NCBI RefSeq assembly: GCF_030418305.1 | Contig: NZ_JAUHPX010000004.1 | Location: 62,001-126,000 of the forward strand | From: Demequina lignilytica | Lineage (GTDB): Bacteria; Actinomycetota; Actinomycetes; Actinomycetales; Demequinaceae | DNA length: 64,000 nt | Direction: 5' to 3' | Part shown: positions 1 through 64,000 of the stretch, piece after piece | How the letters are laid out: the number at the start of each line of letters is the position of its first letter | Position numbering within the stretch: the stretch's first letter is position 1 | Made by a program: the position numbers and the translations under genes | Notes under the pieces: generated by a model | Seen by the model: only the letters and a program-made list of their open reading frames with translations | Database searches by the model: none | Told to the model about the DNA's origin: nothing

Positions 1-268
1 CGGCGATCTCGGCCTCCAGCGCGGCCTTGAGGTCGCGGTTCTGGTCGTTGATCGGGCTGATGCCGCCGAAGTGGCGGTAGTGGTGCGCCACCTCCTCGAG
101 CCGCTCGTCGGGGATGCCCCGGCCGCGGGTGACGTTGCGCAGGTAGGGGATCACGTCCTCCTGGCCCTCGGGGCCGCCGAAGCCTGCGAGGAGGATCGCG
201 TCGTAGGTCGCGGCGGGCAGGGTGCGGGACGATGCGGCGAGCGGCGGCAGGGCGACGGCCTCGGTCAT
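1..268 (-). CDS. hemH: Ferrochelatase (coproporphyrin ferrochelatase), N-terminal part
   Basis: It inserts iron into coproporphyrin III in the actinobacterial haem route. Only the first 89 residues are in the window; the rest lies beyond base 1. After a short leader, the translation shows the family's opening: a phosphate-loop-like [10 protein letters not shown], then VTRGRGIP and the conserved FGGISPIN motif near residues 70-77. The ATG at 268 overlaps the hemQ stop by four bases, so the two are translationally coupled. One copy of the dispersed word ACGATGCG lies inside it near 229. In organisms with hemQ the substrate is coproporphyrin rather than protoporphyrin; that is family knowledge, not something seen here. 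Confidence 0.95.
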
Positions 269-939
269 GACGCGAGCACCTCCACGGCCTCGGCGGTGGT
301 GATGCGGCGACCGGTGTAGAAGGGCAGCTCCTCGCGCACGTGGCGCCGGGCCTCCGTGTAGCGGAGGTCGCGCATCATGTCGACCAGCTCGGTGACGTCG
401 TCGGCCTCCATCGGCAGCAGCCACTCGTAATCGCCCAGCGCGAAGGCGGCGACGGTGTTCGCGACGACCCCCGAGTACTTCGCGCCCGCGATGCCGTGCT
501 CGCGGAGCATGACGGAGCGCTCCTCCTCGGGGAGCAGGTACCACTCGTAGGACCGCACGAACGGGTAGACCGTCAGCCAGTCGCGTGCGCGCTCGCCGCG
601 CAGGAAGCCCGGCACGTGGCGCTTGTTGAACTCGGCGTCGCGGTGCACGCCCGCGGCGGACCACGTGAGCGTGGTCTCCGCGAGGAGCTCGGTGGCGCGC
701 AGCTCGCGCAGCGCGAGCTGCAGGTCCTCGAGGACCGGGCCGTGCAGCCACAGCATGACGGTGCCGTCCGCGCGCAGCCCGGAGACGTCGTAGATGCCGC
801 GCAGGACCACGTCGTGCTCGGCGAGCTCGGTGACCGCGGAGTCGAAGTGCTCGACCACGTCGGCGAGGTCCTCGTCGGGGGCGTGCAGCAGCCCGTCGAG
901 CACGGAGAACAGCGTGAAGCCGTGAGGGGAGTCGCTCAT
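265..939 (-). CDS. hemQ: Coproheme decarboxylase (chlorite-dismutase-like HemQ)
   Basis: This is the last enzyme of the coproporphyrin-dependent haem pathway, converting coproheme to haem b with peroxide. The 224-residue length fits the actinobacterial ChdC family. Visible signatures are [11 protein letters not shown] around residues 125-135, which carries the catalytic tyrosine, and the REHG segment that holds the proximal haem histidine. A second ATG at 948 would add MGR. I chose 939 because the GGGGGA upstream is then properly spaced. The reading frame stays open far upstream, but that extension only shadows hemG. It ends in an ATGA overlap with hemH, and the order hemE-hemG-hemQ-hemH matches pathway order. 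Confidence 0.93.
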
Positions 940-998
940 GCGACCCATCTTCCCCCGCCGTGCGCCCCGGGGCGAAATCTGCGCCCCGCTCCTCCTCT

Positions 999-1105
999 CC
1001 CCCGGACGCTCCGCACGGAATCCGCGGCGACACGCCGCGGCCGGCGCGCGCATCGTCCCGTGGGCGCGGCGTGTCGGGATCAGCTCCGTGCGGGCTGTCC
1101 GGGGG
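999..1105. repeat. Palindromic repeat family A, copy 1
   Basis: This is a nested inverted repeat of 107 bases. The outer arms are CCCCCGGAC (999-1007) and GTCCGGGGG (1097-1105). The middle arms are CCGCACGGA (1011-1019) and TCCGTGCGG (1085-1093). The inner arms are GACACGCCGCG (1029-1039) and CGCGGCGTGTC (1065-1075). The loop holds CGCATCGTCCC (1049-1059). All three arm pairs match perfectly. The right-hand part lies inside the last codons of hemG, so the element supplies the C-terminus of that protein. Related copies are near 10583, 19047 and 30666. Confidence 0.85.
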
Positions 1106-2387
1106 TGGGGCGCTGCTCCGCGCCGACGATCGCGGCGAGCCCGCTCAGCCCGGCCGCCGATCCGACCAGCTCGAGCCCCGGCAGCGGCGCCCTGTCGGGC
1201 ACCCGCGCGGGGGACGCGTCGTCCCACACCACCGTCCGGGACGCGCGGACCTGCGGCGGCGCGAGCGGCACGCCGAGCAGCCGCGCCGCATCGTCGACGG
1301 CGTGCGCGGCGACGTCCTCGTCCGGATCCGGCAGCGCGTAGGACAGGCGCACCACGTGCAGACCGTCGGCCGCCTCGCGCAGCCACCGCCACTTCGCGGT
1401 CGCGTGGGTGAGCGCCTTCGCGCGGGTCACGCCATCCGTCGCGAGCACCCCGGTGCCGCGCGGGGCGGCGTCGAGCGCGGGCGCGTCGAGCACCAGCGTC
1501 ACGAGCGCGACCCGGCGGGCCGCAGCCTCGGGTGCGGTGTCGAGCGCGGGGACCAGGCGCCCCGCCACGGCAGCGGTGGTGGCGAGGACCAGCGTGTCCG
1601 CGGTCATGGTGCCGCCGCCGGCGCGCACGTGCCACGCGCCGTCCGCGCGCACGACCGACTCCGCCTCGGTGCCGCCGAGCAGGCGGACGCCGTCGGCGAG
1701 CGCCGCGTCCGCGAGCGCCTGCGCGATGCGCCAGATGCCGCCTCGCACGCCGAGCACGGCCGACCCGGCGGGCGCGAGGGCACGCCGGCGCTCCGCCAGC
1801 GCGGTGAGGCTGCCCGCGGCCCGCAGCTGAGCAGGCAGGGTCGGGTCGATCGCCGCCAACGGCAGCTCGTCGAGCGGGCGCGAGTACACGCCCTGCAGCA
1901 CCGGCGCCACGAGCATCCGCGCGACCCGCTCTCCCAGCCGCGATCGCACCAGCGACCCGACGGTCGCATCGTCGGCGACATCGCCGAGCGGACGTCCACG
2001 CTCGAGGGCGGCGTCGACCGCGGCCGCCCAGCCGATGACCCGCCGCACGTCGGGCTGCAGGGGGCGCGTGGGGATGCCGAGCCAGCCGGTGATGGGGAGC
2101 GCGTACGCACGGTCGGGGCTCACCACCCACGCAGGCCGGCGGGTCGGGGCGACCAGGTCGCCGCCGAGCCCGAGACCGCGCGCCAGGTCCGCGACCGCGG
2201 CGCTGCGCGTGGCGAAGGACTCGGCGCCGGCGTCCAGCAGCAGCCCGTGGACCTCGTGCGCGCTGACGCGGCCGCCCCAGCGATCCGCAGCCTCGAGCAC
2301 CGTCACCTCCGCCCCGTCGCGCGCGTGGCGGCGCGCGGCCAGCAGACCGGCGACGCCGCCGCCGACGACGATCACGCGTGCCGACAT
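1080..2387 (-). CDS. hemG: Coproporphyrinogen III oxidase, oxygen-dependent FAD type (HemY/CgoX family)
   Basis: This 435-residue flavoprotein oxidises coproporphyrinogen III to coproporphyrin III; the family is also annotated as protoporphyrinogen oxidase. The dinucleotide-binding GGGVAGL motif is at residues 9-15, followed by the [10 protein letters not shown] segment typical of amine-oxidase-like flavoproteins. Near the C-terminus, [10 protein letters not shown] is the second FAD contact. The ATG at 2387 follows the hemE stop by one base. With hemQ next door, the coproporphyrin route is the likely context. The last few residues (about TPGQPARS) are encoded by the right arm of a palindromic repeat, so the true ancestral C-terminus may have been different. 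Confidence 0.92.
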
Positions 2388-2388
2388 G

Positions 2389-3501
2389 TCAGCCGCGCTC
2401 GTGGACCAGGTCGACCACGCGCTGCAGCTGGTCGGGATCCGTCTCGGGCGGCACTCCATGGCCGAGGTTCACCACGTGGCCCGGGGCCTCCGCTCCGCGC
2501 GCGAGCACGTCGAGCACGTGGCTCGCGAGCACGTCCGCGGGGGCGTCGAGGCGCGCGGGGTCGACATTGCCCTGGAGCGGGTAGGCCCCGCCGAGCAGGC
2601 GGGACGCCGCGTCGAGCGGCAGCCGGTAGTCGACGCCCATGACCGTCGCGCCCGCCTGAGCCATCGGGGCGAGCAGGTGCGAGCCGTGGGCGGCGAAGTG
2701 GATGCGCGGCACCGGCAGGTCGGCGACCGCGTAGAGGGCGGCGGCGGAGAAGGGCAGGCACGACTCCTCGTAGTCGGACGCCGCCAGCGAACCGGCCCAC
2801 GAGTCGAACAGCTGGACCGCGGAGGCACCGGCGAGCACCTGCGCGCGGAGGAACAGTCCGGCGGCTCGGGAGGTCCACGCGCTCAGCGCGGCCCAGACGT
2901 CGGGCGCCGCGAGCATGAGCCGTCGCGCGCCCAGGTGGTCGCGCGACGGGCGGCCGTCGACCATGTAGGCGGCCAGGGTGAAGGGAGCGCCGGCGAAGCC
3001 GATGAGCGGGGTCTCCCCGAGCTGCGCCGTGGTGAGGCGGACGGTCTCGCGGATCACGTCGAGCGCCGTGTCGAAGGCGCCCCTGTCGCCCGGCTCTCCC
3101 AGCTGGGGCAGCGCCTCGACGTCGTCCATGGTGCGGATCGGCCGCTCGAACACCGGTCCCACCCCGGGGGCGATGTCGACGCCGACCCCGGCGAGGCGCA
3201 TCGGCACCACGATGTCGGAGAAGAAGATCGCCGCGTCGACGCCGTAGCGGCGGACGGGCTGCAGCGTGATCTCGGTCGCCAGCTCGGGCGTGAGGCAGGA
3301 CTCCAGCATGGTGGTGCCGCGGCGGGCCTCGCGGTACTCCGGCAGCGACCGGCCCGCCTGCCGCATGAACCAGACGGGACGATGCGCGGGCTGCTCTCCG
3401 CGCAGCGCGGCGAGCAGCGGCGCGTCAGCGACGCGCCCGTCGGCGAGGGGATGGTCCGGGGCGAGCAGGCTGGGGTCGGGGGTCGCGGACGACGGATGCA
3501 T
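2389..3501 (-). CDS. hemE: Uroporphyrinogen decarboxylase
   Basis: It removes four carboxyl groups from uroporphyrinogen III to give coproporphyrinogen III in the cytoplasm. The protein is 370 residues long, close to the family norm. The signature RPVWFMRQAGR lies near residues 42-52 and FFSDIVVPMRLAG near residue 90, with the substrate-binding aspartate. GFAGAPFTLAAYM near residue 150 is also typical. The start is ATG at 3501. A CAGAAT box lies 7 bases upstream, which suggests a leaderless transcript. It is the first gene of the minus-strand haem operon and is divergent from hemA across only 44 bases. Confidence 0.95.
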   Translation of the reverse strand: MHPSSATPDPSLLAPDHPLADGRVADAPLLAALRGEQPAHRPVWFMRQAGRSLPEYREARRGTTMLESCLTPELATEITLQPVRRYGVDAAIFFSDIVVPMRLAGVGVDIAPGVGPVFERPIRTMDDVEALPQLGEPGDRGAFDTALDVIRETVRLTTAQLGETPLIGFAGAPFTLAAYMVDGRPSRDHLGARRLMLAAPDVWAALSAWTSRAAGLFLRAQVLAGASAVQLFDSWAGSLAASDYEESCLPFSAAALYAVADLPVPRIHFAAHGSHLLAPMAQAGATVMGVDYRLPLDAASRLLGGAYPLQGNVDPARLDAPADVLASHVLDVLARGAEAPGHVVNLGHGVPPETDPDQLQRVVDLVHERG

Positions 3502-3545
3502 GAGGACGATTCTGCCCTGCCGGGGTCCCGTGTCAGAATTGTGCG
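3502..3545. promoter_or_regulatory. Divergent leaderless promoters of hemE and hemA
   Basis: The 44 bases between the two start codons hold a CAGAAT hexamer for each direction. On plus, CAGAAT (3534-3539) ends 6 bases before the hemA GTG. On minus, its mirror image (3509-3514) ends 7 bases before the hemE ATG. A CTGACA on minus (3536-3531) lies 16 bases upstream of the hemE box and could be its -35. Neither gene has room for a conventional Shine-Dalgarno sequence, so both transcripts probably begin at the start codon. Confidence 0.6.
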
Positions 3546-4871
3546 GTGCCTCTCCTGTCCCTGGTGGCCAGCCACCGCAACCGCGACCTCGCGATCCTCG
3601 AGCAGCTGCAGGTCGGCGCCGACCGCCTCGCGGCCGAGCTCGTGGACCGTCATGGCGCGGTGACGGGTGCCGTGGTGCTGCCGACATGCAACCGCTTCGA
3701 GGTCTACGTCGAGGCGGAGGACCTGGAGACCGCGCGGCACCAGGTGGTCGAGGCGATCGCCGAGCTGAGCCAGCTCGACCCCCGCTCGGTCGAGGACTCG
3801 CTGATGCCGTTCGAGGGCGACGATGCGGTCCAGCACCTGCTGTCCGTGACCTCCGGCCTCGAGTCGATGGTGGTGGGCGAGCGCGAGATCTCCGGCCAGG
3901 TCCGGCGCGCGCACCTCGACTCGCAGCGCCGGCACCACATCACCCCGCGGCTCGACCGGCTGTTCCAGTCGGCGCTGAGGACGTCGCGCGTGGTCGCCTC
4001 GTCGACCGGCCTGGGCACCTCGGGCCGCTCCGTCGTGTCCGTCGCCTTCGACCTCGCCTCCGACACGGTCGAGTGGGAGGACGCCCGCGTGCTGCTGATC
4101 GGCACCGGGGCGCTCGCCGAGACGGCGGTCGGCGTGCTGAACGGCCGCGGCGCCCGGATCTTCGGCGTCTACTCGCCGTCGGGCCGGTCCCTCGAGTTCT
4201 CCGTCCGCCACGGCATGGACGCGATCACGGCGGCCGGCCTGGAGATGGCGATCCGAGAGGCCGATGTGGTGGTGACGTGCTCAGGCGGGGAGTCGGTGGT
4301 GGTGACCTCGCCGCTGGTCGCCGCCGCGCGGCACGGCATCGACCACCCGCTGACGATCGTGGACCTCGCGCTCCATCGCGACGTCGCCCCCGGCGTGGCC
4401 GGCCTGCGCGGCGTCACCGTGATCGGTCTCGACCAGGTGGGCGAGCACGCCCCCGGCGAGTCCGTGGGCGCGATCGAGGCCGCGCGATCCATCGTGGCGC
4501 ACGCCGTCGCACGCTTCGGGGACGGCGAGACGGCCCGCTCCCTCGACCCCGCCGTGGTGGCGCTCCGCGAGCATGTGTTCGGGCTCCTCGAGCGGGAGAT
4601 CGCGCGGATCCGACCGGCGTCCGGCGCCTCGCCCGAGGCGATCGCGCGCGCCGACGAGACGGAGCAGGCGCTGCGTCGCTTCGCCAAGACCCTCCTCCAC
4701 ACCCCGACGGTGCGGGCGCGCGAGCACGCGCAGGCGGGCGAGTCGTCGATCTACCTCGATGCGATCCGCGCCCTGTACGGCATCGACGTGGCGGTGCCGG
4801 ACGACGCGTGCCCGGCTCCGGCGATCGACGCGGACGGCGCATCGTCGACCACCTCGACGGACGCCATTTAG
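3546..4871 (+). CDS. hemA: Glutamyl-tRNA reductase
   Basis: This is the first committed step of the C5 pathway, reducing glutamyl-tRNA to glutamate-1-semialdehyde with NADPH. In this 441-residue protein the catalytic cysteine is in LPTCNR (Cys48). The conserved GLESMVVGEREISGQV lies near residue 105, the NAD(P)-binding segment VLLIGTGALAE near residue 180, and the C-terminal dimerisation helices follow. The start is GTG at 3546, fixed by the SLVASHRNRD opening and the CAGAAT box just upstream. The gene stands alone on plus, divergent from the downstream haem genes, which allows separate control of pathway entry. Confidence 0.95.
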   Translation: MPLLSLVASHRNRDLAILEQLQVGADRLAAELVDRHGAVTGAVVLPTCNRFEVYVEAEDLETARHQVVEAIAELSQLDPRSVEDSLMPFEGDDAVQHLLSVTSGLESMVVGEREISGQVRRAHLDSQRRHHITPRLDRLFQSALRTSRVVASSTGLGTSGRSVVSVAFDLASDTVEWEDARVLLIGTGALAETAVGVLNGRGARIFGVYSPSGRSLEFSVRHGMDAITAAGLEMAIREADVVVTCSGGESVVVTSPLVAAARHGIDHPLTIVDLALHRDVAPGVAGLRGVTVIGLDQVGEHAPGESVGAIEAARSIVAHAVARFGDGETARSLDPAVVALREHVFGLLEREIARIRPASGASPEAIARADETEQALRRFAKTLLHTPTVRAREHAQAGESSIYLDAIRALYGIDVAVPDDACPAPAIDADGASSTTSTDAI

Positions 4872-4907
4872 CCAACGTCCGCGTTGCTTTAATCGCTCGC
4901 GATGGGC

Positions 4908-4926
4908 TAGGTTAGGCAAACCTTCC
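4908..4926. promoter_or_regulatory. DtxR/IdeR iron box
   Basis: TAGGTTAGGCAAACCTTCC closely matches the 19-base DtxR/IdeR operator consensus, TTAGGTTAGCCTAACCTAA. It has a good left half and a recognisable right half. It lies about 40 bases before the first permease gene of the siderophore importer and after hemA, so it should repress the importer when Fe(II) is plentiful. Confidence 0.85.
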
Positions 4927-4966
4927 CTGAAGCACGATGTCCGTGCGCCCCGTCCCGAGGAGTCGA

Positions 4967-5962
4967 ATGCGCACGCGCGCCCTTGTCACGCTCGCCGCCG
5001 CCGCGGTGCTGCTCGTGGCCGTCGCGTTGTCGCTGGCGATCGGCTCGCGCAGCATCGACCTCGGCACGGTGTGGGAGGCGATCGTCCGGTACGACCCGAC
5101 CGATCCCCTGCAGCAGATCGTGCGGGAGCTCCGTGCGTCGCGCACCGTGATCGGGCTGCTCGCGGGCGCCGCGCTCGGCGTGGCGGGCGCGCTCATGCAG
5201 GCGCTCACGCGCAACCCCTTCGCCGACCCCGGGCTGCTCGGGATCAACGCCGGCGCGTCGCTCGCAGTGGTGCTCGGCCTCTCGACGGGTCTCGCCACGG
5301 GCTTCGCCGCCCAGGTCCCGCTGGCGTTCATCGGCGCGGGGCTCGCCGCCGTGATCGTCTACGCGATCGGCGCGCGAGGCGCGGCCGCCGGCGCACCCGT
5401 GCGGCTCGCCCTCGCAGGCGTCGCGCTCACCGCCCTCATCTCCTCGGTCACCTACGCCGTCCTCATGGTCGACGACGCGACGCTCGACCAGTTCCGGCTC
5501 TGGGTCGCCGGCTCGCTCACGGGCCGACAGGCGGACGACGTCGCCGCGCTCGTCCCGGTGGTCCTGGTCGCGATCGCGGCGGCGCTGGTCGCCTCGCGCC
5601 AGCTCGAGGCGGTGGCGCTCGGCGAGGACACCGCCCGTTCGCTCGGCGTGCGCATCGGCGGGGTCCGGACGGTCGTCATCGTGCTCGTCACGCTGCTCGC
5701 GGCCGCCGCGACCGCCGCGGCGGGACCGATCGTCTTCGTCGGCCTCGCCGTGCCCCACCTGGCCCGCGCGCTGGTGGGCGCATCCCTCCCGTGGCTCGTG
5801 ATCGTGAGCGCGCTCGGTGGCGCGGCGCTGATGCTCGTCTGCGACGTGGTCGGGCGGGTGATCGCGCCTCCGGGCGAGATCGGCGTCGGCATCACCACCG
5901 CCTTCATCGGCGGCATCATCTTCGCGCTCATGGCGCGACGCATGAAGGTGGTGGAGCTGTGA
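4967..5962 (+). CDS. Iron-siderophore ABC transporter permease (FecCD family), first subunit
   Basis: This is a FecCD-type inner-membrane permease of 331 residues with about nine hydrophobic segments. It carries the family signature GVAGALMQALTRNPFADPGLLGINAGAS in the first third, and the EAVALGEDTARSLG segment that contacts the ATPase. The ATG at 4967 is preceded by GAGGAG. An upstream ATG at 4937 would sit close to the iron box without a ribosome site. It overlaps the next permease by GTGA. With the partner permease, ATPase and lipoprotein it makes a complete Fe(III)-siderophore importer. The actual ligand cannot be told from sequence. Confidence 0.93.
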   Translation: MRTRALVTLAAAAVLLVAVALSLAIGSRSIDLGTVWEAIVRYDPTDPLQQIVRELRASRTVIGLLAGAALGVAGALMQALTRNPFADPGLLGINAGASLAVVLGLSTGLATGFAAQVPLAFIGAGLAAVIVYAIGARGAAAGAPVRLALAGVALTALISSVTYAVLMVDDATLDQFRLWVAGSLTGRQADDVAALVPVVLVAIAAALVASRQLEAVALGEDTARSLGVRIGGVRTVVIVLVTLLAAAATAAAGPIVFVGLAVPHLARALVGASLPWLVIVSALGGAALMLVCDVVGRVIAPPGEIGVGITTAFIGGIIFALMARRMKVVEL

Positions 5963-6993
5963 GGATCCTGCGCCTCGGGCCCCTGGGCATCACCACGCAC
6001 CGCCGGACCTTCGCGGTCGGGCTGGCGCTCCTCGCCCTCCTGGCCGCGCTGCTGCTGTTCGCGCTGTCCGCGGGCAAGGCCGACATCGGCGTCCTGGACT
6101 CCCTCCGCGCCGCGGTCGGCATCCCCGTCGGGGCACCGGCGGACTTCATCGTCGGTCAGGTCCGCGCGCCGCGCGCCCTCACCGCGGTGCTGGTCGGGGC
6201 CATGCTGGGGCTCTCGGGCGCCATCCTGCAGTCGCTCACGCGCAACCCGCTCGCATCCCCCGACTTCATCGGCATCAGCATGGGCGCCGGCACGGGCGCG
6301 GTGCTCACCATCTGGCTCGTCACCGCATCGTCCCTCTGGGTCACCGCCGCCGCGGCGGCCGCCGGGGCGCTCGCGACGGCCGCGCTGATCCTCGCGCTGT
6401 CGTGGAGGCGCCGGGGCATCGTCCCCCTCCGACTGATCCTCGCGGGCATCGCCGTCGGGTTCGTCGCCCAGGCGACCACCCAGTACCTGCTCACGCGCAT
6501 GGACGTGCACGACGCGGGGAACGCCCTCGCCTGGCTCGTCGGCACCACCACGGGCCGCACCTGGACGCACGTCACCGTCGCCGCGATCGTGATGGCCGTG
6601 CTGGCGCCGATCGTGCTGTGGAACGCCCGCGCGCTGCGGACCATGGAGATGGGCGAGGACACCGCGCGGGGGCTCGGCATCGCCGTCGGGCCGGCCCGCG
6701 CCACCCTCGCCGTGTGCTCGGTGCTGCTCGCCGCCGGCGCCGTCGCCGTGACGGGCCCGGTCGGGTTCATCGCCCTGGTGGCGCCCGCGCTCGCGCTGCG
6801 CGTCACCCGCAACGCCGGGGCCACGCTCATCCCGTCCGCCCTCATGGGCGCCACCCTGCTGCTCGCCGCCGACCAGCTCGCGCAGCAGATGCCCGCCACC
6901 CTGCAGTTCCCCGTCGGCATCTTCACCGCCGTCGTGGGGGCGCCGTACCTGCTCTGGCTGGTCTGGCGCGCATCCCGAGGAGGTCCCGCATGA
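5959..6993 (+). CDS. Iron-siderophore ABC transporter permease (FecCD family), second subunit
   Basis: This second FecCD permease of 344 residues pairs with the preceding one to form the transmembrane heterodimer. It shows GAMLGLSGAILQSLTRNPLASPDF near residue 75, the MEMGEDTARGLG ATPase-contact loop, and GPVGFIALVAPALA near the C-terminal third. The start is GTG, overlapping the previous stop, and its own stop overlaps the ATPase start as ATGA. Both overlaps argue for coupled translation of stoichiometric subunits. The long open frame upstream of 5959 is a shadow of the first permease. Confidence 0.93.
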   Translation: MRILRLGPLGITTHRRTFAVGLALLALLAALLLFALSAGKADIGVLDSLRAAVGIPVGAPADFIVGQVRAPRALTAVLVGAMLGLSGAILQSLTRNPLASPDFIGISMGAGTGAVLTIWLVTASSLWVTAAAAAAGALATAALILALSWRRRGIVPLRLILAGIAVGFVAQATTQYLLTRMDVHDAGNALAWLVGTTTGRTWTHVTVAAIVMAVLAPIVLWNARALRTMEMGEDTARGLGIAVGPARATLAVCSVLLAAGAVAVTGPVGFIALVAPALALRVTRNAGATLIPSALMGATLLLAADQLAQQMPATLQFPVGIFTAVVGAPYLLWLVWRASRGGPA

Positions 6994-7814
6994 CCAGACT
7001 GGAGACCCGCGGCGCGGTCATCGGCTACGGCGGCGCGCCCATCGTGCGCGGCGTGGACGTGGCCGTGCCCGACGGGCAGATCACCGCGATCGTCGGACCC
7101 AACGGCTGCGGCAAGTCGACCCTGCTCCGGGCCCTGGTCCGGCTGCTCGAGCCGAGCGAGGGCACGGTGCTGCTGGACGGCGACGACATCCACCGCATCC
7201 CGACGCGCGAGGTGGCGCGCCGCGTCGGCCTGCTCCCCCAAGCGCCCATCGCGCCCGCCGGGATCACGGTCAAGGAGCTCGTGGCGCGCGGACGGACGCC
7301 GCATCAGAAGGTGCTCCGGCCGTGGAGCGCCGCCGACGAGACCGCGGTGATGTCCGCGCTCCACTCGACCGCGCTCACCGAGATCCAGGACGCCGTGGTC
7401 GACGAGCTCTCGGGAGGCCAGCGGCAGCGCGCCTGGATCGCGATGGCGCTCGCGCAGGACACGCCGCTGATGCTGCTCGACGAGCCCACCACCTACCTGG
7501 ACATCGCCCACCAGTTCGACGTGCTCGACCTGCTCCACCGCCTCAACAACCGGCAGCAGCGCACCATCGTCATGGTGGTGCACGACCTTCACCAGGCCGC
7601 GCGGTACGCCCACCACGTGATCGCGATGCACGACGGCGAGGTCGCCGCGTCCGGCGCGCCCGCCGAGGTGTTCACCGAGGACCTGATCCGGCGCGTCTTC
7701 TCCCTCGAGGCGCGCGTGCTTCCCGACCCCGTCACCGGCACGCCCCTGGTGGTGCCGGCGCACGGGCCCGGCGGGGCGCGCGACCACGGCCCCGACCCGC
7801 GACCCACCCCCTGA
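6990..7814 (+). CDS. Iron-siderophore ABC transporter ATP-binding protein (FepC/FhuC type)
   Basis: The 274-residue ATPase has all ABC motifs in order: Walker A GPNGCGKST near residue 35, the Q-loop glutamine in LLPQAP, the signature LSGGQRQR near residue 137, Walker B LMLLDEPTTYLD and the switch histidine in VVHDLHQAARY. The DEPTTYLDIAHQ wording is characteristic of the siderophore/haem/B12 ATPase subfamily. The C-terminal 25 residues are Pro/Gly-rich and probably disordered. It lies between the permeases and the lipoprotein of the same operon. Confidence 0.95.
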   Translation: MTRLETRGAVIGYGGAPIVRGVDVAVPDGQITAIVGPNGCGKSTLLRALVRLLEPSEGTVLLDGDDIHRIPTREVARRVGLLPQAPIAPAGITVKELVARGRTPHQKVLRPWSAADETAVMSALHSTALTEIQDAVVDELSGGQRQRAWIAMALAQDTPLMLLDEPTTYLDIAHQFDVLDLLHRLNNRQQRTIVMVVHDLHQAARYAHHVIAMHDGEVAASGAPAEVFTEDLIRRVFSLEARVLPDPVTGTPLVVPAHGPGGARDHGPDPRPTP

Positions 7815-7864
7815 CGTCCCTTCACCCCAGCCGTCCAGGCACCGTTCCCCAGGAAAGGAAACCC

Positions 7865-8947
7865 ATGATCACCTCCACCCAGCGCCGCGCCGCGGCGATC
7901 GGGATGGCCGCGGTCGCCGCGCTCGTCCTCGCCGCCTGCTCGTCGGGCACCACCGACGCCGAGGCGACCGAGAGCGCCTCCCCGGCGGAGACCGCCACCG
8001 AGGCCGCCGCCTTCCCGGTGACCCTCGACACCGTGATGGGCGAGGTCACCATCGACTCCGAGCCGCAGCGCGTCGTCACGCTCGGCTCCCACGAGCACGA
8101 GTACCTCTACGCGCTCGGCGTGGCCCCCGTCGCGGTGCCCGAGTCGTGGCAGGACTACGAGCTCGGCACCGGCCCGTGGGCCGTGGCCGACATGGAGGCC
8201 GCGGGCGCAACCCCAGAGACCTTCGTGCCCGGCTCCGGCACCTACGACGCGGAGCTCATCGCGTCCTTCGAGCCCGACCTGATCGTCGCGACCTACCCCA
8301 ACCACACCATGACCCAGGAGGAGTACGACCTGCTGTCCGGCATCGCCCCCGTGGTGACCCGTCCCGCGACCGGCTCCGATGGCGTGGAGACCGTCGAGTG
8401 GGGCGTCTCGCTCGCGGACGAGCTGACCCTGCTGGCCGCCGCCACCGGCACCTCCGACACGGCCATCGAGATCCTCGCGGACATCGACGCCGAGTTCGCC
8501 GCCGTGCGCGAGGCGCACCCCGAGTGGGAGGGCCTCACCTCCCAGGTCGGCGGCTTCTACGAGGGCCAGGCCTTCGTGTACGCCGCCACCGACACCCGCA
8601 ACCAGTTCCTCGCGAGCGTGGGCCTCGACGTCACCGCCGTCGAGGGCACCGACGCCGCGTGGCTGCAGATCAGCGCCGAGCAGCTCGACACCGTGCTCGG
8701 CGACCTCGACTCCGTGGTCTGGCAGGTCGCGACCACGCCGGAGGCCAAGGACTCCCTCGAGGCGCTGCCGCTGTTCGCGTCGCTCAACTCGACGACCACC
8801 GGCGGCAACGTCTGGCTGACGGACACCGTGCTGGAGGGCGCGTTCTTCGCGAACTCGCCGTCCTCGATCGCCTACACGATCGAGCACATGGTGCCGCTGC
8901 TCGAGGCCGCCCTCGACGGCGACCCGGCCACCGAGGCCGCCGCCTGA
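7865..8947 (+). CDS. Iron-siderophore ABC transporter substrate-binding lipoprotein
   Basis: The 360-residue product opens with a lipoprotein signal peptide: basic start, hydrophobic stretch and lipobox LAAC near residue 25. A Ser/Thr/Glu linker follows. The mature part is a FepB/FhuD-like periplasmic-binding fold: TLGSHEHEYLYALGV early, FEPDLIVATYP at the lobe boundary, and C-terminal NVWLTDTVLEGAFFANSP. AGGAAAGGAAA precedes the ATG. A 50-base gap separates it from the ATPase. It is the last gene of the operon; a strong hairpin follows. Confidence 0.93.
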   Translation: MITSTQRRAAAIGMAAVAALVLAACSSGTTDAEATESASPAETATEAAAFPVTLDTVMGEVTIDSEPQRVVTLGSHEHEYLYALGVAPVAVPESWQDYELGTGPWAVADMEAAGATPETFVPGSGTYDAELIASFEPDLIVATYPNHTMTQEEYDLLSGIAPVVTRPATGSDGVETVEWGVSLADELTLLAAATGTSDTAIEILADIDAEFAAVREAHPEWEGLTSQVGGFYEGQAFVYAATDTRNQFLASVGLDVTAVEGTDAAWLQISAEQLDTVLGDLDSVVWQVATTPEAKDSLEALPLFASLNSTTTGGNVWLTDTVLEGAFFANSPSSIAYTIEHMVPLLEAALDGDPATEAAA

Positions 8948-8964
8948 CCCACGCCGCACGCAGC

Positions 8965-9001
8965 GAGGCCCCGCTCCCCTCTCGTGAGGGGGCGGGGCCT
9001 C
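8965..9001. terminator. Bidirectional terminator between siderophore operon and phoH gene
   Basis: GAGGCCCCGC (8965-8974) pairs perfectly with GCGGGGCCTC (8992-9001), and additional CCCCTC/GAGGGG pairing closes the loop. It lies between converging genes. A copy of GGGACGATGCGGG follows at 9012-9024. Confidence 0.85.
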
Positions 9002-9029
9002 GTCGCGTGTCGGGACGATGCGGGCCGGG

Positions 9030-10397
9030 CTAGAGGTCCAGGCGCTCCAGCATGTCCGTGACCAGCGCGGCGACCGCCGAGCGCTCGGAGCGCTCGAGGG
9101 TGATGTGCGCGAACAGCGGGTGACCCTTGAGCGCCTCGATCACCGCCGCGATGCCGTCGTGGCGGCCCACCCGCAGGTTGTCGCGCTGGGCGACATCGTG
9201 CGTGAGCACCACGCGCGACTGCTGGCCGATGCGGCTGAGCATCGTGAGGAGCACGTTGCGCTCGAGCGACTGGGCCTCGTCGACGATCACGAAGGCGTCG
9301 TGGAGGGAGCGGCCGCGGATGTGGGTGAGGGGCAGGACCTCGAGCATCCCGCGCGCCATGACCTCCTCGAGCACCTCGCCGGAGACCATCGCGCCGAGCG
9401 TGTCGAAGACCGCCTGCGCCCACGGGTTCATCTTCTCGGCCTCGGAGCCGGGCAGGTAGCCCAGGTCCTGGCCGCCGACCGCATAGAGCGGGCGGAACAC
9501 CATGATCTTCTTGTGCTGGCGGCGCTCCATGACGGCCTCGAGGCCCGCGCACAGCGCGAGAGCGGACTTGCCGGTGCCGGCGCGGCCGCCCATGGACACG
9601 ATGCCGACCGACTCGTCGAGCAGCAGGTCGATCGCGATCCGCTGCTCCGCGGAGCGGCCATGGATGCCGAAGACCTCCTGGTCGCCGCGGACCAGCCGCA
9701 CCGAGCCGTCGTCGGTCACGCGGCCCAGCGCGCTGCCGCGGCCGGCGTGGATCACCAGGCCCGTGTGCACGGGGAGCTGCGCGAGGTCCTCGCCGCAGTC
9801 GGCGGGGTGCGGGGCGGGCAGCGACTCGTGCTCCCACAGGGAGGCCATCTGCTCGTCGGTCAGCTGGATCTCGCGCATGCCGGTCCAGCCGGACTCGACG
9901 GCGAGCTCCGCGCGGTACTCCTCCGCCTCGATGCCCAGCGCCGAGGCCTTGACGCGCATCGGCAGGTCCTTCGACACCACCGTGACGGAGTGGCCCTCGG
10001 CGGCGAGGTTCGCGGCGACCGCGAGGATGCGGGTGTCGTTGTCACCCAGTCGGAATCCCGAGGGCAGCACCTCGGGGTCGGTGTGGTTGAGCTCGACCCG
10101 CAGGCTTCCGCCGGTCTGGTTCACCGCGACCGGCTCGTCCAGCTTGCCGTGGAGGACGCGCAGCTCGTCGAGCATCCGCAGCGCCGACCGGGCGAAGTAC
10201 CCCAGCTCCGGGTGATGCCGTTTCGCCTCGAGCTCCGTGATGACGACCACGGGGAGGACCACCGCGTGCTCCGCGAAGCGCTTCATCGCTCGCGGATCCG
10301 ACAGCAGGACGGACGTGTCCAGCACGAACGTGCGGACCTCCGTCTCCAACGCCGAGTCGGTGGAGGTGGTGGGGACGGTGCTAGGCGAGGTGGTCAA
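9030..10397 (-). CDS. PhoH-like ATPase with N-terminal PIN domain (PhoH2 family)
   Basis: This is a PhoH2-type protein of 455 residues: an N-terminal PIN-like ribonuclease domain and a C-terminal PhoH NTPase/helicase domain. The PIN part begins [12 protein letters not shown] and carries the spaced acidic residues ([18 protein letters not shown]). The ATPase part shows Walker [12 protein letters not shown] near residue 270 and Walker [10 protein letters not shown]. Family members unwind and cleave RNA. The apparent start is TTG at 10397, with GGGAG five bases upstream. A hairpin sits in the leader just before that site. It is convergent with the siderophore operon. Confidence 0.9.
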
Positions 10398-10416
10398 CGG
10401 TGCTCCCAGCGAATCA

Positions 10417-10445
10417 GGCCGCAGGGCACCGAGCGCCCTGCGGCG
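10417..10445 (-). promoter_or_regulatory. Leader hairpin of the phoH gene
   Basis: CCGCAGGGC (10419-10427) and GCCCTGCGG (10435-10443) form a perfect 9-base-pair stem with a 7-base loop. It lies about 20 bases upstream of the TTG start and directly before the ribosome site. There is no T-run, so an untranslated-region structure is more likely than a terminator. Its function is not known. Confidence 0.5.
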
Positions 10446-10582
10446 GTCGGTTACGTCGGCTCGGGTCCGGGTCGACGTCGTGTTGTTACCACGAGGCCGA
10501 CGCTACGCCCGGAACGGCGGGAAGCGGGAGAGGATCGCCCAATTGTTCACACGTTTGTAACTCGCATCCCGCGCCCGGGCGT

Positions 10583-10702
10583 GTCCCCTCCCCGTTGCTC
10601 CGCACGGTTCGGGCGACGACCCGCCGGACCCCGCCCGCGCATCGTCCCTCGTGGCCGGCGTGTCGGGGACGAAACCGTGCGGAGCATCGCGGGGGACCGG
10701 GG
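10583..10702. repeat. Palindromic repeat family A, copy 2
   Basis: A perfect 13-base arm pair GCTCCGCACGGTT (10597-10609) / AACCGTGCGGAGC (10673-10685) encloses an imperfect inner pair (CGACCCGCCGG / CCGGCGTGTCGG). CGCATCGTCCC (10638-10648) lies in the loop. GTCCCC and GGGGGAC flank it on the outside. It lies just 3' of the prenyl synthase gene. The architecture matches copy 1 although the spacer bases differ. Confidence 0.8.
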
Positions 10703-10726
10703 TGCGACGATGCCTCGCCGCGCCCG

Positions 10727-11497
10727 TCAGCGGCCGAGCCGGCGCTCGCGCTGGGAGAAGGCGCGCAGCGCGCGCAGGAAGTCGATGTGGCGGAAGTCCG
10801 GCCAGTACGCCTCGCAGAAGTAGAACTCCGAGTGAGCGGACTGCCACAGCAGGAACCCGCCCAGGCGCTGCTCCCCCGACGTGCGGATCACCAGGTCGGG
10901 ATCCGGCTGCCCCTTGGTGTAGAGGTGGTCGGCGATGTGCTCCACCGAGAAGCTCTCCGCGACCTCCTCGAGCGAGTGGCCCGCGTCGACCCCGGCGCGC
11001 AGGAAGCCGCGCACCGCCTCCGCGATCTCGTGCCGGCCCCCGTAGCCCACGGCCACGTTGACCTGCAGCCCGGGCGCATCGTCGGTCCGGACCACGGCCG
11101 CCGCGAGGCGGGCGGCCGTGTCAGCCGGGAGCAGCGACGCGTCGCCCACATGCCGCAGCCGCCACCGGCCGTCGTCCGCGAGCCGCTCGACCGCGGCGGC
11201 GATGATCTCGAGCAGCGGCGCGAGCTCCTGGGGGTCGCGCGCGAGGTTGTCGGTCGAGAGCATCCACAGCGTCACCACCTCGACGCCCGCCTCCTGCGAC
11301 CACTCGAGGACCTCGGTGATCTTGTCCGCGCCGGCCTGGTGGCCGTGGGCCGTGGACGCGCCCGACTGCTTGGCCCAGCGGCGGTTGCCGTCGAGGATGA
11401 CGCCGATGTGGCGGGGAGCCTGGCCCTCCCGCTTCAGGGTGCGCGCCAGCCGCTTCTCGTACGTTCCGTACAGGAGCGATCTGAGTGCCATCGACAT
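10727..11497 (-). CDS. Cis-prenyl diphosphate synthase (UppS / Rv1086-like)
   Basis: This 256-residue cis-prenyltransferase condenses isopentenyl diphosphate units for polyprenyl carriers. The family signature HIGVILDGNRRWAK, with the catalytic aspartate, is near residue 40. DLVIRTSGEQRLGGFLLWQ and SEFYF are near residues 200-220. In mycobacteria the paralogue next to a hemolysin-III gene makes short Z-farnesyl diphosphate (Rv1086). The same neighbour is present here, so a short-chain product is possible, but chain length cannot be read by eye. The start at 11497 has a weak ribosome site; ATG 11491 is an alternative. Confidence 0.88.
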   Translation of the reverse strand: MSMALRSLLYGTYEKRLARTLKREGQAPRHIGVILDGNRRWAKQSGASTAHGHQAGADKITEVLEWSQEAGVEVVTLWMLSTDNLARDPQELAPLLEIIAAAVERLADDGRWRLRHVGDASLLPADTAARLAAAVVRTDDAPGLQVNVAVGYGGRHEIAEAVRGFLRAGVDAGHSLEEVAESFSVEHIADHLYTKGQPDPDLVIRTSGEQRLGGFLLWQSAHSEFYFCEAYWPDFRHIDFLRALRAFSQRERRLGR

Positions 11498-11546
11498 CCG
11501 TTCTCGGGGGGCGGCAGGGGCCGAGACCACCGTACTCCCGCGCCGT

Positions 11547-11566
11547 AACCTACGGTATCGTAGGTT
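11547..11566. promoter_or_regulatory. Palindromic operator in the uppS-like / hemolysin III divergent promoter
   Basis: AACCTACG-GTAT-CGTAGGTT is a perfect inverted repeat ending one base before the ATG of the plus-strand gene. It contains a TATCGT box (11556-11561) positioned 6 bases before that ATG, as in other leaderless promoters here. A protein bound to the palindrome would cover the -10 box. It could be a TetR-type operator. No cognate regulator is adjacent. Confidence 0.6.
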
Positions 11567-11567
11567 C

Positions 11568-12224
11568 ATGGCTGAGAACCTCCCCGTGCAGGGCAAGCCG
11601 CTGATGCGCGGCTGGCTTCACCTCGGAGCGGCGCCGCTCGCGCTGGTCGCCGGGCTGGTGCTGACGGCGGTCGCGCCGACGCTCCCCGGGCGCATCTCCT
11701 TCGCGATCTTCACCCTCACCGCGGTGATGCTGTTCGGCACCTCCGCCGTCTACCACCGCGGCAACTGGTCACCGAAGACCCAGGCCGTGCTGCGGCGCAT
11801 GGACCATGCCAACATCTTCCTGATCATCGCCGGCACCTACACCCCGCTCACGGTGCTGCTGCTCGACAACCCGGCGAGGACCTGGGTGCTCGCGATCGTG
11901 TGGGGCGGCGCGCTGCTCGGGCTGCTCTTCCGCGTGCTGTGGCTGGGCGCCCCGCGGTGGATGTACGTGCCCATCTACGTCGCGCTGGGCTGGGTCGCGA
12001 TCGGGTTCATCAAGCCGTTCTACGAGGCGGGCGGCATGGCCGTGGTGGTCCTCGTGATCGTCGGCGGCCTCTGCTACACCGTGGGCGCCATCATCTACGG
12101 CACCAAGTGGCCTCGCGGATCGACCCGGTACTTCGGGTTCCACGAGATCTTCCACTCACTGACGATCGCCGGGTTCGTCTGCCACTTCATCGCCGCCTCG
12201 CTCGCCGCCTTCGCCGTCGCCTGA
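11568..12224 (+). CDS. Hemolysin III / PAQR-family integral membrane protein
   Basis: The 218-residue protein has about seven transmembrane segments and belongs to the YqfA/hemolysin III (PAQR) family. The conserved metal-ligand positions are visible: SAVYHRGNW near residue 60, the MDHANIFLIIAGTYTP block near residue 80, and FHEIFHSLTIAGFVCHF at the end. Family members have been linked to membrane energetics and lipid homeostasis; the hemolysin label is historical. Its start lies at a perfect palindrome. The last 69 bases overlap the convergent small membrane gene on the other strand. Confidence 0.9.
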   Translation: MAENLPVQGKPLMRGWLHLGAAPLALVAGLVLTAVAPTLPGRISFAIFTLTAVMLFGTSAVYHRGNWSPKTQAVLRRMDHANIFLIIAGTYTPLTVLLLDNPARTWVLAIVWGGALLGLLFRVLWLGAPRWMYVPIYVALGWVAIGFIKPFYEAGGMAVVVLVIVGGLCYTVGAIIYGTKWPRGSTRYFGFHEIFHSLTIAGFVCHFIAASLAAFAVA

Positions 12225-12419
12225 CGGCTCGGGGGACGATGCGGCGGTCGCCTGCACGTCGCCTGCCGCGGCGGCCTCCGCCGCCTCCTTCGCCGCCTGC
12301 GCCCGCACCTTCCTGAGGTGCCGGCTGAGCGACAGGAACAGGATCACGCCCGCGATCACGAGCCCGAACGTGGCGAGGAACGCGAGGAATCCCGGCCCGC
12401 CGCTGAAGTCTGACGACAT
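12156..12419 (-). CDS. Small single-pass membrane protein, conserved in actinobacteria
   Basis: This 87-residue protein has one hydrophobic helix (about residues 10-30, FLATFGLVIAGVILFLSL), then a basic patch RHLRKVRAQAA and an acidic, Gly-rich tail. The opening MSSDFSGGPGFLAF and the position between hemolysin III and DUF4307 resemble the small Rv1083-type proteins of mycobacteria. The function is unknown. The last third of the gene is antisense to the end of the hemolysin III gene. Its start is only 34 bases from the divergent DUF4307 start, and GATAGT on minus overlaps the -10 box of that gene. Confidence 0.75.
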   Translation of the reverse strand: MSSDFSGGPGFLAFLATFGLVIAGVILFLSLSRHLRKVRAQAAKEAAEAAAAGDVQATAASSPEPSGDGEGGERGGDEVADEPGDRQ

Positions 12420-12439
12420 GTCCACCCTTCTGACCCGAC

Positions 12440-12445
12440 TATCCT
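12440..12445 (+). promoter_or_regulatory. -10 box of the DUF4307 gene, leaderless
   Basis: TATCCT lies 8 bases before the ATG at 12454. Read on the other strand, the same bases form GATAGT, a plausible -10 for the divergent small membrane gene. Confidence 0.55.
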
Positions 12446-12453
12446 GCCTCATC

Positions 12454-12861
12454 ATGAGCACCCCGCCCGCCGATGAGGCCGCCGCGTTCGAGGAGGAGTC
12501 CTCGGCGCTGCCCCGGCTCAGCGCCCGCGGCTGGGTGCTCGTGTCGCTCGGCCTGGCCGCGCTCATCGGCATCACGGCCTGGGTCGCCGTCCAGATGCAG
12601 TCGCAGCCGGTGCGGTGGAAGGACGTCGGCTTCACCGTCACCTCCCCGACCGAGGTGACCGCGACGTACGAGGTGTACCTCTACACCGACGCGGGCGCGA
12701 CATGCACGGTGCGGGCGCTGAACGATCGCTTCACCGAGGTGGGCGTCGCCGCCGTGCACGTGGACCGCGCGGACGGCGCGGAGCAGCGGCTGACCACCCC
12801 CGTGGTGACCACCGAGGAGGCGACCACGGCCACCGTCCAGGGCTGCGTCGCGGACGGCTGA
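12454..12861 (+). CDS. DUF4307 membrane-anchored protein
   Basis: The 135-residue product has an acidic N-terminus, one membrane helix near residues 28-48 (GWVLVSLGLAALIGITAWVA), and an extracytoplasmic beta-rich part with WKDVGFTVTSPTEVTATYEV. This is the pattern of DUF4307 proteins, the Rv1081c type found beside greA in actinobacteria. Two cysteines (CTVRAL and the C-terminal GCVADG) could form a disulphide outside the cell. The role is unknown. The TATCCT box 8 bases before ATG and the absence of a ribosome site imply a leaderless message. The mycothiol amidase gene mca, often next to this family, is absent. Confidence 0.8.
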   Translation: MSTPPADEAAAFEEESSALPRLSARGWVLVSLGLAALIGITAWVAVQMQSQPVRWKDVGFTVTSPTEVTATYEVYLYTDAGATCTVRALNDRFTEVGVAAVHVDRADGAEQRLTTPVVTTEEATTATVQGCVADG

Positions 12862-12956
12862 CGCGCATCGTCCCCGCCGCGCCCGGCGACGCGCGGACTT
12901 GGGTGCCCCCGTGGGCGCTTGCTATCCTCACCTATCCCATCCGTGAGGAGAACGAC

Positions 12957-13439
12957 GTGACCGAGACCACCGGAACCTGGCTCACCCAGGAGGCGTACGA
13001 CCGCCTCCAGGCGGAGTACGACGACCTGGTGAACGTGGGCCGCGCCGCGATCGCGAAGGAGATCGACGAGCGCCGCCAGGAGGGCGACCTCAAGGAGAAC
13101 GGCGGCTACCACGCCGCGCGAGACGAGCAGGCGAAGATGGAGGCGCGCATCGAGGAGCTGCGCCGCAAGCTCGCCAACGCGCACGTCGGCGAGGTGCAGT
13201 TCGACGGCACCATCGCCGCCGGCACCGTGGTGACCGCGTCCGTCATGGGGCGTGAGATGCGCTTCCTCGTGGGTTCCCGCGAGATCGCCGAGGGCACCGA
13301 CCTCGACGTGTTCAGCGCGCAGTCGCCGCTCGGCGCCGCGCTGATCGGCCTCAAGGCCGGCGAGACGACGTCCTACCAGGCGCCCAACGGCAAGGAGATC
13401 GCCGTCGAGGTCATCTCCGCGGAGCCCTTCGGCGGCTGA
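12957..13439 (+). CDS. greA: Transcription elongation factor GreA
   Basis: It rescues backtracked RNA polymerase by stimulating cleavage of the nascent transcript. The 160-residue protein has the N-terminal coiled coil with the catalytic acidic tip (ERRQEGDLKENGGYHAARDEQ) and the C-terminal FKBP-like domain ending in GLKAGETTSYQAPNGKEI. The GTG start has GTGAGGAG six bases upstream. A TATCCT box at 12923-12928 would give a short leader. It follows DUF4307 in the same direction, with one copy of CGCATCGTCC in the 95-base gap. Confidence 0.95.
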   Translation: MTETTGTWLTQEAYDRLQAEYDDLVNVGRAAIAKEIDERRQEGDLKENGGYHAARDEQAKMEARIEELRRKLANAHVGEVQFDGTIAAGTVVTASVMGREMRFLVGSREIAEGTDLDVFSAQSPLGAALIGLKAGETTSYQAPNGKEIAVEVISAEPFGG

Positions 13440-13458
13440 GCCCGCGCGCCGCGGACGC

Positions 13459-14610
13459 TCAGCGCCGCTGCAGCAGCACCACGGCCTCGTAGTGCGTGGT
13501 GTGCGGGAACATGTCGAGCAGCCGCCCCCGGACGGGCACCAGCGAGGGCATCGCCGCGAGGTCGCGCGCGAGGGTGACGGCGTTGCAGCTGGAGTAGACC
13601 ACCCGCGACACGCCGCTCGCCTCGAGCCACGCCGCCAGCTCGACGCCGATGCCGCGTCGTGGCGGGTTGACCACCACGACGTCGGCGACCGCCGGCTGCG
13701 ACGTCGCCCACGCGACGGCGTCCCCCACGACGAAGGTCGCCCCGTCTGCCCCGGCGACCCCCGCATCGTCCATCTCCGCGGCGCTGAGCCGCGCGCTCGC
13801 GACGGCCTGCTCGCTCGCCTCGACCCCGGTGACACGGCGCCCCTCGCGCACGCAGTGGAGCGCGAAGCCGCCCACGCCGCAGTAGAGATCCCACACGGTG
13901 GCGGGCGCGGACTCGTCGACCCAGCCGGCGACCTGCGCGTAGAGGTCGCGCGCGATCGCGGTGTTGGTCTGGAAGAAGCTCTGCGGGCGCAGGTGCAGCG
14001 CCACGGCGCCCAGCTCCATCGTGAGGGACGCGCGCTCCGTCAGCACGATCTCGCGCTCGCCCTCCGTGACCGCCTTGTGCTCGGGCAGCACGTTCAGCGT
14101 GGCGACCGCGAGCGCGGGCAGGCGCTCACGCAGCCACGGCAGGTGCTTGACCAGACGTGCGTGCGCCTCGGTGGACCGCATGACGAACCGCACCATCAGG
14201 TCGCCGGACGGCGCCAGGGTGACGATCACGTGCTTGAGCTCGCCGCGGCGCTCCGGCACGTCGTAGGGCTCGAGCCGGGCGCGGGTGATCAGCTCCGCGA
14301 GGACGGGGAACGATGCGGAGAGCGGCTCCGGGTAGAGCGGGCAGCCCCGCAGGTCGACGCCGCGGCCGGCCGGGTCGAGGATGCCGATGGTGGGCGCGTC
14401 GACCGAGCCGGCGACCACCATCTTCGCCTTGGTGCGGAAGCCGGACTCGGCGCTCAGCAGCGGGGGCAGCCACTCCGGGCGAGCACCGGGCGCGCCCTGG
14501 GCGACCAGCCGCTCGAGCCCGGCCTGCTTGTCGGCCACCTGCACCGCGTGCGGCGTCTCGATGAGCGTGCACGACCGGCACCGCCCCGAGTCGTAGTAGT
14601 CGCAGCGCAC
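13459..14610 (-). CDS. rlmC: 23S rRNA (uracil-C5)-methyltransferase, RlmC type
   Basis: This 383-residue SAM-dependent RNA methyltransferase of the TrmA/RumB family opens with the RlmC signature CDYYDSGRCRSCTLIE, whose cysteines make an iron-sulphur cluster. There is no TRAM domain, as expected for RlmC. FFQTN is followed by the SAM site DLYCGVGGFAL, the VNPPRRGIG motif and the catalytic cysteine in YSSCN near residue 340. The start is GTG at 14610. The equivalent E. coli enzyme methylates U747; the exact site in this organism is inferred. It converges on greA. Confidence 0.88.
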   Translation of the reverse strand: MRCDYYDSGRCRSCTLIETPHAVQVADKQAGLERLVAQGAPGARPEWLPPLLSAESGFRTKAKMVVAGSVDAPTIGILDPAGRGVDLRGCPLYPEPLSASFPVLAELITRARLEPYDVPERRGELKHVIVTLAPSGDLMVRFVMRSTEAHARLVKHLPWLRERLPALAVATLNVLPEHKAVTEGEREIVLTERASLTMELGAVALHLRPQSFFQTNTAIARDLYAQVAGWVDESAPATVWDLYCGVGGFALHCVREGRRVTGVEASEQAVASARLSAAEMDDAGVAGADGATFVVGDAVAWATSQPAVADVVVVNPPRRGIGVELAAWLEASGVSRVVYSSCNAVTLARDLAAMPSLVPVRGRLLDMFPHTTHYEAVVLLQRR

Positions 14611-14651
14611 CCGTGGAGTCTAGGCGCGCGCAGGCGTCCGCGGCTCGGGAG

Positions 14652-15536
14652 TCACCGGGCACGCGCCGACGGGACACCGAGCAGCGTCGAGGTCGCCGCG
14701 AACTGGCGATCGTTGCCACCCTGCAGGTAGTTCGTCTCGGCAAGGCCTCGCCCCTGCGAGAACGGGAGGTAGGGGAAGTTGGCGGGCGCGTCCGCGAGCT
14801 GCCGGATCGGGATGCCCTCCTTCCGCGCGACCATGTAGAGCCAGATGTCGTCCGCGCGTGGCGCGGAGTCCTCGAACTGCCTGCCGCGAGCGCGCAGCGC
14901 CGCCTGCATCCGCGGGTTGTAGAGCACGCCGCTGACGCCGGTCGGGAAGACCTCGGGACCCGGTACGTCGGTGCGGCAGTCCGGCCACGTGTGGTACGGC
15001 GGCAGCGTGCCATCGGCACCCGCCGCCGGCACCATCCGTGCTCGGTAGGCGATGTTCGCCTCGGGCATCTCGCGATGCGCCCGCGCGAGCCCGGCGAGCC
15101 AGGTCACCGGGTAGATCGCGTCGTCGTCGGAGGTGACGAGCGCGAGGCCGTCGGGCGCATCGTCATCGCTCACGTACGGGAAGTACTTCTTGTGGGGCCC
15201 CAGGTCCTCGCAGGCGCGGAGCTCGAGGCCACGCGAGATCAGCCGGCGGATCGCTCGCGGCGGCGAGGCCCGGAACTCGGGGTCCTCCGACCAGAGGATC
15301 AATCGGGCGGGCCGCAGAGAGCCGCGCGCGATGGACTCGATCACGAGGTGCACGTGCCGGAGCCGGCTCCCGTAGCTGGTGAGCGAGACGACGCAGGGCG
15401 AGCCCGGGTCGCAGACGCTCCGCCGAGACGTCAGATTGGCGACGCCGAGCCCGACGGCCGCAGGAACCGCACCCAGACCACGCATGCGCACCACCGCAGG
15501 CCTGAGATACCTCTTCGCGACGTCCCTCACGCTCAT
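14652..15536 (-). CDS. Putative glycosyltransferase
   Basis: This 294-residue protein resembles the GT-A-like sugar transferases of bacterial surface-polysaccharide clusters. It has CVVSLTSYGSRL near residue 50, SIARGSLRPARLILWSEDPEF near 75, and a DDD motif in VTSDDDAIYPVTW that could bind metal and nucleotide sugar. RADDIWLYMVARKEGI near residue 230 is also typical. It has no transmembrane segment. The start at 15536 is favoured by GGAGGGGG upstream; ATG 15557 would add seven residues. Acceptor and donor are unknown. It may belong with the divergent glycosyltransferase at 15965. Confidence 0.65.
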   Translation of the reverse strand: MSVRDVAKRYLRPAVVRMRGLGAVPAAVGLGVANLTSRRSVCDPGSPCVVSLTSYGSRLRHVHLVIESIARGSLRPARLILWSEDPEFRASPPRAIRRLISRGLELRACEDLGPHKKYFPYVSDDDAPDGLALVTSDDDAIYPVTWLAGLARAHREMPEANIAYRARMVPAAGADGTLPPYHTWPDCRTDVPGPEVFPTGVSGVLYNPRMQAALRARGRQFEDSAPRADDIWLYMVARKEGIPIRQLADAPANFPYLPFSQGRGLAETNYLQGGNDRQFAATSTLLGVPSARAR

Positions 15537-15964
15537 GCTCGCCCCCTCCCGCGCCATCGCCGCCGTGACTCAGATCCCTGGCAGACCCCCGTCACCCTGA
15601 GCTGAACCGTTGGGACGTCATCCTGGTCCCGAGCATCGGCGGCGATCGTCCCCGATACGCCGTGCATTCGCGAGCATAGCCCGCGGGCCCGGATCGGCCC
15701 AGGGGCCCGTGGCGACCCACGCCCGCCTCGGCGAACGTCCCGCGGTCCACGGCCGGGGCGAGGGCGGACCCCGCCGGGCGATGCGACCGACGCACCTTTT
15801 GACCTGGTTTGCACCCCCATGCCTGTGCAATGATCTGCTGAGGACAGCAGGGCTCGCAAGGGGGTGCGCGCAGATGCTTGTGGCAACAGTGGCGACGTGC
15901 GACGGCGGCGCATCCGTCGATCGAGACGAGTGCGGACGGCCGACCCGGACGCGGGCCAGTGACG
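15537..15964. other. Intergenic region between the two glycosyltransferase genes
   Basis: This 428-base divergent spacer has no convincing gene. For the plus gene there is a less GC-rich stretch around 15797-15840 with TTGACC (15799-15804) and an inverted repeat TTGCAC/GTGCAA (15809-15830). On minus, TATGCT (15678-15673) could be a -10 for the other gene. Both leaders would be over 100 bases, unlike the leaderless genes elsewhere. Confidence 0.4.
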
Positions 15965-17044
15965 ATGGCTGAGGACGACGCGCTCTCGAGACGCCCCCTC
16001 GTCTCGGTGGTCGCACCGGTCTTCAACCCCGGGGAGGAGCTGGGCGACGCGCTGCGGAACATCGCGTCGCTCACATACCCCGAGCTCGAGGTGATCCTGG
16101 TCGACGACGCCTCCACCGTCCCCTCCAGCGCATGGGGAGCGTTCGACATGACGAGGCCGGGCACGCGGCGGATCGTCGAATGGATGCGTCTGCCGGAGAA
16201 CGTGGGGCCGGCAGGGGCACGCAACGCGGGGCTGCGAGCCGCCTCCGGCGAGTACGTGTGGTTCGTCGACTGGGATGACGAGTGGGACCCGGGCATCCTC
16301 GACCGCCTCGTGGAAGAGGCGGAGTCGACCGGCGCGGACTTCTCCATGTGCCGCGGGCGATGGCAGATCGGCGCGGAGGAGGGCCCGCCCACCGACGGCC
16401 ATGACGCGCCTACGGTGATGGACAGGGAAGGCGCGTTCCTCCAGCTGCTCCACGGCGGCATCCGCGGCTACCTCTGGACCAAGCTGTTCAGGCGAAGCGT
16501 CCTGGGGGTCGATCCCTTCGCGCCCCACGGATACATCGAGGACTTCTTCGTCGTGGCAGACGTGGTGGACCGCTGCGAGACGGTCGCGTCGATCCCGGAG
16601 ACGCTGTACCGGCACCTGGTCCGGGCCGGGTCCCTCAGCAACTCCAAGGATCCGCAGCTCCATCATCTCGAGGAGGCGAACGCGCACGTGCGCCAGCTGG
16701 CGGCAGGGTTCCCCCAGACGCCGGCGCTCAGGCGCGGGTTGGCCCATTTCGAGCTCGAGTTCGATCACATCGCGCGGGCGACCACGGCGCTTCGGCTGTG
16801 CTCCGACGCGCGCGCGAGGGAGGTGCTTCGCGGGATCCGCCGCCAGATCCGGAGCCGCGATGTGCTCCTGGTGCTCCCGATCGCACCGGGAACGGCGTCG
16901 AGGGCGACCGCCATCAAGCTCGCGGGGCCGTACTTCCTGGAGGTGCGCGCGGCGGCTCGGTCCCTGAAGCGCCTGGTCCGGCGGGGCGGTCGAGGCCTCC
17001 GGCACCCGGACGGCGCACCGGCGGCGAGCGGCGCGGCAGCCTAG
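15965..17044 (+). CDS. Family 2 glycosyltransferase
   Basis: This 359-residue protein has a clear GT2 domain at the N-terminus. SVVAPVFNPGEEL starts it, LVDDASTVPS carries the nucleotide-binding aspartates, and NVGPAGARNAGL and VWFVDWDDEWDPG supply the DXD metal site near residue 100. The C-terminal 130 residues are helical and basic, ending in an Arg/Gly/Ala-rich tail that might touch membrane. The ATG at 15965 has only a poor ribosome site; upstream in-frame starts would add a basic, low-complexity segment. Likely a surface glycan or teichoic-acid-type transferase; substrate unknown. Confidence 0.8.
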   Translation: MAEDDALSRRPLVSVVAPVFNPGEELGDALRNIASLTYPELEVILVDDASTVPSSAWGAFDMTRPGTRRIVEWMRLPENVGPAGARNAGLRAASGEYVWFVDWDDEWDPGILDRLVEEAESTGADFSMCRGRWQIGAEEGPPTDGHDAPTVMDREGAFLQLLHGGIRGYLWTKLFRRSVLGVDPFAPHGYIEDFFVVADVVDRCETVASIPETLYRHLVRAGSLSNSKDPQLHHLEEANAHVRQLAAGFPQTPALRRGLAHFELEFDHIARATTALRLCSDARAREVLRGIRRQIRSRDVLLVLPIAPGTASRATAIKLAGPYFLEVRAAARSLKRLVRRGGRGLRHPDGAPAASGAAA

Positions 17045-17050
17045 GCGCGG

Positions 17051-18310
17051 CTACGCCTCGGGGCCCTGCTGCTCCTGGGTGCCGCGCGGCTGGTCGGCGC
17101 CGCGGTGACGGCGCACGCGGATCTCGCCGGTGCGCGCGATCGCCTCGCGGGCGCGCCGGAGCGCGTCCTTGGGCTGTTCTCCGAGCACCGTGATCTCACC
17201 GGTCCCGTCCCCGGGGTCGTCGACCTCGTACTCGGAGCGCAGGGCGCGCGCGAACGCGTAGGCGAAGGAGACGATCGGCACCGCGATGACCGCGCCCACC
17301 AGGCCGAGCAGCAGGGTTCCCGTCGCGACGGTGAGCAGGATCGCCAGCGGGTGGAGCGAGGCGGCCTTGCCGAACAGCCAGGGGTACAGGATGTTCCCCT
17401 CGAGCTGCTGGACCAGGAGCACGATCCCGACCATGATCAGCGCCTTCACCGGGCCGCCGTCGACCAGTGCGACCAGCACCGCGATCGCGCCCGAGATGGT
17501 GGCGCCGAACAGGGGGATGAAGGACAGCAGGAACACGAAGATCGCGATGGGCAGCGCGAGGGGGATGCCCAGGATCCACGCGCCGAGACCGATGCCGAGC
17601 GCGTCGATGAACGCCACGAACACGCTGGTCTCCGTGTAGCGGCGCAGCGTGAGCCAGGCGGTCATGCCGGCGCGGTCGACCTTCTCGCTGCGACCGCGCG
17701 GCAGCAGCCCGACGAACCACAGCCACAGCCGGCGCCCGTCCTTCATGAAGAAGAAGAGGGCGAACAGCGCGACGATCGAGCCCGCGAAGAGGGAGCCGAG
17801 CGTGCCGGTCACGGACGCCGCCCCGCTCGCGACTCCCCACGCGTTGTCCTGCAGCGTCGACGTCGCGTTCGCGATGACCTGGTCGATCTGCTCACGTGAC
17901 ATGTGGATGGGGCCGTTGACCAGCCAGTCGAGGAACTGGTCGAAGCCCGCGAGCGCCGCGTCGCGCAGGTCGCCGAAGCCCGCGACGATCGAGCTGCCTG
18001 CCGCGACCCCGAGGCCCAGCACCACGACGACGAGCGTCAGGATCGCGAGCAGCGCGCCCCCCGTCCGCGGCACCCCCCACTTCTGGAGCCGGCTCACCAT
18101 CTGCTCGAGCGGCGCCGCGATCAGCAGCGCGATGCCCAGGGGGAGGACCACCGAGGACAAGGTGGTGAAGCCCTGGAACAGGACGAGCAGAACGATGCCG
18201 ACGACGATCAGTCGCCAGCCCCACGCCGCGGACACCCGCAGCCAGACCGGCACGTTCTCGGTGACCACGTCGGCTGGAGGGGCGTGAGACGCATCGTCCT
18301 TGTCGGGCAT
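17051..18310 (-). CDS. AI-2E family transporter (YdiK/PerM-like)
   Basis: The 419-residue membrane protein has about eight transmembrane segments with the family layout. A helical pair is at residues 30-75, followed by a long amphipathic region (about 110-150). Then come [11 protein letters not shown] near residue 195 and the conserved [21 protein letters not shown] block and [22 protein letters not shown] near residue 310. The C-terminal 70 residues are charged and cytoplasmic. The family name comes from one AI-2 exporter; most members have no proven substrate. luxS is 22 kb away, which is not a functional link by itself. Confidence 0.85.
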
Positions 18311-18382
18311 ACCGTCACACTAGTGCGGCGGCGCGGAACATCGGCGGACCCGGACGCGTTCGTCCTGCGGAAGGGAGCAGCG

Positions 18383-19027
18383 ATGCTTGGACTCGACAAG
18401 ATGACCCTGGTGACCCCCGACAAGGCCCTGCCCGGGCGGGACGCCGAGATGCAGATCACCGACCGCCACGTGGTGCTCGGGAGCCCGCTCAAGGGCCCGT
18501 GGCCCGAGGGCCACGAGGTGCTCTACGTGGCGATGGGCTGCTTCTGGGGCGCCGAGCGCATCTTCTGGCAGATCCCCGGCGTCCACTCGACCGCGGTCGG
18601 CTACATGGGCGGGTGGACGGCGAACCCGACCTATCAGGAGACGTGCACATCGCTGACCGGCCACACCGAGACGGTGCAGGTGGTCTACGACCCGGCGCAG
18701 GTGTCGCTGGACACCCTGCTCGCGGCGTTCTGGGAGAACCACGACCCGACCACCCCGAACCGGCAGGGCGGCGACATCGGCACCCAGTACCGCAGCGCGA
18801 TCTTCGCCACCACCGACGCGCAGCTCGAGGCCGCGAAGGCGTCGGCCGCGCGCTACCAGGAGCGGCTGAGCGCCGGCGGCTACGGCCCGATCTCGACGCA
18901 GATCGACCGGGTCGCGGACGCGGGCGACGGGCGCTTCTACTACGCCGAGGAGTACCACCAGGGCTACCTCGACAAGAACCCCGGCGGCTACTGCAACCAC
19001 GGCTTCTGCCAGGTCAGCTTCGCCTGA
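18383..19027 (+). CDS. msrA: Peptide methionine sulfoxide reductase A
   Basis: It reduces the S-epimer of methionine sulfoxide in proteins. The catalytic cysteine is in [11 protein letters not shown] near residue 54. [29 protein letters not shown] and the substrate-binding [19 protein letters not shown] follow. The C-terminal [10 protein letters not shown] carries a resolving cysteine. The 214-residue length is typical of the longer MsrA type. AAGGGAG precedes the ATG at 18383. It is monocistronic and divergent from the AI-2E gene. Confidence 0.95.
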
Positions 19028-19046
19028 CCCCCGACCCCGCCCCCAC

Positions 19047-19174
19047 CCCCGGACACTCGGCACGGGACAGGTCCAGGGTCGGCGGCGTGTCGGCCCGATC
19101 GGACCGGTCTCGACCGGCGTGTCCCCCGGAGATCGGTGCGGACTGTCCGGTGGGCGGGGCGGGACGATGCGGGG
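19047..19174. repeat. Palindromic repeat family A, copy 3 (degenerate)
   Basis: The outer pair CCGGACA (19049-19055) / TGTCCGG (19144-19150) and the CGGCACGG / CGGTGCGG elements match copies 1 and 2. The inner words appear here as two direct GGCGTGTC copies rather than an inverted pair. GGGACGATGCGGGG lies at the right edge (19161-19174). It sits between the converging msrA and Bax-inhibitor genes, so it looks like a rearranged copy. Confidence 0.65.
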
Positions 19175-19197
19175 AGCGACCCCGGCCCTGACAGCAC

Positions 19198-19229
19198 GAC
19201 GGCCCCCGACCTCGCGGTCGGGGGCCGTC
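19198..19229. terminator. Terminator for the Bax-inhibitor-1 homologue and msrA
   Basis: GACGGCCCCCGAC and GTCGGGGGCCGTC form a perfect 13-base-pair stem with a 6-base loop (CTCGCG) between two converging genes. Confidence 0.88.
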
Positions 19230-19242
19230 GGCGCGTCGGATG

Positions 19243-20073
19243 CTAGTCGCGACCGGAGAACAGCGCGATGAGGCGCAGGAACTCGGTGTAGAGCCAGACG
19301 AGCGTGACGATGAGGCCGAAGGCGGCCTTCCACTCGAGCTTCTTCTCGAGGCCGCGCTTCACGCCGTTGTCGATGAAGTCGAAGTCCCCGATGAGCGAGA
19401 TGCAGGCCAGCAGCACGGCGACCACGCCGATGATGGCGCCGAGCGGGAAGCTGAGACCGCCGATGCTGATCTCCACCGAGCGTGCGCCGAAGGCCCCCAT
19501 GTCCGGGTTCAGGAACATGATGCCGATGTTCACCACGCTGAACACCAGGTAGGAGATCGCGCCGATCATGAAGATCTTCTGCATCTTGGCCGTGTAGCGC
19601 ACCTTGCCGGAGCGGTACAGCCAGAGGCACACCATGAACGTGATGCCGGTGGCGAGCAGGGCCTGGACGCCCGCGCCGGGAACCTCGAAGTAGGTCTCGA
19701 TCCACGCGGTGAGCGCGCCGAGGAAGACGCCCTCGGCCGCGGCGTAGGTGCCCACGAGCCCCACGCCCGGGGTGCGCTTGAAGGCGGCGATGAGTCCGAC
19801 CACGAGCGCCAGGATGCCGGCGCCGAACGCGAGAAGCATCGCGCCGGGCTGCTCGGCCACGTAGAAGTAGGTGCCGGCGCCGAGGCCGAGGGTGACCAGG
19901 CCGAGGCCCACGCCCTTGTTGACCACGCCGCGGTACGACATGCGGTCGTCGGCGTAGCCAGGGGTCGCCGACGGCGCCTCGTACTGGCGCTGGAGGTCCT
20001 CGGCCGTGGACTGCTGCGCGAGCAGGGGGTCGGCCTTGAACTCCTTCGAGCTGCTGAACACGGGACTTGCCAC
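19243..20073 (-). CDS. Bax inhibitor-1/YccA family membrane protein
   Basis: The 276-residue protein has a soluble N-terminal tail of about 55 residues followed by seven hydrophobic segments. This is the TMBIM/YccA topology as found in actinobacteria. The conserved block GTYAAAEGVFLGALTAWIE and the C-terminal SLIGDFDFIDNGV with its aspartate pair are visible. Related proteins conduct calcium in a pH-dependent way, but the bacterial role is not settled. The start is GTG at 20073 with an excellent AAGGAGG upstream. It is monocistronic. Confidence 0.9.
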   Translation of the reverse strand: MASPVFSSSKEFKADPLLAQQSTAEDLQRQYEAPSATPGYADDRMSYRGVVNKGVGLGLVTLGLGAGTYFYVAEQPGAMLLAFGAGILALVVGLIAAFKRTPGVGLVGTYAAAEGVFLGALTAWIETYFEVPGAGVQALLATGITFMVCLWLYRSGKVRYTAKMQKIFMIGAISYLVFSVVNIGIMFLNPDMGAFGARSVEISIGGLSFPLGAIIGVVAVLLACISLIGDFDFIDNGVKRGLEKKLEWKAAFGLIVTLVWLYTEFLRLIALFSGRD

Positions 20074-20212
20074 GAATGCCTCCTTGGATTGGCGCCCTCA
20101 GTCTACCGATCCCCCCTCGGGCCCGGTCCAGACGCCTTGCCTGATCAACGCGGGAACCACCCCCTCTGCTCCAGCGCGGCACGGGCCACGGGTTGAGGCA
20201 CCGAGTCGCGCC

Positions 20213-20302
20213 GATTTGGTTCCGCTTGCTTTTGCTTGGTTTTTGTTTCTGTGGTTTCATGTGGATATTGCACCCCCGGAGGACGCAGACGAAGGAGTCG
20301 GG
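20213..20302 (+). promoter_or_regulatory. Fructose operon promoter and putative FruR operator
   Basis: This T-rich patch stands out strongly from the surrounding sequence. It contains the direct repeats GCTTGCTTTT (20224-20233) and GCTTGGTTTT (20234-20243), one helical turn apart, then TTGTTTCTGT and GGTTTCATGT. DeoR-family repressors bind such direct repeats. GATATT (20264-20269) is a possible -10, with TTGTTT (20243-20248) upstream. GAAGGAG just before the ATG is the ribosome site of fruR. Confidence 0.6.
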
Positions 20303-21064
20303 ATGTACGCGACGGAGCGACAGCAGCGCATCCTCGCCCAGGCGCGCGACGACGGCCGGGTCGAGGTGGCCGCGCTCGCCGAGGACCTCTCCGTCACCCC
20401 CGAGACCATCCGCCGCGACCTCACCGCGCTCGAGCAGCGCGGCTCCGTGCGCCGCGTGCACGGAGGCGCCATCCCCGTCGAGCGCCTGGTCGCCGAGCCG
20501 ACCCTCGCGTCGCGCTCCGCCCACCTGCCCGACGTGAAGCGCCGCATCGCCGCGCGGATCATGGACGAGCTCCCGGCGGGCGGCACCATCCTGCTCGACG
20601 CGGGATCGACCACCCACGCGCTGATCGACCTGCTCCCCGACGACGCGACCTTCACGATCCTCACGAACTCGATCCCCGCCGCTGCCGCCCTCGCCGGTCG
20701 CCCCGGACTCACGCTGTACGTGCTGGGCGGACGGGTCCGCGGTGTCACGGCGGCCGCCGTGGGCGACTGGGCCTCGGCCGCCCTCAAGGGCGTCGTGGTC
20801 GACGTCGCCGTGATCGGCACGAACGGGATCTCCGCCGCCCGAGGCCTCACGACGCCCGACCAGGCCGAGGCCGAGATCAAGCGCGCGATGGTGACCTCCG
20901 CCCGCCGGGTCATCGTCGCCACGGACTCCACCAAGGCGGGCGACGACCATCTCCACCGCTTCGCAAGCCTCGCCGAAGTCGATCTGGTGGTGACCGATGC
21001 CGACCTCTCCGAGGACGTGCTGGACGAGCTGCGCGAGGCCGGACCTGAGGTGGTGACCGCATGA
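20303..21064 (+). CDS. fruR: DeoR-family transcriptional repressor of fructose use
   Basis: This 253-residue DeoR-type regulator opens MYATERQQRILAQARDDGRV, then the helix-turn-helix VAALAEDLSVTPETIRRDLTALE with the recognition helix near residues 35-50, and RRVHGGAIP. The C-terminal sugar-phosphate-sensing domain has ILLDAGSTT, ILTNSIPAA, LGGRVRG and the VATDSTKAG motif. Likely inducer: fructose-1-phosphate made by the PTS. It overlaps fruK by ATGA and is the first gene of the operon it probably controls; a T-rich direct-repeat operator precedes it. Confidence 0.92.
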   Translation: MYATERQQRILAQARDDGRVEVAALAEDLSVTPETIRRDLTALEQRGSVRRVHGGAIPVERLVAEPTLASRSAHLPDVKRRIAARIMDELPAGGTILLDAGSTTHALIDLLPDDATFTILTNSIPAAAALAGRPGLTLYVLGGRVRGVTAAAVGDWASAALKGVVVDVAVIGTNGISAARGLTTPDQAEAEIKRAMVTSARRVIVATDSTKAGDDHLHRFASLAEVDLVVTDADLSEDVLDELREAGPEVVTA

Positions 21065-22011
21065 TCGTGACCCTGACCCCGAATCCCAGCGTGGACCGGG
21101 CGGTGACGCTGGACGCGCTGGTGCGCGGCGAGGTGCTCCGCGCGAGCGACGTGCGCGTCGACGCGGGAGGCAAGGGCGTCAACGTCGCCCGCGCGATCAC
21201 CGCACAGGGCGGCGATGCCATCGCGGTGCTCCCTGTCGGCGGCCCGGAGGGGCACCTGCTCGAGGAGCTGCTCGACGCCGCGGACGTGCCGCGCCGCTCC
21301 GTCGCGATCACCGGATCCGCGCGCATGAACATCTCCGTGCTCGAGCCCGACGGCACCACGACCAAGCTCAACGAGCCCGGCCCCGAGCTCGCCGAGGCCG
21401 AGGTCGAGGCGATGCTGGACGCGACGCTCGAGGCCGCCGCGGGCGCCGCCTGGGTGGTCGGCTGCGGCTCGCTCCCGCCGGGCGCGCCGGTCGATCTCTA
21501 CGGCCAGCTGGTCGCACGAGTGCACGCCGGCGGCGGGAAGGTGGCGATCGACAGCTCCGGGCCCGCGCTCGCCGCCGCCGTCGCGGCCACCCCCGACCTC
21601 ATCAAGCCCAACCACGAGGAGCTCGAGGAGCTCGTGGGCCGCGCGCTTCCGACGCTCGGCGACGTCCAGGACGCCGCCCGCGACCTGGTCGCCCAGGGCA
21701 TCGGCATCGTCTGCGTGAGCCTCGGACGCCACGGCGCCCTGCTGGTCACCGCGGACGAGCTGCTCCACTCCTGGGCCACCATCACCACGCCGCTGTCCAC
21801 CGTCGGCGCCGGCGACTGCATGCTCGCCGGGATGCTCCACGGGCTCACCCGTGGCCTCGACCACGACGATGCGCTCGCTGAGGGCGTCGCCTGGGGCGCT
21901 GCCGCCGTCACCCTTCCCGGCAGCCGCGTCCCTCACCCTGAGGATCTTCACGGGATCCCGGTGGACCTCACCCACTCCCCCGACGCCGGCACGACGCTGG
22001 CAGAGAACTGA
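21061..22011 (+). CDS. fruK: 1-Phosphofructokinase
   Basis: It phosphorylates fructose-1-phosphate to fructose-1,6-bisphosphate. This PfkB-family protein has 316 residues: TLTPNPSVDRAVTLD at the start, the DAGGKGVNVARAI substrate loop near residue 38, LIKPNHEELEEL near residue 180, and the C-terminal STVGAGDCMLAGMLHG with the catalytic aspartate in GAGD. The start overlaps the fruR stop. The fruA ribosome site follows its stop by a few bases, so all three are one transcript. Confidence 0.95.
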   Translation: MIVTLTPNPSVDRAVTLDALVRGEVLRASDVRVDAGGKGVNVARAITAQGGDAIAVLPVGGPEGHLLEELLDAADVPRRSVAITGSARMNISVLEPDGTTTKLNEPGPELAEAEVEAMLDATLEAAAGAAWVVGCGSLPPGAPVDLYGQLVARVHAGGGKVAIDSSGPALAAAVAATPDLIKPNHEELEELVGRALPTLGDVQDAARDLVAQGIGIVCVSLGRHGALLVTADELLHSWATITTPLSTVGAGDCMLAGMLHGLTRGLDHDDALAEGVAWGAAAVTLPGSRVPHPEDLHGIPVDLTHSPDAGTTLAEN

Positions 22012-22027
22012 CAGGAGAGGAACTCCC

Positions 22028-24118
22028 ATGTCACTCATCAACGAGCAGCAGGTGATCCTCGGTCTCACGGCCGACGACCGCCACGCCGCGACGCGCGCGC
22101 TCGCCGAGACGCTGGTCGCCTCGGGACGGTGCACCGACCTGGACCAGTTCGTCGCGGACGTCCGCAAGCGCGAGGAGACCATGGCGACCGGCCTGCCCGG
22201 TGGCATCGCGATCCCCCACGCCCGCTCCGCCGCGATCACCGAGCCCACGCTGGCGTTCGGGCGGCCCGCGGAGGGGATCGACTGGGCCGCGAAGGACGGT
22301 CCGGCCACGGTGATCTTCCTGATCGCGGCCCCCGAGGGCGCGTCCGAGGCGCACATGCAGGTGCTGCCCAAGCTCGCCAAGGCGCTCATGAAGAAGGAGT
22401 TCAAGGCCGCGCTCGCCGAGGCCACCTCCGAGGACGAGGTCGTCGCGATCGTCGAGGCCGAGGTCGGCGAGGCGCCCGTCGCGACGCCCGCCCCCACCCC
22501 GACGCCCGCGCCGGCCGCCGCTGCCGCGGCGACGGAGCCGGCCGAGGCTCCCGCCGCATCGTCCGGCCTCACGCTGGTCGGGGTGACCTCCTGCCCCACC
22601 GGCATCGCGCACACCTACATGGCGGCCGAGGCGCTCGAGCGGGCCGCCAAGGAGGCGGGTCACACGATGGTGGTCGAGACGCAGGGCTCGGCGGGCGCGA
22701 CCCCGCTCAGCGCAGCGCAGATCGCCGAGGCCGACGCCGTGATCTTCGCCCACGACGTCGAGGTGAGGAACGCCGACCGCTTCGCCGGCAAGCCGATCAT
22801 CGACGTGGGCGTGAAGAAGGCGATCTCCGACGGTCCGCTGCTCATCAGCCAGGCGGTGGACAAGGCCGCCGAGTGGAAGGCCGACCCGTCGAAGGCCGCC
22901 GCCGCTCCCGCTGCCACCGGCAGCCTCGCCACCAAGGTGGACGAGAAGGCCGGCATCGGCACCCGCATCCGCCAGTGGCTGATGACCGGTGTGAGCTACA
23001 TGATCCCGTTCGTCGCCGCGGGCGGAATCCTGATCGCGTTGTCGTTCCTGGTCGCCAACCAGGTGATCGAGGAGAACGCGCAGCAGGAGATCGTCAGCTA
23101 CTACGTCGGGTTCGTCGACCCTGCCGTGTCCTCGGCCGCCGACTACACGCCGGACCCGTACAACCTCGCCGCGAGCTTCGACGCCACGTCGATGGTCTAC
23201 TGGGCGGCGCTCATGTTCGTCATCGGCGGCGCGGCGTTCGGCTTCCTGGTGCCCATCCTCTCCGGGTTCATCGCGTTCGCGATCGCGGACCGTCCCGGAC
23301 TGGTGCCCGGCATCGTCGGCGGCTTCATCGCGAACACGATGGGCGCCGGATTCCTCGGCGGCATCGTCACCGGTGTGCTCGGCGGCTTCGCCGCGAAGTG
23401 GATCTCGTCGTGGAAGGTCCACAAGGGCGTCCGCGGAGTCATGCCCGTCGTGGTGACCCCGCTCCTCTCTCTCCTGATCACCGCCGGGCTCTTCATCACC
23501 CTGCTCGGCAAGCCGATCGTCGCCGCGGCGACCGGTCTCACCGAGTGGCTCAACGGCATCCCCCCGGAGCAGGCCCTGATCCTCGGCGCCATCCTCGGCG
23601 CGATGATGGGCTTCGACCTCGGCGGCCCGGTCAACAAGGTCGCGTACTTCTTCGCGACCGCAGGCCTCGCCAGCGCCGGCGCGGTGTCCGGCTCGACGGA
23701 GCTGAAGGTCATGGCGGCGGTCATGGCGGCCGGCATGGTCGCCCCGCTCGCGATGGCGCTCGCCACCGTGGTGCGCCCCAAGCTCTTCTCGGAGCCGGAG
23801 CGGGAGAACGGCAAGGCCGCGTGGCTGCTGGGAGCCTCGTTCATCTCGGAGGGAGCGATCCCGTTCGCCGCCGCCGACCCGTGGCGCGTGATCCTGTCCT
23901 CGGTGATCGGCTCGTCGGTGACCGGAGCGCTCGCGCTCGCGTGGGGCACCGAGTCGCCCGCCCCGCACGGCGGCGTCTGGGTCGCCGCGCTCATCACCCA
24001 CTGGTGGCTCTGGATCGCCGCGATCGTCATCGGCGTGGTCGTCATGACGTCGATCGTGCTGATCCTCAAGTCCCGCGACCCCAAGCTCGCGACCGTCGAC
24101 GCGGCCGCGACCGTCTGA
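22028..24118 (+). CDS. fruA: Fructose-specific PTS permease, EIIABC fusion
   Basis: This 696-residue protein has three PTS domains in order. EIIA (about 1-150) carries the phospho-histidine in IAIPHARS. A Pro/Ala linker follows. EIIB (about 180-280) has the phospho-cysteine in VTSCPTGIAHTYMAAEAL. EIIC (about 315-690) is the membrane channel, with GVSYMIPFVAAGGILIAL and the FDLGGPVNKVAYFF signature. It takes up fructose and delivers fructose-1-phosphate to fruK. An AGGAGAGGAA ribosome site precedes the ATG. The phosphate donor HPr is encoded next. Confidence 0.96.
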   Translation: MSLINEQQVILGLTADDRHAATRALAETLVASGRCTDLDQFVADVRKREETMATGLPGGIAIPHARSAAITEPTLAFGRPAEGIDWAAKDGPATVIFLIAAPEGASEAHMQVLPKLAKALMKKEFKAALAEATSEDEVVAIVEAEVGEAPVATPAPTPTPAPAAAAAATEPAEAPAASSGLTLVGVTSCPTGIAHTYMAAEALERAAKEAGHTMVVETQGSAGATPLSAAQIAEADAVIFAHDVEVRNADRFAGKPIIDVGVKKAISDGPLLISQAVDKAAEWKADPSKAAAAPAATGSLATKVDEKAGIGTRIRQWLMTGVSYMIPFVAAGGILIALSFLVANQVIEENAQQEIVSYYVGFVDPAVSSAADYTPDPYNLAASFDATSMVYWAALMFVIGGAAFGFLVPILSGFIAFAIADRPGLVPGIVGGFIANTMGAGFLGGIVTGVLGGFAAKWISSWKVHKGVRGVMPVVVTPLLSLLITAGLFITLLGKPIVAAATGLTEWLNGIPPEQALILGAILGAMMGFDLGGPVNKVAYFFATAGLASAGAVSGSTELKVMAAVMAAGMVAPLAMALATVVRPKLFSEPERENGKAAWLLGASFISEGAIPFAAADPWRVILSSVIGSSVTGALALAWGTESPAPHGGVWVAALITHWWLWIAAIVIGVVVMTSIVLILKSRDPKLATVDAAATV

Positions 24119-24146
24119 CAACCCCCAAGAAAGAAGGAGATCCCTC

Positions 24147-24419
24147 ATGGCACAGCGCACCGTTGCGATCGGCTCGTCCGTCGGCCTCCACGCCCGTCCC
24201 GCCGCCCTCTTCGTCGAGGCCGCGCAGGAGACCGGTCTGGACGTCGAGATCGGCCGACCCGGCCAGGACGCCGTCGACGCCACCAGCATCCTCGGCGTGA
24301 TGGCGCTCGGCGCCAAGCACGGCGAGGAGGTCGTGCTCACCGCCGACGGCGACGGCGCGGACGCCGCGCTCGACTCGCTCGTCGCGCTCCTCGAGCGCGA
24401 CCTGGACGCGGAGGGCTGA
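24147..24419 (+). CDS. ptsH: Phosphocarrier protein HPr
   Basis: It relays phosphate from enzyme I to the fructose EIIA. The active histidine is in SSVGLHARPAALF (His16). The region equivalent to the regulatory serine is DATSILGVMALGAK. At 90 residues it has normal HPr length with a short acidic tail. AAGAAGGAG precedes the ATG. Clustering of general PTS genes with the fructose permease suggests that fructose is the main, perhaps only, PTS sugar here; this is inference. Confidence 0.96.
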   Translation: MAQRTVAIGSSVGLHARPAALFVEAAQETGLDVEIGRPGQDAVDATSILGVMALGAKHGEEVVLTADGDGADAALDSLVALLERDLDAEG

Positions 24420-24420
24420 C

Positions 24421-26100
24421 ATGTCCGGCGAGACGTTCACCGGCGTGGGAGTGAGCCCGGGGACGGCTGCGGGTCCGGTGGTGCAGGTCGCGCCTCCGGT
24501 CCGGCCGCCGGCGGACGAACCCACCCCGGTCGACGCCGCCGCGGCCACCGACCTGGTGCTCGAGGCCTTCGCCTCGGTCGCGAAGGACCTCGACGCCCGG
24601 GCCGAGGCCGCCGACGAGCACGCCGCCCCCATCCTCAAGGCGACCGCCCTGATCGCCCGCGACAAGGGCCTCGCGAAGGCCGCGGGCCGCCAGGTGGGCA
24701 AGGGCAAGGGTCCGGCGACCGCCATCGCCGCGGCCGTCGACGAGTACGCCGCGCAGTTCGAGGCGCTCGGCGGCTACTTCGCGGAGCGGGTCACCGACCT
24801 CCGCGACGTGGGCCACCGCGCCGTCGCGGCCGTGCTCGGCGTCCCCGCTCCCGGGGTGCCGTCCCTCACCGGCCCGTCCGTGATCGTCGCGGAGGACCTC
24901 GCTCCCGCGGAGACCGCGGCGCTCGACCGCGCCAAGGTGGTGGCCATCATCACCGCGGCCGGCGGCCGCACCTCGCACACCGCGATCCTGGCAGCCCAGA
25001 TGGGCATCCCGGCCGTGGTCCAGCTGCACGGCGCCACGTCGATCGCCGAGGGCACCACGGTCGCCGTCGACGGCGACTCCGGCGAGGTCACCCTCGAGCC
25101 CGACATGGAGCTCATCGAGGCGCAGCGGGCGCGCCGCGAGGCGCTCGCCGCCGCGCTCGCGGAGGTGACCGGCAACGGCCTCACCAGGGACGGGCACCCG
25201 GTCAACCTGCTCGCCAACATCGGCGGGGTGGACGATGCGGTGGCCGCCGGCGCCACGGACGTCGAGGGCGTCGGGCTGTTCCGCACCGAGTTCGTGTACC
25301 TGTCCGCGCAGACCATGCCGACCGTCGAGGAGCAGGCCGAGGTCTACCGCAAGGTGTTCGAGCAGTTCCCGGGCCGGCGCGTGGTGGTCCGCACCCTCGA
25401 CGCTGGCGCCGACAAGCCGCTGGCGTTCGCGAACCTGGGCGACGAGGAGAACCCGGCGCTCGGTCGTCGCGGCCTGCGCCTGTGCGAGGCGAAGCCGGAG
25501 CTGCTCGACTCGCAGCTCGAGGCGCTCGCCGTCGCCGCCAAGGAGACCGGCGCCGACGTCCGCGTGATGGCGCCGATGGTCGCCACGGCCGACGAGGCCG
25601 CGTGGTTCGCCGAGCGGGTCTACGCCCACGGCCTGCCGAAGGCGGGCGTGATGGTCGAGGTCCCGGCCGTCGCGCTGCGATCGAAGCACGTGCTCGCGGA
25701 GGTCGACTTCGCGTCGATCGGCACGAACGACCTGGCGCAGTACACGATGGCGGCCGACCGCATGGAGGGCGAGCTCTCGCATCTGCTCGACCCGTGGCAG
25801 CCGGCCGTGCTCGACGTGGTGGCCGCCGCCTGCGACGGCGCGGACCACAACGGCAAGCCGATCGGCGTGTGCGGCGAGTCCGCGGGCGACCCGTACCTGG
25901 CGCTGGTGCTCGCCGGGCTGGGCGTGCGCAGCCTCTCGATGGCGCCGTCGAAGGTGCCGGCGGTGCGGCTCGCGCTGTCCAAGCACACCATCCAGCAGTG
26001 CCGCCAGCTCGCGCACCTGGCGCTCGAGGCGCGAGGCGCCCACGAGGCTCGCGAGGCCGTCCGGGCCGCGGCGAACGAGGAGCTCACCGCCATCCTGTGA
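24421..26100 (+). CDS. ptsI: PTS enzyme I (phosphoenolpyruvate-protein phosphotransferase)
   Basis: It autophosphorylates from PEP and phosphorylates HPr. The 559-residue protein shows the GVGVSPGTAAGPV opening, the phospho-histidine in GGRTSHTAILAAQMGIPAVV near residue 185, and the barrel with GLFRTEFVYL. VVVRTLDAGADKPL, SIGTNDLAQYTMAADR and the catalytic cysteine in GVCGESAGDP near residue 485 complete it. It starts one base after the ptsH stop and ends the operon; a strong terminator follows at 26156. Confidence 0.96.
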   Translation: MSGETFTGVGVSPGTAAGPVVQVAPPVRPPADEPTPVDAAAATDLVLEAFASVAKDLDARAEAADEHAAPILKATALIARDKGLAKAAGRQVGKGKGPATAIAAAVDEYAAQFEALGGYFAERVTDLRDVGHRAVAAVLGVPAPGVPSLTGPSVIVAEDLAPAETAALDRAKVVAIITAAGGRTSHTAILAAQMGIPAVVQLHGATSIAEGTTVAVDGDSGEVTLEPDMELIEAQRARREALAAALAEVTGNGLTRDGHPVNLLANIGGVDDAVAAGATDVEGVGLFRTEFVYLSAQTMPTVEEQAEVYRKVFEQFPGRRVVVRTLDAGADKPLAFANLGDEENPALGRRGLRLCEAKPELLDSQLEALAVAAKETGADVRVMAPMVATADEAAWFAERVYAHGLPKAGVMVEVPAVALRSKHVLAEVDFASIGTNDLAQYTMAADRMEGELSHLLDPWQPAVLDVVAAACDGADHNGKPIGVCGESAGDPYLALVLAGLGVRSLSMAPSKVPAVRLALSKHTIQQCRQLAHLALEARGAHEAREAVRAAANEELTAIL

Positions 26101-26155
26101 GCCTCTGACCTTCGCCCGACCCCCCACCTCGGGGTTCTCTCTCCCTCCCCGAGCC

Positions 26156-26197
26156 GACGGCCGGGGCACCCGCTGACGAGCGGGCGCCCCGGCCGTC
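26156..26197 (+). terminator. Terminator of the fructose PTS operon
   Basis: GACGGCCGGGG (26156-26166) pairs perfectly with CCCCGGCCGTC (26187-26197), with a CCCGCT/AGCGGG inner stem. CTGTCGTCC follows. Confidence 0.85.
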
Positions 26198-26251
26198 CTG
26201 TCGTCCCCCGTAGACTTGCCTCCTTCCCCAGCGACGAGCCCAAGGAGACGT

Positions 26252-27097
26252 GTGTCCGCGACCGCCCCGCTGCTCGACGGCATCTCGATCGAGATCACGG
26301 CCCGCGACGCGGCGACCCTGCCGACCGCGGCATCGTCCCTCCCGGCGGGCACCCGGGTGCACGTGACGCACCTCGGCACCGAGGAGCCCGCCGCGCGCGT
26401 CGAGGCCGCCGGCGCCGCGCGCTCGCTCGGACTGGTGCCGGTCCCCCACGTCGCGGCCCGTCGCGTGCCCAGCGAGGCCGCGCTGCGGCAGCACCTCGCG
26501 GCGCTGACCATGAGGGACGCGCACCGCCGCATGTTCATCATCGGAGGCGACCCGGCCACGCCCGCCGGCCCGTACGCCGATGCCGAGGCGCTGATCCGTG
26601 GGGACGTGCTCGCCGACCATCACGTCGAGGAGGTCGGGTTCGCCGCGTACCCCGAGGGCCACCCTGCGATCGCGTCGGACGTGCTGTGGGCCTCGCTGCT
26701 GCGCAAGCAGGACGCCGTGCGCGAGGCCGGCATGGCGGGGCTGGTCGCCACGCAGATGTCCTTCGACGCCGACGCGGTGCTGGCGTGGATCGCCGAGGCA
26801 CGGGCGCGCGGACTCGAGCTCCCGATCCGGGTCGGCGTGCCCGGGCCCGCGAGCGTCGCACGCCTGGTGGGATTCGCACGCCGCTGCGGGGTCTCCGCCA
26901 CCGCATCCATCGCGAAGAAGTACGGGTTCTCGCTGACGTCGCTCATCGGCTCGGCGGGGCCGGAGCGGCTCGTGGGCGACCTGGTCCACGGGCTGTCGCC
27001 CGCGGTGCACGGGGACGTGTCGCTGCACCTGTACACCTTCGGGAACCTGGAGGCGTCGGTGGACTGGATCGCGCGGGCGGAGGCGCTCCCGGCCTGA
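26252..27097 (+). CDS. Methylenetetrahydrofolate reductase-like protein
   Basis: This 281-residue protein matches the MTHFR-superfamily barrel: SIEITARD at the start, HVTHLG, then FIIGGDPATPAGPYADA near residue 95 and GFAAYPEGHP near residue 125, the flavin/folate region. ATQMSFDADAVLAWI and RVGVPGPASVARLVGFARRCG follow. It is slightly short for MetF and lacks the fuller N-terminal E-F-x-P-P motif, so a folate-linked demethylase-type reductase is also possible. The GTG at 26252 is preceded by AAGGAG. It is monocistronic and converges on yaeQ. Confidence 0.75.
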   Translation: MSATAPLLDGISIEITARDAATLPTAASSLPAGTRVHVTHLGTEEPAARVEAAGAARSLGLVPVPHVAARRVPSEAALRQHLAALTMRDAHRRMFIIGGDPATPAGPYADAEALIRGDVLADHHVEEVGFAAYPEGHPAIASDVLWASLLRKQDAVREAGMAGLVATQMSFDADAVLAWIAEARARGLELPIRVGVPGPASVARLVGFARRCGVSATASIAKKYGFSLTSLIGSAGPERLVGDLVHGLSPAVHGDVSLHLYTFGNLEASVDWIARAEALPA

Positions 27098-27111
27098 GCG
27101 GCCCGCGGCGC

Positions 27112-27651
27112 TCAGTCCAGCGGGCGGCGGAGCACGTCGCTGTCGAGCGCGGTGCCGTTCAGCTCCGCGTACAGGTGGCCGTCGGTGACCGAGACCGTGA
27201 GAGCGTTGCGACGCCCGACCAGCGCCGCGGCCGCGTCGATGAAGCCTGGGTCGAAGCTGACGAGCTCGATCCGCTCCCGCTCGTGGATCCGCTTGCCGTC
27301 CCAGCGGGCCAGCACCTTGGCGGGGTCGTGCTGGGTGTACACGACGGTCCGCTCCGCCAGGCGCGACCCGCGGTGCAGGCGCTCCGCCTCGGGCTGGCCC
27401 ACCTCGATCCACGCGGTGATCAGCCCGGTCAGGTCGCGCACCAGCACCGCCGGCTCCTCGGTGGTGGAGATGCCCTCGGAGAACGCGATCCCCTCCGCGT
27501 GCTCGAGGCAGTGCGCCAGCACGCGGGTCATCATGAACGCGCCGGTCTCCGAGGGATGGCGCGCGACACGCAGCGACAGGTCCTCGTAGACGCCGCGGTC
27601 GACGTCCGCGAGCGTGATCTCGAAGGTGTGGACGGTCGCGCCAGCTGCCAT
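27112..27651 (-). CDS. YaeQ family protein
   Basis: This 179-residue protein has the YaeQ layout: THVFEI-like opening VHTFEITLADVDRGVYEDLSLRVARHPSET, MMTRVLAHCLEHAEGIAFSEGIS near residue 45, LITAWIEVGQPEAERLHRG near residue 80, and VVYTQHDP. The fold is a PD-(D/E)XK nuclease-like core, but the biochemical role is unproven. The start is ATG at 27651. Upstream are an inverted repeat and GC-rich tandem repeats. The family is better known from proteobacteria, so transfer is possible. Confidence 0.85.
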   Translation of the reverse strand: MAAGATVHTFEITLADVDRGVYEDLSLRVARHPSETGAFMMTRVLAHCLEHAEGIAFSEGISTTEEPAVLVRDLTGLITAWIEVGQPEAERLHRGSRLAERTVVYTQHDPAKVLARWDGKRIHERERIELVSFDPGFIDAAAALVGRRNALTVSVTDGHLYAELNGTALDSDVLRRPLD

Positions 27652-27737
27652 GGCGCACCAGCCTAGGGGCTGGCCGGCAATCGCCGCCCCGCGCCGCCGC
27701 CTCGGTCCCGCGGCCGTGGCGCCACGGCCCCATCCCC

Positions 27738-27795
27738 CGAAATGGAGGTTCGGCGCACGAAACCCTCGGGTTGCGGTCACCGAGCGTCCATTTCG
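27738..27795. repeat. Inverted repeat upstream of yaeQ
   Basis: CGAAATGGA (27738-27746) and TCCATTTCG (27787-27795) are a perfect 9-base inverted pair, flanked by CCCC on the left and a G-rich run on the right. The stretch between is less G-rich than its surroundings. It could be the yaeQ operator or the terminator of the tRNA gene. Confidence 0.5.
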
Positions 27796-27800
27796 AGAAC

Positions 27801-27860
27801 GGGGCGGCGGGGACCGGGCCGGGGCGGCGGGGACGGGGCCGGGGCGGCGGGCACGAGGGT
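27801..27860. repeat. Tandem repeat, 3 x 20 bases
   Basis: Three head-to-tail 20-base units begin GGGGCGGCGGGGAC at 27801, 27821 and 27841. The first two differ at one position and the third has decayed in its second half. It lies directly 3' of the tRNA gene. Confidence 0.75.
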
Positions 27861-27887
27861 GGAGCGGCGCGGCGGGCGTCTCGGCGG

Positions 27888-27961
27888 TGCCCCCGGCGGG
27901 GTTCGAACCCGCACTGGACCGGGTTTAAGCCGGCTGCCTCTGCCAGTTGGGCTACGGGGGC
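27888..27961 (-). tRNA. tRNA with UAA anticodon (Leu by anticodon) and a short variable loop
   Basis: Read on minus, the 74 bases fold as a cloverleaf. The acceptor stem is GCCCCCG/CGGGGGC with discriminator A. There is a 3-base-pair D stem with a GG-containing loop. The anticodon arm is GCCGG-CTTAAAC-CCGGT with anticodon UAA, followed by a 5-base variable loop. The T arm is GCGGG-TTCGAAC-CCCGC. No CCA is encoded. Bacterial leucine tRNAs normally have a long variable arm, so this body is unusual for a UAA decoder. A copy of GGGACGATGCG begins at its 5' end. Confidence 0.85.
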
Positions 27962-28001
27962 GGGACGATGCGCGGGTCGGGCCCGGCGCGAGCGCGCGGG
28001 C

Positions 28002-28982
28002 TCAGGCCCGCGAGGCTAACAGCGGCTCGGCCACCGCGAGCGCGAGCCCGTCCAGGATGTCGTGCTCCGACGTCACCACGTGCGGCAGCTCGCCCCCTGC
28101 CGCCACCACCGCGTCGCGCACGCGCGTCATCACCGTGCGCCACACGAGCGCGCCCGCACCGATGACGTCGACGCGGCCGGGGTGCATGAACCCGAGCGCG
28201 GCCCGCTCGTGGCGCGAGGCGACCAGCAGCTCGTCGCAGGCGCGGATGGCGTCCTCGATGGGCAGCACCGCACCGTCGAGCGTCTCGGAGTCGTACTCGG
28301 GCAGCCCGAGCGCGTGCGCGGTGACCGTGGTGACCGTGCCGGCGAGGCCGACCAGCGTGCGGGTGCGTTCCACCGGGACACCCTCGAAGGCCGCGTCGAG
28401 GGCGGCGTGGATGTCTCGCTCGGCCGCCTCCACCTGAGACGTCGAGGGCGGGTCGCCCGCGAGGTGCCGCTCGGTCATCCGCACGCAGCCGACGTCCATG
28501 GAGTGGGCCGCCTCGGGCGCGTCGACGCCCAGCACCACCTCGGTCGACCCGCCGCCGAGGTCGATCACCAGGAACGGCGCGTCGTGAGCCGGGTCCAGCA
28601 CGGCGGTCGCGCCGCGGAAGCTCAGCGCGGCCTCCTCCTCGCCGGAGATCACCTCGGGCGTGACGCCCAACCGACCACGGACACCGTCGAGGAACTGCTC
28701 GCGGTTGCCGGCGTCGCGGGTCGCGGAGGTCGCGACGAACCGGATCGACTCCACCCCGTGCTCCCGGCACAGCGCCGCGTACCCGTCGACCGCCGCGAAG
28801 GTCCGCGTGAGCGCGGCCGCCGAGAACTCGCCGGTGCGGTCGACCCCCTCGCCCAGACGCACCACCACCATCTCGCGCACCACGTCGGTCAGCTCGAGCG
28901 AGCCGTCCGCCCGCGCGGCCACATCGGCGATCAGCAGCCGGATCGAGTTGGTGCCGCAGTCGACGGCGGCGACGCGTGCCAC
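28002..28982 (-). CDS. Exopolyphosphatase / guanosine pentaphosphatase (Ppx/GppA)
   Basis: This 326-residue member of the sugar kinase/Hsp70-like superfamily hydrolyses polyphosphate or pppGpp. Visible are the N-terminal phosphate loop VDCGTNSIRLLIAD, FVATSATRDAGN near residue 90, the catalytic VISGEEEAALSF near residue 115, and the second phosphate loop VIDLGGGSTEVVLG. The last is followed by SMDVGCVRMTERH. The C-terminal HD-like extension of long Ppx is absent, as in short actinobacterial types. The GTG start lies 2 bases after the DUF501 stop. It ends the eno-ftsB-DUF501-ppx run. Confidence 0.92.
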   Translation of the reverse strand: MARVAAVDCGTNSIRLLIADVAARADGSLELTDVVREMVVVRLGEGVDRTGEFSAAALTRTFAAVDGYAALCREHGVESIRFVATSATRDAGNREQFLDGVRGRLGVTPEVISGEEEAALSFRGATAVLDPAHDAPFLVIDLGGGSTEVVLGVDAPEAAHSMDVGCVRMTERHLAGDPPSTSQVEAAERDIHAALDAAFEGVPVERTRTLVGLAGTVTTVTAHALGLPEYDSETLDGAVLPIEDAIRACDELLVASRHERAALGFMHPGRVDVIGAGALVWRTVMTRVRDAVVAAGGELPHVVTSEHDILDGLALAVAEPLLASRA

Positions 28983-28986
28983 GTCC

Positions 28987-29493
28987 TCAGACCTCGACCG
29001 CGCAGGTGCAGCGGTCCGGCGTCCACGCGTGGGCGATCAGGGCGAGCGCCTCGTCGCCCAGCGGGTTGACCCCGGGACCCGCCGCGAGCGCGTGCCCGAC
29101 GAGCACGTGCAGGCACTTCACGCGGTCGGGCATGCCGCCGGCCGAGATCCCGTGGATCTCCTCGACGTCCCCGAGCGCGTAGCGCTCCTCGAGGTAGCGC
29201 TCGTGCGCGGCCCGGTAGGCCGCGGCCAGCTCGGGCTCCTCTCCCAGCCGCGCCTGCATCGTCTTCATGACGCCGTCGGCCTCGAGCGTCGACACCGCGC
29301 TCACGGCATCGGGATGGGTCAGGTAGTACTGCGTCGGGAACGGGGTCCCGTCCGGCAGCCGCGGGGCGGTGTGGACCACCGTCGGGTTGCCGCAGACGCA
29401 GCGGGCCGCGATCGCGACCACGCCGCGGGGCACCCGCCCCAGCTGGGCCTCGAGGACGGCCAGGTCACGGTCGGTCGCGGGGGTGTCGGTCAC
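28987..29493 (-). CDS. DUF501 family protein
   Basis: This 168-residue protein of unknown function lies between ftsB and ppx, as in other actinobacteria. Typical DUF501 segments are LGRVPRGVVAIAARCVCGNPTVVHTAPRL near residues 18-46, TQYYLTHPDAVSAVSTLEADG near residue 54, and GGMPDRVKCLHVLVGHALAAGPGVNPLG with its Cys-His pair. The cysteines in RCVCGNP, KCLH and RCTC suggest a metal site, but that is inference. The start is GTG at 29493. Constant synteny with a divisome gene hints at a cell-cycle or envelope link. Confidence 0.88.
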   Translation of the reverse strand: MTDTPATDRDLAVLEAQLGRVPRGVVAIAARCVCGNPTVVHTAPRLPDGTPFPTQYYLTHPDAVSAVSTLEADGVMKTMQARLGEEPELAAAYRAAHERYLEERYALGDVEEIHGISAGGMPDRVKCLHVLVGHALAAGPGVNPLGDEALALIAHAWTPDRCTCAVEV

Positions 29494-29503
29494 CCGGGAG
29501 AGT

Positions 29504-30493
29504 CTAGTCGGCGTCGCTCGTGGCCGGGGCGGGCTCCTCCTCCGCCGCCGCCTCGCCCGCGATCGAGCCCCACACGCGGGTGTACCAGACGCCGTCCTCG
29601 GTGCCGGTCGACTCCTCCTCCGCGGCGGGCGATCCCTCCGCGGCGCCCGCCACGGTCTCGGGGTCGATCACGCGGTACGGGGTCTCCCCCGGGAAGACGA
29701 ACGCGAGACGCTCGCGGGCCTGCGCGACCACGTACGCCGGGTCGTCCCAGCGCGCCGCCTCCGCGCGCAGATCCTCGACCTCGACCTGGGCCGCCTGGGC
29801 CTCCGCGGCGAGGTCGGCGAGCTCCTCCTGCTGGCGGAAGTACGAGCGCAGCGACGGCAGCACCACGGCGGCGGCGAGCACCAGCACCCCCGCGAGCACG
29901 GCGATCCGCCACGACGCCGCGGTGAGCCAGGAGCCCCGTGCACGCGCCGGCTCGATGCGGTTGCGCGTCTCGGGCCCGCGCGCATGCGTGGTGGGCCCGC
30001 CGGGGCGCGACGAGGCGCGGCCCTTCGGGATCCTCACCCCACCGGTCGCCGGCCCGTTGCGCTTGGGCGGCCGTGCGCCCGCCCGCACGCGGGGCTCCGC
30101 TGCGGGCGCCGCGGCGGCCGGGGTGCGGGCGAAGCGCGCGCGCAGGTTCGCCAGCGCACCGGCGGGCGCGGACGGCTCGTGGTGGCGGGCGGGCGGGGGC
30201 GTCGGCGAGGACGATGCGCGGGGAGACGCGGGCCGCGCCGGGCTCGGCGCGGGACGGCCCTGGTGTGCGGCGGCGGACGGGGCCTTGGCCGGGCCGCGCG
30301 CGGCGCTCGTCGCCGGGCGCTCGGCCTTCGCCGTGCCGCGCGCGGGCCGCTGCGCAGCCTTCTGGGCGCGGGCCTGCGCCTGGGAGCGCTGATCCGCCTG
30401 CACCCGTGCCCGGCGCTCGGCCGCGCTCGAGGTGGGGCGGGACGTGCCGGTGGGCGTCGTCTTCCGGCCACGGCCGGGCGCCGGCGGGACCAT
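29504..30493 (-). CDS. ftsB: FtsB/DivIC-type septum formation initiator
   Basis: This 329-residue bitopic protein has about 185 residues of Pro/Ala/Arg/Lys-rich, disordered cytoplasmic N-terminus. One membrane helix follows (ASWRIAVLAGVLVLAAAVVLPS), then a coiled coil (LRSYFRQQEELADLAAEAQAAQVEVEDLRAEAARWDDP). The post-coil motif YVVAQARERLAFVFPGETPYRVIDP is the DivIC/FtsB hallmark. It joins FtsL and FtsQ at the septum. The ATG at 30493 is the best of poor options. The frame stays open upstream, so a GTG near 30596 cannot be excluded. It lies downstream of eno and a palindromic repeat. Confidence 0.85.
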   Translation of the reverse strand: MVPPAPGRGRKTTPTGTSRPTSSAAERRARVQADQRSQAQARAQKAAQRPARGTAKAERPATSAARGPAKAPSAAAHQGRPAPSPARPASPRASSSPTPPPARHHEPSAPAGALANLRARFARTPAAAAPAAEPRVRAGARPPKRNGPATGGVRIPKGRASSRPGGPTTHARGPETRNRIEPARARGSWLTAASWRIAVLAGVLVLAAAVVLPSLRSYFRQQEELADLAAEAQAAQVEVEDLRAEAARWDDPAYVVAQARERLAFVFPGETPYRVIDPETVAGAAEGSPAAEEESTGTEDGVWYTRVWGSIAGEAAAEEEPAPATSDAD

Positions 30494-30665
30494 GGGGACC
30501 TGGACGGTGCGGGCATCGGGACCCTCGACCGCATGCCAGCCGCGCGCCGCGGCGTCGGGGACGCGCGGCTCGTCGGGACCGGAGGCGGAGCGCACGGGGA
30601 CATTGTCGCCGCCACCGGCCGGGTCGGACCGCTGCCGCGGCAGCGAGTCGCTGGATTGCCCGGGC

Positions 30666-30780
30666 CCACCCCACGGACGCTGCGCACGGAACTCGGACCG
30701 ACACGCCGAGTCTCGCGCCGCATCGTCCCGCGACACGCCGGGCAACCGGGACGTGCTCCGTGCGCGCTGTCCAGGCATGG
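30666..30780. repeat. Palindromic repeat family A, copy 4
   Basis: The arms GCGCACGGA (30682-30690) / TCCGTGCGC (30757-30765) are perfect, with GGAC/GTCC further out. The inner word GACACGCCG occurs twice in the same direction (30700-30708 and 30732-30740), with CCGCATCGTCCCG (30719-30730) between. It lies 3' of the eno terminator, like the other copies that follow gene ends. Confidence 0.75.
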
Positions 30781-30821
30781 GCGCGCCGGGGGGCGAGGCG
30801 GAGCCGGCCCCGGAACGCGGA

Positions 30822-30855
30822 ACGGGCGCGCCTCCCGTGAGGGAGACGCGCCCGT
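30822..30855 (-). terminator. Terminator of eno
   Basis: ACGGGCGCG (30822-30830) and CGCGCCCGT (30847-30855) form a perfect stem, with a CTCCC/GGGAG inner stem. It lies 22 bases beyond the eno stop. Confidence 0.85.
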
Positions 30856-30876
30856 CCGTCAGGCTGTCAGGCCGCC

Positions 30877-32202
<1,326 letters not shown>

Positions 32203-32237
32203 TCAGCGCACAGCGCACGCGCTGAGCGCCGTAGGTC

Positions 32238-32909
32238 CTAGTCCGATGAACGTCCGGTGTCCGCCGGACGCTGCTGCTCCGCGTCGCGGGCGGCCCCCTC
32301 GAACTCGCGGGTGGCGGCGCGCAGGGCGGCCTCGGCGTCGACGCCGGCGGCCTGCGCGCGCACGGCGAGGGCGAGCAGCTCGGCGCCGATCCGGGCCGCC
32401 GCATCGTCCCCGTCGGACGATGCGGGGGCGCCGGGGAGGACCACACCGGCGCGGTCGGCGCGGCTCGCGATCTTCTGCGCGCGGGCCAGGGCCGGCTGGT
32501 CCAGCGGGACGCCGTCGAACACCGACTCGCGCCGCTTGGTCTCCTTCTTGATCCGCTCCCAGCGGGAGTAGACCTCGTCGGCCGTGCCCGCCTCCGCGTC
32601 GGCGAAGACGTGGGGGTGGCGCTCGATCAGCTTGTCCGCGACGCCGTTCGCCACCTCGTCGAGGGTGAACGGGTCCTCGGGGTGCTCCTGCGCGACGCGG
32701 GCGTGGAACACCACCTGGAGCAGGACGTCGCCGAGCTCCTCGCGCAGGTCCTCGCGGGTGCCGTTCTCGATCGCGTCGACCAGTTCGTAGGTCTCCTCGA
32801 GCGCGAAGCGCACCAGGGTCTCGTGGGTCTGCTCCGCATCCCACGGGCAGCCGCCAGGGGACCGCAGCCGGTCCATCACCTGGACCAGGCGGATGAGGCC
32901 GTCAGTCAC
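32238..32909 (-). CDS. mazG: Nucleoside triphosphate pyrophosphohydrolase MazG
   Basis: It hydrolyses NTPs or abnormal dNTPs to monophosphates. The 223-residue protein opens LIRLVQVMDRLRSPGGCPWDAEQTHETLVRF. The metal-binding EETYELVDAIENG (EExxE) is near residue 40 and REELGDVLLQVVFHARVA near residue 58. HPHVFAD and the WERIKKETKRRESVFDGVP segment follow. The second MazG-like half is degenerate. The start is GTG at 32909, overlapping the lipoprotein stop by eight bases. A perfect inverted pair of the dispersed word, encoding ASSDGDDAA, lies near the C-terminus (32399-32425). Confidence 0.93.
   Translation of the reverse strand: MTDGLIRLVQVMDRLRSPGGCPWDAEQTHETLVRFALEETYELVDAIENGTREDLREELGDVLLQVVFHARVAQEHPEDPFTLDEVANGVADKLIERHPHVFADAEAGTADEVYSRWERIKKETKRRESVFDGVPLDQPALARAQKIASRADRAGVVLPGAPASSDGDDAAARIGAELLALAVRAQAAGVDAEAALRAATREFEGAARDAEQQRPADTGRSSD
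32399..32425. repeat. Inverted pair of the dispersed word inside mazG
   Basis: CCGCATCGTCC (32399-32409) and GGACGATGCGG (32415-32425) are perfect inverses with a 5-base loop, wholly within coding sequence. Uptake sequences in other bacteria are often arranged this way, though usually outside genes. Confidence 0.8.
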
Positions 32910-33528
32910 GCGCCGCCCAGGACACGTCGGGCGCCGAGAACCCGGAGACGTCGGTGTACATGATGAACGTGTAGGTGCCGAGGCCCAGGTTCGACGCCTG
33001 CGTCTGCGCGTCGGCCATCGAGGCCGACAGCGCCTCCGCCGAGAAGTCGCCCAGGCGCGGGGAGAACAGCCCGGAGTCCTCGACGTCGGCGGCGATCTCG
33101 GCGAGCTGCGCCTGCGTGTCCTCGTCGGTGAGCGACAGGACGTACACCGCGAGGATCTCGCGCACCTGCTCGACCACCTCGTCGCTGATCTCCGCGTCGG
33201 TGACGCCCACGTACTCGAACCACGCGGAGGCGACATTCGCCGCGACCCCCGTGGTGATCGGGCTGTCCGTGTCCTCCGTCGCGGCGACCGCGGCGGGACC
33301 GATCAGCGCGTACGTCGCGACCTGGTCGCGCGTCGGGGCGACGAGCCCGTCGCTGTCCTCCGCCCAGGCCGCGGCCAGCTGGTCGAGCCCGGCGGTGGTG
33401 AGCGTGGTGCCGTCGTACTCGGCGGCGACGCCGGGGGCGGCGCCCTGGCCGGGCACGGCGCAGCCGGCGAGCAGAAGGGACGATGCGGCGATCACGGCGA
33501 GGCGGCGACGGAACGACATGCGGCTCAT
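32902..33528 (-). CDS. Putative lipoprotein (SurA-N-like)
   Basis: This 208-residue protein has a signal peptide (RRRLAVIAASSLLLAGC) with lipobox LLAGC near residue 23. The mature part is mostly helical and acidic, with segments such as GVTDAEISDEVVEQVREI and LTDEDTQAQLAEIAADVEDSG. These recall the N-terminal chaperone domain of SurA/PrsA. No prolyl-isomerase domain follows. Two starts are possible, 33528 and 33519. It sits between mfd and mazG with minimal spacing, an arrangement also seen elsewhere in actinobacteria. A copy of GGACGATGCGG lies in the signal-peptide codons. Confidence 0.7.
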   Translation of the reverse strand: MSRMSFRRRLAVIAASSLLLAGCAVPGQGAAPGVAAEYDGTTLTTAGLDQLAAAWAEDSDGLVAPTRDQVATYALIGPAAVAATEDTDSPITTGVAANVASAWFEYVGVTDAEISDEVVEQVREILAVYVLSLTDEDTQAQLAEIAADVEDSGLFSPRLGDFSAEALSASMADAQTQASNLGLGTYTFIMYTDVSGFSAPDVSWAARD

Positions 33529-33529
33529 C

Positions 33530-37045
<3,516 letters not shown>

Positions 37046-37096
37046 GGGGCTCCTCCAGGGCATGCCGAACGACCGGGATTCTCCGGCGGGACCATC

Positions 37097-38140
37097 CTAG
37101 GCGGCGCCTCCGACGGCGGCCTCGGGTGCCGCGGCGGTGGTCGAGCGGACCACGAGCGTGGTGGCGAGCTGGAGCCGTCTGGCCGGTGGCCTCCTGCCCT
37201 CCGCGAGGTCCAGCAGCGTGGTCGCCGCGAGCATGCCCATCTCGCGGATGGGCTGGTGCACCGAGGTGAGGGGCGGCACCGCCCATTCCGCGAGGTACGT
37301 GTCGTCGAATCCGACCACCGAGAGCTCGGCCGGCACGGGGATCCCGAGCCGGCGGGCGGCCTCGAGCACCCGGAGCGCGATCACATCGTTGGCGCACATC
37401 ACCGCGGTGGGCCGGGGCTCCGCGCTCAGCAGCACGAGCGCCGCCTCCGTCGCCCGGTCGACCGTGGACGCGTCGAGCACCACCGTCGGCTCGGGCAGGC
37501 CGTGCACGTCGAGCGCGCTGCGGCAGCCCGCGAGCCGCTCCAGTGTCGCGTCGTCGCCGCGCGTCCCACCGAGGAACGCGACGCGCCGGTGCCCCGACGC
37601 GACCAGGTGCTCGACGGCCTCGAGCGCACCCGCGTAGTTGGTGGATCCGATCGACACCGTCCTGCGACCGGGCCGGTGCGGCGGGTCGACGAGCACCACC
37701 GGCAGTCCGATGTCCTCGCACAGCGCCACGGCGGCGTCGCTCACCTCCGTGGCGACGGCGAGGGCTCCGACCGTGCCCCGCGCGAGGCACCGCCGCACCC
37801 ACTCCTCGGTCCACGGGACGGGGCGGCCGTCGGGGACCGCCTGCATGATGTCGACCGAGAGCTCCGCGCCGCGCTCGTAGGCCGCCGTGCGGACGGACTC
37901 GAGCACCTGGGCCGAGTACGCGTTCGTGATGCCGTCGAAGACGACCGCGAGCGAGGCCCCCTCCGCGAACAGGCGCTTCGCGGTCGTGGGCACGTAGCCC
38001 ACCGCCCGCATCGACGCGGCGACGCGCTCACGGGTGCCGGCCGCCACGTCCGTCCTGCTGTTGAGCACCTTCGACACCGTGGTGACCGAGACCCCCGCGT
38101 GCCTGGCGACCGCCGCCAGGGTGGGCCGTGCTCGACGCAT
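37097..38140 (-). CDS. LacI-family transcriptional regulator
   Basis: This 347-residue repressor has the LacI DNA-binding head TLAAVARHAGVSVTTVSKVLNSRTDVAAGTRERV at residues 6-40. A hinge and a periplasmic-binding-like sensor follow, with SLAVVFDGITNAYSAQVLESV, LPVVLVDPP, VAFLGGT, and the C-terminal VVGFDDTYLAEWAVPPLTSVHQP. The start codon overlaps the dispersed word (GGGACGATGCG). It is divergent from a GH30 glycosidase, and two similar operator-like sequences lie between them, so it most likely controls that gene and itself in response to a beta-glucoside. Confidence 0.92.
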   Translation of the reverse strand: MRRARPTLAAVARHAGVSVTTVSKVLNSRTDVAAGTRERVAASMRAVGYVPTTAKRLFAEGASLAVVFDGITNAYSAQVLESVRTAAYERGAELSVDIMQAVPDGRPVPWTEEWVRRCLARGTVGALAVATEVSDAAVALCEDIGLPVVLVDPPHRPGRRTVSIGSTNYAGALEAVEHLVASGHRRVAFLGGTRGDDATLERLAGCRSALDVHGLPEPTVVLDASTVDRATEAALVLLSAEPRPTAVMCANDVIALRVLEAARRLGIPVPAELSVVGFDDTYLAEWAVPPLTSVHQPIREMGMLAATTLLDLAEGRRPPARRLQLATTLVVRSTTAAAPEAAVGGAA

Positions 38141-38165
38141 CGTCCCTCCCTCGTTGGCACCCGGT

Positions 38166-38256
38166 GATCGAAAATCTTCCGGCGCCGCTCCGCTTGCCTC
38201 CACCTTAGACATCCGGCCACCCTGGCAGAAGTCTTCATTTGATCGAAACTTTCCCC
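38166..38256. promoter_or_regulatory. Two putative LacI operators between regulator and GH30 gene
   Basis: GATCGAAAATCTTCC (38166-38180) and GATCGAAACTTTCC (38241-38254) are two copies of GATCGAAANNTTCC about 75 bases apart, one near each start. The second has a GAAA-C-TTTC dyad of the LacI type. Paired sites suggest a repression loop. Confidence 0.6.
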
Positions 38257-38310
38257 CAACGCGCGAGCGCACGGCCGAGCCCCGCGGCCATCACCCTCAG
38301 GAGCACCCCG

Positions 38311-39735
38311 ATGAGCGCCACCCCGATCACCACCGCCGACAGGACCGCGTCCTGGACCATCACCACGCAGTCCGACGTCTGGTCGACGCAGGCGCCCGCC
38401 GCGCTCGACGCGCTCGAGGTGCGCGCGATGGAGGACTTCCCCTCCGTCATGATCCGCAGCTCGGAGCAGCGGCAGCGCGTCGACGGCTTCGGCGCCTGCT
38501 TCAACGAGCTCGGCTGGCGCGCGCTCCAGCGCCTGCCCGAGCCCGACCGCGAGGCCGTGCTCGACGCGATCTTCCTCCCGGGCGCCGGCCTCAACCTCAC
38601 GCTGTGCCGGATGCCGCTGGGCGCCAACGACTTCTCGCTCGACTGGTACTCGTACGACGAGGTCGCCGGCGACCACGCGCTCGAGCACTTCAGCGTCGAG
38701 CACGACGAGGCGACCCTGATCCCCTTCATCCATGCGGCGAAGGAGCGGCAGCCCGACCTGCGCGTGTGGGCATCGCCGTGGAGCCCCCCGACGTGGCTCA
38801 AGGCCAACGGCCACTACGCGGCCGCGGAGCCGTTCCCCGCGTCGGGTGTCGAGAACGGCATCCGTCCCGACCAGGTCGGGCGGGAGGGCACCGACATGGC
38901 GCTCCTCGACGAGGCGCACCTGGACACGTACGCCCGCTACTTCGGCCGCTTCATCGAGGAGTACCGCGCCCGCGGCATCGACGTGTTCATGGTGATGCCG
39001 CAGAACGAGTACAACTCCCCTCAGGTGTTCCCCTCCTGCACCTGGACGCCCGAGGGCCTCGCCGCGTTCCTGCGGGTGCTGGGGCCGCGGATGGCCGCGC
39101 TCGGGGTGGAGGTCTTCCTCGGCACCACCGAGCGTCCCGACGCCCGCCTGGTGCTCGACACCCTCGCCGACCCCGAGGTCGCCCGCTGGGTGTCGGGCGC
39201 GGGCTTCCAGTGGGCCGGCAAGCGGGCGATCGCCGACGTCCGCACCGCGCGCCCCGACCTCGCGCTCTACCAGACGGAGCAGGAGTGCGGGGACGGCCGC
39301 AACGACTGGCGCTTCGCCCGCCACGCCTGGTCCCTGATGCGCCACTTCCTCACGAACGGCACGTCCGGCTACTGCTACTGGAACATCGCCCTCGACGAGG
39401 GCGGGGTGAGCCGCTGGGGCTGGGCCCAGAACTCGCTCGTCGTGGTCGACCCCGGGACCGGCGGCCACCGCTTCACCTACGAGTACGCGGTCTTGCGCCA
39501 CGTCAGCGGCTTCGTCCAGCCCGGCGCCGTCCGTCTCGAGGCCTTCAGCTGGTCCGGGTACGAGAACCAGCTCGCGTTCCGCAACCCCGACGGCACCACC
39601 GTGATCGTGGTGCAGAACGACATGGCGGACCCGATGCCGTACGTGGTCTCCGTCGACCAGGAGGTCATGCGGGTGGTGCTGCCGGCCGACTCGCTCAGCA
39701 CGTTCGTGCTGCCCGCCCCGGACGCCGCGGCCTGA
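38311..39735 (+). CDS. GH30 family glycoside hydrolase (glucosylceramidase-like)
   Basis: This 474-residue GH30 enzyme has QRVDGFGACFNELGW near residue 50, LCRMPLGANDFS near residue 95, VWASPWSPPTWLK near residue 145, the acid/base glutamate in MVMPQNEYNS near residue 230, and the nucleophile in LYQTEQECG near residue 325. The beta side domain is at the end. No signal peptide is present, so it acts inside the cell on an imported beta-glucoside or related oligosaccharide. CAGGAG precedes the ATG. It is divergent from a LacI regulator; no sugar importer is adjacent. Confidence 0.9.
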   Translation: MSATPITTADRTASWTITTQSDVWSTQAPAALDALEVRAMEDFPSVMIRSSEQRQRVDGFGACFNELGWRALQRLPEPDREAVLDAIFLPGAGLNLTLCRMPLGANDFSLDWYSYDEVAGDHALEHFSVEHDEATLIPFIHAAKERQPDLRVWASPWSPPTWLKANGHYAAAEPFPASGVENGIRPDQVGREGTDMALLDEAHLDTYARYFGRFIEEYRARGIDVFMVMPQNEYNSPQVFPSCTWTPEGLAAFLRVLGPRMAALGVEVFLGTTERPDARLVLDTLADPEVARWVSGAGFQWAGKRAIADVRTARPDLALYQTEQECGDGRNDWRFARHAWSLMRHFLTNGTSGYCYWNIALDEGGVSRWGWAQNSLVVVDPGTGGHRFTYEYAVLRHVSGFVQPGAVRLEAFSWSGYENQLAFRNPDGTTVIVVQNDMADPMPYVVSVDQEVMRVVLPADSLSTFVLPAPDAAA

Positions 39736-39750
39736 GGATCGCCCGGTCCG

Positions 39751-40461
39751 TCAGCCCGCGACGGGCTCCTCCGCCGCGACCCTCGCCAGCAGGTCGAGCG
39801 TCGCGCGCGCGGACCGGGCCGCGGCATCGTCCAGGTGCTCGTCGAACTCGACTCCCCCGTCGCCCTGGCACATGTCCGACACGCAGCGGAGGGACAGGAA
39901 CGGGATGCCGGACGCGGCGGCGACCTGCGAGACCGCGGCGGACTCCATGTCCGTCGCGATCACCTTGGGGAAGCGCTCGCGGATCAGGTCGACCGTCTCC
40001 GCGACCGCGAAGGCGTTCGCGGAGGCGAGGTAGCCCTTCTTCGCGCCCATCGCGACCGCGAGGTCGACCAGCGCGTCGTCCGACTCGTGGAACTCGGCGT
40101 GGCCGGGGACCTGGCCGTACTCGTAGCCGATCGACGTCGAGTCGGCGGACCAGTCGAGCGAGCAGCACGGCGCCACCAGGTCGCCCACCTGCACGTGACC
40201 GGGGATGCCGCCGCAGGTGCCGGCGGAGACGATCAGCGTGGGCGTGATCCCGCCGATCACCCCATGCGCGGCCAGGGTCGCGGCGCGGGCGGCCGCGACC
40301 ATGCCGATGCGCGTCACCACCAGCAGGTAGGTGACGTCGCCGGACGTCACGAGCCAGGCGTCGTCCGGCGAGTTGAGACCCTCGTGGTGGTCGGAGAGGT
40401 CGAGGAATCCCTGGGCCTCCTCCGGCATCGCGACCAGCACGGCGGGGATGGAGGCGGCCAT
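39751..40461 (-). CDS. mtn: 5'-Methylthioadenosine / S-adenosylhomocysteine nucleosidase
   Basis: It cleaves adenine from S-adenosylhomocysteine and methylthioadenosine, giving S-ribosylhomocysteine for LuxS. The 236-residue PNP-fold protein has VAMPEEAQGFL at the start with the catalytic glutamate. VSAGTCGGI is near residue 80, VIATDMESAAVSQVAAASGIPFLSLRCVSD near residue 175 carries the ribose- and base-binding Glu and Asp, and a helical end follows. Its start overlaps the luxS stop (TGATG). The order luxS-mtn makes a complete SAH-to-homocysteine route that also yields the AI-2 precursor. Confidence 0.92.
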   Translation of the reverse strand: MAASIPAVLVAMPEEAQGFLDLSDHHEGLNSPDDAWLVTSGDVTYLLVVTRIGMVAAARAATLAAHGVIGGITPTLIVSAGTCGGIPGHVQVGDLVAPCCSLDWSADSTSIGYEYGQVPGHAEFHESDDALVDLAVAMGAKKGYLASANAFAVAETVDLIRERFPKVIATDMESAAVSQVAAASGIPFLSLRCVSDMCQGDGGVEFDEHLDDAAARSARATLDLLARVAAEEPVAG

Positions 40462-40931
40462 CAGCGCATCACCGTGAGGAGCTCGTCGGCGTGCGCCGTG
40501 AACTCCGTCACCGCCGCGCGCATCGCGTCGAGCGAGTGGTGCGCCCCCCACCCGCACTGCACCTCGTTCGCGGCGGGGACCTCCTCGAGGTCGAGCATCG
40601 AGGCCATGGTGGCGAGCACCAGGTCCTTGATCTCCTCGGGCGCGTGGTCCCCCGACATGATCAGGTAGAAGCCGGTCTGGCAGCCCATCGGACCGAAGTC
40701 GATGACCTGCGCGCTGTGGTCGCGCACGCACTCGGCGAACGAGTGCTCGATCGAATGGACCGCGGGCATCTCGAGATGGCCGACGTTCGGCTGCGTGAAG
40801 CGCACGTCGAACTTGGTGAGCACGTCGCCGTGAGGCAGCTCCTTGCGGTCAGCCAGCCGGATGAACGGCGCGGCCACGGCGGTGTGGTCCAGGTTGAACG
40901 ACTCGACGTTCATCTTGCGTGGCTCGGTCAC
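40461..40931 (-). CDS. luxS: S-ribosylhomocysteine lyase LuxS
   Basis: It converts S-ribosylhomocysteine to homocysteine and DPD, the precursor of AI-2. The 156-residue protein is of family length. [18 protein letters not shown] opens it. The metal site is [13 protein letters not shown] (His, Glu, His) with the cysteine in [13 protein letters not shown] near residue 128. [12 protein letters not shown] is also conserved. The GTG at 40931 has AAGGA six bases upstream. TACGCT on minus (40969-40964) is a plausible -10. luxS is patchily distributed in actinobacteria. It is divergent from an SAHH-like gene only 86 bases away. Confidence 0.95.
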
Positions 40932-41003
40932 GGTGGATCCTTCGGCTCTGGGACGGCCTGACCAGCGTAATCCCCGCCCGCGCTCGGAGCCCACCGGCGC
41001 TCC

Positions 41004-41009
41004 TAGACT
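41004..41009 (+). promoter_or_regulatory. -10 box of the SAHH-like gene, leaderless
   Basis: TAGACT ends 8 bases before the ATG at 41018, with no ribosome site between. The first gene of the SAHH-like operon therefore probably starts at its own transcript end. Confidence 0.5.
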
Positions 41010-41017
41010 TGGACCCC

Positions 41018-42496
41018 ATGACCGACCCGCATGCGACCGCCGAGCGGATCCTCCGTCGCTTCGCCCGCGAGACCAATCTGCTCATCTCAGGGCGCCCCGT
41101 GCGCGTGAGCGCCGAGGCCGAGGACACCGCCGTCGCGCTCGCCGTCGCGGGCATGGCCCGCGCGCTGGGCGCGCGTCTGGTGGAGGACGAGGCGACGAGC
41201 GCGGACGTCCTCGACATCGACGTGCGGGGCGACGATGCGGCGCTGTCCCTGGGCGGCGCGCCGCTCGCGAGCCGGGGTGACGCGGGCGGACGGCTCGACT
41301 TCGCCGCCGCGCACATGCCGGTCTCGACGGCGCTCGCGGAGGAGATCGGCGCGGCGGGCACCGTCCGCGGCCTGCGGGTCGGCGTCGCGATGACCCTCGA
41401 GCCCAAGACCGCGAACCTGGCGCTGCTGCTGCAGGCCGCGGGCGCCGAGGTCGCCGTGTACGCCCACCCCGACGAGACCGATCCCGCGGTCGCGGCCGCC
41501 CTGCGCGCGCGCGGCGTGCCCGTCGACGCCGACGCGACCCTCTCCGGCGAGGCCGAGCGTGCGGCCGCCCTCGCCTGGCTGCGCCGCGGCTTCGACGTGG
41601 TGGTCGACGACGGCTCCCACCTCGTGAGGCTCGCCCACGAGGCGGCACCGGAGCTCGTCGAGTCGTGGATCGGAGTCACCGAGGAGACCACCTCGGGCCT
41701 CACGCCGCTGCGCGCGATGGCGACGCAGGGGGCGCTGCGCACCCCGGTGGTCGCGGTGAACGATGCGGCGACCAAGACCGGCTTCGACAACCGCTACGGC
41801 ACCGGGCAGAGCTGCGTGCTCGCGATCGCGGACCTCATCGAGCACGTCGACGCGACCGTCCGCGACCTGCCCGTCCTGGTGATCGGCTACGGCCCGGTGG
41901 GAGTCGGGGTCGCCGCGCACCTGCGCGCGCTGGGCGCCGAGGTCGCCGTCGCGGAGATCGACCCCGTGCGCGCGCTGCTCGCCGCGCACGACGGCTACCC
42001 GGTGGGTCGCGCCGAGGACCACGCGCCGGGCGCTCTCGTCATCTCCTGCACCGGCGCCCCCGGCACGGTGACCCGCGAGCTGCTGGAGCTCGCGAGCATC
42101 GTCGCGGTCGCGGGCGGCGTGCCCGGCGAGGTGGACCTCGACCTCGCCGCGCTCGAGCCGGTCGAGGTGGCCGGGCGCACCGTGGACCACCTCGACGTCG
42201 ACGTCGAGCGCGGCACGCTCGTCCTGGACCGCGGCGGCTGCATCAACGTCACCGCGGCCGAGGGCAACCCGATCGAGATCATGGACCTGTCCTTCGCCAC
42301 GCAGCTCGCCGCCATCCGGGAGCTCGTCGAGACCCGGCCCGGCCCCGGCGTCCACGCCGTGAGCGACGCGGCGGTGGCGCACGTCGCCGCCACCGCCGCC
42401 CGCGTGCGCGGCGTCGCGCTCGACGCGCGCCCCGCATCGTCCGCCGCGGCCTCGTCCGACTGGCACTCCCCGCGCTACCGGGAGGACCGCGCGTGA
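41018..42496 (+). CDS. Divergent S-adenosylhomocysteinase-like NAD-binding protein
   Basis: This 492-residue protein is clearly of the SAHH superfamily. [33 protein letters not shown] and the Rossmann motif [15 protein letters not shown] with AEIDP align in order. However, key positions differ. The usual L-H-M-T-x-[QE]-T-A block reads M-T-L-E-P-K-T-A, the N-x-G-H-F-D motif reads A-G-G-V-P-G, and A-M-G-H-P reads A-E-G-N-P. Three conserved histidines are thus absent, and the K-P-x-H-Y-R-Y tail is not recognisable. The substrate is probably not SAH itself. It overlaps an amidohydrolase gene by GTGA and is divergent from luxS. Confidence 0.8.
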
Positions 42497-43797
42497 CCAC
42501 GATCGTCTTCAGCGCCGCCCTGGTGCTGCCCATGACCGCACCGCCCGTCCTCGACGGCGCGATCGCGGTGCGCGGACGGCGGATCGTCCACGTCGGCGAG
42601 CGTGCCTGGGTGGTCGAGGCCCTGCGCGAGAGCGGGCACGAGTTCACGGAGCATCGCTGGGACGGCGTGCTCATGCCGGGGCTCATCAACGCCCACACCC
42701 ACCTGCAGTACACGGGCATGGCGTCGGTGGGTCAGGGTCGCTACACCGGCTTCGAGGACTGGGCGCTGGCGTTCAACCCGGTCTACGAGCGCGGGCAGGA
42801 CTGGCGCGCCGCCGCGGCCGCCGGTGCCCGCATGGCGCTCGAGGCGGGCACCACCGCCGTCGCGGACGTGGTCACCGACCTCGAGGCGATGTACGCGCTC
42901 GCCGATGCCGGGCTGCACGGCATCACCTACTGGGAGGTGATGGACTGGACCAACGCCGCGTGGCGCGAGCGCGGTCGGGCCCAGGTCGAGGCGGCGCTCG
43001 ACGCGCTTCCCACTCCCCCGGGCACCGGGCTCAGCCCCCACGCGCCGTACTCCCTCGAGATCGTGCCGCTGCTCGACATCCCCGACATCGTCCGCGAGCG
43101 CGGCAGCCGCATCCACATCCACCTGGGCGAGTCCGCCATCGAGCGGGAGTTCTCCCACACGGTGGCCGAGCCGTGGCAGCGCAAGGGACTGGGCTCGCTG
43201 TCCGAGCTGCGGTCGGCCGGCTACGGCACCTCGGCGACGGACTACGTCGACCACCTCGGCGTGCTGGGTCCCGACTGCCACATCGCGCACGGCGTCTACC
43301 TCTCCGCGAAGGACCGCGCGATCCTCCGGGCGCGCGGCACCTCCGTCGCGCTGTGCCCGCGCTCCAACGAGGTGATCGGCCTCGACGAGCCCCCGGTCGC
43401 CGCCTACCTCACCGAGGGCAGTCCGATCTCCGTAGGCACGGACTCGCTGTCGTCGGCGCCGAGCCTGGACCTGATGGGCGACGTGGCGGCGCTGTACGCG
43501 ATGGCCCGCCGGCAGGGCTACGACCGCCCCGACCTCGCGGAGCGGCTGCTCGCCGCCGCCACCCACGGCGGCTCTCGCGCGATGGGCCTGCACATGGGTC
43601 CGGACCGCACCGGCTACCTCGCGGTCGGCGCCCGCGCCGACCTCGCGTTCCTCGACGTCCCCGTGGGCGACCTCGCGACGTCGATCGACGACCTGGCCCG
43701 CGCAGGCGACGGCCACGCCGTCGCCACCGTCGTCGCGGGCCGGCTGCGCCACGCCACCGCATCGTTCACCTCCCAGACCGGAGCGTCGCTCACATGA
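42493..43797 (+). CDS. Amidohydrolase of the MtaD/SsnA type (nucleoside deaminase-like)
   Basis: This 434-residue metal-dependent hydrolase has all zinc-site elements: PGLINAHTHLQYTG near residue 65, HIHLGESAIEREF near residue 210 (His plus catalytic Glu), CHIAHGVYLS near residue 260, and VGTDSLSSAPSLDL near residue 315. The HxHxGE and GTDSLSS forms match the MTA/SAH/adenosine deaminase and aminofutalosine deaminase group. Given the SAHH-like partner, deamination of SAH or a related purine thioether is an attractive guess but unproven. The start overlaps the upstream stop, and its stop overlaps the cupin start. Confidence 0.8.
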   Translation: MTTIVFSAALVLPMTAPPVLDGAIAVRGRRIVHVGERAWVVEALRESGHEFTEHRWDGVLMPGLINAHTHLQYTGMASVGQGRYTGFEDWALAFNPVYERGQDWRAAAAAGARMALEAGTTAVADVVTDLEAMYALADAGLHGITYWEVMDWTNAAWRERGRAQVEAALDALPTPPGTGLSPHAPYSLEIVPLLDIPDIVRERGSRIHIHLGESAIEREFSHTVAEPWQRKGLGSLSELRSAGYGTSATDYVDHLGVLGPDCHIAHGVYLSAKDRAILRARGTSVALCPRSNEVIGLDEPPVAAYLTEGSPISVGTDSLSSAPSLDLMGDVAALYAMARRQGYDRPDLAERLLAAATHGGSRAMGLHMGPDRTGYLAVGARADLAFLDVPVGDLATSIDDLARAGDGHAVATVVAGRLRHATASFTSQTGASLT

Positions 43798-44231
43798 CCG
43801 TCCCCGAGACCGCCGCCGCGCTGCACCTCGAGCCGCACCCCGAGGGCGGCTGGTTCCGCCGCACCTACACGTCCGAGATCCCGGTCGCGACCGCGGGCGG
43901 CGAGCGCCCCGCGGCGACGCTGATCCACTACCTGCTCGCTCCCGGCGAGCACTCCGCGTGGCACGTGGTCAGCTCGGACGAGATCTGGCTGTGGCACGGG
44001 CCCGGCCGTCTGGAGCTGTCGCTCGGCGGCCGGGGCGCTGAGCCCGACGAGGAGGCCACCCGGATCGTGCTCGGGCCGGCGCCGCTCGACGACGAGGCGG
44101 CCCAGGGCATCGTCCCTGCCGGGACGTGGCAGGCCGCGCGCCTCCTGGACGATGCGGAATGCCTGGTCAGCTGCATGGTGTCGCCCGGGTTCTCCTTCGC
44201 GGACTGGCGGCTGGCGCCGCCGGTAGACTAG
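43794..44231 (+). CDS. DUF985 cupin protein
   Basis: The 145-residue cupin of the DUF985 family has LEPHPEGGWFRRTY near residue 12, TLIHYLLAPGEHSAWHVVSSDEIWLWHGPGRLEL near residues 40-75, and the C-terminal CLVSCMVSPGFSFADWRL. The double-stranded beta-helix fold can bind sugar phosphates or metals. The family has no agreed activity. It overlaps the amidohydrolase by ATGA, so it is part of the same translation unit and may act on the same substrate. Confidence 0.85.
   Translation: MTVPETAAALHLEPHPEGGWFRRTYTSEIPVATAGGERPAATLIHYLLAPGEHSAWHVVSSDEIWLWHGPGRLELSLGGRGAEPDEEATRIVLGPAPLDDEAAQGIVPAGTWQAARLLDDAECLVSCMVSPGFSFADWRLAPPVD
44224..44229 (+). promoter_or_regulatory. Possible -10 box for the ABC importer genes
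   Basis: TAGACT overlaps the last codons of the cupin gene, about 60 bases before the lipoprotein start, which has its own AAGGAG. The importer can therefore be expressed from its own promoter as well as by read-through. Confidence 0.4.
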
Positions 44232-44290
44232 GCGCCGCGCAGCCGACGACGGCGCGCCACTCCCACCCCGCAACTCTGCAAGGAGCACCC

Positions 44291-45160
44291 ATGACCACCC
44301 GCGCCCGTGCCGCCCTCATCGCGACCGCCTCCCTGTCCGCGCTGATCATGGCGGGCTGCTCCTCGACCTCCTCGGACTCCGAGAGCTCGGCGTCGAGCAC
44401 CCCCGAGCCCACCGCATCGTCCGCCGTCGAGCTCGAGACCCTCACCGAGGGCAAGCTCACCATTGCGACCGGCGAGCCCGCCTACGAGCCGTGGGTCGTG
44501 AACGACGACCCGGCCTCGGGCGAGGGCTTCGAGGCCGCCGTGGCCTACGCCGTCGCCGAGGAGCTCGGCTTCGCCGCCGACGACGTGGTGTGGGTCCGCT
44601 CGAGCTTCGACTCGGCCATCGCCCCCGGCGCCAAGGACTGGGACCTCAACATCCAGCAGTTCTCGATCACCGAGGAGCGCAAGGCCGCCGTCGACTTCTC
44701 GTCGCCGTACTACACGACCACGCAGGCCGTCGTGACGGTCGAGGGTTCGGCCGCCGCCGACGCCACCACGGTCGAGGCCCTCGCCGGGCTCGCCGTGGGC
44801 GTGCCGTCGGGCACCACCTCGTACACCATCGCCGCCGAGGTGCTCGGCGAGGACAACCTCTCCGTGTTCAACTCCTCGGAGGACACGGTCCTCGCGCTCA
44901 ACTCGGGCCAGATCGACGCGTTCGTGATCGACCTGCCGTCGGCGTTCTACCTCGCCGCGGTCGAGCTCGACGGCGGCGTCATCCTCGGTCAGTTCGAGGA
45001 CGCCACCGGCGGCGACGAGTTCGGCTTCGTGCTCCCCAAGGGCTCCGCGCTGACCGAGCCCGTCACCGCCGCCGTGGACGCGCTCCGCGAGGACGGCACG
45101 CTCGCCTCGATCGAGGCCGAGTGGCTGTCGGACGCGGTCGACGTCCCGGTCCTCAAGTAA
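44291..45160 (+). CDS. Amino-acid-type ABC transporter substrate-binding lipoprotein
   Basis: The 289-residue protein starts with a lipoprotein signal ending in LIMAGCSS (lipobox cysteine near residue 23) and a Ser-rich linker. The family 3 solute-binding fold follows: LTIATGEPAYEPWV, GEGFEAAVAYAVAEELGF, WDLNIQQFSITEERKAAVDFSSPYYTT and VGVPSGTTSY. Family 3 proteins bind polar amino acids or opines. The usual arginine of the alpha-carboxylate site is not obvious in the ITEERKAAVDFS segment, where SITPERAKAVDFS would be normal. The ligand is unknown. An amino-acid thioether would suit the operon. Confidence 0.88.
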   Translation: MTTRARAALIATASLSALIMAGCSSTSSDSESSASSTPEPTASSAVELETLTEGKLTIATGEPAYEPWVVNDDPASGEGFEAAVAYAVAEELGFAADDVVWVRSSFDSAIAPGAKDWDLNIQQFSITEERKAAVDFSSPYYTTTQAVVTVEGSAAADATTVEALAGLAVGVPSGTTSYTIAAEVLGEDNLSVFNSSEDTVLALNSGQIDAFVIDLPSAFYLAAVELDGGVILGQFEDATGGDEFGFVLPKGSALTEPVTAAVDALREDGTLASIEAEWLSDAVDVPVLK

Positions 45161-45179
45161 CACCTGAGGCAGATCGACG

Positions 45180-46046
45180 ATGACGGACCGGGCGGCCGTG
45201 GAGGCCTTCTCCCCGAGCGCGCTGGAGCTGGATCGCCGGCTCCACCGCCGGCGGGCCTCCCGCCGCTCGGTCCTCATCGCACTGGTCTCGACGCTGGCGT
45301 TCGCCGGGGTCGGGGGCTGGCTGGTGGTGACGTCCCCCGGGTGGGACGGCGTCCGCCAGATGTTCTTCAACCTCGAGATCGCGGCCGACTCGTTCCCGAA
45401 GATCCTCGAGGGGCTGTGGCTCAACATCCGAGTGCTGTTCTTCGCGACCATCGCCGTCGCCGTGGTGGCGACGCTGCTCGCGGTCATGCGCTCGCTGCGG
45501 GGGCCCGTGTGGTTCCCGCTGCGCGCGATCGCGACGGGCTACACGGACCTGTTCCGCGGGCTGCCGGTGCTGATCGTGCTGTACCTGGTGGGCTTCGGCG
45601 TCCCCGCGCTCAACCCCGAGACCCGCATCCCCATCGCGGTGCTCGGCACCGTCGGCATCTCGCTGTGCTACTCGGCGTACGTCGCCGAGGTGCTGCGTGC
45701 CGGCATGGAGGCGGTCCACCCGTCGCAGCGCATCGCCGCGCGCTCCCTGGGGCTGTCGCACGCGAAGACGCTGCGCATGGTGGTGATCCCGCAGGCCCTG
45801 CGCAAGGTCGTGCCGGCGCTGATGAACGACTTCGTGTCGATGCAGAAGGACGTGGGCCTGATCTCCGTGCTGGGCGCCGTCGACGCGGTGCGTGCCGCGC
45901 AGATCGTCACCGCGCAGACGTACAACTTCACCCCCTACGTGGTGGCGGGACTGCTGTTCGTCGCGATGAGCTTCCCGATGATCCGCCTGACCGACACCGT
46001 GTCGGCACGGATGGCGCGGCGCGAGCAGCAGGGAGGGACCGTATGA
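45180..46046 (+). CDS. Amino-acid ABC transporter permease
   Basis: This 288-residue HisM/GlnP-type permease has a basic N-terminus and about five membrane segments. ILEGLWLNIRVLFFATI starts the core. The conserved YTDLFRGLPVLIVLYLVGFG is near residue 120, and the cytoplasmic EAA loop VLRAGMEAVHPSQRIAARSLGLSHAKTLRMVVIPQALRKVVPAL near residue 175 couples to the ATPase. A single permease gene implies a homodimer. It overlaps the ATPase by ATGA. Confidence 0.92.
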   Translation: MTDRAAVEAFSPSALELDRRLHRRRASRRSVLIALVSTLAFAGVGGWLVVTSPGWDGVRQMFFNLEIAADSFPKILEGLWLNIRVLFFATIAVAVVATLLAVMRSLRGPVWFPLRAIATGYTDLFRGLPVLIVLYLVGFGVPALNPETRIPIAVLGTVGISLCYSAYVAEVLRAGMEAVHPSQRIAARSLGLSHAKTLRMVVIPQALRKVVPALMNDFVSMQKDVGLISVLGAVDAVRAAQIVTAQTYNFTPYVVAGLLFVAMSFPMIRLTDTVSARMARREQQGGTV

Positions 46047-46783
46047 GCGCCTCCGTCCTCGAGCTGCACGGCGTCCACAAGCTCTTCGGTGACAACCACG
46101 TGCTCCGCGGCGTCGACCTCACGGTCGCATCGCACGAGGTGGTCGTGGTGATCGGCGCCTCCGGATCCGGCAAGTCCACCCTGATGCGGACCATCAACCT
46201 GATCGAGCGGGTCGACGACGGCCGCATCCTGCTCTCGGGTGACGACATCACGGCACCCGACGTGGACGTCGACAAGGTGCGCGCGCGCATCGGCGTGGTG
46301 TTCCAGCACTTCAACCTGTTCCCGCACATGCGGGTGATCGACAACGTCACCCTGGCCGCGCGCAAGGTCCACGGGATCGAGGCGTCCGTCGCGCGCGAGA
46401 AGGCCGTCGGGCTGCTGTCGACATTCGGGCTGGCGGAGAAGGTCGACGACTACCCCGACCGGCTCTCGGGCGGCCAGCAGCAGCGCGTCGCGATCGTGCG
46501 CGCGATCATGACGGACCCGGAGCTCCTGCTGCTCGACGAGATCACCTCGGCGCTCGACCCCATGCTGGTCGGCGAGGTGCTCGACCTGGTGCGCGACCTC
46601 AAGGCGCAGGGCTCGACCATGCTGATGGCGACGCACGAGATGAGCTTCGCCCGCTCGGTGGCCGACCGCATCGTCTTCATGCACGGCGGCCGCCCGCTCG
46701 AGGTGGGCCCGCCGGAGCAGATCTTCGAGGACCCGCAGCATCCCGAGACCCGCGAGTTCCTGGCGCGCCTCACGCACCGCTGA
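46043..46783 (+). CDS. Amino-acid ABC transporter ATP-binding protein
   Basis: This 246-residue ATPase of the GlnQ/HisP group has Walker A IGASGSGKSTLMRTINLIE near residue 35, Q-loop GVVFQHFNLFPHMRVIDN, signature LSGGQQQRVAIVRAI near residue 145, Walker B LLLLDEITSALDPMLVGEVL and switch ATHEMSFARSVADR. The DEITSALDP wording is the polar-amino-acid subfamily form, slightly altered from DEPTSALDP. It is the last gene of the operon, followed by palindromic repeats. Confidence 0.94.
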   Translation: MSASVLELHGVHKLFGDNHVLRGVDLTVASHEVVVVIGASGSGKSTLMRTINLIERVDDGRILLSGDDITAPDVDVDKVRARIGVVFQHFNLFPHMRVIDNVTLAARKVHGIEASVAREKAVGLLSTFGLAEKVDDYPDRLSGGQQQRVAIVRAIMTDPELLLLDEITSALDPMLVGEVLDLVRDLKAQGSTMLMATHEMSFARSVADRIVFMHGGRPLEVGPPEQIFEDPQHPETREFLARLTHR

Positions 46784-46814
46784 CCCTGCCCCCTGCCCCC
46801 GCCCCCGCATCGTG

Positions 46815-46968
46815 CCGGGACAGTGAGTCCTCAATCCTGAGCCCCCGTCGCGCTCCCGGGACAATGAGTCCTCATCTGCTCACCTCAGGATCGGGGGCAC
46901 CTCGCCCCATGAGGACTCAGCGTCCCGGCAGCGAGCTGCCGCGCGCGACATGAGGACTGAGTGTCCCG
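46815..46968. repeat. Nested palindromic repeat (family B)
   Basis: Four copies of CGGGACANTGAGTCCTCA-like sequence are arranged symmetrically about position 46892. Two are forward (46815-46833 and 46856-46875) and two inverted (46909-46928 and 46950-46968). A minor inverted pair ATCCTGAG/CTCAGGAT (46834-46841, 46884-46891) lies within. CCGCATCGTG stands just before it. The element lies between the converging importer operon and GH65 gene and could act as a bidirectional terminator or as a mobile repeat. Confidence 0.85.
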
Positions 46969-46986
46969 ACCCCGTGAGGGCGGCGG

Positions 46987-49509
46987 CTACTCGTCGCCGT
47001 CGTGCTCCGACTCCACCACCGCGGGCAGCGACGCGGTCACCACGGAGCCGTCCGCTCGCATGGTGCCGTGGAAGGCGGCCGCGTCGGGTGCCCCCGAGAT
47101 GCGCGGGCCCTGGTCGGCGAGGGGCACCACGACCTCCTCGCCCCGCAGCACGCTCACGCGCTCGCCGCGCACCTCGACGGTCAGCCCCTGGCCCTCCTCG
47201 ACCGTGAACCCGACGGACTCCTGCTTCACGGTGACGAGCAGCCGGGTGCCGCGCTGGGTGACGCGGAACCGCATCTCGGGCCAGCTGGCCGGGAGGCGCG
47301 GGTCGAAGGACAGCTGGCCCCCATAGTCGCGCATCCCACCGAAGCCGTGCGCCAGCGCCGACCACACGCCGCCGGCCGACGCCACGTGCACGCCGTCCGC
47401 GGTGTTCGAGTGCAGGTCCGCGATGTCGACGAACAGGCCGTCCCAGAAGTAGCGCAGCGCGAGCTCGTGGTACCCGACCTCGGAGGCCATGATCGACTGC
47501 ACCACGCCCGAGAGCGTCGAGTCGCCGGTGGTGATCGGGTCGTAGTAGTCGAAGTCGGCCTTCTTCTCCTCGGCGGTGAACTCGTCGCCCTGCAGGAACA
47601 GCGCGAGCACCACGTCCGCCTGCTTGAGGACCTGGAACCGGTAGATCACGAGCGGGTGGAAGTGCAGCAGCAGCGGGCGCTTCTCGGGCGGCGTGTTCTC
47701 GAGGTCCCACAGCTCGCGCTCGTGGAACAGGGCGTCCTGCGGGTGGATCCCCAGGTCCTCGTCCCACAGGATCGCCATCGCCTCGGCGGCGGCGTCCCAT
47801 TCGGCGACCTCGGCATCGTCCAGCCCCAGCCGCGCGACCATCTTGGCGTGCTGCTCGGGCCACATGCGCGCGAGCTTGCGGACCGACGCGGCGGCGCAGC
47901 GCAGGTTGAAGCGCGCCATCACGTTCGTGTACAGGTTGTCGTTCACCACGGTGGTGTACTCGTCGGGGCCGGTCACCCCGTGGATGCGGAACGAGGACCC
48001 CTCGGACTTGGTGGACCGCCAGAACCCCAGGTCCGCCCACATGCGCGCCGTCTGCACCAGGATGTCGATGCCCTCGCGCGCGAGGAACTCGTCGTCCCCC
48101 GTGGCGGTCACGTACTTGTCGATCGCGAAGGAGATGTCGGCGTCGATGTGATACTGCGCGGTGCCCGCCGCGTAGTAGGCCGAGGCCTCCTCGCCGTTGA
48201 TGGTGCGCCACGGGAACAGCGCGCCGTGCTGGGCCAGCTCGCCCGCGCGGTCGGTCGCCTTGGGGAGCATCCGGTAGCGGTAGCGCAGGGCGTTCCGCGC
48301 GATGCCGGGCGAGGTGTAGACGAAGAAGGGCACCACGTAGATCTCGGTGTCCCAGAAGTAGTGGCCCGAGTAGCCCGAGCCGGTGACGCCCTTGGCGGCG
48401 ACCCCCTGGCCGTCGCCGCGCGCGGCCGCCTGCGCCAGCTGGAACAGGTTCCAGCGGATCGCCTGCTGGACGCGGTCGTCGCCGTCGACCTCGACGTCGG
48501 AGCGCTGCCAGAAGTCGGTCAGCCAGGCACCCTGGTCGGCGAACTGCTTGTCGACGCCCTCGGAGCGGACGCGCTCAAGCGTGCGGTGGCAGCGGTCGCC
48601 GAGCTCGCGCGCGGGCACCATGCGGGACGTGTGGTACGACACCACCTTGGTCAGCGTGAAGGTGCGGCCGGGCGCGGCACGGAACCGGAACACCTCCTTC
48701 GCGAAGTCGGGCTCGACCAGCCGGTCGCGCTCGACGTCGCCGTCGAAGTCGACGGTGTGCTCCATGGCCACCGCGATCGCCATGCCCGAGTTGCGGCACT
48801 TGTAGCCGACCAGCATGTGCTCGTCGTGCGCGAGGTGGAGCTTGGGCTCGAGCACGCGCTCGTTGAGCGCGTCCGACTTGCGGGGGTCGAAGCCCGCCTT
48901 GGTGCCCTCGGTGGTGCGGTACTCGTCCGCACCGGACTCCCGGTTGAGCAGCTGCGAGGAGACCGCGACGGGCGCCTCCTTGTCGAGCAGCGTCACCTCG
49001 AACGTCATGATCGCCAGGTGCCGCTGCGCGAACGAGACCATGCGCCGCGAGCGCACGCGGACGCGGTTGCCCGCGGGCGTGCGCCACAGCAGGTCGCGCG
49101 TCAGGACGCCCGTCTTCATGTCCAGCGTGCGCGAGTACTCGGGGAGGTCGGCCACGGACAGGAGCAGCGGCTCGTCGTCGACGTAGAGCCGGATCACCTT
49201 CGGGTCGGGGACGTTGACGATGGTCTGTCCGGTCCGGGCGAAGCCGTACGCCTCCTCGGCGTGGCGGATGCGCCACGTCTCGTGGAAGCCGTTGATGAAG
49301 GTGCCGTGCGCGTGGGCGTCGTGACCCTCCTCGATGTTGCCGCGCAGGCCCAGGTAGCCGTTGCCGACGGCGAACAGCGTCTCCGACGTCCCGAGGTCGT
49401 CGCTGCGGAACTCCGTCTCGACCAGGCGCCACGGGTCGGCGGGGAACCGCAGGCGGTCGACGTAGTCCGGCGCGCTGGTGTCCCCGAGCGAGCGCCGCGC
49501 CGCCTTCAT
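46987..49509 (-). CDS. GH65 disaccharide phosphorylase (trehalose/maltose/kojibiose type)
   Basis: This 840-residue GH65 protein has an N-terminal beta-sandwich (ETLFAVGNGYLGLRGNIEEG near residue 43, FINGFHETW) and a helical catalytic barrel with GYSGHYFWDTEIYVVPFF near residue 385. The catalytic acid is in IHGVTGPDEYTTVVNDN near residue 500, and the phosphate-binding loop is TTGDSTLSGVVQSIMA near residue 665. A small C-terminal beta domain ends it. It splits an alpha-glucosyl disaccharide with phosphate to glucose-1-phosphate and glucose. The start overlaps the upstream beta-phosphoglucomutase stop. The precise disaccharide is not readable by eye. Confidence 0.92.
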   Translation of the reverse strand: MKAARRSLGDTSAPDYVDRLRFPADPWRLVETEFRSDDLGTSETLFAVGNGYLGLRGNIEEGHDAHAHGTFINGFHETWRIRHAEEAYGFARTGQTIVNVPDPKVIRLYVDDEPLLLSVADLPEYSRTLDMKTGVLTRDLLWRTPAGNRVRVRSRRMVSFAQRHLAIMTFEVTLLDKEAPVAVSSQLLNRESGADEYRTTEGTKAGFDPRKSDALNERVLEPKLHLAHDEHMLVGYKCRNSGMAIAVAMEHTVDFDGDVERDRLVEPDFAKEVFRFRAAPGRTFTLTKVVSYHTSRMVPARELGDRCHRTLERVRSEGVDKQFADQGAWLTDFWQRSDVEVDGDDRVQQAIRWNLFQLAQAAARGDGQGVAAKGVTGSGYSGHYFWDTEIYVVPFFVYTSPGIARNALRYRYRMLPKATDRAGELAQHGALFPWRTINGEEASAYYAAGTAQYHIDADISFAIDKYVTATGDDEFLAREGIDILVQTARMWADLGFWRSTKSEGSSFRIHGVTGPDEYTTVVNDNLYTNVMARFNLRCAAASVRKLARMWPEQHAKMVARLGLDDAEVAEWDAAAEAMAILWDEDLGIHPQDALFHERELWDLENTPPEKRPLLLHFHPLVIYRFQVLKQADVVLALFLQGDEFTAEEKKADFDYYDPITTGDSTLSGVVQSIMASEVGYHELALRYFWDGLFVDIADLHSNTADGVHVASAGGVWSALAHGFGGMRDYGGQLSFDPRLPASWPEMRFRVTQRGTRLLVTVKQESVGFTVEEGQGLTVEVRGERVSVLRGEEVVVPLADQGPRISGAPDAAAFHGTMRADGSVVTASLPAVVESEHDGDE

Positions 49510-50258
49510 CCGGGCACCACCTCTCCGAGGTCCGTCACCACGACGTCCGCCCCGCCGTCCAGCAGCTCCTCGGCGCCCGCACCGCGGTCGACCCCGAGCA
49601 CCAGCCCGAAGTCGCCCGCACGGCCCGCCTGCACGCCCGACAGCGCGTCCTCGACCACCACGGCCGCCTCCTTGGGCACGCCCAGCAGCTCGGCGGCGTA
49701 CAGGTACGTGTCGGGGGCGGGCTTGCCCGGGATGCCGTGGTCGGCGGCGACCTGCCCGCTCACCACGTGCTCGAAGCGGTGCGCCAGCCCCGCGGCGGCC
49801 AGCACCGCCGGCGCGTTGCGGGAGCTCGACACCACGGCCATGGCGCAGCCGATCGACTCGAGGTGGTCGAGCAGCGCGACGGAGCCGGGGTACGGGTCCA
49901 CGCCCTCCTCCTCGAGGATCCGCGAGAACTCCGCGTTCTTGGTGTTGCCGATGCCGCAGACCGTCTCGGTGCCAGGCGCGTCGTCCGGCGTGCCGTCGGG
50001 GAGCGTGACGCCGCGGGACGCGAGGCACGCCCGCACGCCGTCGTAGCGCGGCTTGCCGTCCACGTACCGGAAGTAGTCGTCGTCCGTGTAGGCCGGGGTG
50101 ATGCCATGCGACTCGAAGTAGTCCGTGAACATCCGTCGCCACGCATCCATGTGGACGTCCGCGGTCGGGGTGAGCACCCCGTCGAGGTCGAACAGCGCCG
50201 CACCGAACGATGCGCCGGGGACCTGGGGCAGGGTCCACGGGGTGGGCAGGGACGTCAC
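49506..50258 (-). CDS. pgmB: Beta-phosphoglucomutase-family HAD hydrolase
   Basis: This 250-residue HAD enzyme has the nucleophile/acid motif ALFDLDGVLTPTADVH near residue 22, the cap domain, SSSRNAP (motif II) near residue 145, the motif III lysine in GKPAPDTYLYAAELL, and motif IV VVVEDALSGVQAG. It converts beta-glucose-1-phosphate to glucose-6-phosphate. Coupling with a GH65 phosphorylase by ATGA overlap makes an efficient intracellular disaccharide pathway and suggests an inverting, beta-G1P-forming phosphorylase. The GTG start has GGAGGGAG upstream. Confidence 0.9.
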   Translation of the reverse strand: MTSLPTPWTLPQVPGASFGAALFDLDGVLTPTADVHMDAWRRMFTDYFESHGITPAYTDDDYFRYVDGKPRYDGVRACLASRGVTLPDGTPDDAPGTETVCGIGNTKNAEFSRILEEEGVDPYPGSVALLDHLESIGCAMAVVSSSRNAPAVLAAAGLAHRFEHVVSGQVAADHGIPGKPAPDTYLYAAELLGVPKEAAVVVEDALSGVQAGRAGDFGLVLGVDRGAGAEELLDGGADVVVTDLGEVVPG

Positions 50259-50408
50259 AGGGGTCTCCCTCCGAGCGGGTTCTCAATGGAACGCGCGCAC
50301 CCCCAGTCGAATCGGCGGCGCGCGCGGCACGTCCCCTCGATACTAGCCAGCGCCACGGTGGGTGTGTCGAGGCCGGATGACGGTCGACCGCGGTCGCACC
50401 GCTGGTCC

Positions 50409-50414
50409 TATGGT
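50409..50414 (+). promoter_or_regulatory. -10 box of the pentapeptide-like gene, leaderless
   Basis: TATGGT ends 6 bases before the ATG at 50421, the same arrangement as other leaderless genes in the window. Confidence 0.5.
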
Positions 50415-50420
50415 GGGGAC

Positions 50421-51041
50421 ATGGACACCGCGCTGCTCGAGCCGATGGGGGCCGAGGACCTGAGGGACGAGGCGATCCTCGAGCGCCGCCACCTCGACGG
50501 CGCGATCATGGAGGACGTCGAGGCGCGCGACATGTCGCTCCACGAGTGCCTGATCTCCGACTGCACGGCGGGCACGGTGCGCCTCCCGGGGCTGCGGACC
50601 ACCGGGACCCGCATGATCGGATCCTCCGCCACGGCGTTCGAGATCGGGGGATGCTCCGTCTTCTCCGGGCGATTCGAGGGGGTGCGGATCGGCGTGGTCC
50701 GGGCGGACGGCTCGGACATCTCGGTCTTCCGCATCGAGTCGTCGCGCATCGACGTCCTGTCGATCCGCGAGTCGCGGATCCGCCGCGTGGACATCGTCGA
50801 CTCGCGGATCGGGCTGCTCGATCTCACGGGGACCCGCGTGCGCGAGGTGGTCGTCGAGGGCGGCTCGATCGACGAGCTGATCCCGTCCCGCGGTCGCATC
50901 GACGGCTTCGACCTGTCGCACACCCGGATCGGACGGGTCCTGGACCCGGTGGGCCTGGGCGGCGCCACTCTCACGCGCCAGCAGGCCCTGGAGCTGGGGC
51001 CGGACCTCGCGGAGCACCTGGGCGCCACGCTCGTCGACTAG
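50421..51041 (+). CDS. Pentapeptide-repeat-like beta-helix protein
   Basis: The 206-residue protein has a run of degenerate five-residue repeats through most of its length. Examples are the LSIRESRIRRVDIVDSRIGLLDLTGTRVREVVVEG stretch at about residues 112-147 and FDLSHTRIGRV near residue 170. The spacing fits a right-handed quadrilateral beta helix, as in pentapeptide-repeat proteins, although the A-[DN]-L-x-x consensus is weak. There is no signal peptide, enzyme motif or membrane segment. Some relatives mimic DNA and protect gyrase; nothing here proves that. It is monocistronic. Confidence 0.65.
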   Translation: MDTALLEPMGAEDLRDEAILERRHLDGAIMEDVEARDMSLHECLISDCTAGTVRLPGLRTTGTRMIGSSATAFEIGGCSVFSGRFEGVRIGVVRADGSDISVFRIESSRIDVLSIRESRIRRVDIVDSRIGLLDLTGTRVREVVVEGGSIDELIPSRGRIDGFDLSHTRIGRVLDPVGLGGATLTRQQALELGPDLAEHLGATLVD

Positions 51042-51063
51042 CGACGACGGCGACGAAGGCGCC

Positions 51064-51636
51064 TCAGCCCTTGGTGTGGAACCTCATCTGCGCCGCCTCG
51101 AGCCCGGAGGCGAGGATCGCCTCCACGGCGTCCGCCGCATCGTCCACCAGGAACGGCAGCTCCTTGCGCTCGACCGAGGAGAACGGCTTGAGCACGAACG
51201 CGGCGGCCTCCATGCGACCCGGCGGGCGGCCGATCCCGACGCGCACCCGCACGTAGTCGGGGGTGCCGAGCGCCTTGGTGACGTCCTTGAGGCCGTTGTG
51301 GCCGCCGGAGCCGCCGCCGCGCTTGATCTTCACGGTGCCGAACGGGATGTCGAGCTCGTCGTGGACCACGACCACGTCGGTGGGGGCGACCGAGTGGTAC
51401 TTCGCCAGCGACGAGGTGGGGCCGCCGGAGACGTTCATGTAGGACATCGGCACGCCGATCACGACCGCCTCGCCCGCGAGGCGGACCGTCGCGGTGCGGG
51501 TATGGGTCTTCTTCGACACGGAGAGGGACGATGCGCCGCGGCGCGCGAGCTCCTCGACCACCATCTGGCCGACGTTGTGGCGCGTCTCGGCGTACTCGGG
51601 CCCGGGGTTGCCCAGGCCGATCACCAGGCTGGTCAC
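51064..51636 (-). CDS. pth: Peptidyl-tRNA hydrolase
   Basis: It recycles peptidyl-tRNAs released from ribosomes. The 190-residue protein opens LVIGLGNPGPEYAETRHNVGQMV with the catalytic histidine at about residue 22. VPMSYMNVSGG is near residue 65, the conserved aspartate is in VVVHDELDIPFG near residue 95, and GGGSGGHNGLKDV follows, then RVGIGRPPGR. The GTG at 51636 is supported by GAGAGGA six bases upstream; longer in-frame starts are basic, low-complexity sequence. It follows rplY in the same direction, a common pairing. Confidence 0.95.
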   Translation of the reverse strand: MTSLVIGLGNPGPEYAETRHNVGQMVVEELARRGASSLSVSKKTHTRTATVRLAGEAVVIGVPMSYMNVSGGPTSSLAKYHSVAPTDVVVVHDELDIPFGTVKIKRGGGSGGHNGLKDVTKALGTPDYVRVRVGIGRPPGRMEAAAFVLKPFSSVERKELPFLVDDAADAVEAILASGLEAAQMRFHTKG

Positions 51637-51724
51637 GTGCGCGTCCTCTCCATGGGTCGAGCGGTGAGACGACGACGCCCGGCCCGCCCACAGTCGGGCG
51701 AGCCGGGCGAACATCGGTGAGAAC

Positions 51725-52333
51725 CTACTCCGCGTCGGCCTCGGCGGGAGCCTCGGCGGCGGCGGCCTCGGCCTCCTCCTCCTCGGCGCCGGCGCCACGG
51801 GGCACCGAGATGACGACGACGGCGGCGTCGGCGTCGGTCACGAGCTCCGAGCCCTTGGGGAGCTCGATGTCGCGGGCGTACACGCGGGCGCCCTCCTCGA
51901 GGCCCTCGATGGAGACCTCGAGCGACTCGGGCAGGTGGGTCGCCTCGGCGAGGATCTGCACGGTGGCGTGCTCGACCACGTGGATGGTGCCGGCGAAGGA
52001 CTCGCCGACGACGTGCACGGGCACGTCCACGGTGATCTTCTCGCCCTTCTTCACGAGCAGCAGGTCGACGTGCTCGATGATGCGGCGGACCGGCTCGACC
52101 TGGACGTCCTTCGCGATCGCCGTCTCGGAGCTGCCGTCGAGCTCGATCGTGAGGAGGGCGTTCGAGTGCTTGAGCGCCATCATCGTGTCGTGGCCGGGGA
52201 GCAGGATGTGCACCGGGTCCGAGCCGTGGCCGTAGATCACGGCGGGGATCTTGTGGGCGGCGCGGGCGCGACGGGCGGCACCCTTGCCGAACTCGGTGCG
52301 CTTCTCGGCGGCGAGCGTGAGCTTGTCGGACAT
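51725..52333 (-). CDS. rplY: Ribosomal protein bL25 (general stress protein Ctc)
   Basis: This 202-residue long-form bL25 binds 5S rRNA. The N-terminal L25 domain (about 1-95) includes RTEFGKGAARRARAAHKIPAVIYGHG, and the C-terminal TL5/Ctc domain (about 96-175) has ITVDVPVHVVGE and ATHLPESLEVSIEGLEEGARV. A Glu/Ala-rich tail ends it. The ATG at 52333 follows a leader of about 105 bases if the TATAGT at 52451-52446 is the -10. That long leader is unlike most genes here and may carry regulation. Confidence 0.94.
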   Translation of the reverse strand: MSDKLTLAAEKRTEFGKGAARRARAAHKIPAVIYGHGSDPVHILLPGHDTMMALKHSNALLTIELDGSSETAIAKDVQVEPVRRIIEHVDLLLVKKGEKITVDVPVHVVGESFAGTIHVVEHATVQILAEATHLPESLEVSIEGLEEGARVYARDIELPKGSELVTDADAAVVVISVPRGAGAEEEEAEAAAAEAPAEADAE

Positions 52334-52445
52334 TGCGTACTCCTCTTGCGTCAGATGGGGGGCCAGGGCAAGGCAGGGCGACTCGCATCTGCCGCGTCGA
52401 TCACGCCAAGACGTCGAAGTCCCAGCCTCGCCGAGGAACCGGACA

Positions 52446-52451
52446 ACTATA
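52446..52451 (-). promoter_or_regulatory. -10 box of rplY
   Basis: TATAGT on minus is the best -10 match in the 206-base rplY/DUF1206 spacer. It implies a leader of about 105 bases. No convincing -35 is visible. Confidence 0.45.
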
Positions 52452-52539
52452 CCTGTCGCGCGGCCCCGAGCGCCACTCCGCCGGCACCGCGGCGAGGCGG
52501 CGCGGAATATCTTCCGGCGCGGCCGCAGTTGGATCTGGC

Positions 52540-53340
52540 ATGGATACCGCATCGGCGAGCAGCGCCCGCGCCGGAACCTCGGGCGACATCTGGGAGACCG
52601 CGGCACGGGCAGGCTTCTTCGTGTCGGGGCTCCTCCACCTCATCCTCGGCTACGTGATCGTGCGCATCGGGCTCGGCTCGGGCGGCGAGGCCGACTCCTC
52701 CTCCGCGCTGTCGCGCCTCCGCGACGCGCCGGCGGGCCCCGTCATCCTCTGGGGCTCGGCCCTCGCGTTCGTCGCCCTCGCGCTCTGGCAGCTGTTCGAC
52801 GCGCTCCGCGGCCACGACGAGGCGATGGACCGGGCGAAGGCCGGCGGCAAGTTCCTGCTCTACGCCTCCCTGGCCGTCTCCGCGGCGTCGATCGCGATGG
52901 GCGGCGGCGACTCGAACGGGGACCAGCAGGCGAGCGGCATCGCCGCCACGCTCATGGGCGCGCCGGGCGGCCCCGTCATCGTGGGCGCGATCGGCCTCGG
53001 CATCCTCGGCGGTGGCGTCTACCACGTGGTCAAGGGCGCGCGGAAGAAGTTCCTCGACGACCTCAAGCCGATGCCCGGCAAGGAGCTCGGCACGGGCGTG
53101 AAGACCGTCGGCACGGTCGGCTACATCGCCAAGGGCATCGCGCTCGGCGCGGTCGGCGTGCTGTTCGTGATCGCGGCCATGACGGCCGACCCCGACCAGG
53201 CCAAGGGGATCGACGGCGGCATCGAGGCGCTGCTCGGCATGCCGGGCGGCCCGGTGATCGTGATCCTCATCGGCGTCGGCTTCGCGGCGTACGGCCTGTA
53301 CTCGTTCGCCCGTGCGCGCTACGCGAGGATGCACTCGTGA
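52540..53340 (+). CDS. DUF1206 membrane protein
   Basis: This 266-residue protein is made of three tandem DUF1206 units, each with two membrane helices. The first is around GFFVSGLLHLILGYVIVRIGLG, the second around GKFLLYASLAVSAASIAMGG, and the third around VGYIAKGIALGAVGVLFVIAAM. Each unit has an L-G-x-P-x-G-P-V-I-like turn (DAPAGPVILWGS, GAPGGPVIVGA, GMPGGPVIVIL). There is no known function. The start is ATG at 52540. Its stop overlaps the PAP2 gene start, which suggests a joint envelope role. Confidence 0.85.
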   Translation: MDTASASSARAGTSGDIWETAARAGFFVSGLLHLILGYVIVRIGLGSGGEADSSSALSRLRDAPAGPVILWGSALAFVALALWQLFDALRGHDEAMDRAKAGGKFLLYASLAVSAASIAMGGGDSNGDQQASGIAATLMGAPGGPVIVGAIGLGILGGGVYHVVKGARKKFLDDLKPMPGKELGTGVKTVGTVGYIAKGIALGAVGVLFVIAAMTADPDQAKGIDGGIEALLGMPGGPVIVILIGVGFAAYGLYSFARARYARMHS

Positions 53341-54035
53341 TCGCCGGACCGCGGGCGACCGCGCCCGCGCCCTCCGAGGTCGGCGCGGCCGCCCTCCGGC
53401 GCGTCCTGCTGCCCGCCGCGATCCTCTGGGTCACGATCGTGGGCGTCGGCTTCCTGCTGGTCGACGTCGTGCAGATCGACGAGCACGCGATCAGCCAGGC
53501 CTTCGTCGAGCTCCGCACCCCCGCGCTCGACTCGATCTCCGCCGTGGTCTCGGAGATGGCGAACACCCAGGTCATCATGGCGACCACCGTGGTGGTGGTC
53601 GCGATCGTGTGGTGGCAGTCGCGACAGTGGTGGTTCGCGGTGGTCCCCGCCACCGCGCTCGGGGTCGAGGCGGCCGTGTTCCTCACGAGCTCGCTGGTCG
53701 TGGGGCGCGAGCGGCCCGACGTCGACCAGCTGGACCACGCCCCGCCCACCTCGAGCTTCCCGAGCGGCCACACCGGCGCGTCGACCGCCGTCTACGTGTC
53801 CTTCGCCCTGATGGCGACCCGGATCAGGATCGGCGCGGTGCGCGTCACCGTGATCGTCGTGTGCGCGCTGTTCCCCGTCGCCGTCGCGCTGTCGCGCGTG
53901 TACCGCGGCATGCACCACCCGACGGACGTGATCGCCGGCCTCGCGGTCGGCACCACGTGCGCCCTGATCGGCTGGACGTGGCTGCGGGACGATGCGCGCG
54001 TCGCCTCCCGCGAGGAGGTCGCGGCGACCGCCTAG
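53337..54035 (+). CDS. PAP2-family membrane phosphatase
   Basis: This 232-residue membrane protein has about six helices and the three phosphatase motifs: GRERPDVDQLD near residue 122, SFPSGHTGASTA near residue 140, and SRVYRGMHHPTDVIAGLAVG near residue 185. Such enzymes dephosphorylate undecaprenyl diphosphate or other lipid phosphates outside the membrane. The GTG start overlaps the DUF1206 stop by GTGA. A strong terminator made from two copies of the dispersed word follows. Confidence 0.9.
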   Translation: MIAGPRATAPAPSEVGAAALRRVLLPAAILWVTIVGVGFLLVDVVQIDEHAISQAFVELRTPALDSISAVVSEMANTQVIMATTVVVVAIVWWQSRQWWFAVVPATALGVEAAVFLTSSLVVGRERPDVDQLDHAPPTSSFPSGHTGASTAVYVSFALMATRIRIGAVRVTVIVVCALFPVAVALSRVYRGMHHPTDVIAGLAVGTTCALIGWTWLRDDARVASREEVAATA

Positions 54036-54047
54036 GCATCGCACCGA

Positions 54048-54092
54048 CGCGCCGGGGCCCCCGCATCGTGACGATGCGGGGGCCCCGGCGCG
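54048..54092. terminator. Bidirectional terminator built from two copies of the dispersed word
   Basis: A 22-base perfect inverted repeat around one central base (54070). The two inner segments are CCGCATCGT (54061-54069) and ACGATGCGG (54071-54079), and the arms continue through GGGGGCCCCGGCGCG. It lies between the converging PAP2 and prs genes. This use of a repeated word as terminator stem is typical of uptake sequences in Neisseria and Haemophilus. Confidence 0.92.
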
Positions 54093-54106
54093 TGGTCGCG
54101 GAGGGC

Positions 54107-55087
54107 TCAGACGTTGCCGTCGAACAGCGACGTGACCGAGCCGTCGTCGAAGACCTCGCGGACCGCGCGGGCGATCAGCGGCGCGATCGAGAGCACGGTG
54201 AGCTTGGGGAACTGCTTGTCGTCCGAGATCGGCAGCGTGTCGGTGATGACCACCTCGGACACGCCCGAGCTCTGCAGCCGCTCGACTGCGGGGCCGGACA
54301 GGAGGCCGTGGGTCGAGGCCACGATCACGTCCTTGGCGCCGTTCTCGAACAGCGCCTCGGCGGCCTGGACGATCGTGCCGCCGGTGTCGATCATGTCGTC
54401 GACCAGCACACACGTGCGGCCCTCGACCTCACCGACCAGCTCGTGGACCTTGACCTGGTTCGGGACCGACGGGTCGCGGCGCTTGTGGATGATGGCGAGC
54501 GGCGCGCCCAGGTGGTCCGACCACTGGTCGGCGAGGCGCACGCGGCCCGCGTCGGGCGAGACGATGGTGAGGTTGCCGGGCGAGACGCGGCTCTTCACGT
54601 AGTCCGCGAGCATCGGCATGGCCCACAGGTGATCCACCGGCCCGTCGAAGAAACCCTGGATCTGCGCGGTGTGCAGGTCGACCGACATGACGCGGTCGGC
54701 GCCGGCGGTCTTGAACAGGTCCGCCATGAGGCGGGCCGAGATCGGCTCGCGGCCCTTGTGCTTCTTGTCCTGCCGCGCGTAGCCGTAGGACGGGATGATC
54801 ACCGTGATGCGCTTCGCGGAGGCCCGCTTCATGGCGTCGACCATGATGAGGTGCTCCATGATCGCCTCGTTGATGGGCGCCGCGTGCGACTGCAGGACGA
54901 AGGCGTCCGCGCCGCGCACCGACTCGCCGAAGCGCACGTACAGCTCGCCGTTCGCGAACGTGTACGCGGTGGTGGGCAGCAGGTCGATCCCGAGGCTCTC
55001 CGCGACCTTCTCGGCGAGCTCCGGGTGAGCCCGGCCGCCCGCGAGGACCAGCCTGCGCTCGCCCGGGTTCGAGATGAACGCGTTCAT
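54107..55087 (-). CDS. prs: Ribose-phosphate pyrophosphokinase
   Basis: It makes PRPP from ribose-5-phosphate and ATP. The 326-residue protein has FANGELYVRFGESVRGADAFVLQSH near residue 45, the ATP loop YGYARQDKKHKGREPISARLMADL near residue 105, DLHTAQIQGFF with the metal-binding His, and the PRPP loop CVLVDDMIDTGGTIVQAA near residue 235. Its start overlaps the glmU stop by four bases, the standard actinobacterial glmU-prs pair. Confidence 0.96.
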   Translation of the reverse strand: MNAFISNPGERRLVLAGGRAHPELAEKVAESLGIDLLPTTAYTFANGELYVRFGESVRGADAFVLQSHAAPINEAIMEHLIMVDAMKRASAKRITVIIPSYGYARQDKKHKGREPISARLMADLFKTAGADRVMSVDLHTAQIQGFFDGPVDHLWAMPMLADYVKSRVSPGNLTIVSPDAGRVRLADQWSDHLGAPLAIIHKRRDPSVPNQVKVHELVGEVEGRTCVLVDDMIDTGGTIVQAAEALFENGAKDVIVASTHGLLSGPAVERLQSSGVSEVVITDTLPISDDKQFPKLTVLSIAPLIARAVREVFDDGSVTSLFDGNV

Positions 55088-56658
55088 GCTTCTCCCTTGT
55101 CCTGTGCGGTGATCTGCGCGTCCGCGGCGGCGCGCTCCTCCTGTGCCCCCGACGATAGTGCGCCGGGGGTGGCTCCGTCCTGCGCTGCCCGTGCGGCCGC
55201 GGCAGAGGGCGTGCCGGGGCGGCGGCGCTCGACCCAGCCCTCGACCACCTGCTGCGGCACCGAGTTGAGGGCGAGCGCGCCTGCGGGCACGTCGTGTCGG
55301 ATGATCGCGCCCGCGCCGGTGTAGGCGCCGTCGCCGATGTGGACGGGGGCGATGAGGGTGTTGTCGGAGCCGATGCGCACGTGGTCGCCCACGTCGGAGC
55401 GGGACTTCGAGACGCCGTCGTAGTTGACGAAGATGGTGCCGGCGCCGACGTTCGAGTGCTCGCCCACGGTCGCGTCGCCCACGTAGGACAGGTGCGGGAC
55501 CTTCGAGTGCGCGCCGATGGTGGCGTTCTTGGTCTCGACGTAGGCGCCGATCTTGCCCTTCTCCCCCAGCACGGTGCCCGGGCGGAGGAAGGTGAACGGG
55601 CCGACGGTCGCGCCGGCGCCGATGCGGGAGTCGGAGCCATGCGTCCGGGTGACGGTCGCACCCTCGCCGACCTCGACGTCGGTGAGGGTCGTGTCGGGTC
55701 CGACGGTCGCGCCGGCGCCGATGCGGGTGACGCCCTGGAGCTGGGTGCCGGGCAGGACGGTGGCGTCCTGGCTGAGCGACGCGTCCGCGTCGATCCACGT
55801 GGTCGCGGGGTCGACCACGGTCACCCCGGCGCGCATCCATCCCTCGACGATGCGCCGGTTGAGGCTCGCGCCCGCCGCGGCGAGCTGGACGCGGTCGTTG
55901 ACACCCTCGACGGCGGCCGCGTCGGGGGCGACCATGGCACCGACCCGACCGCCGGCCTCGCGGGCGAGGGCAAGCACGTCGGTCAGGTAGAGCTCGCCCT
56001 GCGCGTTGTCGGCGGTGAGGCGGGCGAGCGCGTCGCGGAGGTGCGCGGCGTCGAAGACGTAGATGCCGGCGTTGATCTCGCGGATCGCGCGCTCCGCGTC
56101 GGTGGCGTCCTTGTGCTCGACGATCCGGAGCACCGCGCCGGAGGAGTCGCGGACGATCCGGCCGTAGCCCCCCGCGTCGGGCACCTCGGCGGTGAGGACC
56201 GTGACGGCGTTCCCGCCGTCGTGGTGCGCCTCGACAAGCGCGCCGAGCAGCGCGCCGTCCACGAGCGGCACGTCGCCGCTGGTGACCACGACCGGGCCGC
56301 TGACCTCGGTGTCGAGGTGGTGCTCCCCCGCACCGTCCGCGGCGACCGCGGCCGCGACGGCCGTCGCGTCGAGCACCGACAGGCCGCAGCGCACCGCGCT
56401 GCCGGTGCCCGGCACCTCGTCCTGATCCGCGATCAGGGCTCCCGGCGCGACCGCGCCGATGTGCGCCACCACCGCGTCGCGCTCGTGCCGCACCACGACG
56501 GCGATGCGACCCGGATCCAGCTCGGCCGCCGCGACGAGCGCGTGATGGAGCAGGGTGCGACCGGCGATGCGGTGAAGGACCTTGGGGGTGGTGGAACGCA
56601 TGCGGGTCCCGGCACCTGCGGCCAGGATCATCACGGCTGCGGGTGGAGTCGGGCTCAC
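55084..56658 (-). CDS. glmU: Bifunctional GlmU (GlcN-1-P acetyltransferase / GlcNAc-1-P uridyltransferase)
   Basis: It makes UDP-GlcNAc for peptidoglycan. The 524-residue protein has the uridyltransferase domain (about 1-260: MILAAGAGTRMRSTTPKVLH, DQDEVPGTGSAVRCGL, VVTSGDVPL, GELYLTDVL) and the left-handed beta-helix acetyltransferase domain (about 265-480: PGTQLQGVTRIGAGATVGPDTTL, KNATIGAHSKVPHLSYVGDATVG, VNYDGVSKSRSDVGDHVRIGSDN). An extra 45-residue Ala/Glu-rich tail is present. The start is GTG at 56658 with GAGGGGA upstream. It is coupled to prs. The tRNA-Gln gene lies upstream on the same strand. Confidence 0.96.
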   Translation of the reverse strand: MSPTPPAAVMILAAGAGTRMRSTTPKVLHRIAGRTLLHHALVAAAELDPGRIAVVVRHERDAVVAHIGAVAPGALIADQDEVPGTGSAVRCGLSVLDATAVAAAVAADGAGEHHLDTEVSGPVVVTSGDVPLVDGALLGALVEAHHDGGNAVTVLTAEVPDAGGYGRIVRDSSGAVLRIVEHKDATDAERAIREINAGIYVFDAAHLRDALARLTADNAQGELYLTDVLALAREAGGRVGAMVAPDAAAVEGVNDRVQLAAAGASLNRRIVEGWMRAGVTVVDPATTWIDADASLSQDATVLPGTQLQGVTRIGAGATVGPDTTLTDVEVGEGATVTRTHGSDSRIGAGATVGPFTFLRPGTVLGEKGKIGAYVETKNATIGAHSKVPHLSYVGDATVGEHSNVGAGTIFVNYDGVSKSRSDVGDHVRIGSDNTLIAPVHIGDGAYTGAGAIIRHDVPAGALALNSVPQQVVEGWVERRRPGTPSAAAARAAQDGATPGALSSGAQEERAAADAQITAQDKGEA

Positions 56659-56763
56659 CTGATCCCCTCACGAAGCGGCCCCGGTGGGGGCACGTGGCTG
56701 GTTTCGCCCCAGTCTAACGAAGCGCGGACGTCCCGCCGCGCGCGGAACGTCCCGGCGACGCGG

Positions 56764-56835
56764 CTCCGCCCAGAGGATTCGAACCTCTACCGCAGGGCTC
56801 CAAAGGCCCGCATGCTGCCATTACACCAGGGCGGA
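56764..56835 (-). tRNA. tRNA-Gln (anticodon TTG)
   Basis: On minus, 72 bases: acceptor TCCGCCC/GGGCGGA with discriminator G; anticodon loop CTTTGGA, giving UUG; T arm AGAGG-TTCGAAT-CCTCT. The anticodon stem has one mismatch at its top (C-U), which is unusual but tolerable. CCA is not encoded. Confidence 0.9.
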
Positions 56836-56895
56836 ACGGGACCGCACGGCCCCGCGCGGCGTCCAGTCTGCCAGGATTCACGGCACACTGGTCCC

Positions 56896-57528
56896 GTGAC
56901 CGCTGAGCCTCGCCGTGCGCCGCGCGCCCGGATGACCGCCAAGGAGCGCCGTGAGCAGCTCCTCACCGTCGGCCGCGCGCTGTTCGCGGAGAAGGGCTTC
57001 GAGGGCACCTCCGTCGAGGAGATCGCGACGCGGGCGGACGTGTCCAAGCCGGTGGTGTACGAGCACTTCGGCGGCAAGGAGGGCATGTACGCGGTGATCG
57101 TCGACCGCGAGGTGCAGGCCCTGCTCGGCGCGCTCACCGACGCGCTGTCCGTCCGCGCGCACCCGCGTCAGCTGGTGGAGCGCGCGGCGCTCGCGCTGCT
57201 CGGGTACATCGAGGACTCCCCCGACGGCTTCCGGATCCTGTCGCGCGACTCGCCGGTCGCGCAGACGGCCGGCACGTTCAGCAACCTGCTCGGCGACGTC
57301 TCGCAGCAGGTCGAGGGCCTCCTGGGTGCGCAGTTCCGCAAGCGCGGCCTCGACCCGTCGGTGGCACCGTTCTACTCGCAGATGCTCGTCGGCATGGTCG
57401 CGCTGGCAGGTCAGCACTGGGCGGAGGTTCGCGAGCCGTCGAAGCAGGTGGTGGCCGCGCACATGGTGAACCTCGCGTGGAACGGCCTGTCGACGCTCGA
57501 GCGCGACCCCGGCCTGCCCGGCGACTGA
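56896..57528 (+). CDS. TetR-family transcriptional regulator
   Basis: This 210-residue regulator has the N-terminal TetR helix-turn-helix: RREQLLTVGRALFAEKGFEGTSVEEIATRADVSKPVVYEHFGGKEGMYAVIVDRE at about residues 19-73. The ligand domain is all-helical and contains LVERAALALLGYIEDSPDGFRILSRDSP. Such regulators in actinobacteria often control lipid metabolism, but the target is unknown. GTG at 56896 follows a CACACT box by six bases, suggesting a leaderless start. ATG 56932 is an alternative that would remove a basic leader. Confidence 0.85.
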   Translation: MTAEPRRAPRARMTAKERREQLLTVGRALFAEKGFEGTSVEEIATRADVSKPVVYEHFGGKEGMYAVIVDREVQALLGALTDALSVRAHPRQLVERAALALLGYIEDSPDGFRILSRDSPVAQTAGTFSNLLGDVSQQVEGLLGAQFRKRGLDPSVAPFYSQMLVGMVALAGQHWAEVREPSKQVVAAHMVNLAWNGLSTLERDPGLPGD

Positions 57529-57633
57529 GGCACCGTCGCTGCGACGCCGCGTCGGGACTAGGAACCGGCGGGACGGCGTTGTAGGTTTCCACCGGGCGCC
57601 GCGCGGGCGCCCTCGGACCCAGGGGGGACAGTC

Positions 57634-58059
57634 GTGATCAAGGGCTTCAAAGAGTTCATCATGCGAGGCAACGTCGTCGATCTCGCGGTCGCCGTCGTCA
57701 TCGGCGCCGCATTCGGCGCGGTGGTCACGTCGCTGGTCGACAACATCATCAACCCGCTGATCGCCGCGATCTTCGGCAAGCCCGACCTGTCGGGGATCCT
57801 GCTGTGGACCCTGAACGACGGCGGCACGCCCGGCGACCCGGCCGACGACGCGGTGCTCGCGATCGGCACGTTCCTCACGGCGATCCTCAACTTCCTCATC
57901 ATCGCCGCCGCGATCTACTTCGCGATCGTGCTGCCGCTGAACAAGCTCGCCGAGCGGAAGGCGAAGGACGAGCCCGCGCCGGACGAGGCCGTGTCCCCGA
58001 CCGAGATCGAGATCCTCACCGAGATCCGCGACGCCATCAAGGCGCAGTCCGACCGGTAG
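57634..58059 (+). CDS. mscL: Large-conductance mechanosensitive channel
   Basis: This pentameric channel releases solutes on hypo-osmotic shock. The 141-residue protein opens with the amphipathic GFKEFIMRGNVVDLAVAVVIGAAFGAVVTSLVDNIINPLIAAIFGK (TM1 with its glycine-rich gate). A periplasmic loop follows, then TM2 AIGTFLTAILNFLIIAAAIYFAIVLPLN and a charged C-terminal helix bundle ending SPTEIEILTEIRDAIKAQ. The GTG start is preceded by AGGGGGG. It is monocistronic. Confidence 0.96.
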   Translation: MIKGFKEFIMRGNVVDLAVAVVIGAAFGAVVTSLVDNIINPLIAAIFGKPDLSGILLWTLNDGGTPGDPADDAVLAIGTFLTAILNFLIIAAAIYFAIVLPLNKLAERKAKDEPAPDEAVSPTEIEILTEIRDAIKAQSDR

Positions 58060-58101
58060 CGGCGGCCACGGCCCGGCGAACGGGACGATGCGGGGCCCGG
58101 G

Positions 58102-59034
58102 TCAGTCCTGGACCAGGACCGTGCCGGCGGTGGGGCCGGTCGCCGTCAGCACGGCATCCGCGACGCGCGCCGCCTTGAGGTGGGCCGCGATCGCGAGCGC
58201 GTGCTGGCGCGAGCGTGCGAGCGCGACCACGGTGGGACCGGATCCGGAGACCATCGCGGCGCAGGCCTCGGCCTCCTCGGCCACGTCGAGCACCTTCTCG
58301 AGCCGCGGCATGAGGGAGAGCGCCGGGCCCTCGAGGTCGTTGATGACGGCGCGTCCGAGCGCGACCGGGTCACCCGCCATCAGCGCGGTCATGACGGGGG
58401 CCTCCACGGCCAGGTCGTTCTGCACCTGCTCGCGTGCGGCGATGCGGCGGTCGTACTCCGCGTAGACGCGGGGCGTCGACAGCCCCTCCGCCTGGGTCGC
58501 GACCACCCAGTGGAACTGCCCGTGGCTCATCACCGGCGTCAGCTGGTCCCCGCGCCCGACACCCATGGCCGTGTGGCCGTGGAGGCTGAACGGCACGTCG
58601 GACCCCAGCCTCGCCGCTAGCCGCGCCAGCTCGCCGCGGGTCGCGCCCACGTCCCAGGCCTCGGCGCACGCGACCAGCGCCGCTGCGGCGTCGGCCGAGC
58701 CGCCTGCCATCCCGCCCGCGACCGGCACGCCCTTGACGATCCGGAGGTCGACCCCGTCCGCGATCCCGTACGACGACGCGACCAGCTCGGCCGCGCGCCA
58801 CGCGAGGTTCGACTCGTCGACGGGCACCCCGGACGCGTCCACGGGCGAGCCCGCGGCGGCGTCGACGGTCAGCGTGATGCGACCGTCGGTGCGCGCCGTG
58901 GCCTCGACGGTCTCGAACAGGTCGACGGCCTGGAACACCGTCACCAGCGGGTGGAAGCCGTCCTCGGCGACCGGGCCCACGGTGAGCTGCAGGTTCACCT
59001 TGGCGGGCGCCTTCGCTCGGACGGTCCGGGTCAT
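58102..59034 (-). CDS. ispE: 4-Diphosphocytidyl-2-C-methyl-D-erythritol kinase
   Basis: This GHMP kinase of the MEP isoprenoid pathway has 310 residues. VRAKAPAKVNLQLTVGP is at the start, DESNLAWRAAEL near residue 75, the ATP loop KGVPVAGGMAGGSADAAAALVA near residue 100 and LGSDVPFSLHGHTAMGVGRGD near residue 145. C-terminal MVSGSGPTVVALA is the third GHMP motif. The start is ATG at 59034. It follows rsmA on the same strand with a 26-base gap, the usual rsmA-ispE order of actinobacteria. Confidence 0.94.
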   Translation of the reverse strand: MTRTVRAKAPAKVNLQLTVGPVAEDGFHPLVTVFQAVDLFETVEATARTDGRITLTVDAAAGSPVDASGVPVDESNLAWRAAELVASSYGIADGVDLRIVKGVPVAGGMAGGSADAAAALVACAEAWDVGATRGELARLAARLGSDVPFSLHGHTAMGVGRGDQLTPVMSHGQFHWVVATQAEGLSTPRVYAEYDRRIAAREQVQNDLAVEAPVMTALMAGDPVALGRAVINDLEGPALSLMPRLEKVLDVAEEAEACAAMVSGSGPTVVALARSRQHALAIAAHLKAARVADAVLTATGPTAGTVLVQD

Positions 59035-59060
59035 GGCCCTAGCCTGCCAGACAGTCCCGG

Positions 59061-59912
59061 TCAGGTGCGGGCGGCGGCGAGCGCCTCGGCGATGCGCACG
59101 AAGTCGTCGATGCCCAGCTGCTCGCCGCGGGTGAGCGGATCGATGCCGGCCGCCCGCAGGGCGTCCTCGGAGGCCGCCGGGGAGCCGGCGAGCGTCGCCA
59201 ACGCGCCCCGCAGCGCCTTCCGCCGCTGCGCGAACGCGTGGTCGATCACCGCGAAGACGTCCTCGCGCGCGACGGCGGTCTCCGGAACGGCGCGCCGGTC
59301 CATGAGCACCAGCGCGCTGTCGACGCGCGGGACGGGCCAGAAGACCGCGCGCTTCACGTCGCCTGCGCGACGCGTCGCGCAGTACCACGCGGCCTTTGCC
59401 GACGGCACGCCGTACGTGCGGGAGCCGGGCGGCGCCGCGAGCCTGTCGGCGACCTCGGCCTGGACCATCACGAGCACCCGCTCGAGGGTGGGGAAGGTCT
59501 CGAGGAAGTGGAGGATCACCGGCACCGACACGTTGTAGGGCAGGTTCGCGACCAGCGCACGGGGCGGCGACGGAAGGGTCTCGACGCGCAGGGCGTCGGC
59601 ATGGACCACGTCGAAGCGGTCGACGGCCTCGGGCGCGCGCTCGGCGACGGTCGCGGGCAGCGCGCCGGCCAGCACCGGGTCGATCTCGACGGCGGTGACC
59701 TCCGCGCCGGTGGCGAGCAGCGCGAGGGTGAGCGACCCGAGCCCGGGACCCACCTCGACCACGCGGTCGCCCTCGCCCACCTCGGACAGGCGCGCGATGC
59801 GCTGCACCGTGCCGGCGTCGACCACGAAGTTCTGGCCCCACTTCTTGTGGGGCGCCGTGTTCAGCGACTCGGCGAGTCCGCGGATGTCGGAGGGGCCCAG
59901 CAGCCGAGCCAC
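59061..59912 (-). CDS. rsmA: 16S rRNA (adenine1518/1519-N6)-dimethyltransferase
   Basis: It dimethylates two adjacent adenines of helix 45. The 283-residue protein opens [21 protein letters not shown], then the SAM site [16 protein letters not shown] near residue 52, VTAVEIDP, the catalytic [16 protein letters not shown] near residue 120, and [20 protein letters not shown] with VPRVDSALV. The start is GTG at 59912, a few bases after the stop of the Rpf-like gene. The rpfB-rsmA-ispE order is typical of actinobacteria. Confidence 0.95.
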
Positions 59913-59916
59913 CGGT

Positions 59917-60723
59917 TCAGTACCAGCCCTTGGTCTGCGAGTGGTTCCACGCCCCGCAGGGCGTGCCGTAGCGGCCGGCGATGTAGCCCAGGCCCCACCG
60001 GATCTGGGTGGCCGGGTTCGTCGCCCAGTCGGCGCCTGCGGTGGACATCTTCGAGCCCGGCAGCGCCTGCGGGATGCCGTACGCGCTCGAGTACGGGTTG
60101 TCCGCGTACTGGTTCCAGCCGGACTCCTTGGTGAACAGCGCCTCGAGGCAGTACCACTGGTCGCCCGTCCAGCCGTACATGTCGGCCGCCATCTGCTGGC
60201 CGAGCGCACGGTTGCCGGTCGGGTTCGCCGCGGCGGTGCTGCGCGGCACCGACGGCGCCTCCTTGGTGCCCACCGCGATGACCTCGTCCTGAGCCTCGCT
60301 CACCGTGACCGTCATCGACTGCACGCGGGAGACCTCGACGCCGCCGACGGTGGTGACGTCGTAGGTGGTGATCGTCTGGCCGGCGACACCCTCGGTGACG
60401 ACCTTCTCGGTGCCCTTCGCGAGGTTCGGGTCCTCGGACTTCACCGTCTTCGGCTCGACGGTGCTCTCCTCGGTCTCCGTGGTGACCACGGCGCCGGCCT
60501 CGGCGTCGGACTGGATCTCCGGCAGGCTCGCGACGTCAGCCGACACGGTCAGCGGCGCGTCGGCGGTGAGGGCGGGAACGGCAGCCGCGGCGATCGAGCC
60601 GACGGCGAACGATGCGGTGGCGAGCCCGATGCCGACCTGCGTCAGCACACGGTTCCGCGTGCCGCGCCGGGCGCGGCGCTCACGGCGGCCTCCCGGCATC
60701 GGGGTGGTGCGGCGGTAGCTCAC
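59917..60723 (-). CDS. Resuscitation-promoting-factor-like protein with G5 domain
   Basis: This 268-residue exported protein has a basic N-terminus and one signal or anchor helix ([21 protein letters not shown]). A linker follows, then a G5 domain at about residues 90-150 ([29 protein letters not shown]), which binds cell wall. The C-terminal lysozyme-like transglycosylase domain has [37 protein letters not shown] with the catalytic glutamate in TKESGWN. It resembles RpfB minus the DUF348 repeats. The GTG start has GAGAGGA upstream, and a hairpin lies in the leader. It precedes rsmA and ispE. Confidence 0.88.
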
Positions 60724-60741
60724 TGAGGTCCTCTCGGTTCG

Positions 60742-60763
60742 CGCCTCCGAGGGGGTGGAGGCG
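60742..60763 (-). promoter_or_regulatory. Leader hairpin of the Rpf-like gene
   Basis: CGCCTCC (60742-60748) and GGAGGCG (60757-60763) form a 7-base-pair stem about 18 bases before the GTG. Upstream at 60776-60805 is the most AT-rich patch of this region (ACTTTTATCTCATATTGATA), the likely promoter. Confidence 0.5.
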
Positions 60764-60855
60764 TGATGTCTGACGACTTTTATCTCATATTGATAACGGT
60801 CTGCGCCAACCGCACTTGAGCCCTTGGTCCTGTGAGATCGCCCACATGAGGCGGT

Positions 60856-61704
60856 CTACCAGGGACCGTACAGGTTCTCCGACGTCTCCGAGATCGTGGT
60901 GCAGACGGCCTCCGGATCGGCCTGAAGCACCTCCGCGACCGTCCTGAGGGTGAGCGGCACCAGGTACGGGGCGTTGGGCGCGCCCCGGTGCGGGTGGGGC
61001 GTGAGGTAGGGCGCGTCGGTCTCGACCAGGACGCGCCCGAGAGGCGTGACGGCGAGGGCGGCGCGCAGGCCCGCGGCGTTCTTGAACGTCACCGTCCCGG
61101 CGAAGCTCAGGAAGTACCCGCGGTCGACGCACAGGCGCGCCATGCCGGCGTCGCCGGAGAAGCAATGGAAGACCGTGCGCTCCGGCGCCCCGTCGCGCTC
61201 GAGCACCTCGAGCACCTCGGCGTGCGCGTCGCGGTCGTGGATCTGCAGCGGGAGGCTGAGCTCCTTCGCCAGCGCGATGTGGTCGCGGAAGGAGCGGATC
61301 TGCGCGTCGCGTCCGTCCTCCGAGGTCCGGAAGAAGTCGAGCCCGGTCTCGCCGATCACCCGGATCCGCGGATGCCGCGCGAGCGACGCGATCTCGGCGA
61401 GCGCATCCTCGTAGCCGACGCCCGACTCGTGGGTCCCGTCCGCGTGCAGCGGGGCCTCGTTGGGGTGCAGCGCGATACCGCCCACCATCGCGGGGTACCG
61501 GTCCAGGGCGTCGACCGTCCACCGCGCGGTCTCCAGCTCGCAGCCGATCTGGACCACCCGGTCGACGCCGACCGCGGCGGCGTCGGCCAGGCGCTGCTCG
61601 ACGCTGCGACGGTCGTCGCCGGCGTGGTGGTCGAGGTGCGTGTGGTTGTCGACCACCGGCGCGGGCAGCGGCGCGGGCGCCGGCGGCCAGGCTCCGTCGC
61701 GCAT
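60856..61704 (-). CDS. tatD: TatD-family metal-dependent hydrolase
   Basis: This 282-residue TIM-barrel nuclease has VVDNHTHLDHH near residue 17 (metal His-x-His), GIALHPNEAP near residue 76, VIGETGLDFFR near residue 115 (metal Glu), LPLQIHDRDAHAEVL, VFHCFSGD and LVETDAPYLTPHPHRG near residue 235 (metal Asp). Family members have 3'-5' DNase or RNase activity. It lies three bases downstream of metG and upstream of the Rpf-like gene, a common actinobacterial order. Confidence 0.94.
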   Translation of the reverse strand: MRDGAWPPAPAPLPAPVVDNHTHLDHHAGDDRRSVEQRLADAAAVGVDRVVQIGCELETARWTVDALDRYPAMVGGIALHPNEAPLHADGTHESGVGYEDALAEIASLARHPRIRVIGETGLDFFRTSEDGRDAQIRSFRDHIALAKELSLPLQIHDRDAHAEVLEVLERDGAPERTVFHCFSGDAGMARLCVDRGYFLSFAGTVTFKNAAGLRAALAVTPLGRVLVETDAPYLTPHPHRGAPNAPYLVPLTLRTVAEVLQADPEAVCTTISETSENLYGPW

Positions 61705-61707
61705 CGG

Positions 61708-63498
61708 CTACTCGTCCGCCATCCGCTCGAGCTCGGCGGCGACGATCTCGTCGTCGAGCTTGGTGAACACGGGCGACGGCGCGGGCACCGGCGTGCCGGC
61801 GACCAGCGGGCGCCGGGCCCAGGTGCCCTTCACCGCGGTGTAGTCGCCGGTGATGATCGGGTACTCGCGGCCCTCGAGGTCGAGGTCCGCGACGTCGGTC
61901 ATCTGAGGCATGGGGGCCAGCACGCCCTCGCCGCCGAGCGCCTCGTGGACCCGCTGCGAGGAGTGCGGCAGGAAGGGCGCCATCAGGGTGTTCGCGTCCG
62001 AGACCAGCTGCGCCGCGACGCCGAGGACCGTCCGCATGCGCTCCGGGTCCTCGTTCTTCAGCTTCCAGGGCGCCGTGTCCGCCAGGTACTTGTTCGCCTC
62101 GCCGACCACGCGCATCGTCTCCGTGATCGCCGCCCGCTGGCGGTGCGACCGGACCAGGTCGCCCACCGTCGCGAACGCGGCCTCGGAGGACGCGAGCGCG
62201 GCACGGTCGACGTCGGCGAGCTCCCCGAGCTCCGGGATCGACCCGACGTTCTTGTGCAGCAGGGACGCGGTGCGGTTGACCAGGTTGCCCCAGCCGGCCA
62301 CCAGCTCGTCGTTGGTGCGGCGCTTGAACTCGGACCAGGTGAAGTCGGCGTCCGAGGTCTCGGGGCCGGCGACCGCGATGAAGTAGCGCAGCGCGTCGGG
62401 CTGGTAGCGCGAGAGCATGTCGCGCACGTAGATGACGTGGCCGCGCGACGACGAGAACTTGGCGGACTCCATGGTGAGGAACTCGCTCGAGACCACCTCG
62501 GTCGGCAGCTGCAGGTCCCCGAACGGGCTCAGCTCGCCCCCACGCGCGCCGCGGCCGTTGGCGGCGATGAGCTCGCCCGGCCAGATCTGCGAGTGGAAGG
62601 TGATGTTGTCCTTGCCCATGAAGTAGTAGGACAGGGCGGCCGGGTCGTTCCACCACTGGCGCCACGCGTCCGCGTCGCCGGTGCGGCGCGCCCACTCGAT
62701 GGACGCGCTGAGGTAGCCGATGACGGCATCGAACCACACGTACAGGCGCTTCGACGGGTTCTCCTCCCAGCCCGCCAGCGGCACGGGGATGCCCCAGTCG
62801 ATGTCGCGGGTCATCGCGCGCGGGCGCACGTCGACCAGCAGGTTCCTCGAGAAGTTGAGGACGTTGGGGCGCCAGCCGTGGCGCGACCCGAGCCAGTCGG
62901 TGAGCGGCTGCACCAGGGCCGGCAGGTCGAGGAAGAAGTGCTCGGTCTCGACGAATCTCGGCGTCTCGCCGTTGATGCGGCTCACCGGGTTCTTGAGGTC
63001 GATCGCGTCGAGCTGGTTGCCGCAGTTGTCGCACTGGTCCCCGCGCGCGCCGTCGTAGCCGCAGATCGGGCAGGTGCCCTCGATGTAGCGGTCGGGCAGG
63101 GTGCGACCGGTCGAGGGCGAGATCGCGCCGCGCGTGGTCTGCTCGATCATGTAGCCGTTCCTGTGCACGGCCTTGAACAGCGTCTGCGCCACCTGGTAGT
63201 GGTTGCCGGTCGTGGTCCGGGTGAAGAGGTCGTAGCTGAGGCCCAGCTGGGTGAGGTCCTCGACGATCACGCGGTTGTAGCGGTCCGCGAGCTCCTGCGG
63301 GGTGACGCCCTCCTGGTCGGCCTGCACCAGGATCGGCGTGCCGTGCTCGTCGGTGCCGGAGACCATCAGGACGTCGTGGCCGGCCATGCGCATGTAGCGG
63401 GAGAAGACGTCCGAGGGGACGCCGAAGCCGGCGACGTGACCGATGTGGCGGGGACCGTTGGCGTAGGGCCAGGCGACCGCGGACAGGATGCGAGACAT
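61708..63498 (-). CDS. metG: Methionyl-tRNA synthetase
   Basis: This class I synthetase has 596 residues. The HIGH-box region is [18 protein letters not shown] near residue 8. The zinc knuckle [18 protein letters not shown] carries four cysteines near residue 145. [18 protein letters not shown] is near residue 265, and the KMSKS-equivalent reads KFSSSRG near residue 350. The helical anticodon-binding domain follows, and no C-terminal tRNA-binding extension is present. ATG 63498 is favoured by the upstream AGGA; ATG 63507 would add three residues. Confidence 0.96.
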
Positions 63499-63547
63499 GC
63501 GGACCATCCTAGTGACGCCGGAGGGGACCCACGGGGCGGGCAGCCGC

Positions 63548-64000
63548 TCAGGAGTAGTCGGGAGCGGCCGGCAGGCCGAAGAGCTCCTCGAGGGTGGTGA
63601 CGTCCGACTCGTGGAGCGCGGTCGCGAGCTCCACGCCCACGTAGCGCAGGTGCCAGGGCTCGTAGATGTAGCCCGTCACCTCCTGCTTGCCCTCGGGATA
63701 GCGGATCACGAAGCCGTGCTCCCACGCGTGCTCGGCGACGTAGCGACCGGCGGCGGTGGTGCCGAAGCACGCCTTGAGGTCGCACACGCCGTTGTGGATG
63801 TCGGCGGCGAGCCCCGTCTGGTGCTCGGAGAAGCCGGGGCGGGCCGAGTACCGGTCCGCGCTCGCCTGACCCGAGCGGTTCACGTATCCGTAGTAGAGGG
63901 AGGACTGGGTCGCGTGGTCGCGGTAGGCGGTCGACACGGTGAACGGGGCCCCCGCCGCCACCGCCGCCTCGTGCAGGGCCGACATCGCCGCCGCGGCCTC
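63548..64000 (-). CDS. VanY-type D-alanyl-D-alanine carboxypeptidase, 5' part outside window
   Basis: This C-terminal fragment of an M15 peptidase trims peptidoglycan stem peptides. The zinc-site motifs are all present: [20 protein letters not shown] (SxxR and Q), [15 protein letters not shown] (His and Asp ligands), and [13 protein letters not shown] (catalytic Glu and His ligand). The open frame runs through base 64000, so the start, and presumably a signal or anchor, lie beyond the window. The in-frame ATG at 63985 is internal, not a start. Confidence 0.9.

Follow-up and report, generated by a model that had tools for sequence, protein, structure and literature searches.

What reaction, if any, is carried out by an SAHH homolog that lacks three conserved histidines? 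The question is raised by a locus in the window analysed here, a 64,000-nucleotide stretch of the Demequina lignilytica genome (contig NZ_JAUHPX010000004.1, positions 62,001 to 126,000). The open reading frame at 41018-42496 is intact, and its product is an SAHH homolog that matched PF05221 (AdoHcyase) and PF00670 (AdoHcyase_NAD) in Pfam. The gene and the codons discussed below are as follows, positions having been assigned by alignment.

41018..42496, forward strand: SAHH-like protein of 492 residues, with the core starting at about residue 90; family assigned by sequence and predicted fold (pLDDT 94)
41018..41272, forward strand: small extra N-terminal alpha/beta domain, residues 1-85
41393..41395, forward strand: Thr126 codon, corresponding to human His55; T, V, M or F in the clade
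41399..41407, forward strand: Glu128-Pro129-Lys130 codons, with the E and K of the HxExK (SIH) fingerprint
41606..41608, forward strand: Asp197 codon, corresponding to human Asp131, the C4' base, kept
41774..41791, forward strand: Lys253 to Asn258 codons, with human K186, D190 and N191 kept
42107..42121, forward strand: codons 364-368, V-A-G-G-V replacing the N-x-G-H-F molecular gate (His301 to Gly367, Phe302 to Val368)
42266..42268, forward strand: Asn417 codon, corresponding to human His353

The best matches of the protein in the PDB were the Thermotoga SAHH and the Methanococcus SIHH (E values of 5e-55 to 3e-51). A ligand-free AlphaFold2 model, built with 37 relatives, had a mean pLDDT of 94 and resembled 3X2F with a TM-score of 0.88 (normalised on target length). 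Together with the Pfam matches, the predicted model indicated that the SAHH fold with its NAD-binding domain is present. The SAHH from Thermotoga maritima (3X2E/3X2F) was the best match in both structure and sequence (33-34% identity) and shares the LExKTA block, but unlike the protein studied here it retains all three histidines. Residues 1-85 gave no match in Pfam. At the other end, a conserved D-W-R/H-S-P-R-Y tail closes the members of the operon lineage (Arg486 was invariant, n=38 sequences), and could be a stand-in for the C-terminal Lys/Tyr of canonical SAHH.

We mapped the active-site residues by fully aligning the protein with enzymes of the canonical, Thermotoga and archaeal types. 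Human residue numbers were transferred by motif rather than by aligning the human sequence itself. A preliminary description of this DNA, made by eye, had read the counterparts of His55, His301 and His353 as Thr, Val and Asn. Thr126 and Asn417 were recovered in the full alignment. The Val call was one column off, as Gly367 occupies the position of His301 and Val368 that of Phe302; the gate motif NxGHFxxEI is thus changed to VAGGVPGEV. Careful alignment had been named as the way in which the histidines might be restored, and it did not restore them. Among 82 members of the clade to which the protein belongs (see below), position 55 was occupied by Thr (27), Val (51), Met (1) or Phe (3), position 301 by Gly and position 353 by Asn in every case, and His was found at none of the three positions in any member. 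The alignment and these counts rule out histidines at shifted positions. On the other hand, D131, K186, D190 and N191 were kept in 82/82 members, and retention of the NAD site, the E-E-T-T motif and V-N-D-x-x-T-K-x-x-F-D-N, as first described, was confirmed.

The dN/dS ratio of the gene between Demequina species was 0.25-0.38, indicating purifying selection. Taking into account that the substitutions are fixed across 82 members in which the redox residues are invariant, chance or sequencing error does not explain them. Decay to a pseudogene was likewise ruled out by the near-universal intactness of the gene in relatives, the same ratio and the same residues. A catalytically dead regulatory paralog might also have lost three histidines, as in AHCYL1/IRBIT, another diverged SAHH homolog. 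AHCYL1/IRBIT is a vertebrate regulatory protein, with neither an operon nor a conserved metabolic partner. Such a role is extremely improbable here, since the redox residues are invariant, purifying selection acts on the gene, and its operon, which also encodes an importer and a deaminase-type protein, is fixed.

The base-recognition motif was then compared with those of characterised enzymes. HxTxE(Q), the adenine motif, is replaced by TLEPK in the D. lignilytica protein. HxTxE(Q) goes with SAH, while HxExK is the motif of characterised enzymes that prefer SIH and favour hypoxanthine substrates, with Glu placed at N1 and Lys at O6 of hypoxanthine (PMC10978960). L-E-x-K-T-A is the usual block in the Thermotoga, Methanococcus and related enzymes, and reads LEAKTA in both 3X2E and 7R3A. 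The adenine block had been described as rewritten to E-P-K-T-A; what we observed is the E/K half of the published HxExK, with only the His lost. The base site therefore resembles that of SIH hydrolases, save for the motif His. The Glu and Lys, together with the Thr of base recognition, were present in 82/82 members. The proposal that redox chemistry is retained on a different substrate, rather than decaying, was supported by the conserved redox and C4'-base residues, selection, the clade, the operon and the other routes of SAH recycling described below. The use of E-P-K-T-A as an argument for a different substrate pointed in the wrong direction, as this block groups the protein with the hypoxanthine-recognising SIH hydrolases.

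A phylogeny had been suggested as a check for a distinct clade. In a maximum-likelihood tree, the operon genes fell on one side of a branch with support of 95/75 alone and 100/100 when the homolog from genome G368 was included, and a second tree including the homolog Ros_B from a Roseateles plasmid also gave 100/100. The stem of the clade was long, and none of the characterised enzymes included in the trees, SAHH among them, fell inside it. Named relatives belong to Demequina, Microbacterium, Agromyces, Frigoribacterium, Salinibacterium, Leifsonia, Frondihabitans and Curtobacterium. Across 395 sampled genomes from the class, just two more, G368 and G422, carried clear members, and G422 has a complete six-gene operon. 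With Ros_B on a proteobacterial plasmid, the clade reaches beyond Actinomycetota. It is a real, conserved and uncharacterised branch of a well-known family. Separately, a plasmid of Rubrobacter radiotolerans carries an SAHH homolog (L151:6947-8212), annotated as adenosylhomocysteinase, in which His55 is replaced by Pro and the gate His by Gly while GHP is kept; it fell outside the clade in the tree.

The SAHH-like gene is the first of six genes in an operon found across Demequina and Microbacteriaceae. The five genes that follow it are listed below.

42493..43797, forward strand: amidohydrolase of the adenosine/MTA/SAH/aminofutalosine deaminase branch; starts with GTG, overlapping the preceding stop codon (GTGA)
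43794..44231, forward strand: DUF985 cupin; starts with ATG, again overlapping the preceding stop codon (ATGA)
44291..45160, forward strand: solute-binding lipoprotein of the polar-amino-acid type; R127 and D211 invariant
45180..46046, forward strand: permease of the ABC importer, polar-amino-acid type
46040..46783, forward strand: ATPase of the ABC importer, polar-amino-acid type

Nearly every locus of sufficient length kept this order; for G+C-rich neighbour loci, a gene call counted only if tblastn concurred. As exceptions, the transporter genes are divergent at two Frondihabitans loci, and no cupin match was found at the Frigoribacterium sp. JB110 and Microbacterium halotolerans loci. The model of the amidohydrolase was nearest to adenosine/MTA deaminases (4DZH, 4F0R and 4GBD), with TM0936 and aminofutalosine deaminases also matching. 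Its HxH, HxxE, H and D metal and catalytic residues (H68, H70, H210, E213, H266 and D317) were invariant (n=36 sequences) and its dN/dS ratio was 0.12-0.41; its score was far below every curated deaminase equivalog cut-off. In the solute-binding protein, R127 and D211, the Arg and Asp by which this family usually binds an alpha-amino acid, were invariant (n=29 sequences). We did not find the operon in the open-access literature searched, the coverage of which is incomplete and leaves its absence there unproven.

Two genes encoded divergently beside the operon, and outside it, concern the recycling of SAH.

39751..40461, reverse strand: MTA/SAH nucleosidase (MTAN/Pfs), companion of LuxS, assigned by Pfam
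40461..40928, reverse strand: LuxS, the housekeeping route for SAH

LuxS was present in 10 of 47 Demequinaceae genomes, and none of these 10 had a full-length canonical SAHH; those with canonical SAHH are without LuxS, and most genomes without LuxS have SAHH. In D. lignilytica itself, LuxS and MTAN are present and no canonical SAHH was found in the genome. The SAHH-like gene accompanies both routes, occurring in all 10 LuxS genomes and in most of those with canonical SAHH, which rules it out as the sole recycler of SAH. LuxS and MTAN are not parts of the system either: they are lineage-specific neighbours, adjoining the operon at only a subset of the Demequina loci and at none in Microbacteriaceae. 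As it is limited in this way, the adjacency is probably incidental. The mutual exclusion of LuxS and SAHH within one genus suggests a switch of the SAH-recycling route; in genome G028, a weak match to SAHH that contains a stop (C5:249051-249332) may be a relic.

These results bear on the possibility that the protein is an ordinary SIH (or SAH) hydrolase in which other acids or water replace the histidines, forming with the deaminase a bacterial counterpart of the archaeal DadD/SIHH-type route. The Glu and Lys of HxExK are kept, a deaminase-type gene is in the operon, and SIHH-type enzymes are among the closest solved structures. Nevertheless, we regard this as fairly unlikely, as His at position 55 or 301 was seen in 0/82 members and LuxS or canonical SAHH already recycles SAH in the Demequinaceae that carry the gene. 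A third argument comes from AgmF, an SAHH-like angustmycin dehydratase that does not accept SAH: its H56 and H299, equivalent to His55 and His301, are essential, and the H56A and H299A variants are inactive (PMC8599513). AgmF provides a precedent for an SAHH-fold enzyme that recycles NAD on another substrate. The protein studied here differs in lacking both essential histidines and in its gene context, and without the equivalents of H56 and H299 an AgmF-type dehydratase is unsupported.

Among the closest known systems is SIHH (EC 3.13.1.9; for example Methanococcus maripaludis 7R3A). The fold, NAD site, Lys/Asp/Asn and Asp of that enzyme, as well as the E and K of HxExK and a deaminase-type partner (DadD in the archaeal route, a putative deaminase here), are common to both systems. 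In contrast, the clade has T/V/M/F for the catalytic His, Gly-Val for the His-Phe of the gate and GNP for GHP, and the system adds an N-terminal domain and a six-gene operon with an importer and a cupin, and is not the only SAH route of the cell. The protein thus seems to combine a redox half like that of SAHH and SIHH with the absence of defining features of both families, and we have filed the branch under neither for this reason.

The pair of SAHH-like and amidohydrolase genes is kept in three genomic contexts whose importers are unrelated. A plasmid record of Roseateles sp. XES5 (flagged UNVERIFIED_ORG) carries two tandem SAHH-like genes. In the first copy, the histidines are the ordinary ones apart from the gate, which reads GHH. 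The second, Ros_B, reads VLEPKTA, AGGG and GNPIEVMD, and is 44.6% identical to the D. lignilytica protein over residues 92-437; it is without the C-terminal tail. The same gene run includes an amidohydrolase 43% identical to that of the operon (the next-best match on the plasmid being 29%), a sugar-type ABC importer and an inosine-uridine nucleoside hydrolase. In G368, the pair lies beside a nucleoside hydrolase, a sugar-type importer and an NtaA/DmoA-family flavin monooxygenase. The FMN monooxygenase gene (L131:3368-4738) follows the SAHH-like and amidohydrolase genes, and may hint at a substrate that contains sulfur. The invariant core is therefore the SAHH-like protein, the amidohydrolase and some importer, and a nucleoside hydrolase recurs; the D. 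lignilytica genome has one nucleoside hydrolase, away from the operon. Most members of the operon lineage in Micrococcales have the extra N-terminal domain, and the Roseateles and G368 homologs do not. As the latter two share the substitutions, it is unlikely that this domain supplies replacement catalytic residues.

Sugar-type importers in two lineages, the breadth of the amidohydrolase superfamily and the unexplained cupin would be compatible with an SAHH-like enzyme acting on a non-nucleoside sugar or cyclitol, with the amidohydrolase acting on a non-purine. We consider this very unlikely, given the E, K and T of base recognition in 82/82 members, an amidohydrolase structurally nearest to adenosine-type deaminases, and the nucleoside hydrolases close by. 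An NAD-dependent nucleoside oxidoreductase or C3'/C4' epimerase, in which the retained Lys/Asp/Asn and Asp197 oxidise and deprotonate the sugar and nothing leaves C5', would account for the retention of precisely the oxidation and C4'-H residues and the loss of the leaving-group acid; nucleoside hydrolase genes are close by in two lineages. This too is unlikely: the missing gate suggests that a 5' substituent has to be accommodated. To our knowledge, no SAHH relative has either activity as its main one, which also counts against it.

Taking these results together, we consider it somewhat probable that the protein takes part in nucleoside catabolism as an active, NAD-dependent enzyme with the SAHH fold, acting on a 5'-substituted hypoxanthine nucleoside without the usual acid. 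We infer its substrate, reaction and order of steps from the sequence, fold, conservation, operon and cross-phylum core, all of which were observed. The importer of the operon would take up a 5'-substituted adenosine, probably with an amino-acid part, which is uncertain because two lineages have sugar-type importers. The amidohydrolase would deaminate adenine to hypoxanthine, to be recognised by the SAHH-like enzyme via Glu128 and Lys130. The 3'-OH would then be oxidised with NAD (Lys253, Asp257 and Asn258), Asp197 would take the C4' proton, and the 5' substituent would leave without the general acid (His55) or the gate His (His301) used by SAHH. The product nucleoside would subsequently be salvaged.

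Such a reaction would suit a leaving group able to depart unprotonated, for example from a sulfonium, with S-inosylmethionine giving methionine. No acid would be required, as the leaving group is a neutral thioether, and this would explain why the acid and the gate His are swapped for small or hydrophobic residues; those at position 55 would fit. The specific route, in which imported S-adenosylmethionine is deaminated to S-inosylmethionine, and 3'-oxidation followed by beta-elimination then yields inosine and methionine, is nonetheless quite unlikely, and other good leaving groups fit equally well. Two points count against the acid-free scheme: residues beyond the aligned positions could supply an acid, and the cupin is without a role.

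SAHH is treated as among the most conserved enzymes, and the His-Phe pair of the gate is highly conserved across all domains of life (PMC10978960). Even in one well-studied diverged relative, AgmF, both histidines are essential. The existence of a branch that lacks both, and that is linked in more than one phylum with an importer and a deaminase-type gene, suggests a route of nucleoside catabolism not yet described. This natural loss also offers a way to test what the acid and gate histidines do. As for annotation, the D. lignilytica protein scored 274.6 against the cut-off of 275 of NCBIfam NF004005, the other SAHH equivalog cut-offs being far above, and the Roseateles homolog scored over NF004005 and is annotated as adenosylhomocysteinase. 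With one member just under this cut-off and another over it, genes of this kind are probably misnamed in annotations and misrepresented in metabolic models.

We also noticed a second, separate SAHH-like clade, in which the catalytic and gate His are kept, the base motif is H[LIV]E[PA]KT, D190 is replaced by Glu, and GNS, GDP or GNP is found for GHP. Its members are listed below.

L154:7989-9137, L135:5302-6507, L132:4486-5658, L134:5392-6597, L153:7935-9143 and L155:7977-9137

This clade occurs in nucleoside-catabolism clusters of Vibrio nigripulchritudo and genome G336. Both clusters include a nucleoside hydrolase and a ribokinase; the one in Vibrio also has a NupC-type transporter and an adenosine deaminase, and the one in G336 an ABC importer.

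Follow-up and report, generated by a model that had tools for sequence, protein, structure and literature searches.

Passages of PMC3630211 and PMC12616744 describe the DNA uptake sequences (DUS) of the Neisseriaceae as asymmetric words of 10 to 12 bases that are present in hundreds to thousands of copies, differ between species as dialects, and lie inside as well as between genes, with inverted pairs at gene ends tied to terminators. High numbers of word pairs in gene-end hairpins are mentioned in a section of PMC3630211, and the Neisseria DUS is given as GCCGTCTGAA in a part of PMC6370729. The USS of the Pasteurellaceae, which appears as AAGTGCGGT in an excerpt of PMC12616744, is portrayed in parts of PMC2346458 and PMC12616744 as short and dispersed, free of a general strand bias, and biased in reading frame and toward gene ends. 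Among the Actinobacteria, Micrococcus luteus is a high-GC Gram-positive species with comEA and comEC whose competence proceeds via Flp/Tad pili, and the portion of PMC6370729 devoted to it mentions no uptake word. In the literature searched, we found no description of an uptake sequence in a Gram-positive host and no uptake or transformation experiment in Demequina, and searches that included the words as letters gave no report of an uptake-like word in Demequina among the matches listed.

We found in Demequina, a high-GC Gram-positive genus, a dispersed and strand-balanced word that is kept up at the DNA level, comes in dialects, is enriched 3' of genes, and is accompanied by genes for uptake machinery. 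As far as the sources above go, the word resembles the Neisseriaceae DUS in length, asymmetry, dialects, and its genic and intergenic copies but differs from it in sequence, in the Gram-positive host, and in the rarity of inverted pairs. With the USS, as those excerpts present it, the word shares being short, dispersed, strand unbiased, and biased in frame and toward gene ends, whereas its sequence is another, no extended flanking motif stood out, and the host is Gram-positive. M. luteus is like Demequina in being high-GC and Gram-positive and in having comEA and comEC, but the Demequina pilus is type IVa-like. Since the word occurs in hundreds of dispersed copies and in species-specific spellings, as the uptake words of two Gram-negative families do, we regard it as a candidate Gram-positive system. 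We consider it likely that the word is the local dialect of an uptake-sequence-like Demequina motif and that one locus, at 54047 to 54093 of the window (the whole stretch of 64,000 nucleotides of Demequina lignilytica DNA that was analyzed), represents its recruitment into a bidirectional gene-end hairpin.

Abundance, upkeep, and placement of the word

The word takes the form GG-ACGATGCG(G), with the consensus GGACGATGCG and a preferred extra G or C, and occurs about 0.5 times per kb, balanced between the strands. The original prediction of a dispersed word was borne out, as the window holds 48 copies of ACGATGCG (25 on the plus strand and 23 on the minus strand) compared to 6.2 expected from dinucleotides. 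A 400-kb portion of another contig contains 181 copies (94 and 87 by strand), and GGACGATGCG is present there 96 times compared to 0 to 43 times for its one-base neighbors, the commonest of which (43 copies) has C at the first base. Genome-wide, the two strands have 280 and 264 copies of GGACGATGCGG, compared to 0 and 1 for the word read backward. Spacing over the 400 kb was close to random, with no regional clustering seen. No extended flanking motif stood out, and a mobile repeat element was rejected because the flanks are not conserved beyond approximately 12 bases. Word-poor stretches of the 400 kb could have pointed to foreign DNA, but the largest word-free gap, 13.6 kb, is within chance (P = 0.52).

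In the reading frame of their gene, nearly half of the coding 8-mer copies (93 of 195) are read as GAC GAT GCG, which is what a by-product of a protein or codon preference (Asp-Asp-Ala) would look like. Such an origin, or one in base composition, is nevertheless scarcely credible. Synonymous codon shuffling of 415 called genes gave 13.0 copies of GGACGATGCG (standard deviation, 3.6) compared to 100 observed, and the synonymous spelling GGACGACGCG is depleted, with 19 copies observed and 37 in shuffles. Frame GAC GAT GCG was observed 93 times compared to 10 in the shuffles and frame GCA TCG TC 40 times compared to 1.35, while frame CGC ATC GTC showed no excess in these genes (47 versus 49.6). 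The shuffling led us to reject codon or protein bias as the source of the word, and two further observations argue in the same direction: convergent and codirectional gaps are denser in the word than genes are, and the spelling varies between congeners. The genes were called with our own codon-score script, not with a published gene finder; stops are exact and starts approximate. The word is overrepresented genome-wide in a way that neither composition nor codons explain, as would be expected of an uptake sequence.

Chi-like and KOPS-like signals are also short, dense, and specific to clades, and a role of the word in recombination or segregation rather than in uptake would share these properties. 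Signals of this type are expected to be strand biased along the replichore, however, and the strands are balanced both genome-wide and in every one of eight 50-kb blocks, which rejects or at least weakens a strand-biased signal. A word of 10 to 12 bases that is enriched at gene 3' ends is also a poor fit, and we consider this explanation quite unlikely. The absence of strand bias, with copies inside and between genes, is the pattern of an uptake sequence.

Word density is 1.76 per kb between convergent genes, 1.03 in codirectional gaps, 0.46 in coding sequence, and 0.17 in divergent gaps. Approximately 86% of the sampled 8-mer copies (197 of 229) are intragenic, and the window has 13 intergenic sites holding 14 copies. 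Single copies of the consensus were located between convergent genes as follows.

9013 to 9022, plus strand, single GGACGATGCG between convergent genes
19162 to 19171, plus strand, single GGACGATGCG between convergent genes
58083 to 58092, plus strand, single GGACGATGCG between convergent genes

The excess over shuffles and the densities in the gaps therefore indicate that the DNA word itself is maintained, being tolerated or favored 3' of genes and avoided before them. The sharp contrast between convergent and divergent gaps could also be attributed to a binding site for a chromosome-organizing or transcription-terminating Demequina protein whose specificity has drifted into dialects. This is unlikely given the large majority of copies inside genes, the near-random spacing, and the lack of regional clustering.

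Other repeated words were observed. The palindrome CCCAGCTGGG occurs at 3098, 29438, 36799, and 63242 of the window, far over expectation, and the palindrome CGCGATCGCG, which is resembled by iterated palindromes elsewhere, occupies ten window sites from 5569 to 58186. The genome additionally overrepresents CGGGGGAG/CTCCCCCG and AGGCGCTCG. In 40 kb of genome G009 (C1:1-40000), many repeats of the palindrome TTGGTACCAA and of GATTGGTACC stand out.

The hairpin between prs and the PAP2 gene

The locus had been proposed from its sequence to be a terminator in which two copies of the word face each other around a single base between converging genes, and this arrangement was confirmed. Its features are the following.

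53337 to 54035, plus strand, PAP2-superfamily phosphatase gene (Pfam PF01569, E = 5e-20)
54047 to 54069, no strand, left arm of the perfect inverted repeat
54062 to 54069, minus strand, word copy CGCATCGT (which is ACGATGCG on the minus strand)
54071 to 54093, no strand, right arm of the perfect inverted repeat (center base, 54070)
54071 to 54078, plus strand, word copy ACGATGCG, within TGACGATGCGG
54107 to 55087, minus strand, prs, ribose-phosphate pyrophosphokinase (Pfam PF13793, E = 1e-48)
55084 to 56631, minus strand, glmU-like gene upstream of prs (Pfam hexapeptide and NTP transferase)

The inverted repeat at 54047 to 54093 is perfect, with two 23-nt arms flanking the single base G54070, across which the 8-mers CGCATCGT and ACGATGCG oppose each other at the hairpin center. 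The 22-base stem originally placed at 54048 to 54092 is indeed perfect but extends one pair further on each side. The full consensus GGACGATGCG (or GGACGATGCGG) is absent from both arms, the right one having TGACGATGCGG and the left one TCACGATGCGG. A chance repeat was rejected, as approximately 7e-7 equally perfect repeats are expected per 64 kb at the composition of the window. The RNA of the plus strand forms a stem of 22 pairs and a UGA loop at -68 kcal/mol (z = -8.2), a value equaled by 0 of 200 shuffles, and that of the minus strand folds at -66 kcal/mol, which also beats all 200 shuffles.

The PAP2 gene stops at 54035, 11 nt ahead of the hairpin, and the converging prs gene stops at 54107, 13 nt from it on the other side, which places a stable GC-rich stem-loop shortly after the stop codon of both genes. 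A strong GC-rich stem and a short loop just past the stop codon are also found in Rho-independent terminators. Unlike these, the Demequina prs hairpin has no T-run behind either arm, and classical Rho-independent termination is therefore unproven for this stem. A scan of positions 46000 to 64000 found no T-tailed terminators, and in such a genome transcription may also be terminated by hairpins that lack a T-run. The search of the window against Rfam gave only two tRNAs and left the hairpin unmatched. One word copy and its complement would have become the apical part of this bidirectional hairpin, whose most likely role is to terminate the transcription of both prs and the PAP2 gene or to block exonucleases for them. 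Termination is the step that we infer here, next to the observed position, stem, paired changes, and dialect match in relatives. The proposed terminator thus stands as a hairpin just past both converging genes, with a stem that appears to be kept by paired changes across relatives, but not as one with a T-tract.

Uptake words were said in the original prediction to be often exapted as terminators in Gram-negative bacteria. The host is Gram-positive, and the frequency did not carry over either. Strong hairpins are present in 15 of 38 convergent gaps in 464 kb, and only the one at 54047 to 54093 is built from the word, which is too few for frequent exaptation to hold in Demequina; in six other convergent gaps, the word lies beside a strong hairpin and not inside it. 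Word pairs therefore do get recruited into gene-end hairpins, but rarely.

Pairs of the word within 30 nt of each other were listed genome-wide, yielding 21 head-to-head, 20 tail-to-tail, and 26 direct pairs. All three numbers exceed the approximately 6.8, 6.8, and 13.6 expected from an even scatter of an estimated 1597 word copies. The 41 inverted pairs do not clearly outnumber the 26 direct ones (P = 0.09), and neither their share in intergenic sequence (28/41 versus 13/26; P = 0.20) nor that in convergent or codirectional gaps (24/41 versus 11/26; P = 0.22) differs clearly. At convergent gene ends, however, inverted pairs are overrepresented (10/41 versus 1/26; P = 0.04). The existence of further inverted pairs at gene ends, on which the prediction had been staked, was thus found, with a preference for convergent ends and no clear excess over direct pairs. 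The second inverted pair of the window lies within a gene.

32238 to 32909, minus strand, MazG-domain gene holding the pair
32400 to 32424, no strand, second inverted word pair of the window, not a gene-end hairpin

The single word-built hairpin among 15 and the P values of 0.09 and 0.22 are what would be seen if the locus were an ordinary GC-rich gene-end hairpin that contains the word by density chance, the motif being real and unconnected to the end of transcription. The overrepresentation of inverted pairs at convergent ends speaks against this explanation, as does the recurrence of the word in the same hairpin of relatives (see below), and we consider it possible but rather doubtful.

Dialects and the prs hairpin in relatives

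By glmU, the nearest named relatives are Demequina soli, Demequina sp. SYSU T00192, and D. rhizosphaerae (83 to 85% identical). Among 47 Demequinaceae genomes, GGACGATGCGG is present in 325 to 807 copies in 15 and in 1 to 78 copies in the remaining 32, compared to 0 to 3 per strand for the reversed-word control. The order sample comprised 396 genomes, and in the 361 of them outside the Demequinaceae, GGACGATGCGG was not enriched, with at most 50 copies in each. Within this sample, the word is restricted to the genus Demequina. Related genomes thus have the word itself or one of its dialects and the more distant ones of the sample are without it, as is the case for uptake sequences.

A pattern-free scan for overrepresented words showed that congeners spell the word differently (GGCCGATGCG, GGCCGATGCC, GGCCGATGCT, and GGGACGATGCC). 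Endings in -CC and -CT are among these spellings besides that of GGCCGATGCG, and the spelling in G037 is GCCCGACGCTG; in G004, G034, G043, and G044, the scan revealed no evident word of this kind. In this, the spellings resemble the dialects of the neisserial DUS. Whole-genome counts reach 1203 for GGCCGATGCG, 1118 for GGCCGATGCC, and 736 for GGCCGATGCT. Dialect labels were assigned to the 47 genomes by counting four spellings with a threshold of 300 copies.

D1, GGACGATGCGG, 15 of 47 genomes, at least 300 copies
D2, GGCCGATGCG commonest, 7 of 47 genomes, at least 300 copies
D3, GGCCGATGCC commonest, 7 of 47 genomes, at least 300 copies
D4, GGCCGATGCT commonest, 2 of 47 genomes, at least 300 copies
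No dialect, 16 of 47 genomes, none of the four spellings reaching 300 copies

Two spellings exceed 300 copies in G005, G010, G017, G025, G029, G031, and G040. G004, which is otherwise word poor, has three same-strand copies of GGACGATGCGG with 27-base spacing at C1:77718-77782.

The region after prs was read in 45 of the 47 genomes, G001 and G046 (a prs fragment) being left out. The best prs hairpin contains the D1 word in 11 of the 15 D1 genomes, the exceptions being G017, G020, G028, and G035, and in none of the 30 other genomes read; in G008, the D1 words are reversed in orientation. Both arms carry GGCCGATGCC in G007 (D3) and GGCCGATGCT in G005 (D4), and apart from the word these two hairpins are closely alike, the dialect having changed in both arms. 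The genome's own dialect is thus present in the prs hairpin of 13 genomes read. This recurrence of the D1 word, with other dialects in the same hairpin elsewhere, argues against inclusion of the word by chance. In the remaining D2, D3, and D4 genomes read, the own-dialect word is absent from a strong hairpin after prs; the best prs hairpin of G040 is weak and contains CGCCGATGCGG. D. soli, D. rhizosphaerae, D. globuliformis, and D. flava have a similar arrangement after prs, and in D. sediminicola and Demequina sp. B12 the hairpin is there with the full word missing.

In an alignment of ten D1 hairpins, 96.7% of the cells are paired and five pairs are changed on both sides, a degree of stem pairing that 0 of 500 shuffles reached. 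The ten were selected because they fold, and the paired changes therefore support a conserved stem structure, short of proof. At the prs hairpin, changes in structure and in dialect go hand in hand.

Uptake machinery and the candidate reader

The genome has its own type IV pilus operon with pilB, pilT, pilC, a major pilin, two minor pilins, a prepilin peptidase, and pilM. A 595-residue protein encoded after the minor pilins was assigned its role by position, without a Pfam match, and two more genes in the places of pilN and pilO were likewise named by position without a Pfam match. The genome also possesses comEC, adjoined by a gene for a ComEA-like protein with SLBB and helix-hairpin-helix domains. 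The PilT family is present in all 47 Demequinaceae genomes and the ComEC family in 46 of 47. The host therefore has the type IV pilus and ComEC of organisms with uptake sequences; as these genes are also found in genomes without an evident word, their presence discriminates nothing and proves little. A short asymmetric word would pile up if DNA bearing it were preferentially taken up, presumably by way of the type IV pilus, ComEA, and ComEC, and then recombined; preferential uptake is the part of this scheme that we infer.

Explaining the dialect labels takes 13 changes on the pilus-gene tree, built from PilT, PilC, and PilM of 40 genomes, and 6 on the tree of prs from 30 genomes, the two trees covering different genome sets. 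The pilus-gene tree includes 40 of 41 clusters, with G043 (cut by a contig end) left out. The pilins of the operon therefore do not behave like the reader of the word. The minor-pilin genes have two arrangements, of approximately 140 plus 195 residues or approximately 600 plus 211 residues, and dialect D1 occurs with both. As neither this arrangement nor the pilus tree is linked to dialect, the candidacy of the minor pilins as the dialect reader is weakened. For the receptor ComP of the Neisseriaceae, no counterpart was identified in Demequina, where the pilus genes do not track the dialect.

We lean toward an independently evolved DNA-uptake self-recognition in Demequina, which would be the third such system and the first to be known from a Gram-positive host, with at least four spellings that switch between close relatives, a reader encoded outside the type IV pilus operon, and gene-end hairpins in which a switch of dialect rewrites both arms. 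If this is true, a dialect system in a cultivable Gram-positive genus would mean that self-recognition arose a further time in cells that have no outer membrane, and it would allow tests of dialect switching and of the word's reader.

Two further observations concern the pilus genes. The minor-pilin arrangements differ among closely related Demequina, as if they had been exchanged. A second gene for a PilT-like ATPase lies apart from the pilus operon, at L335:6650-7738, and is also present in most members of the family.
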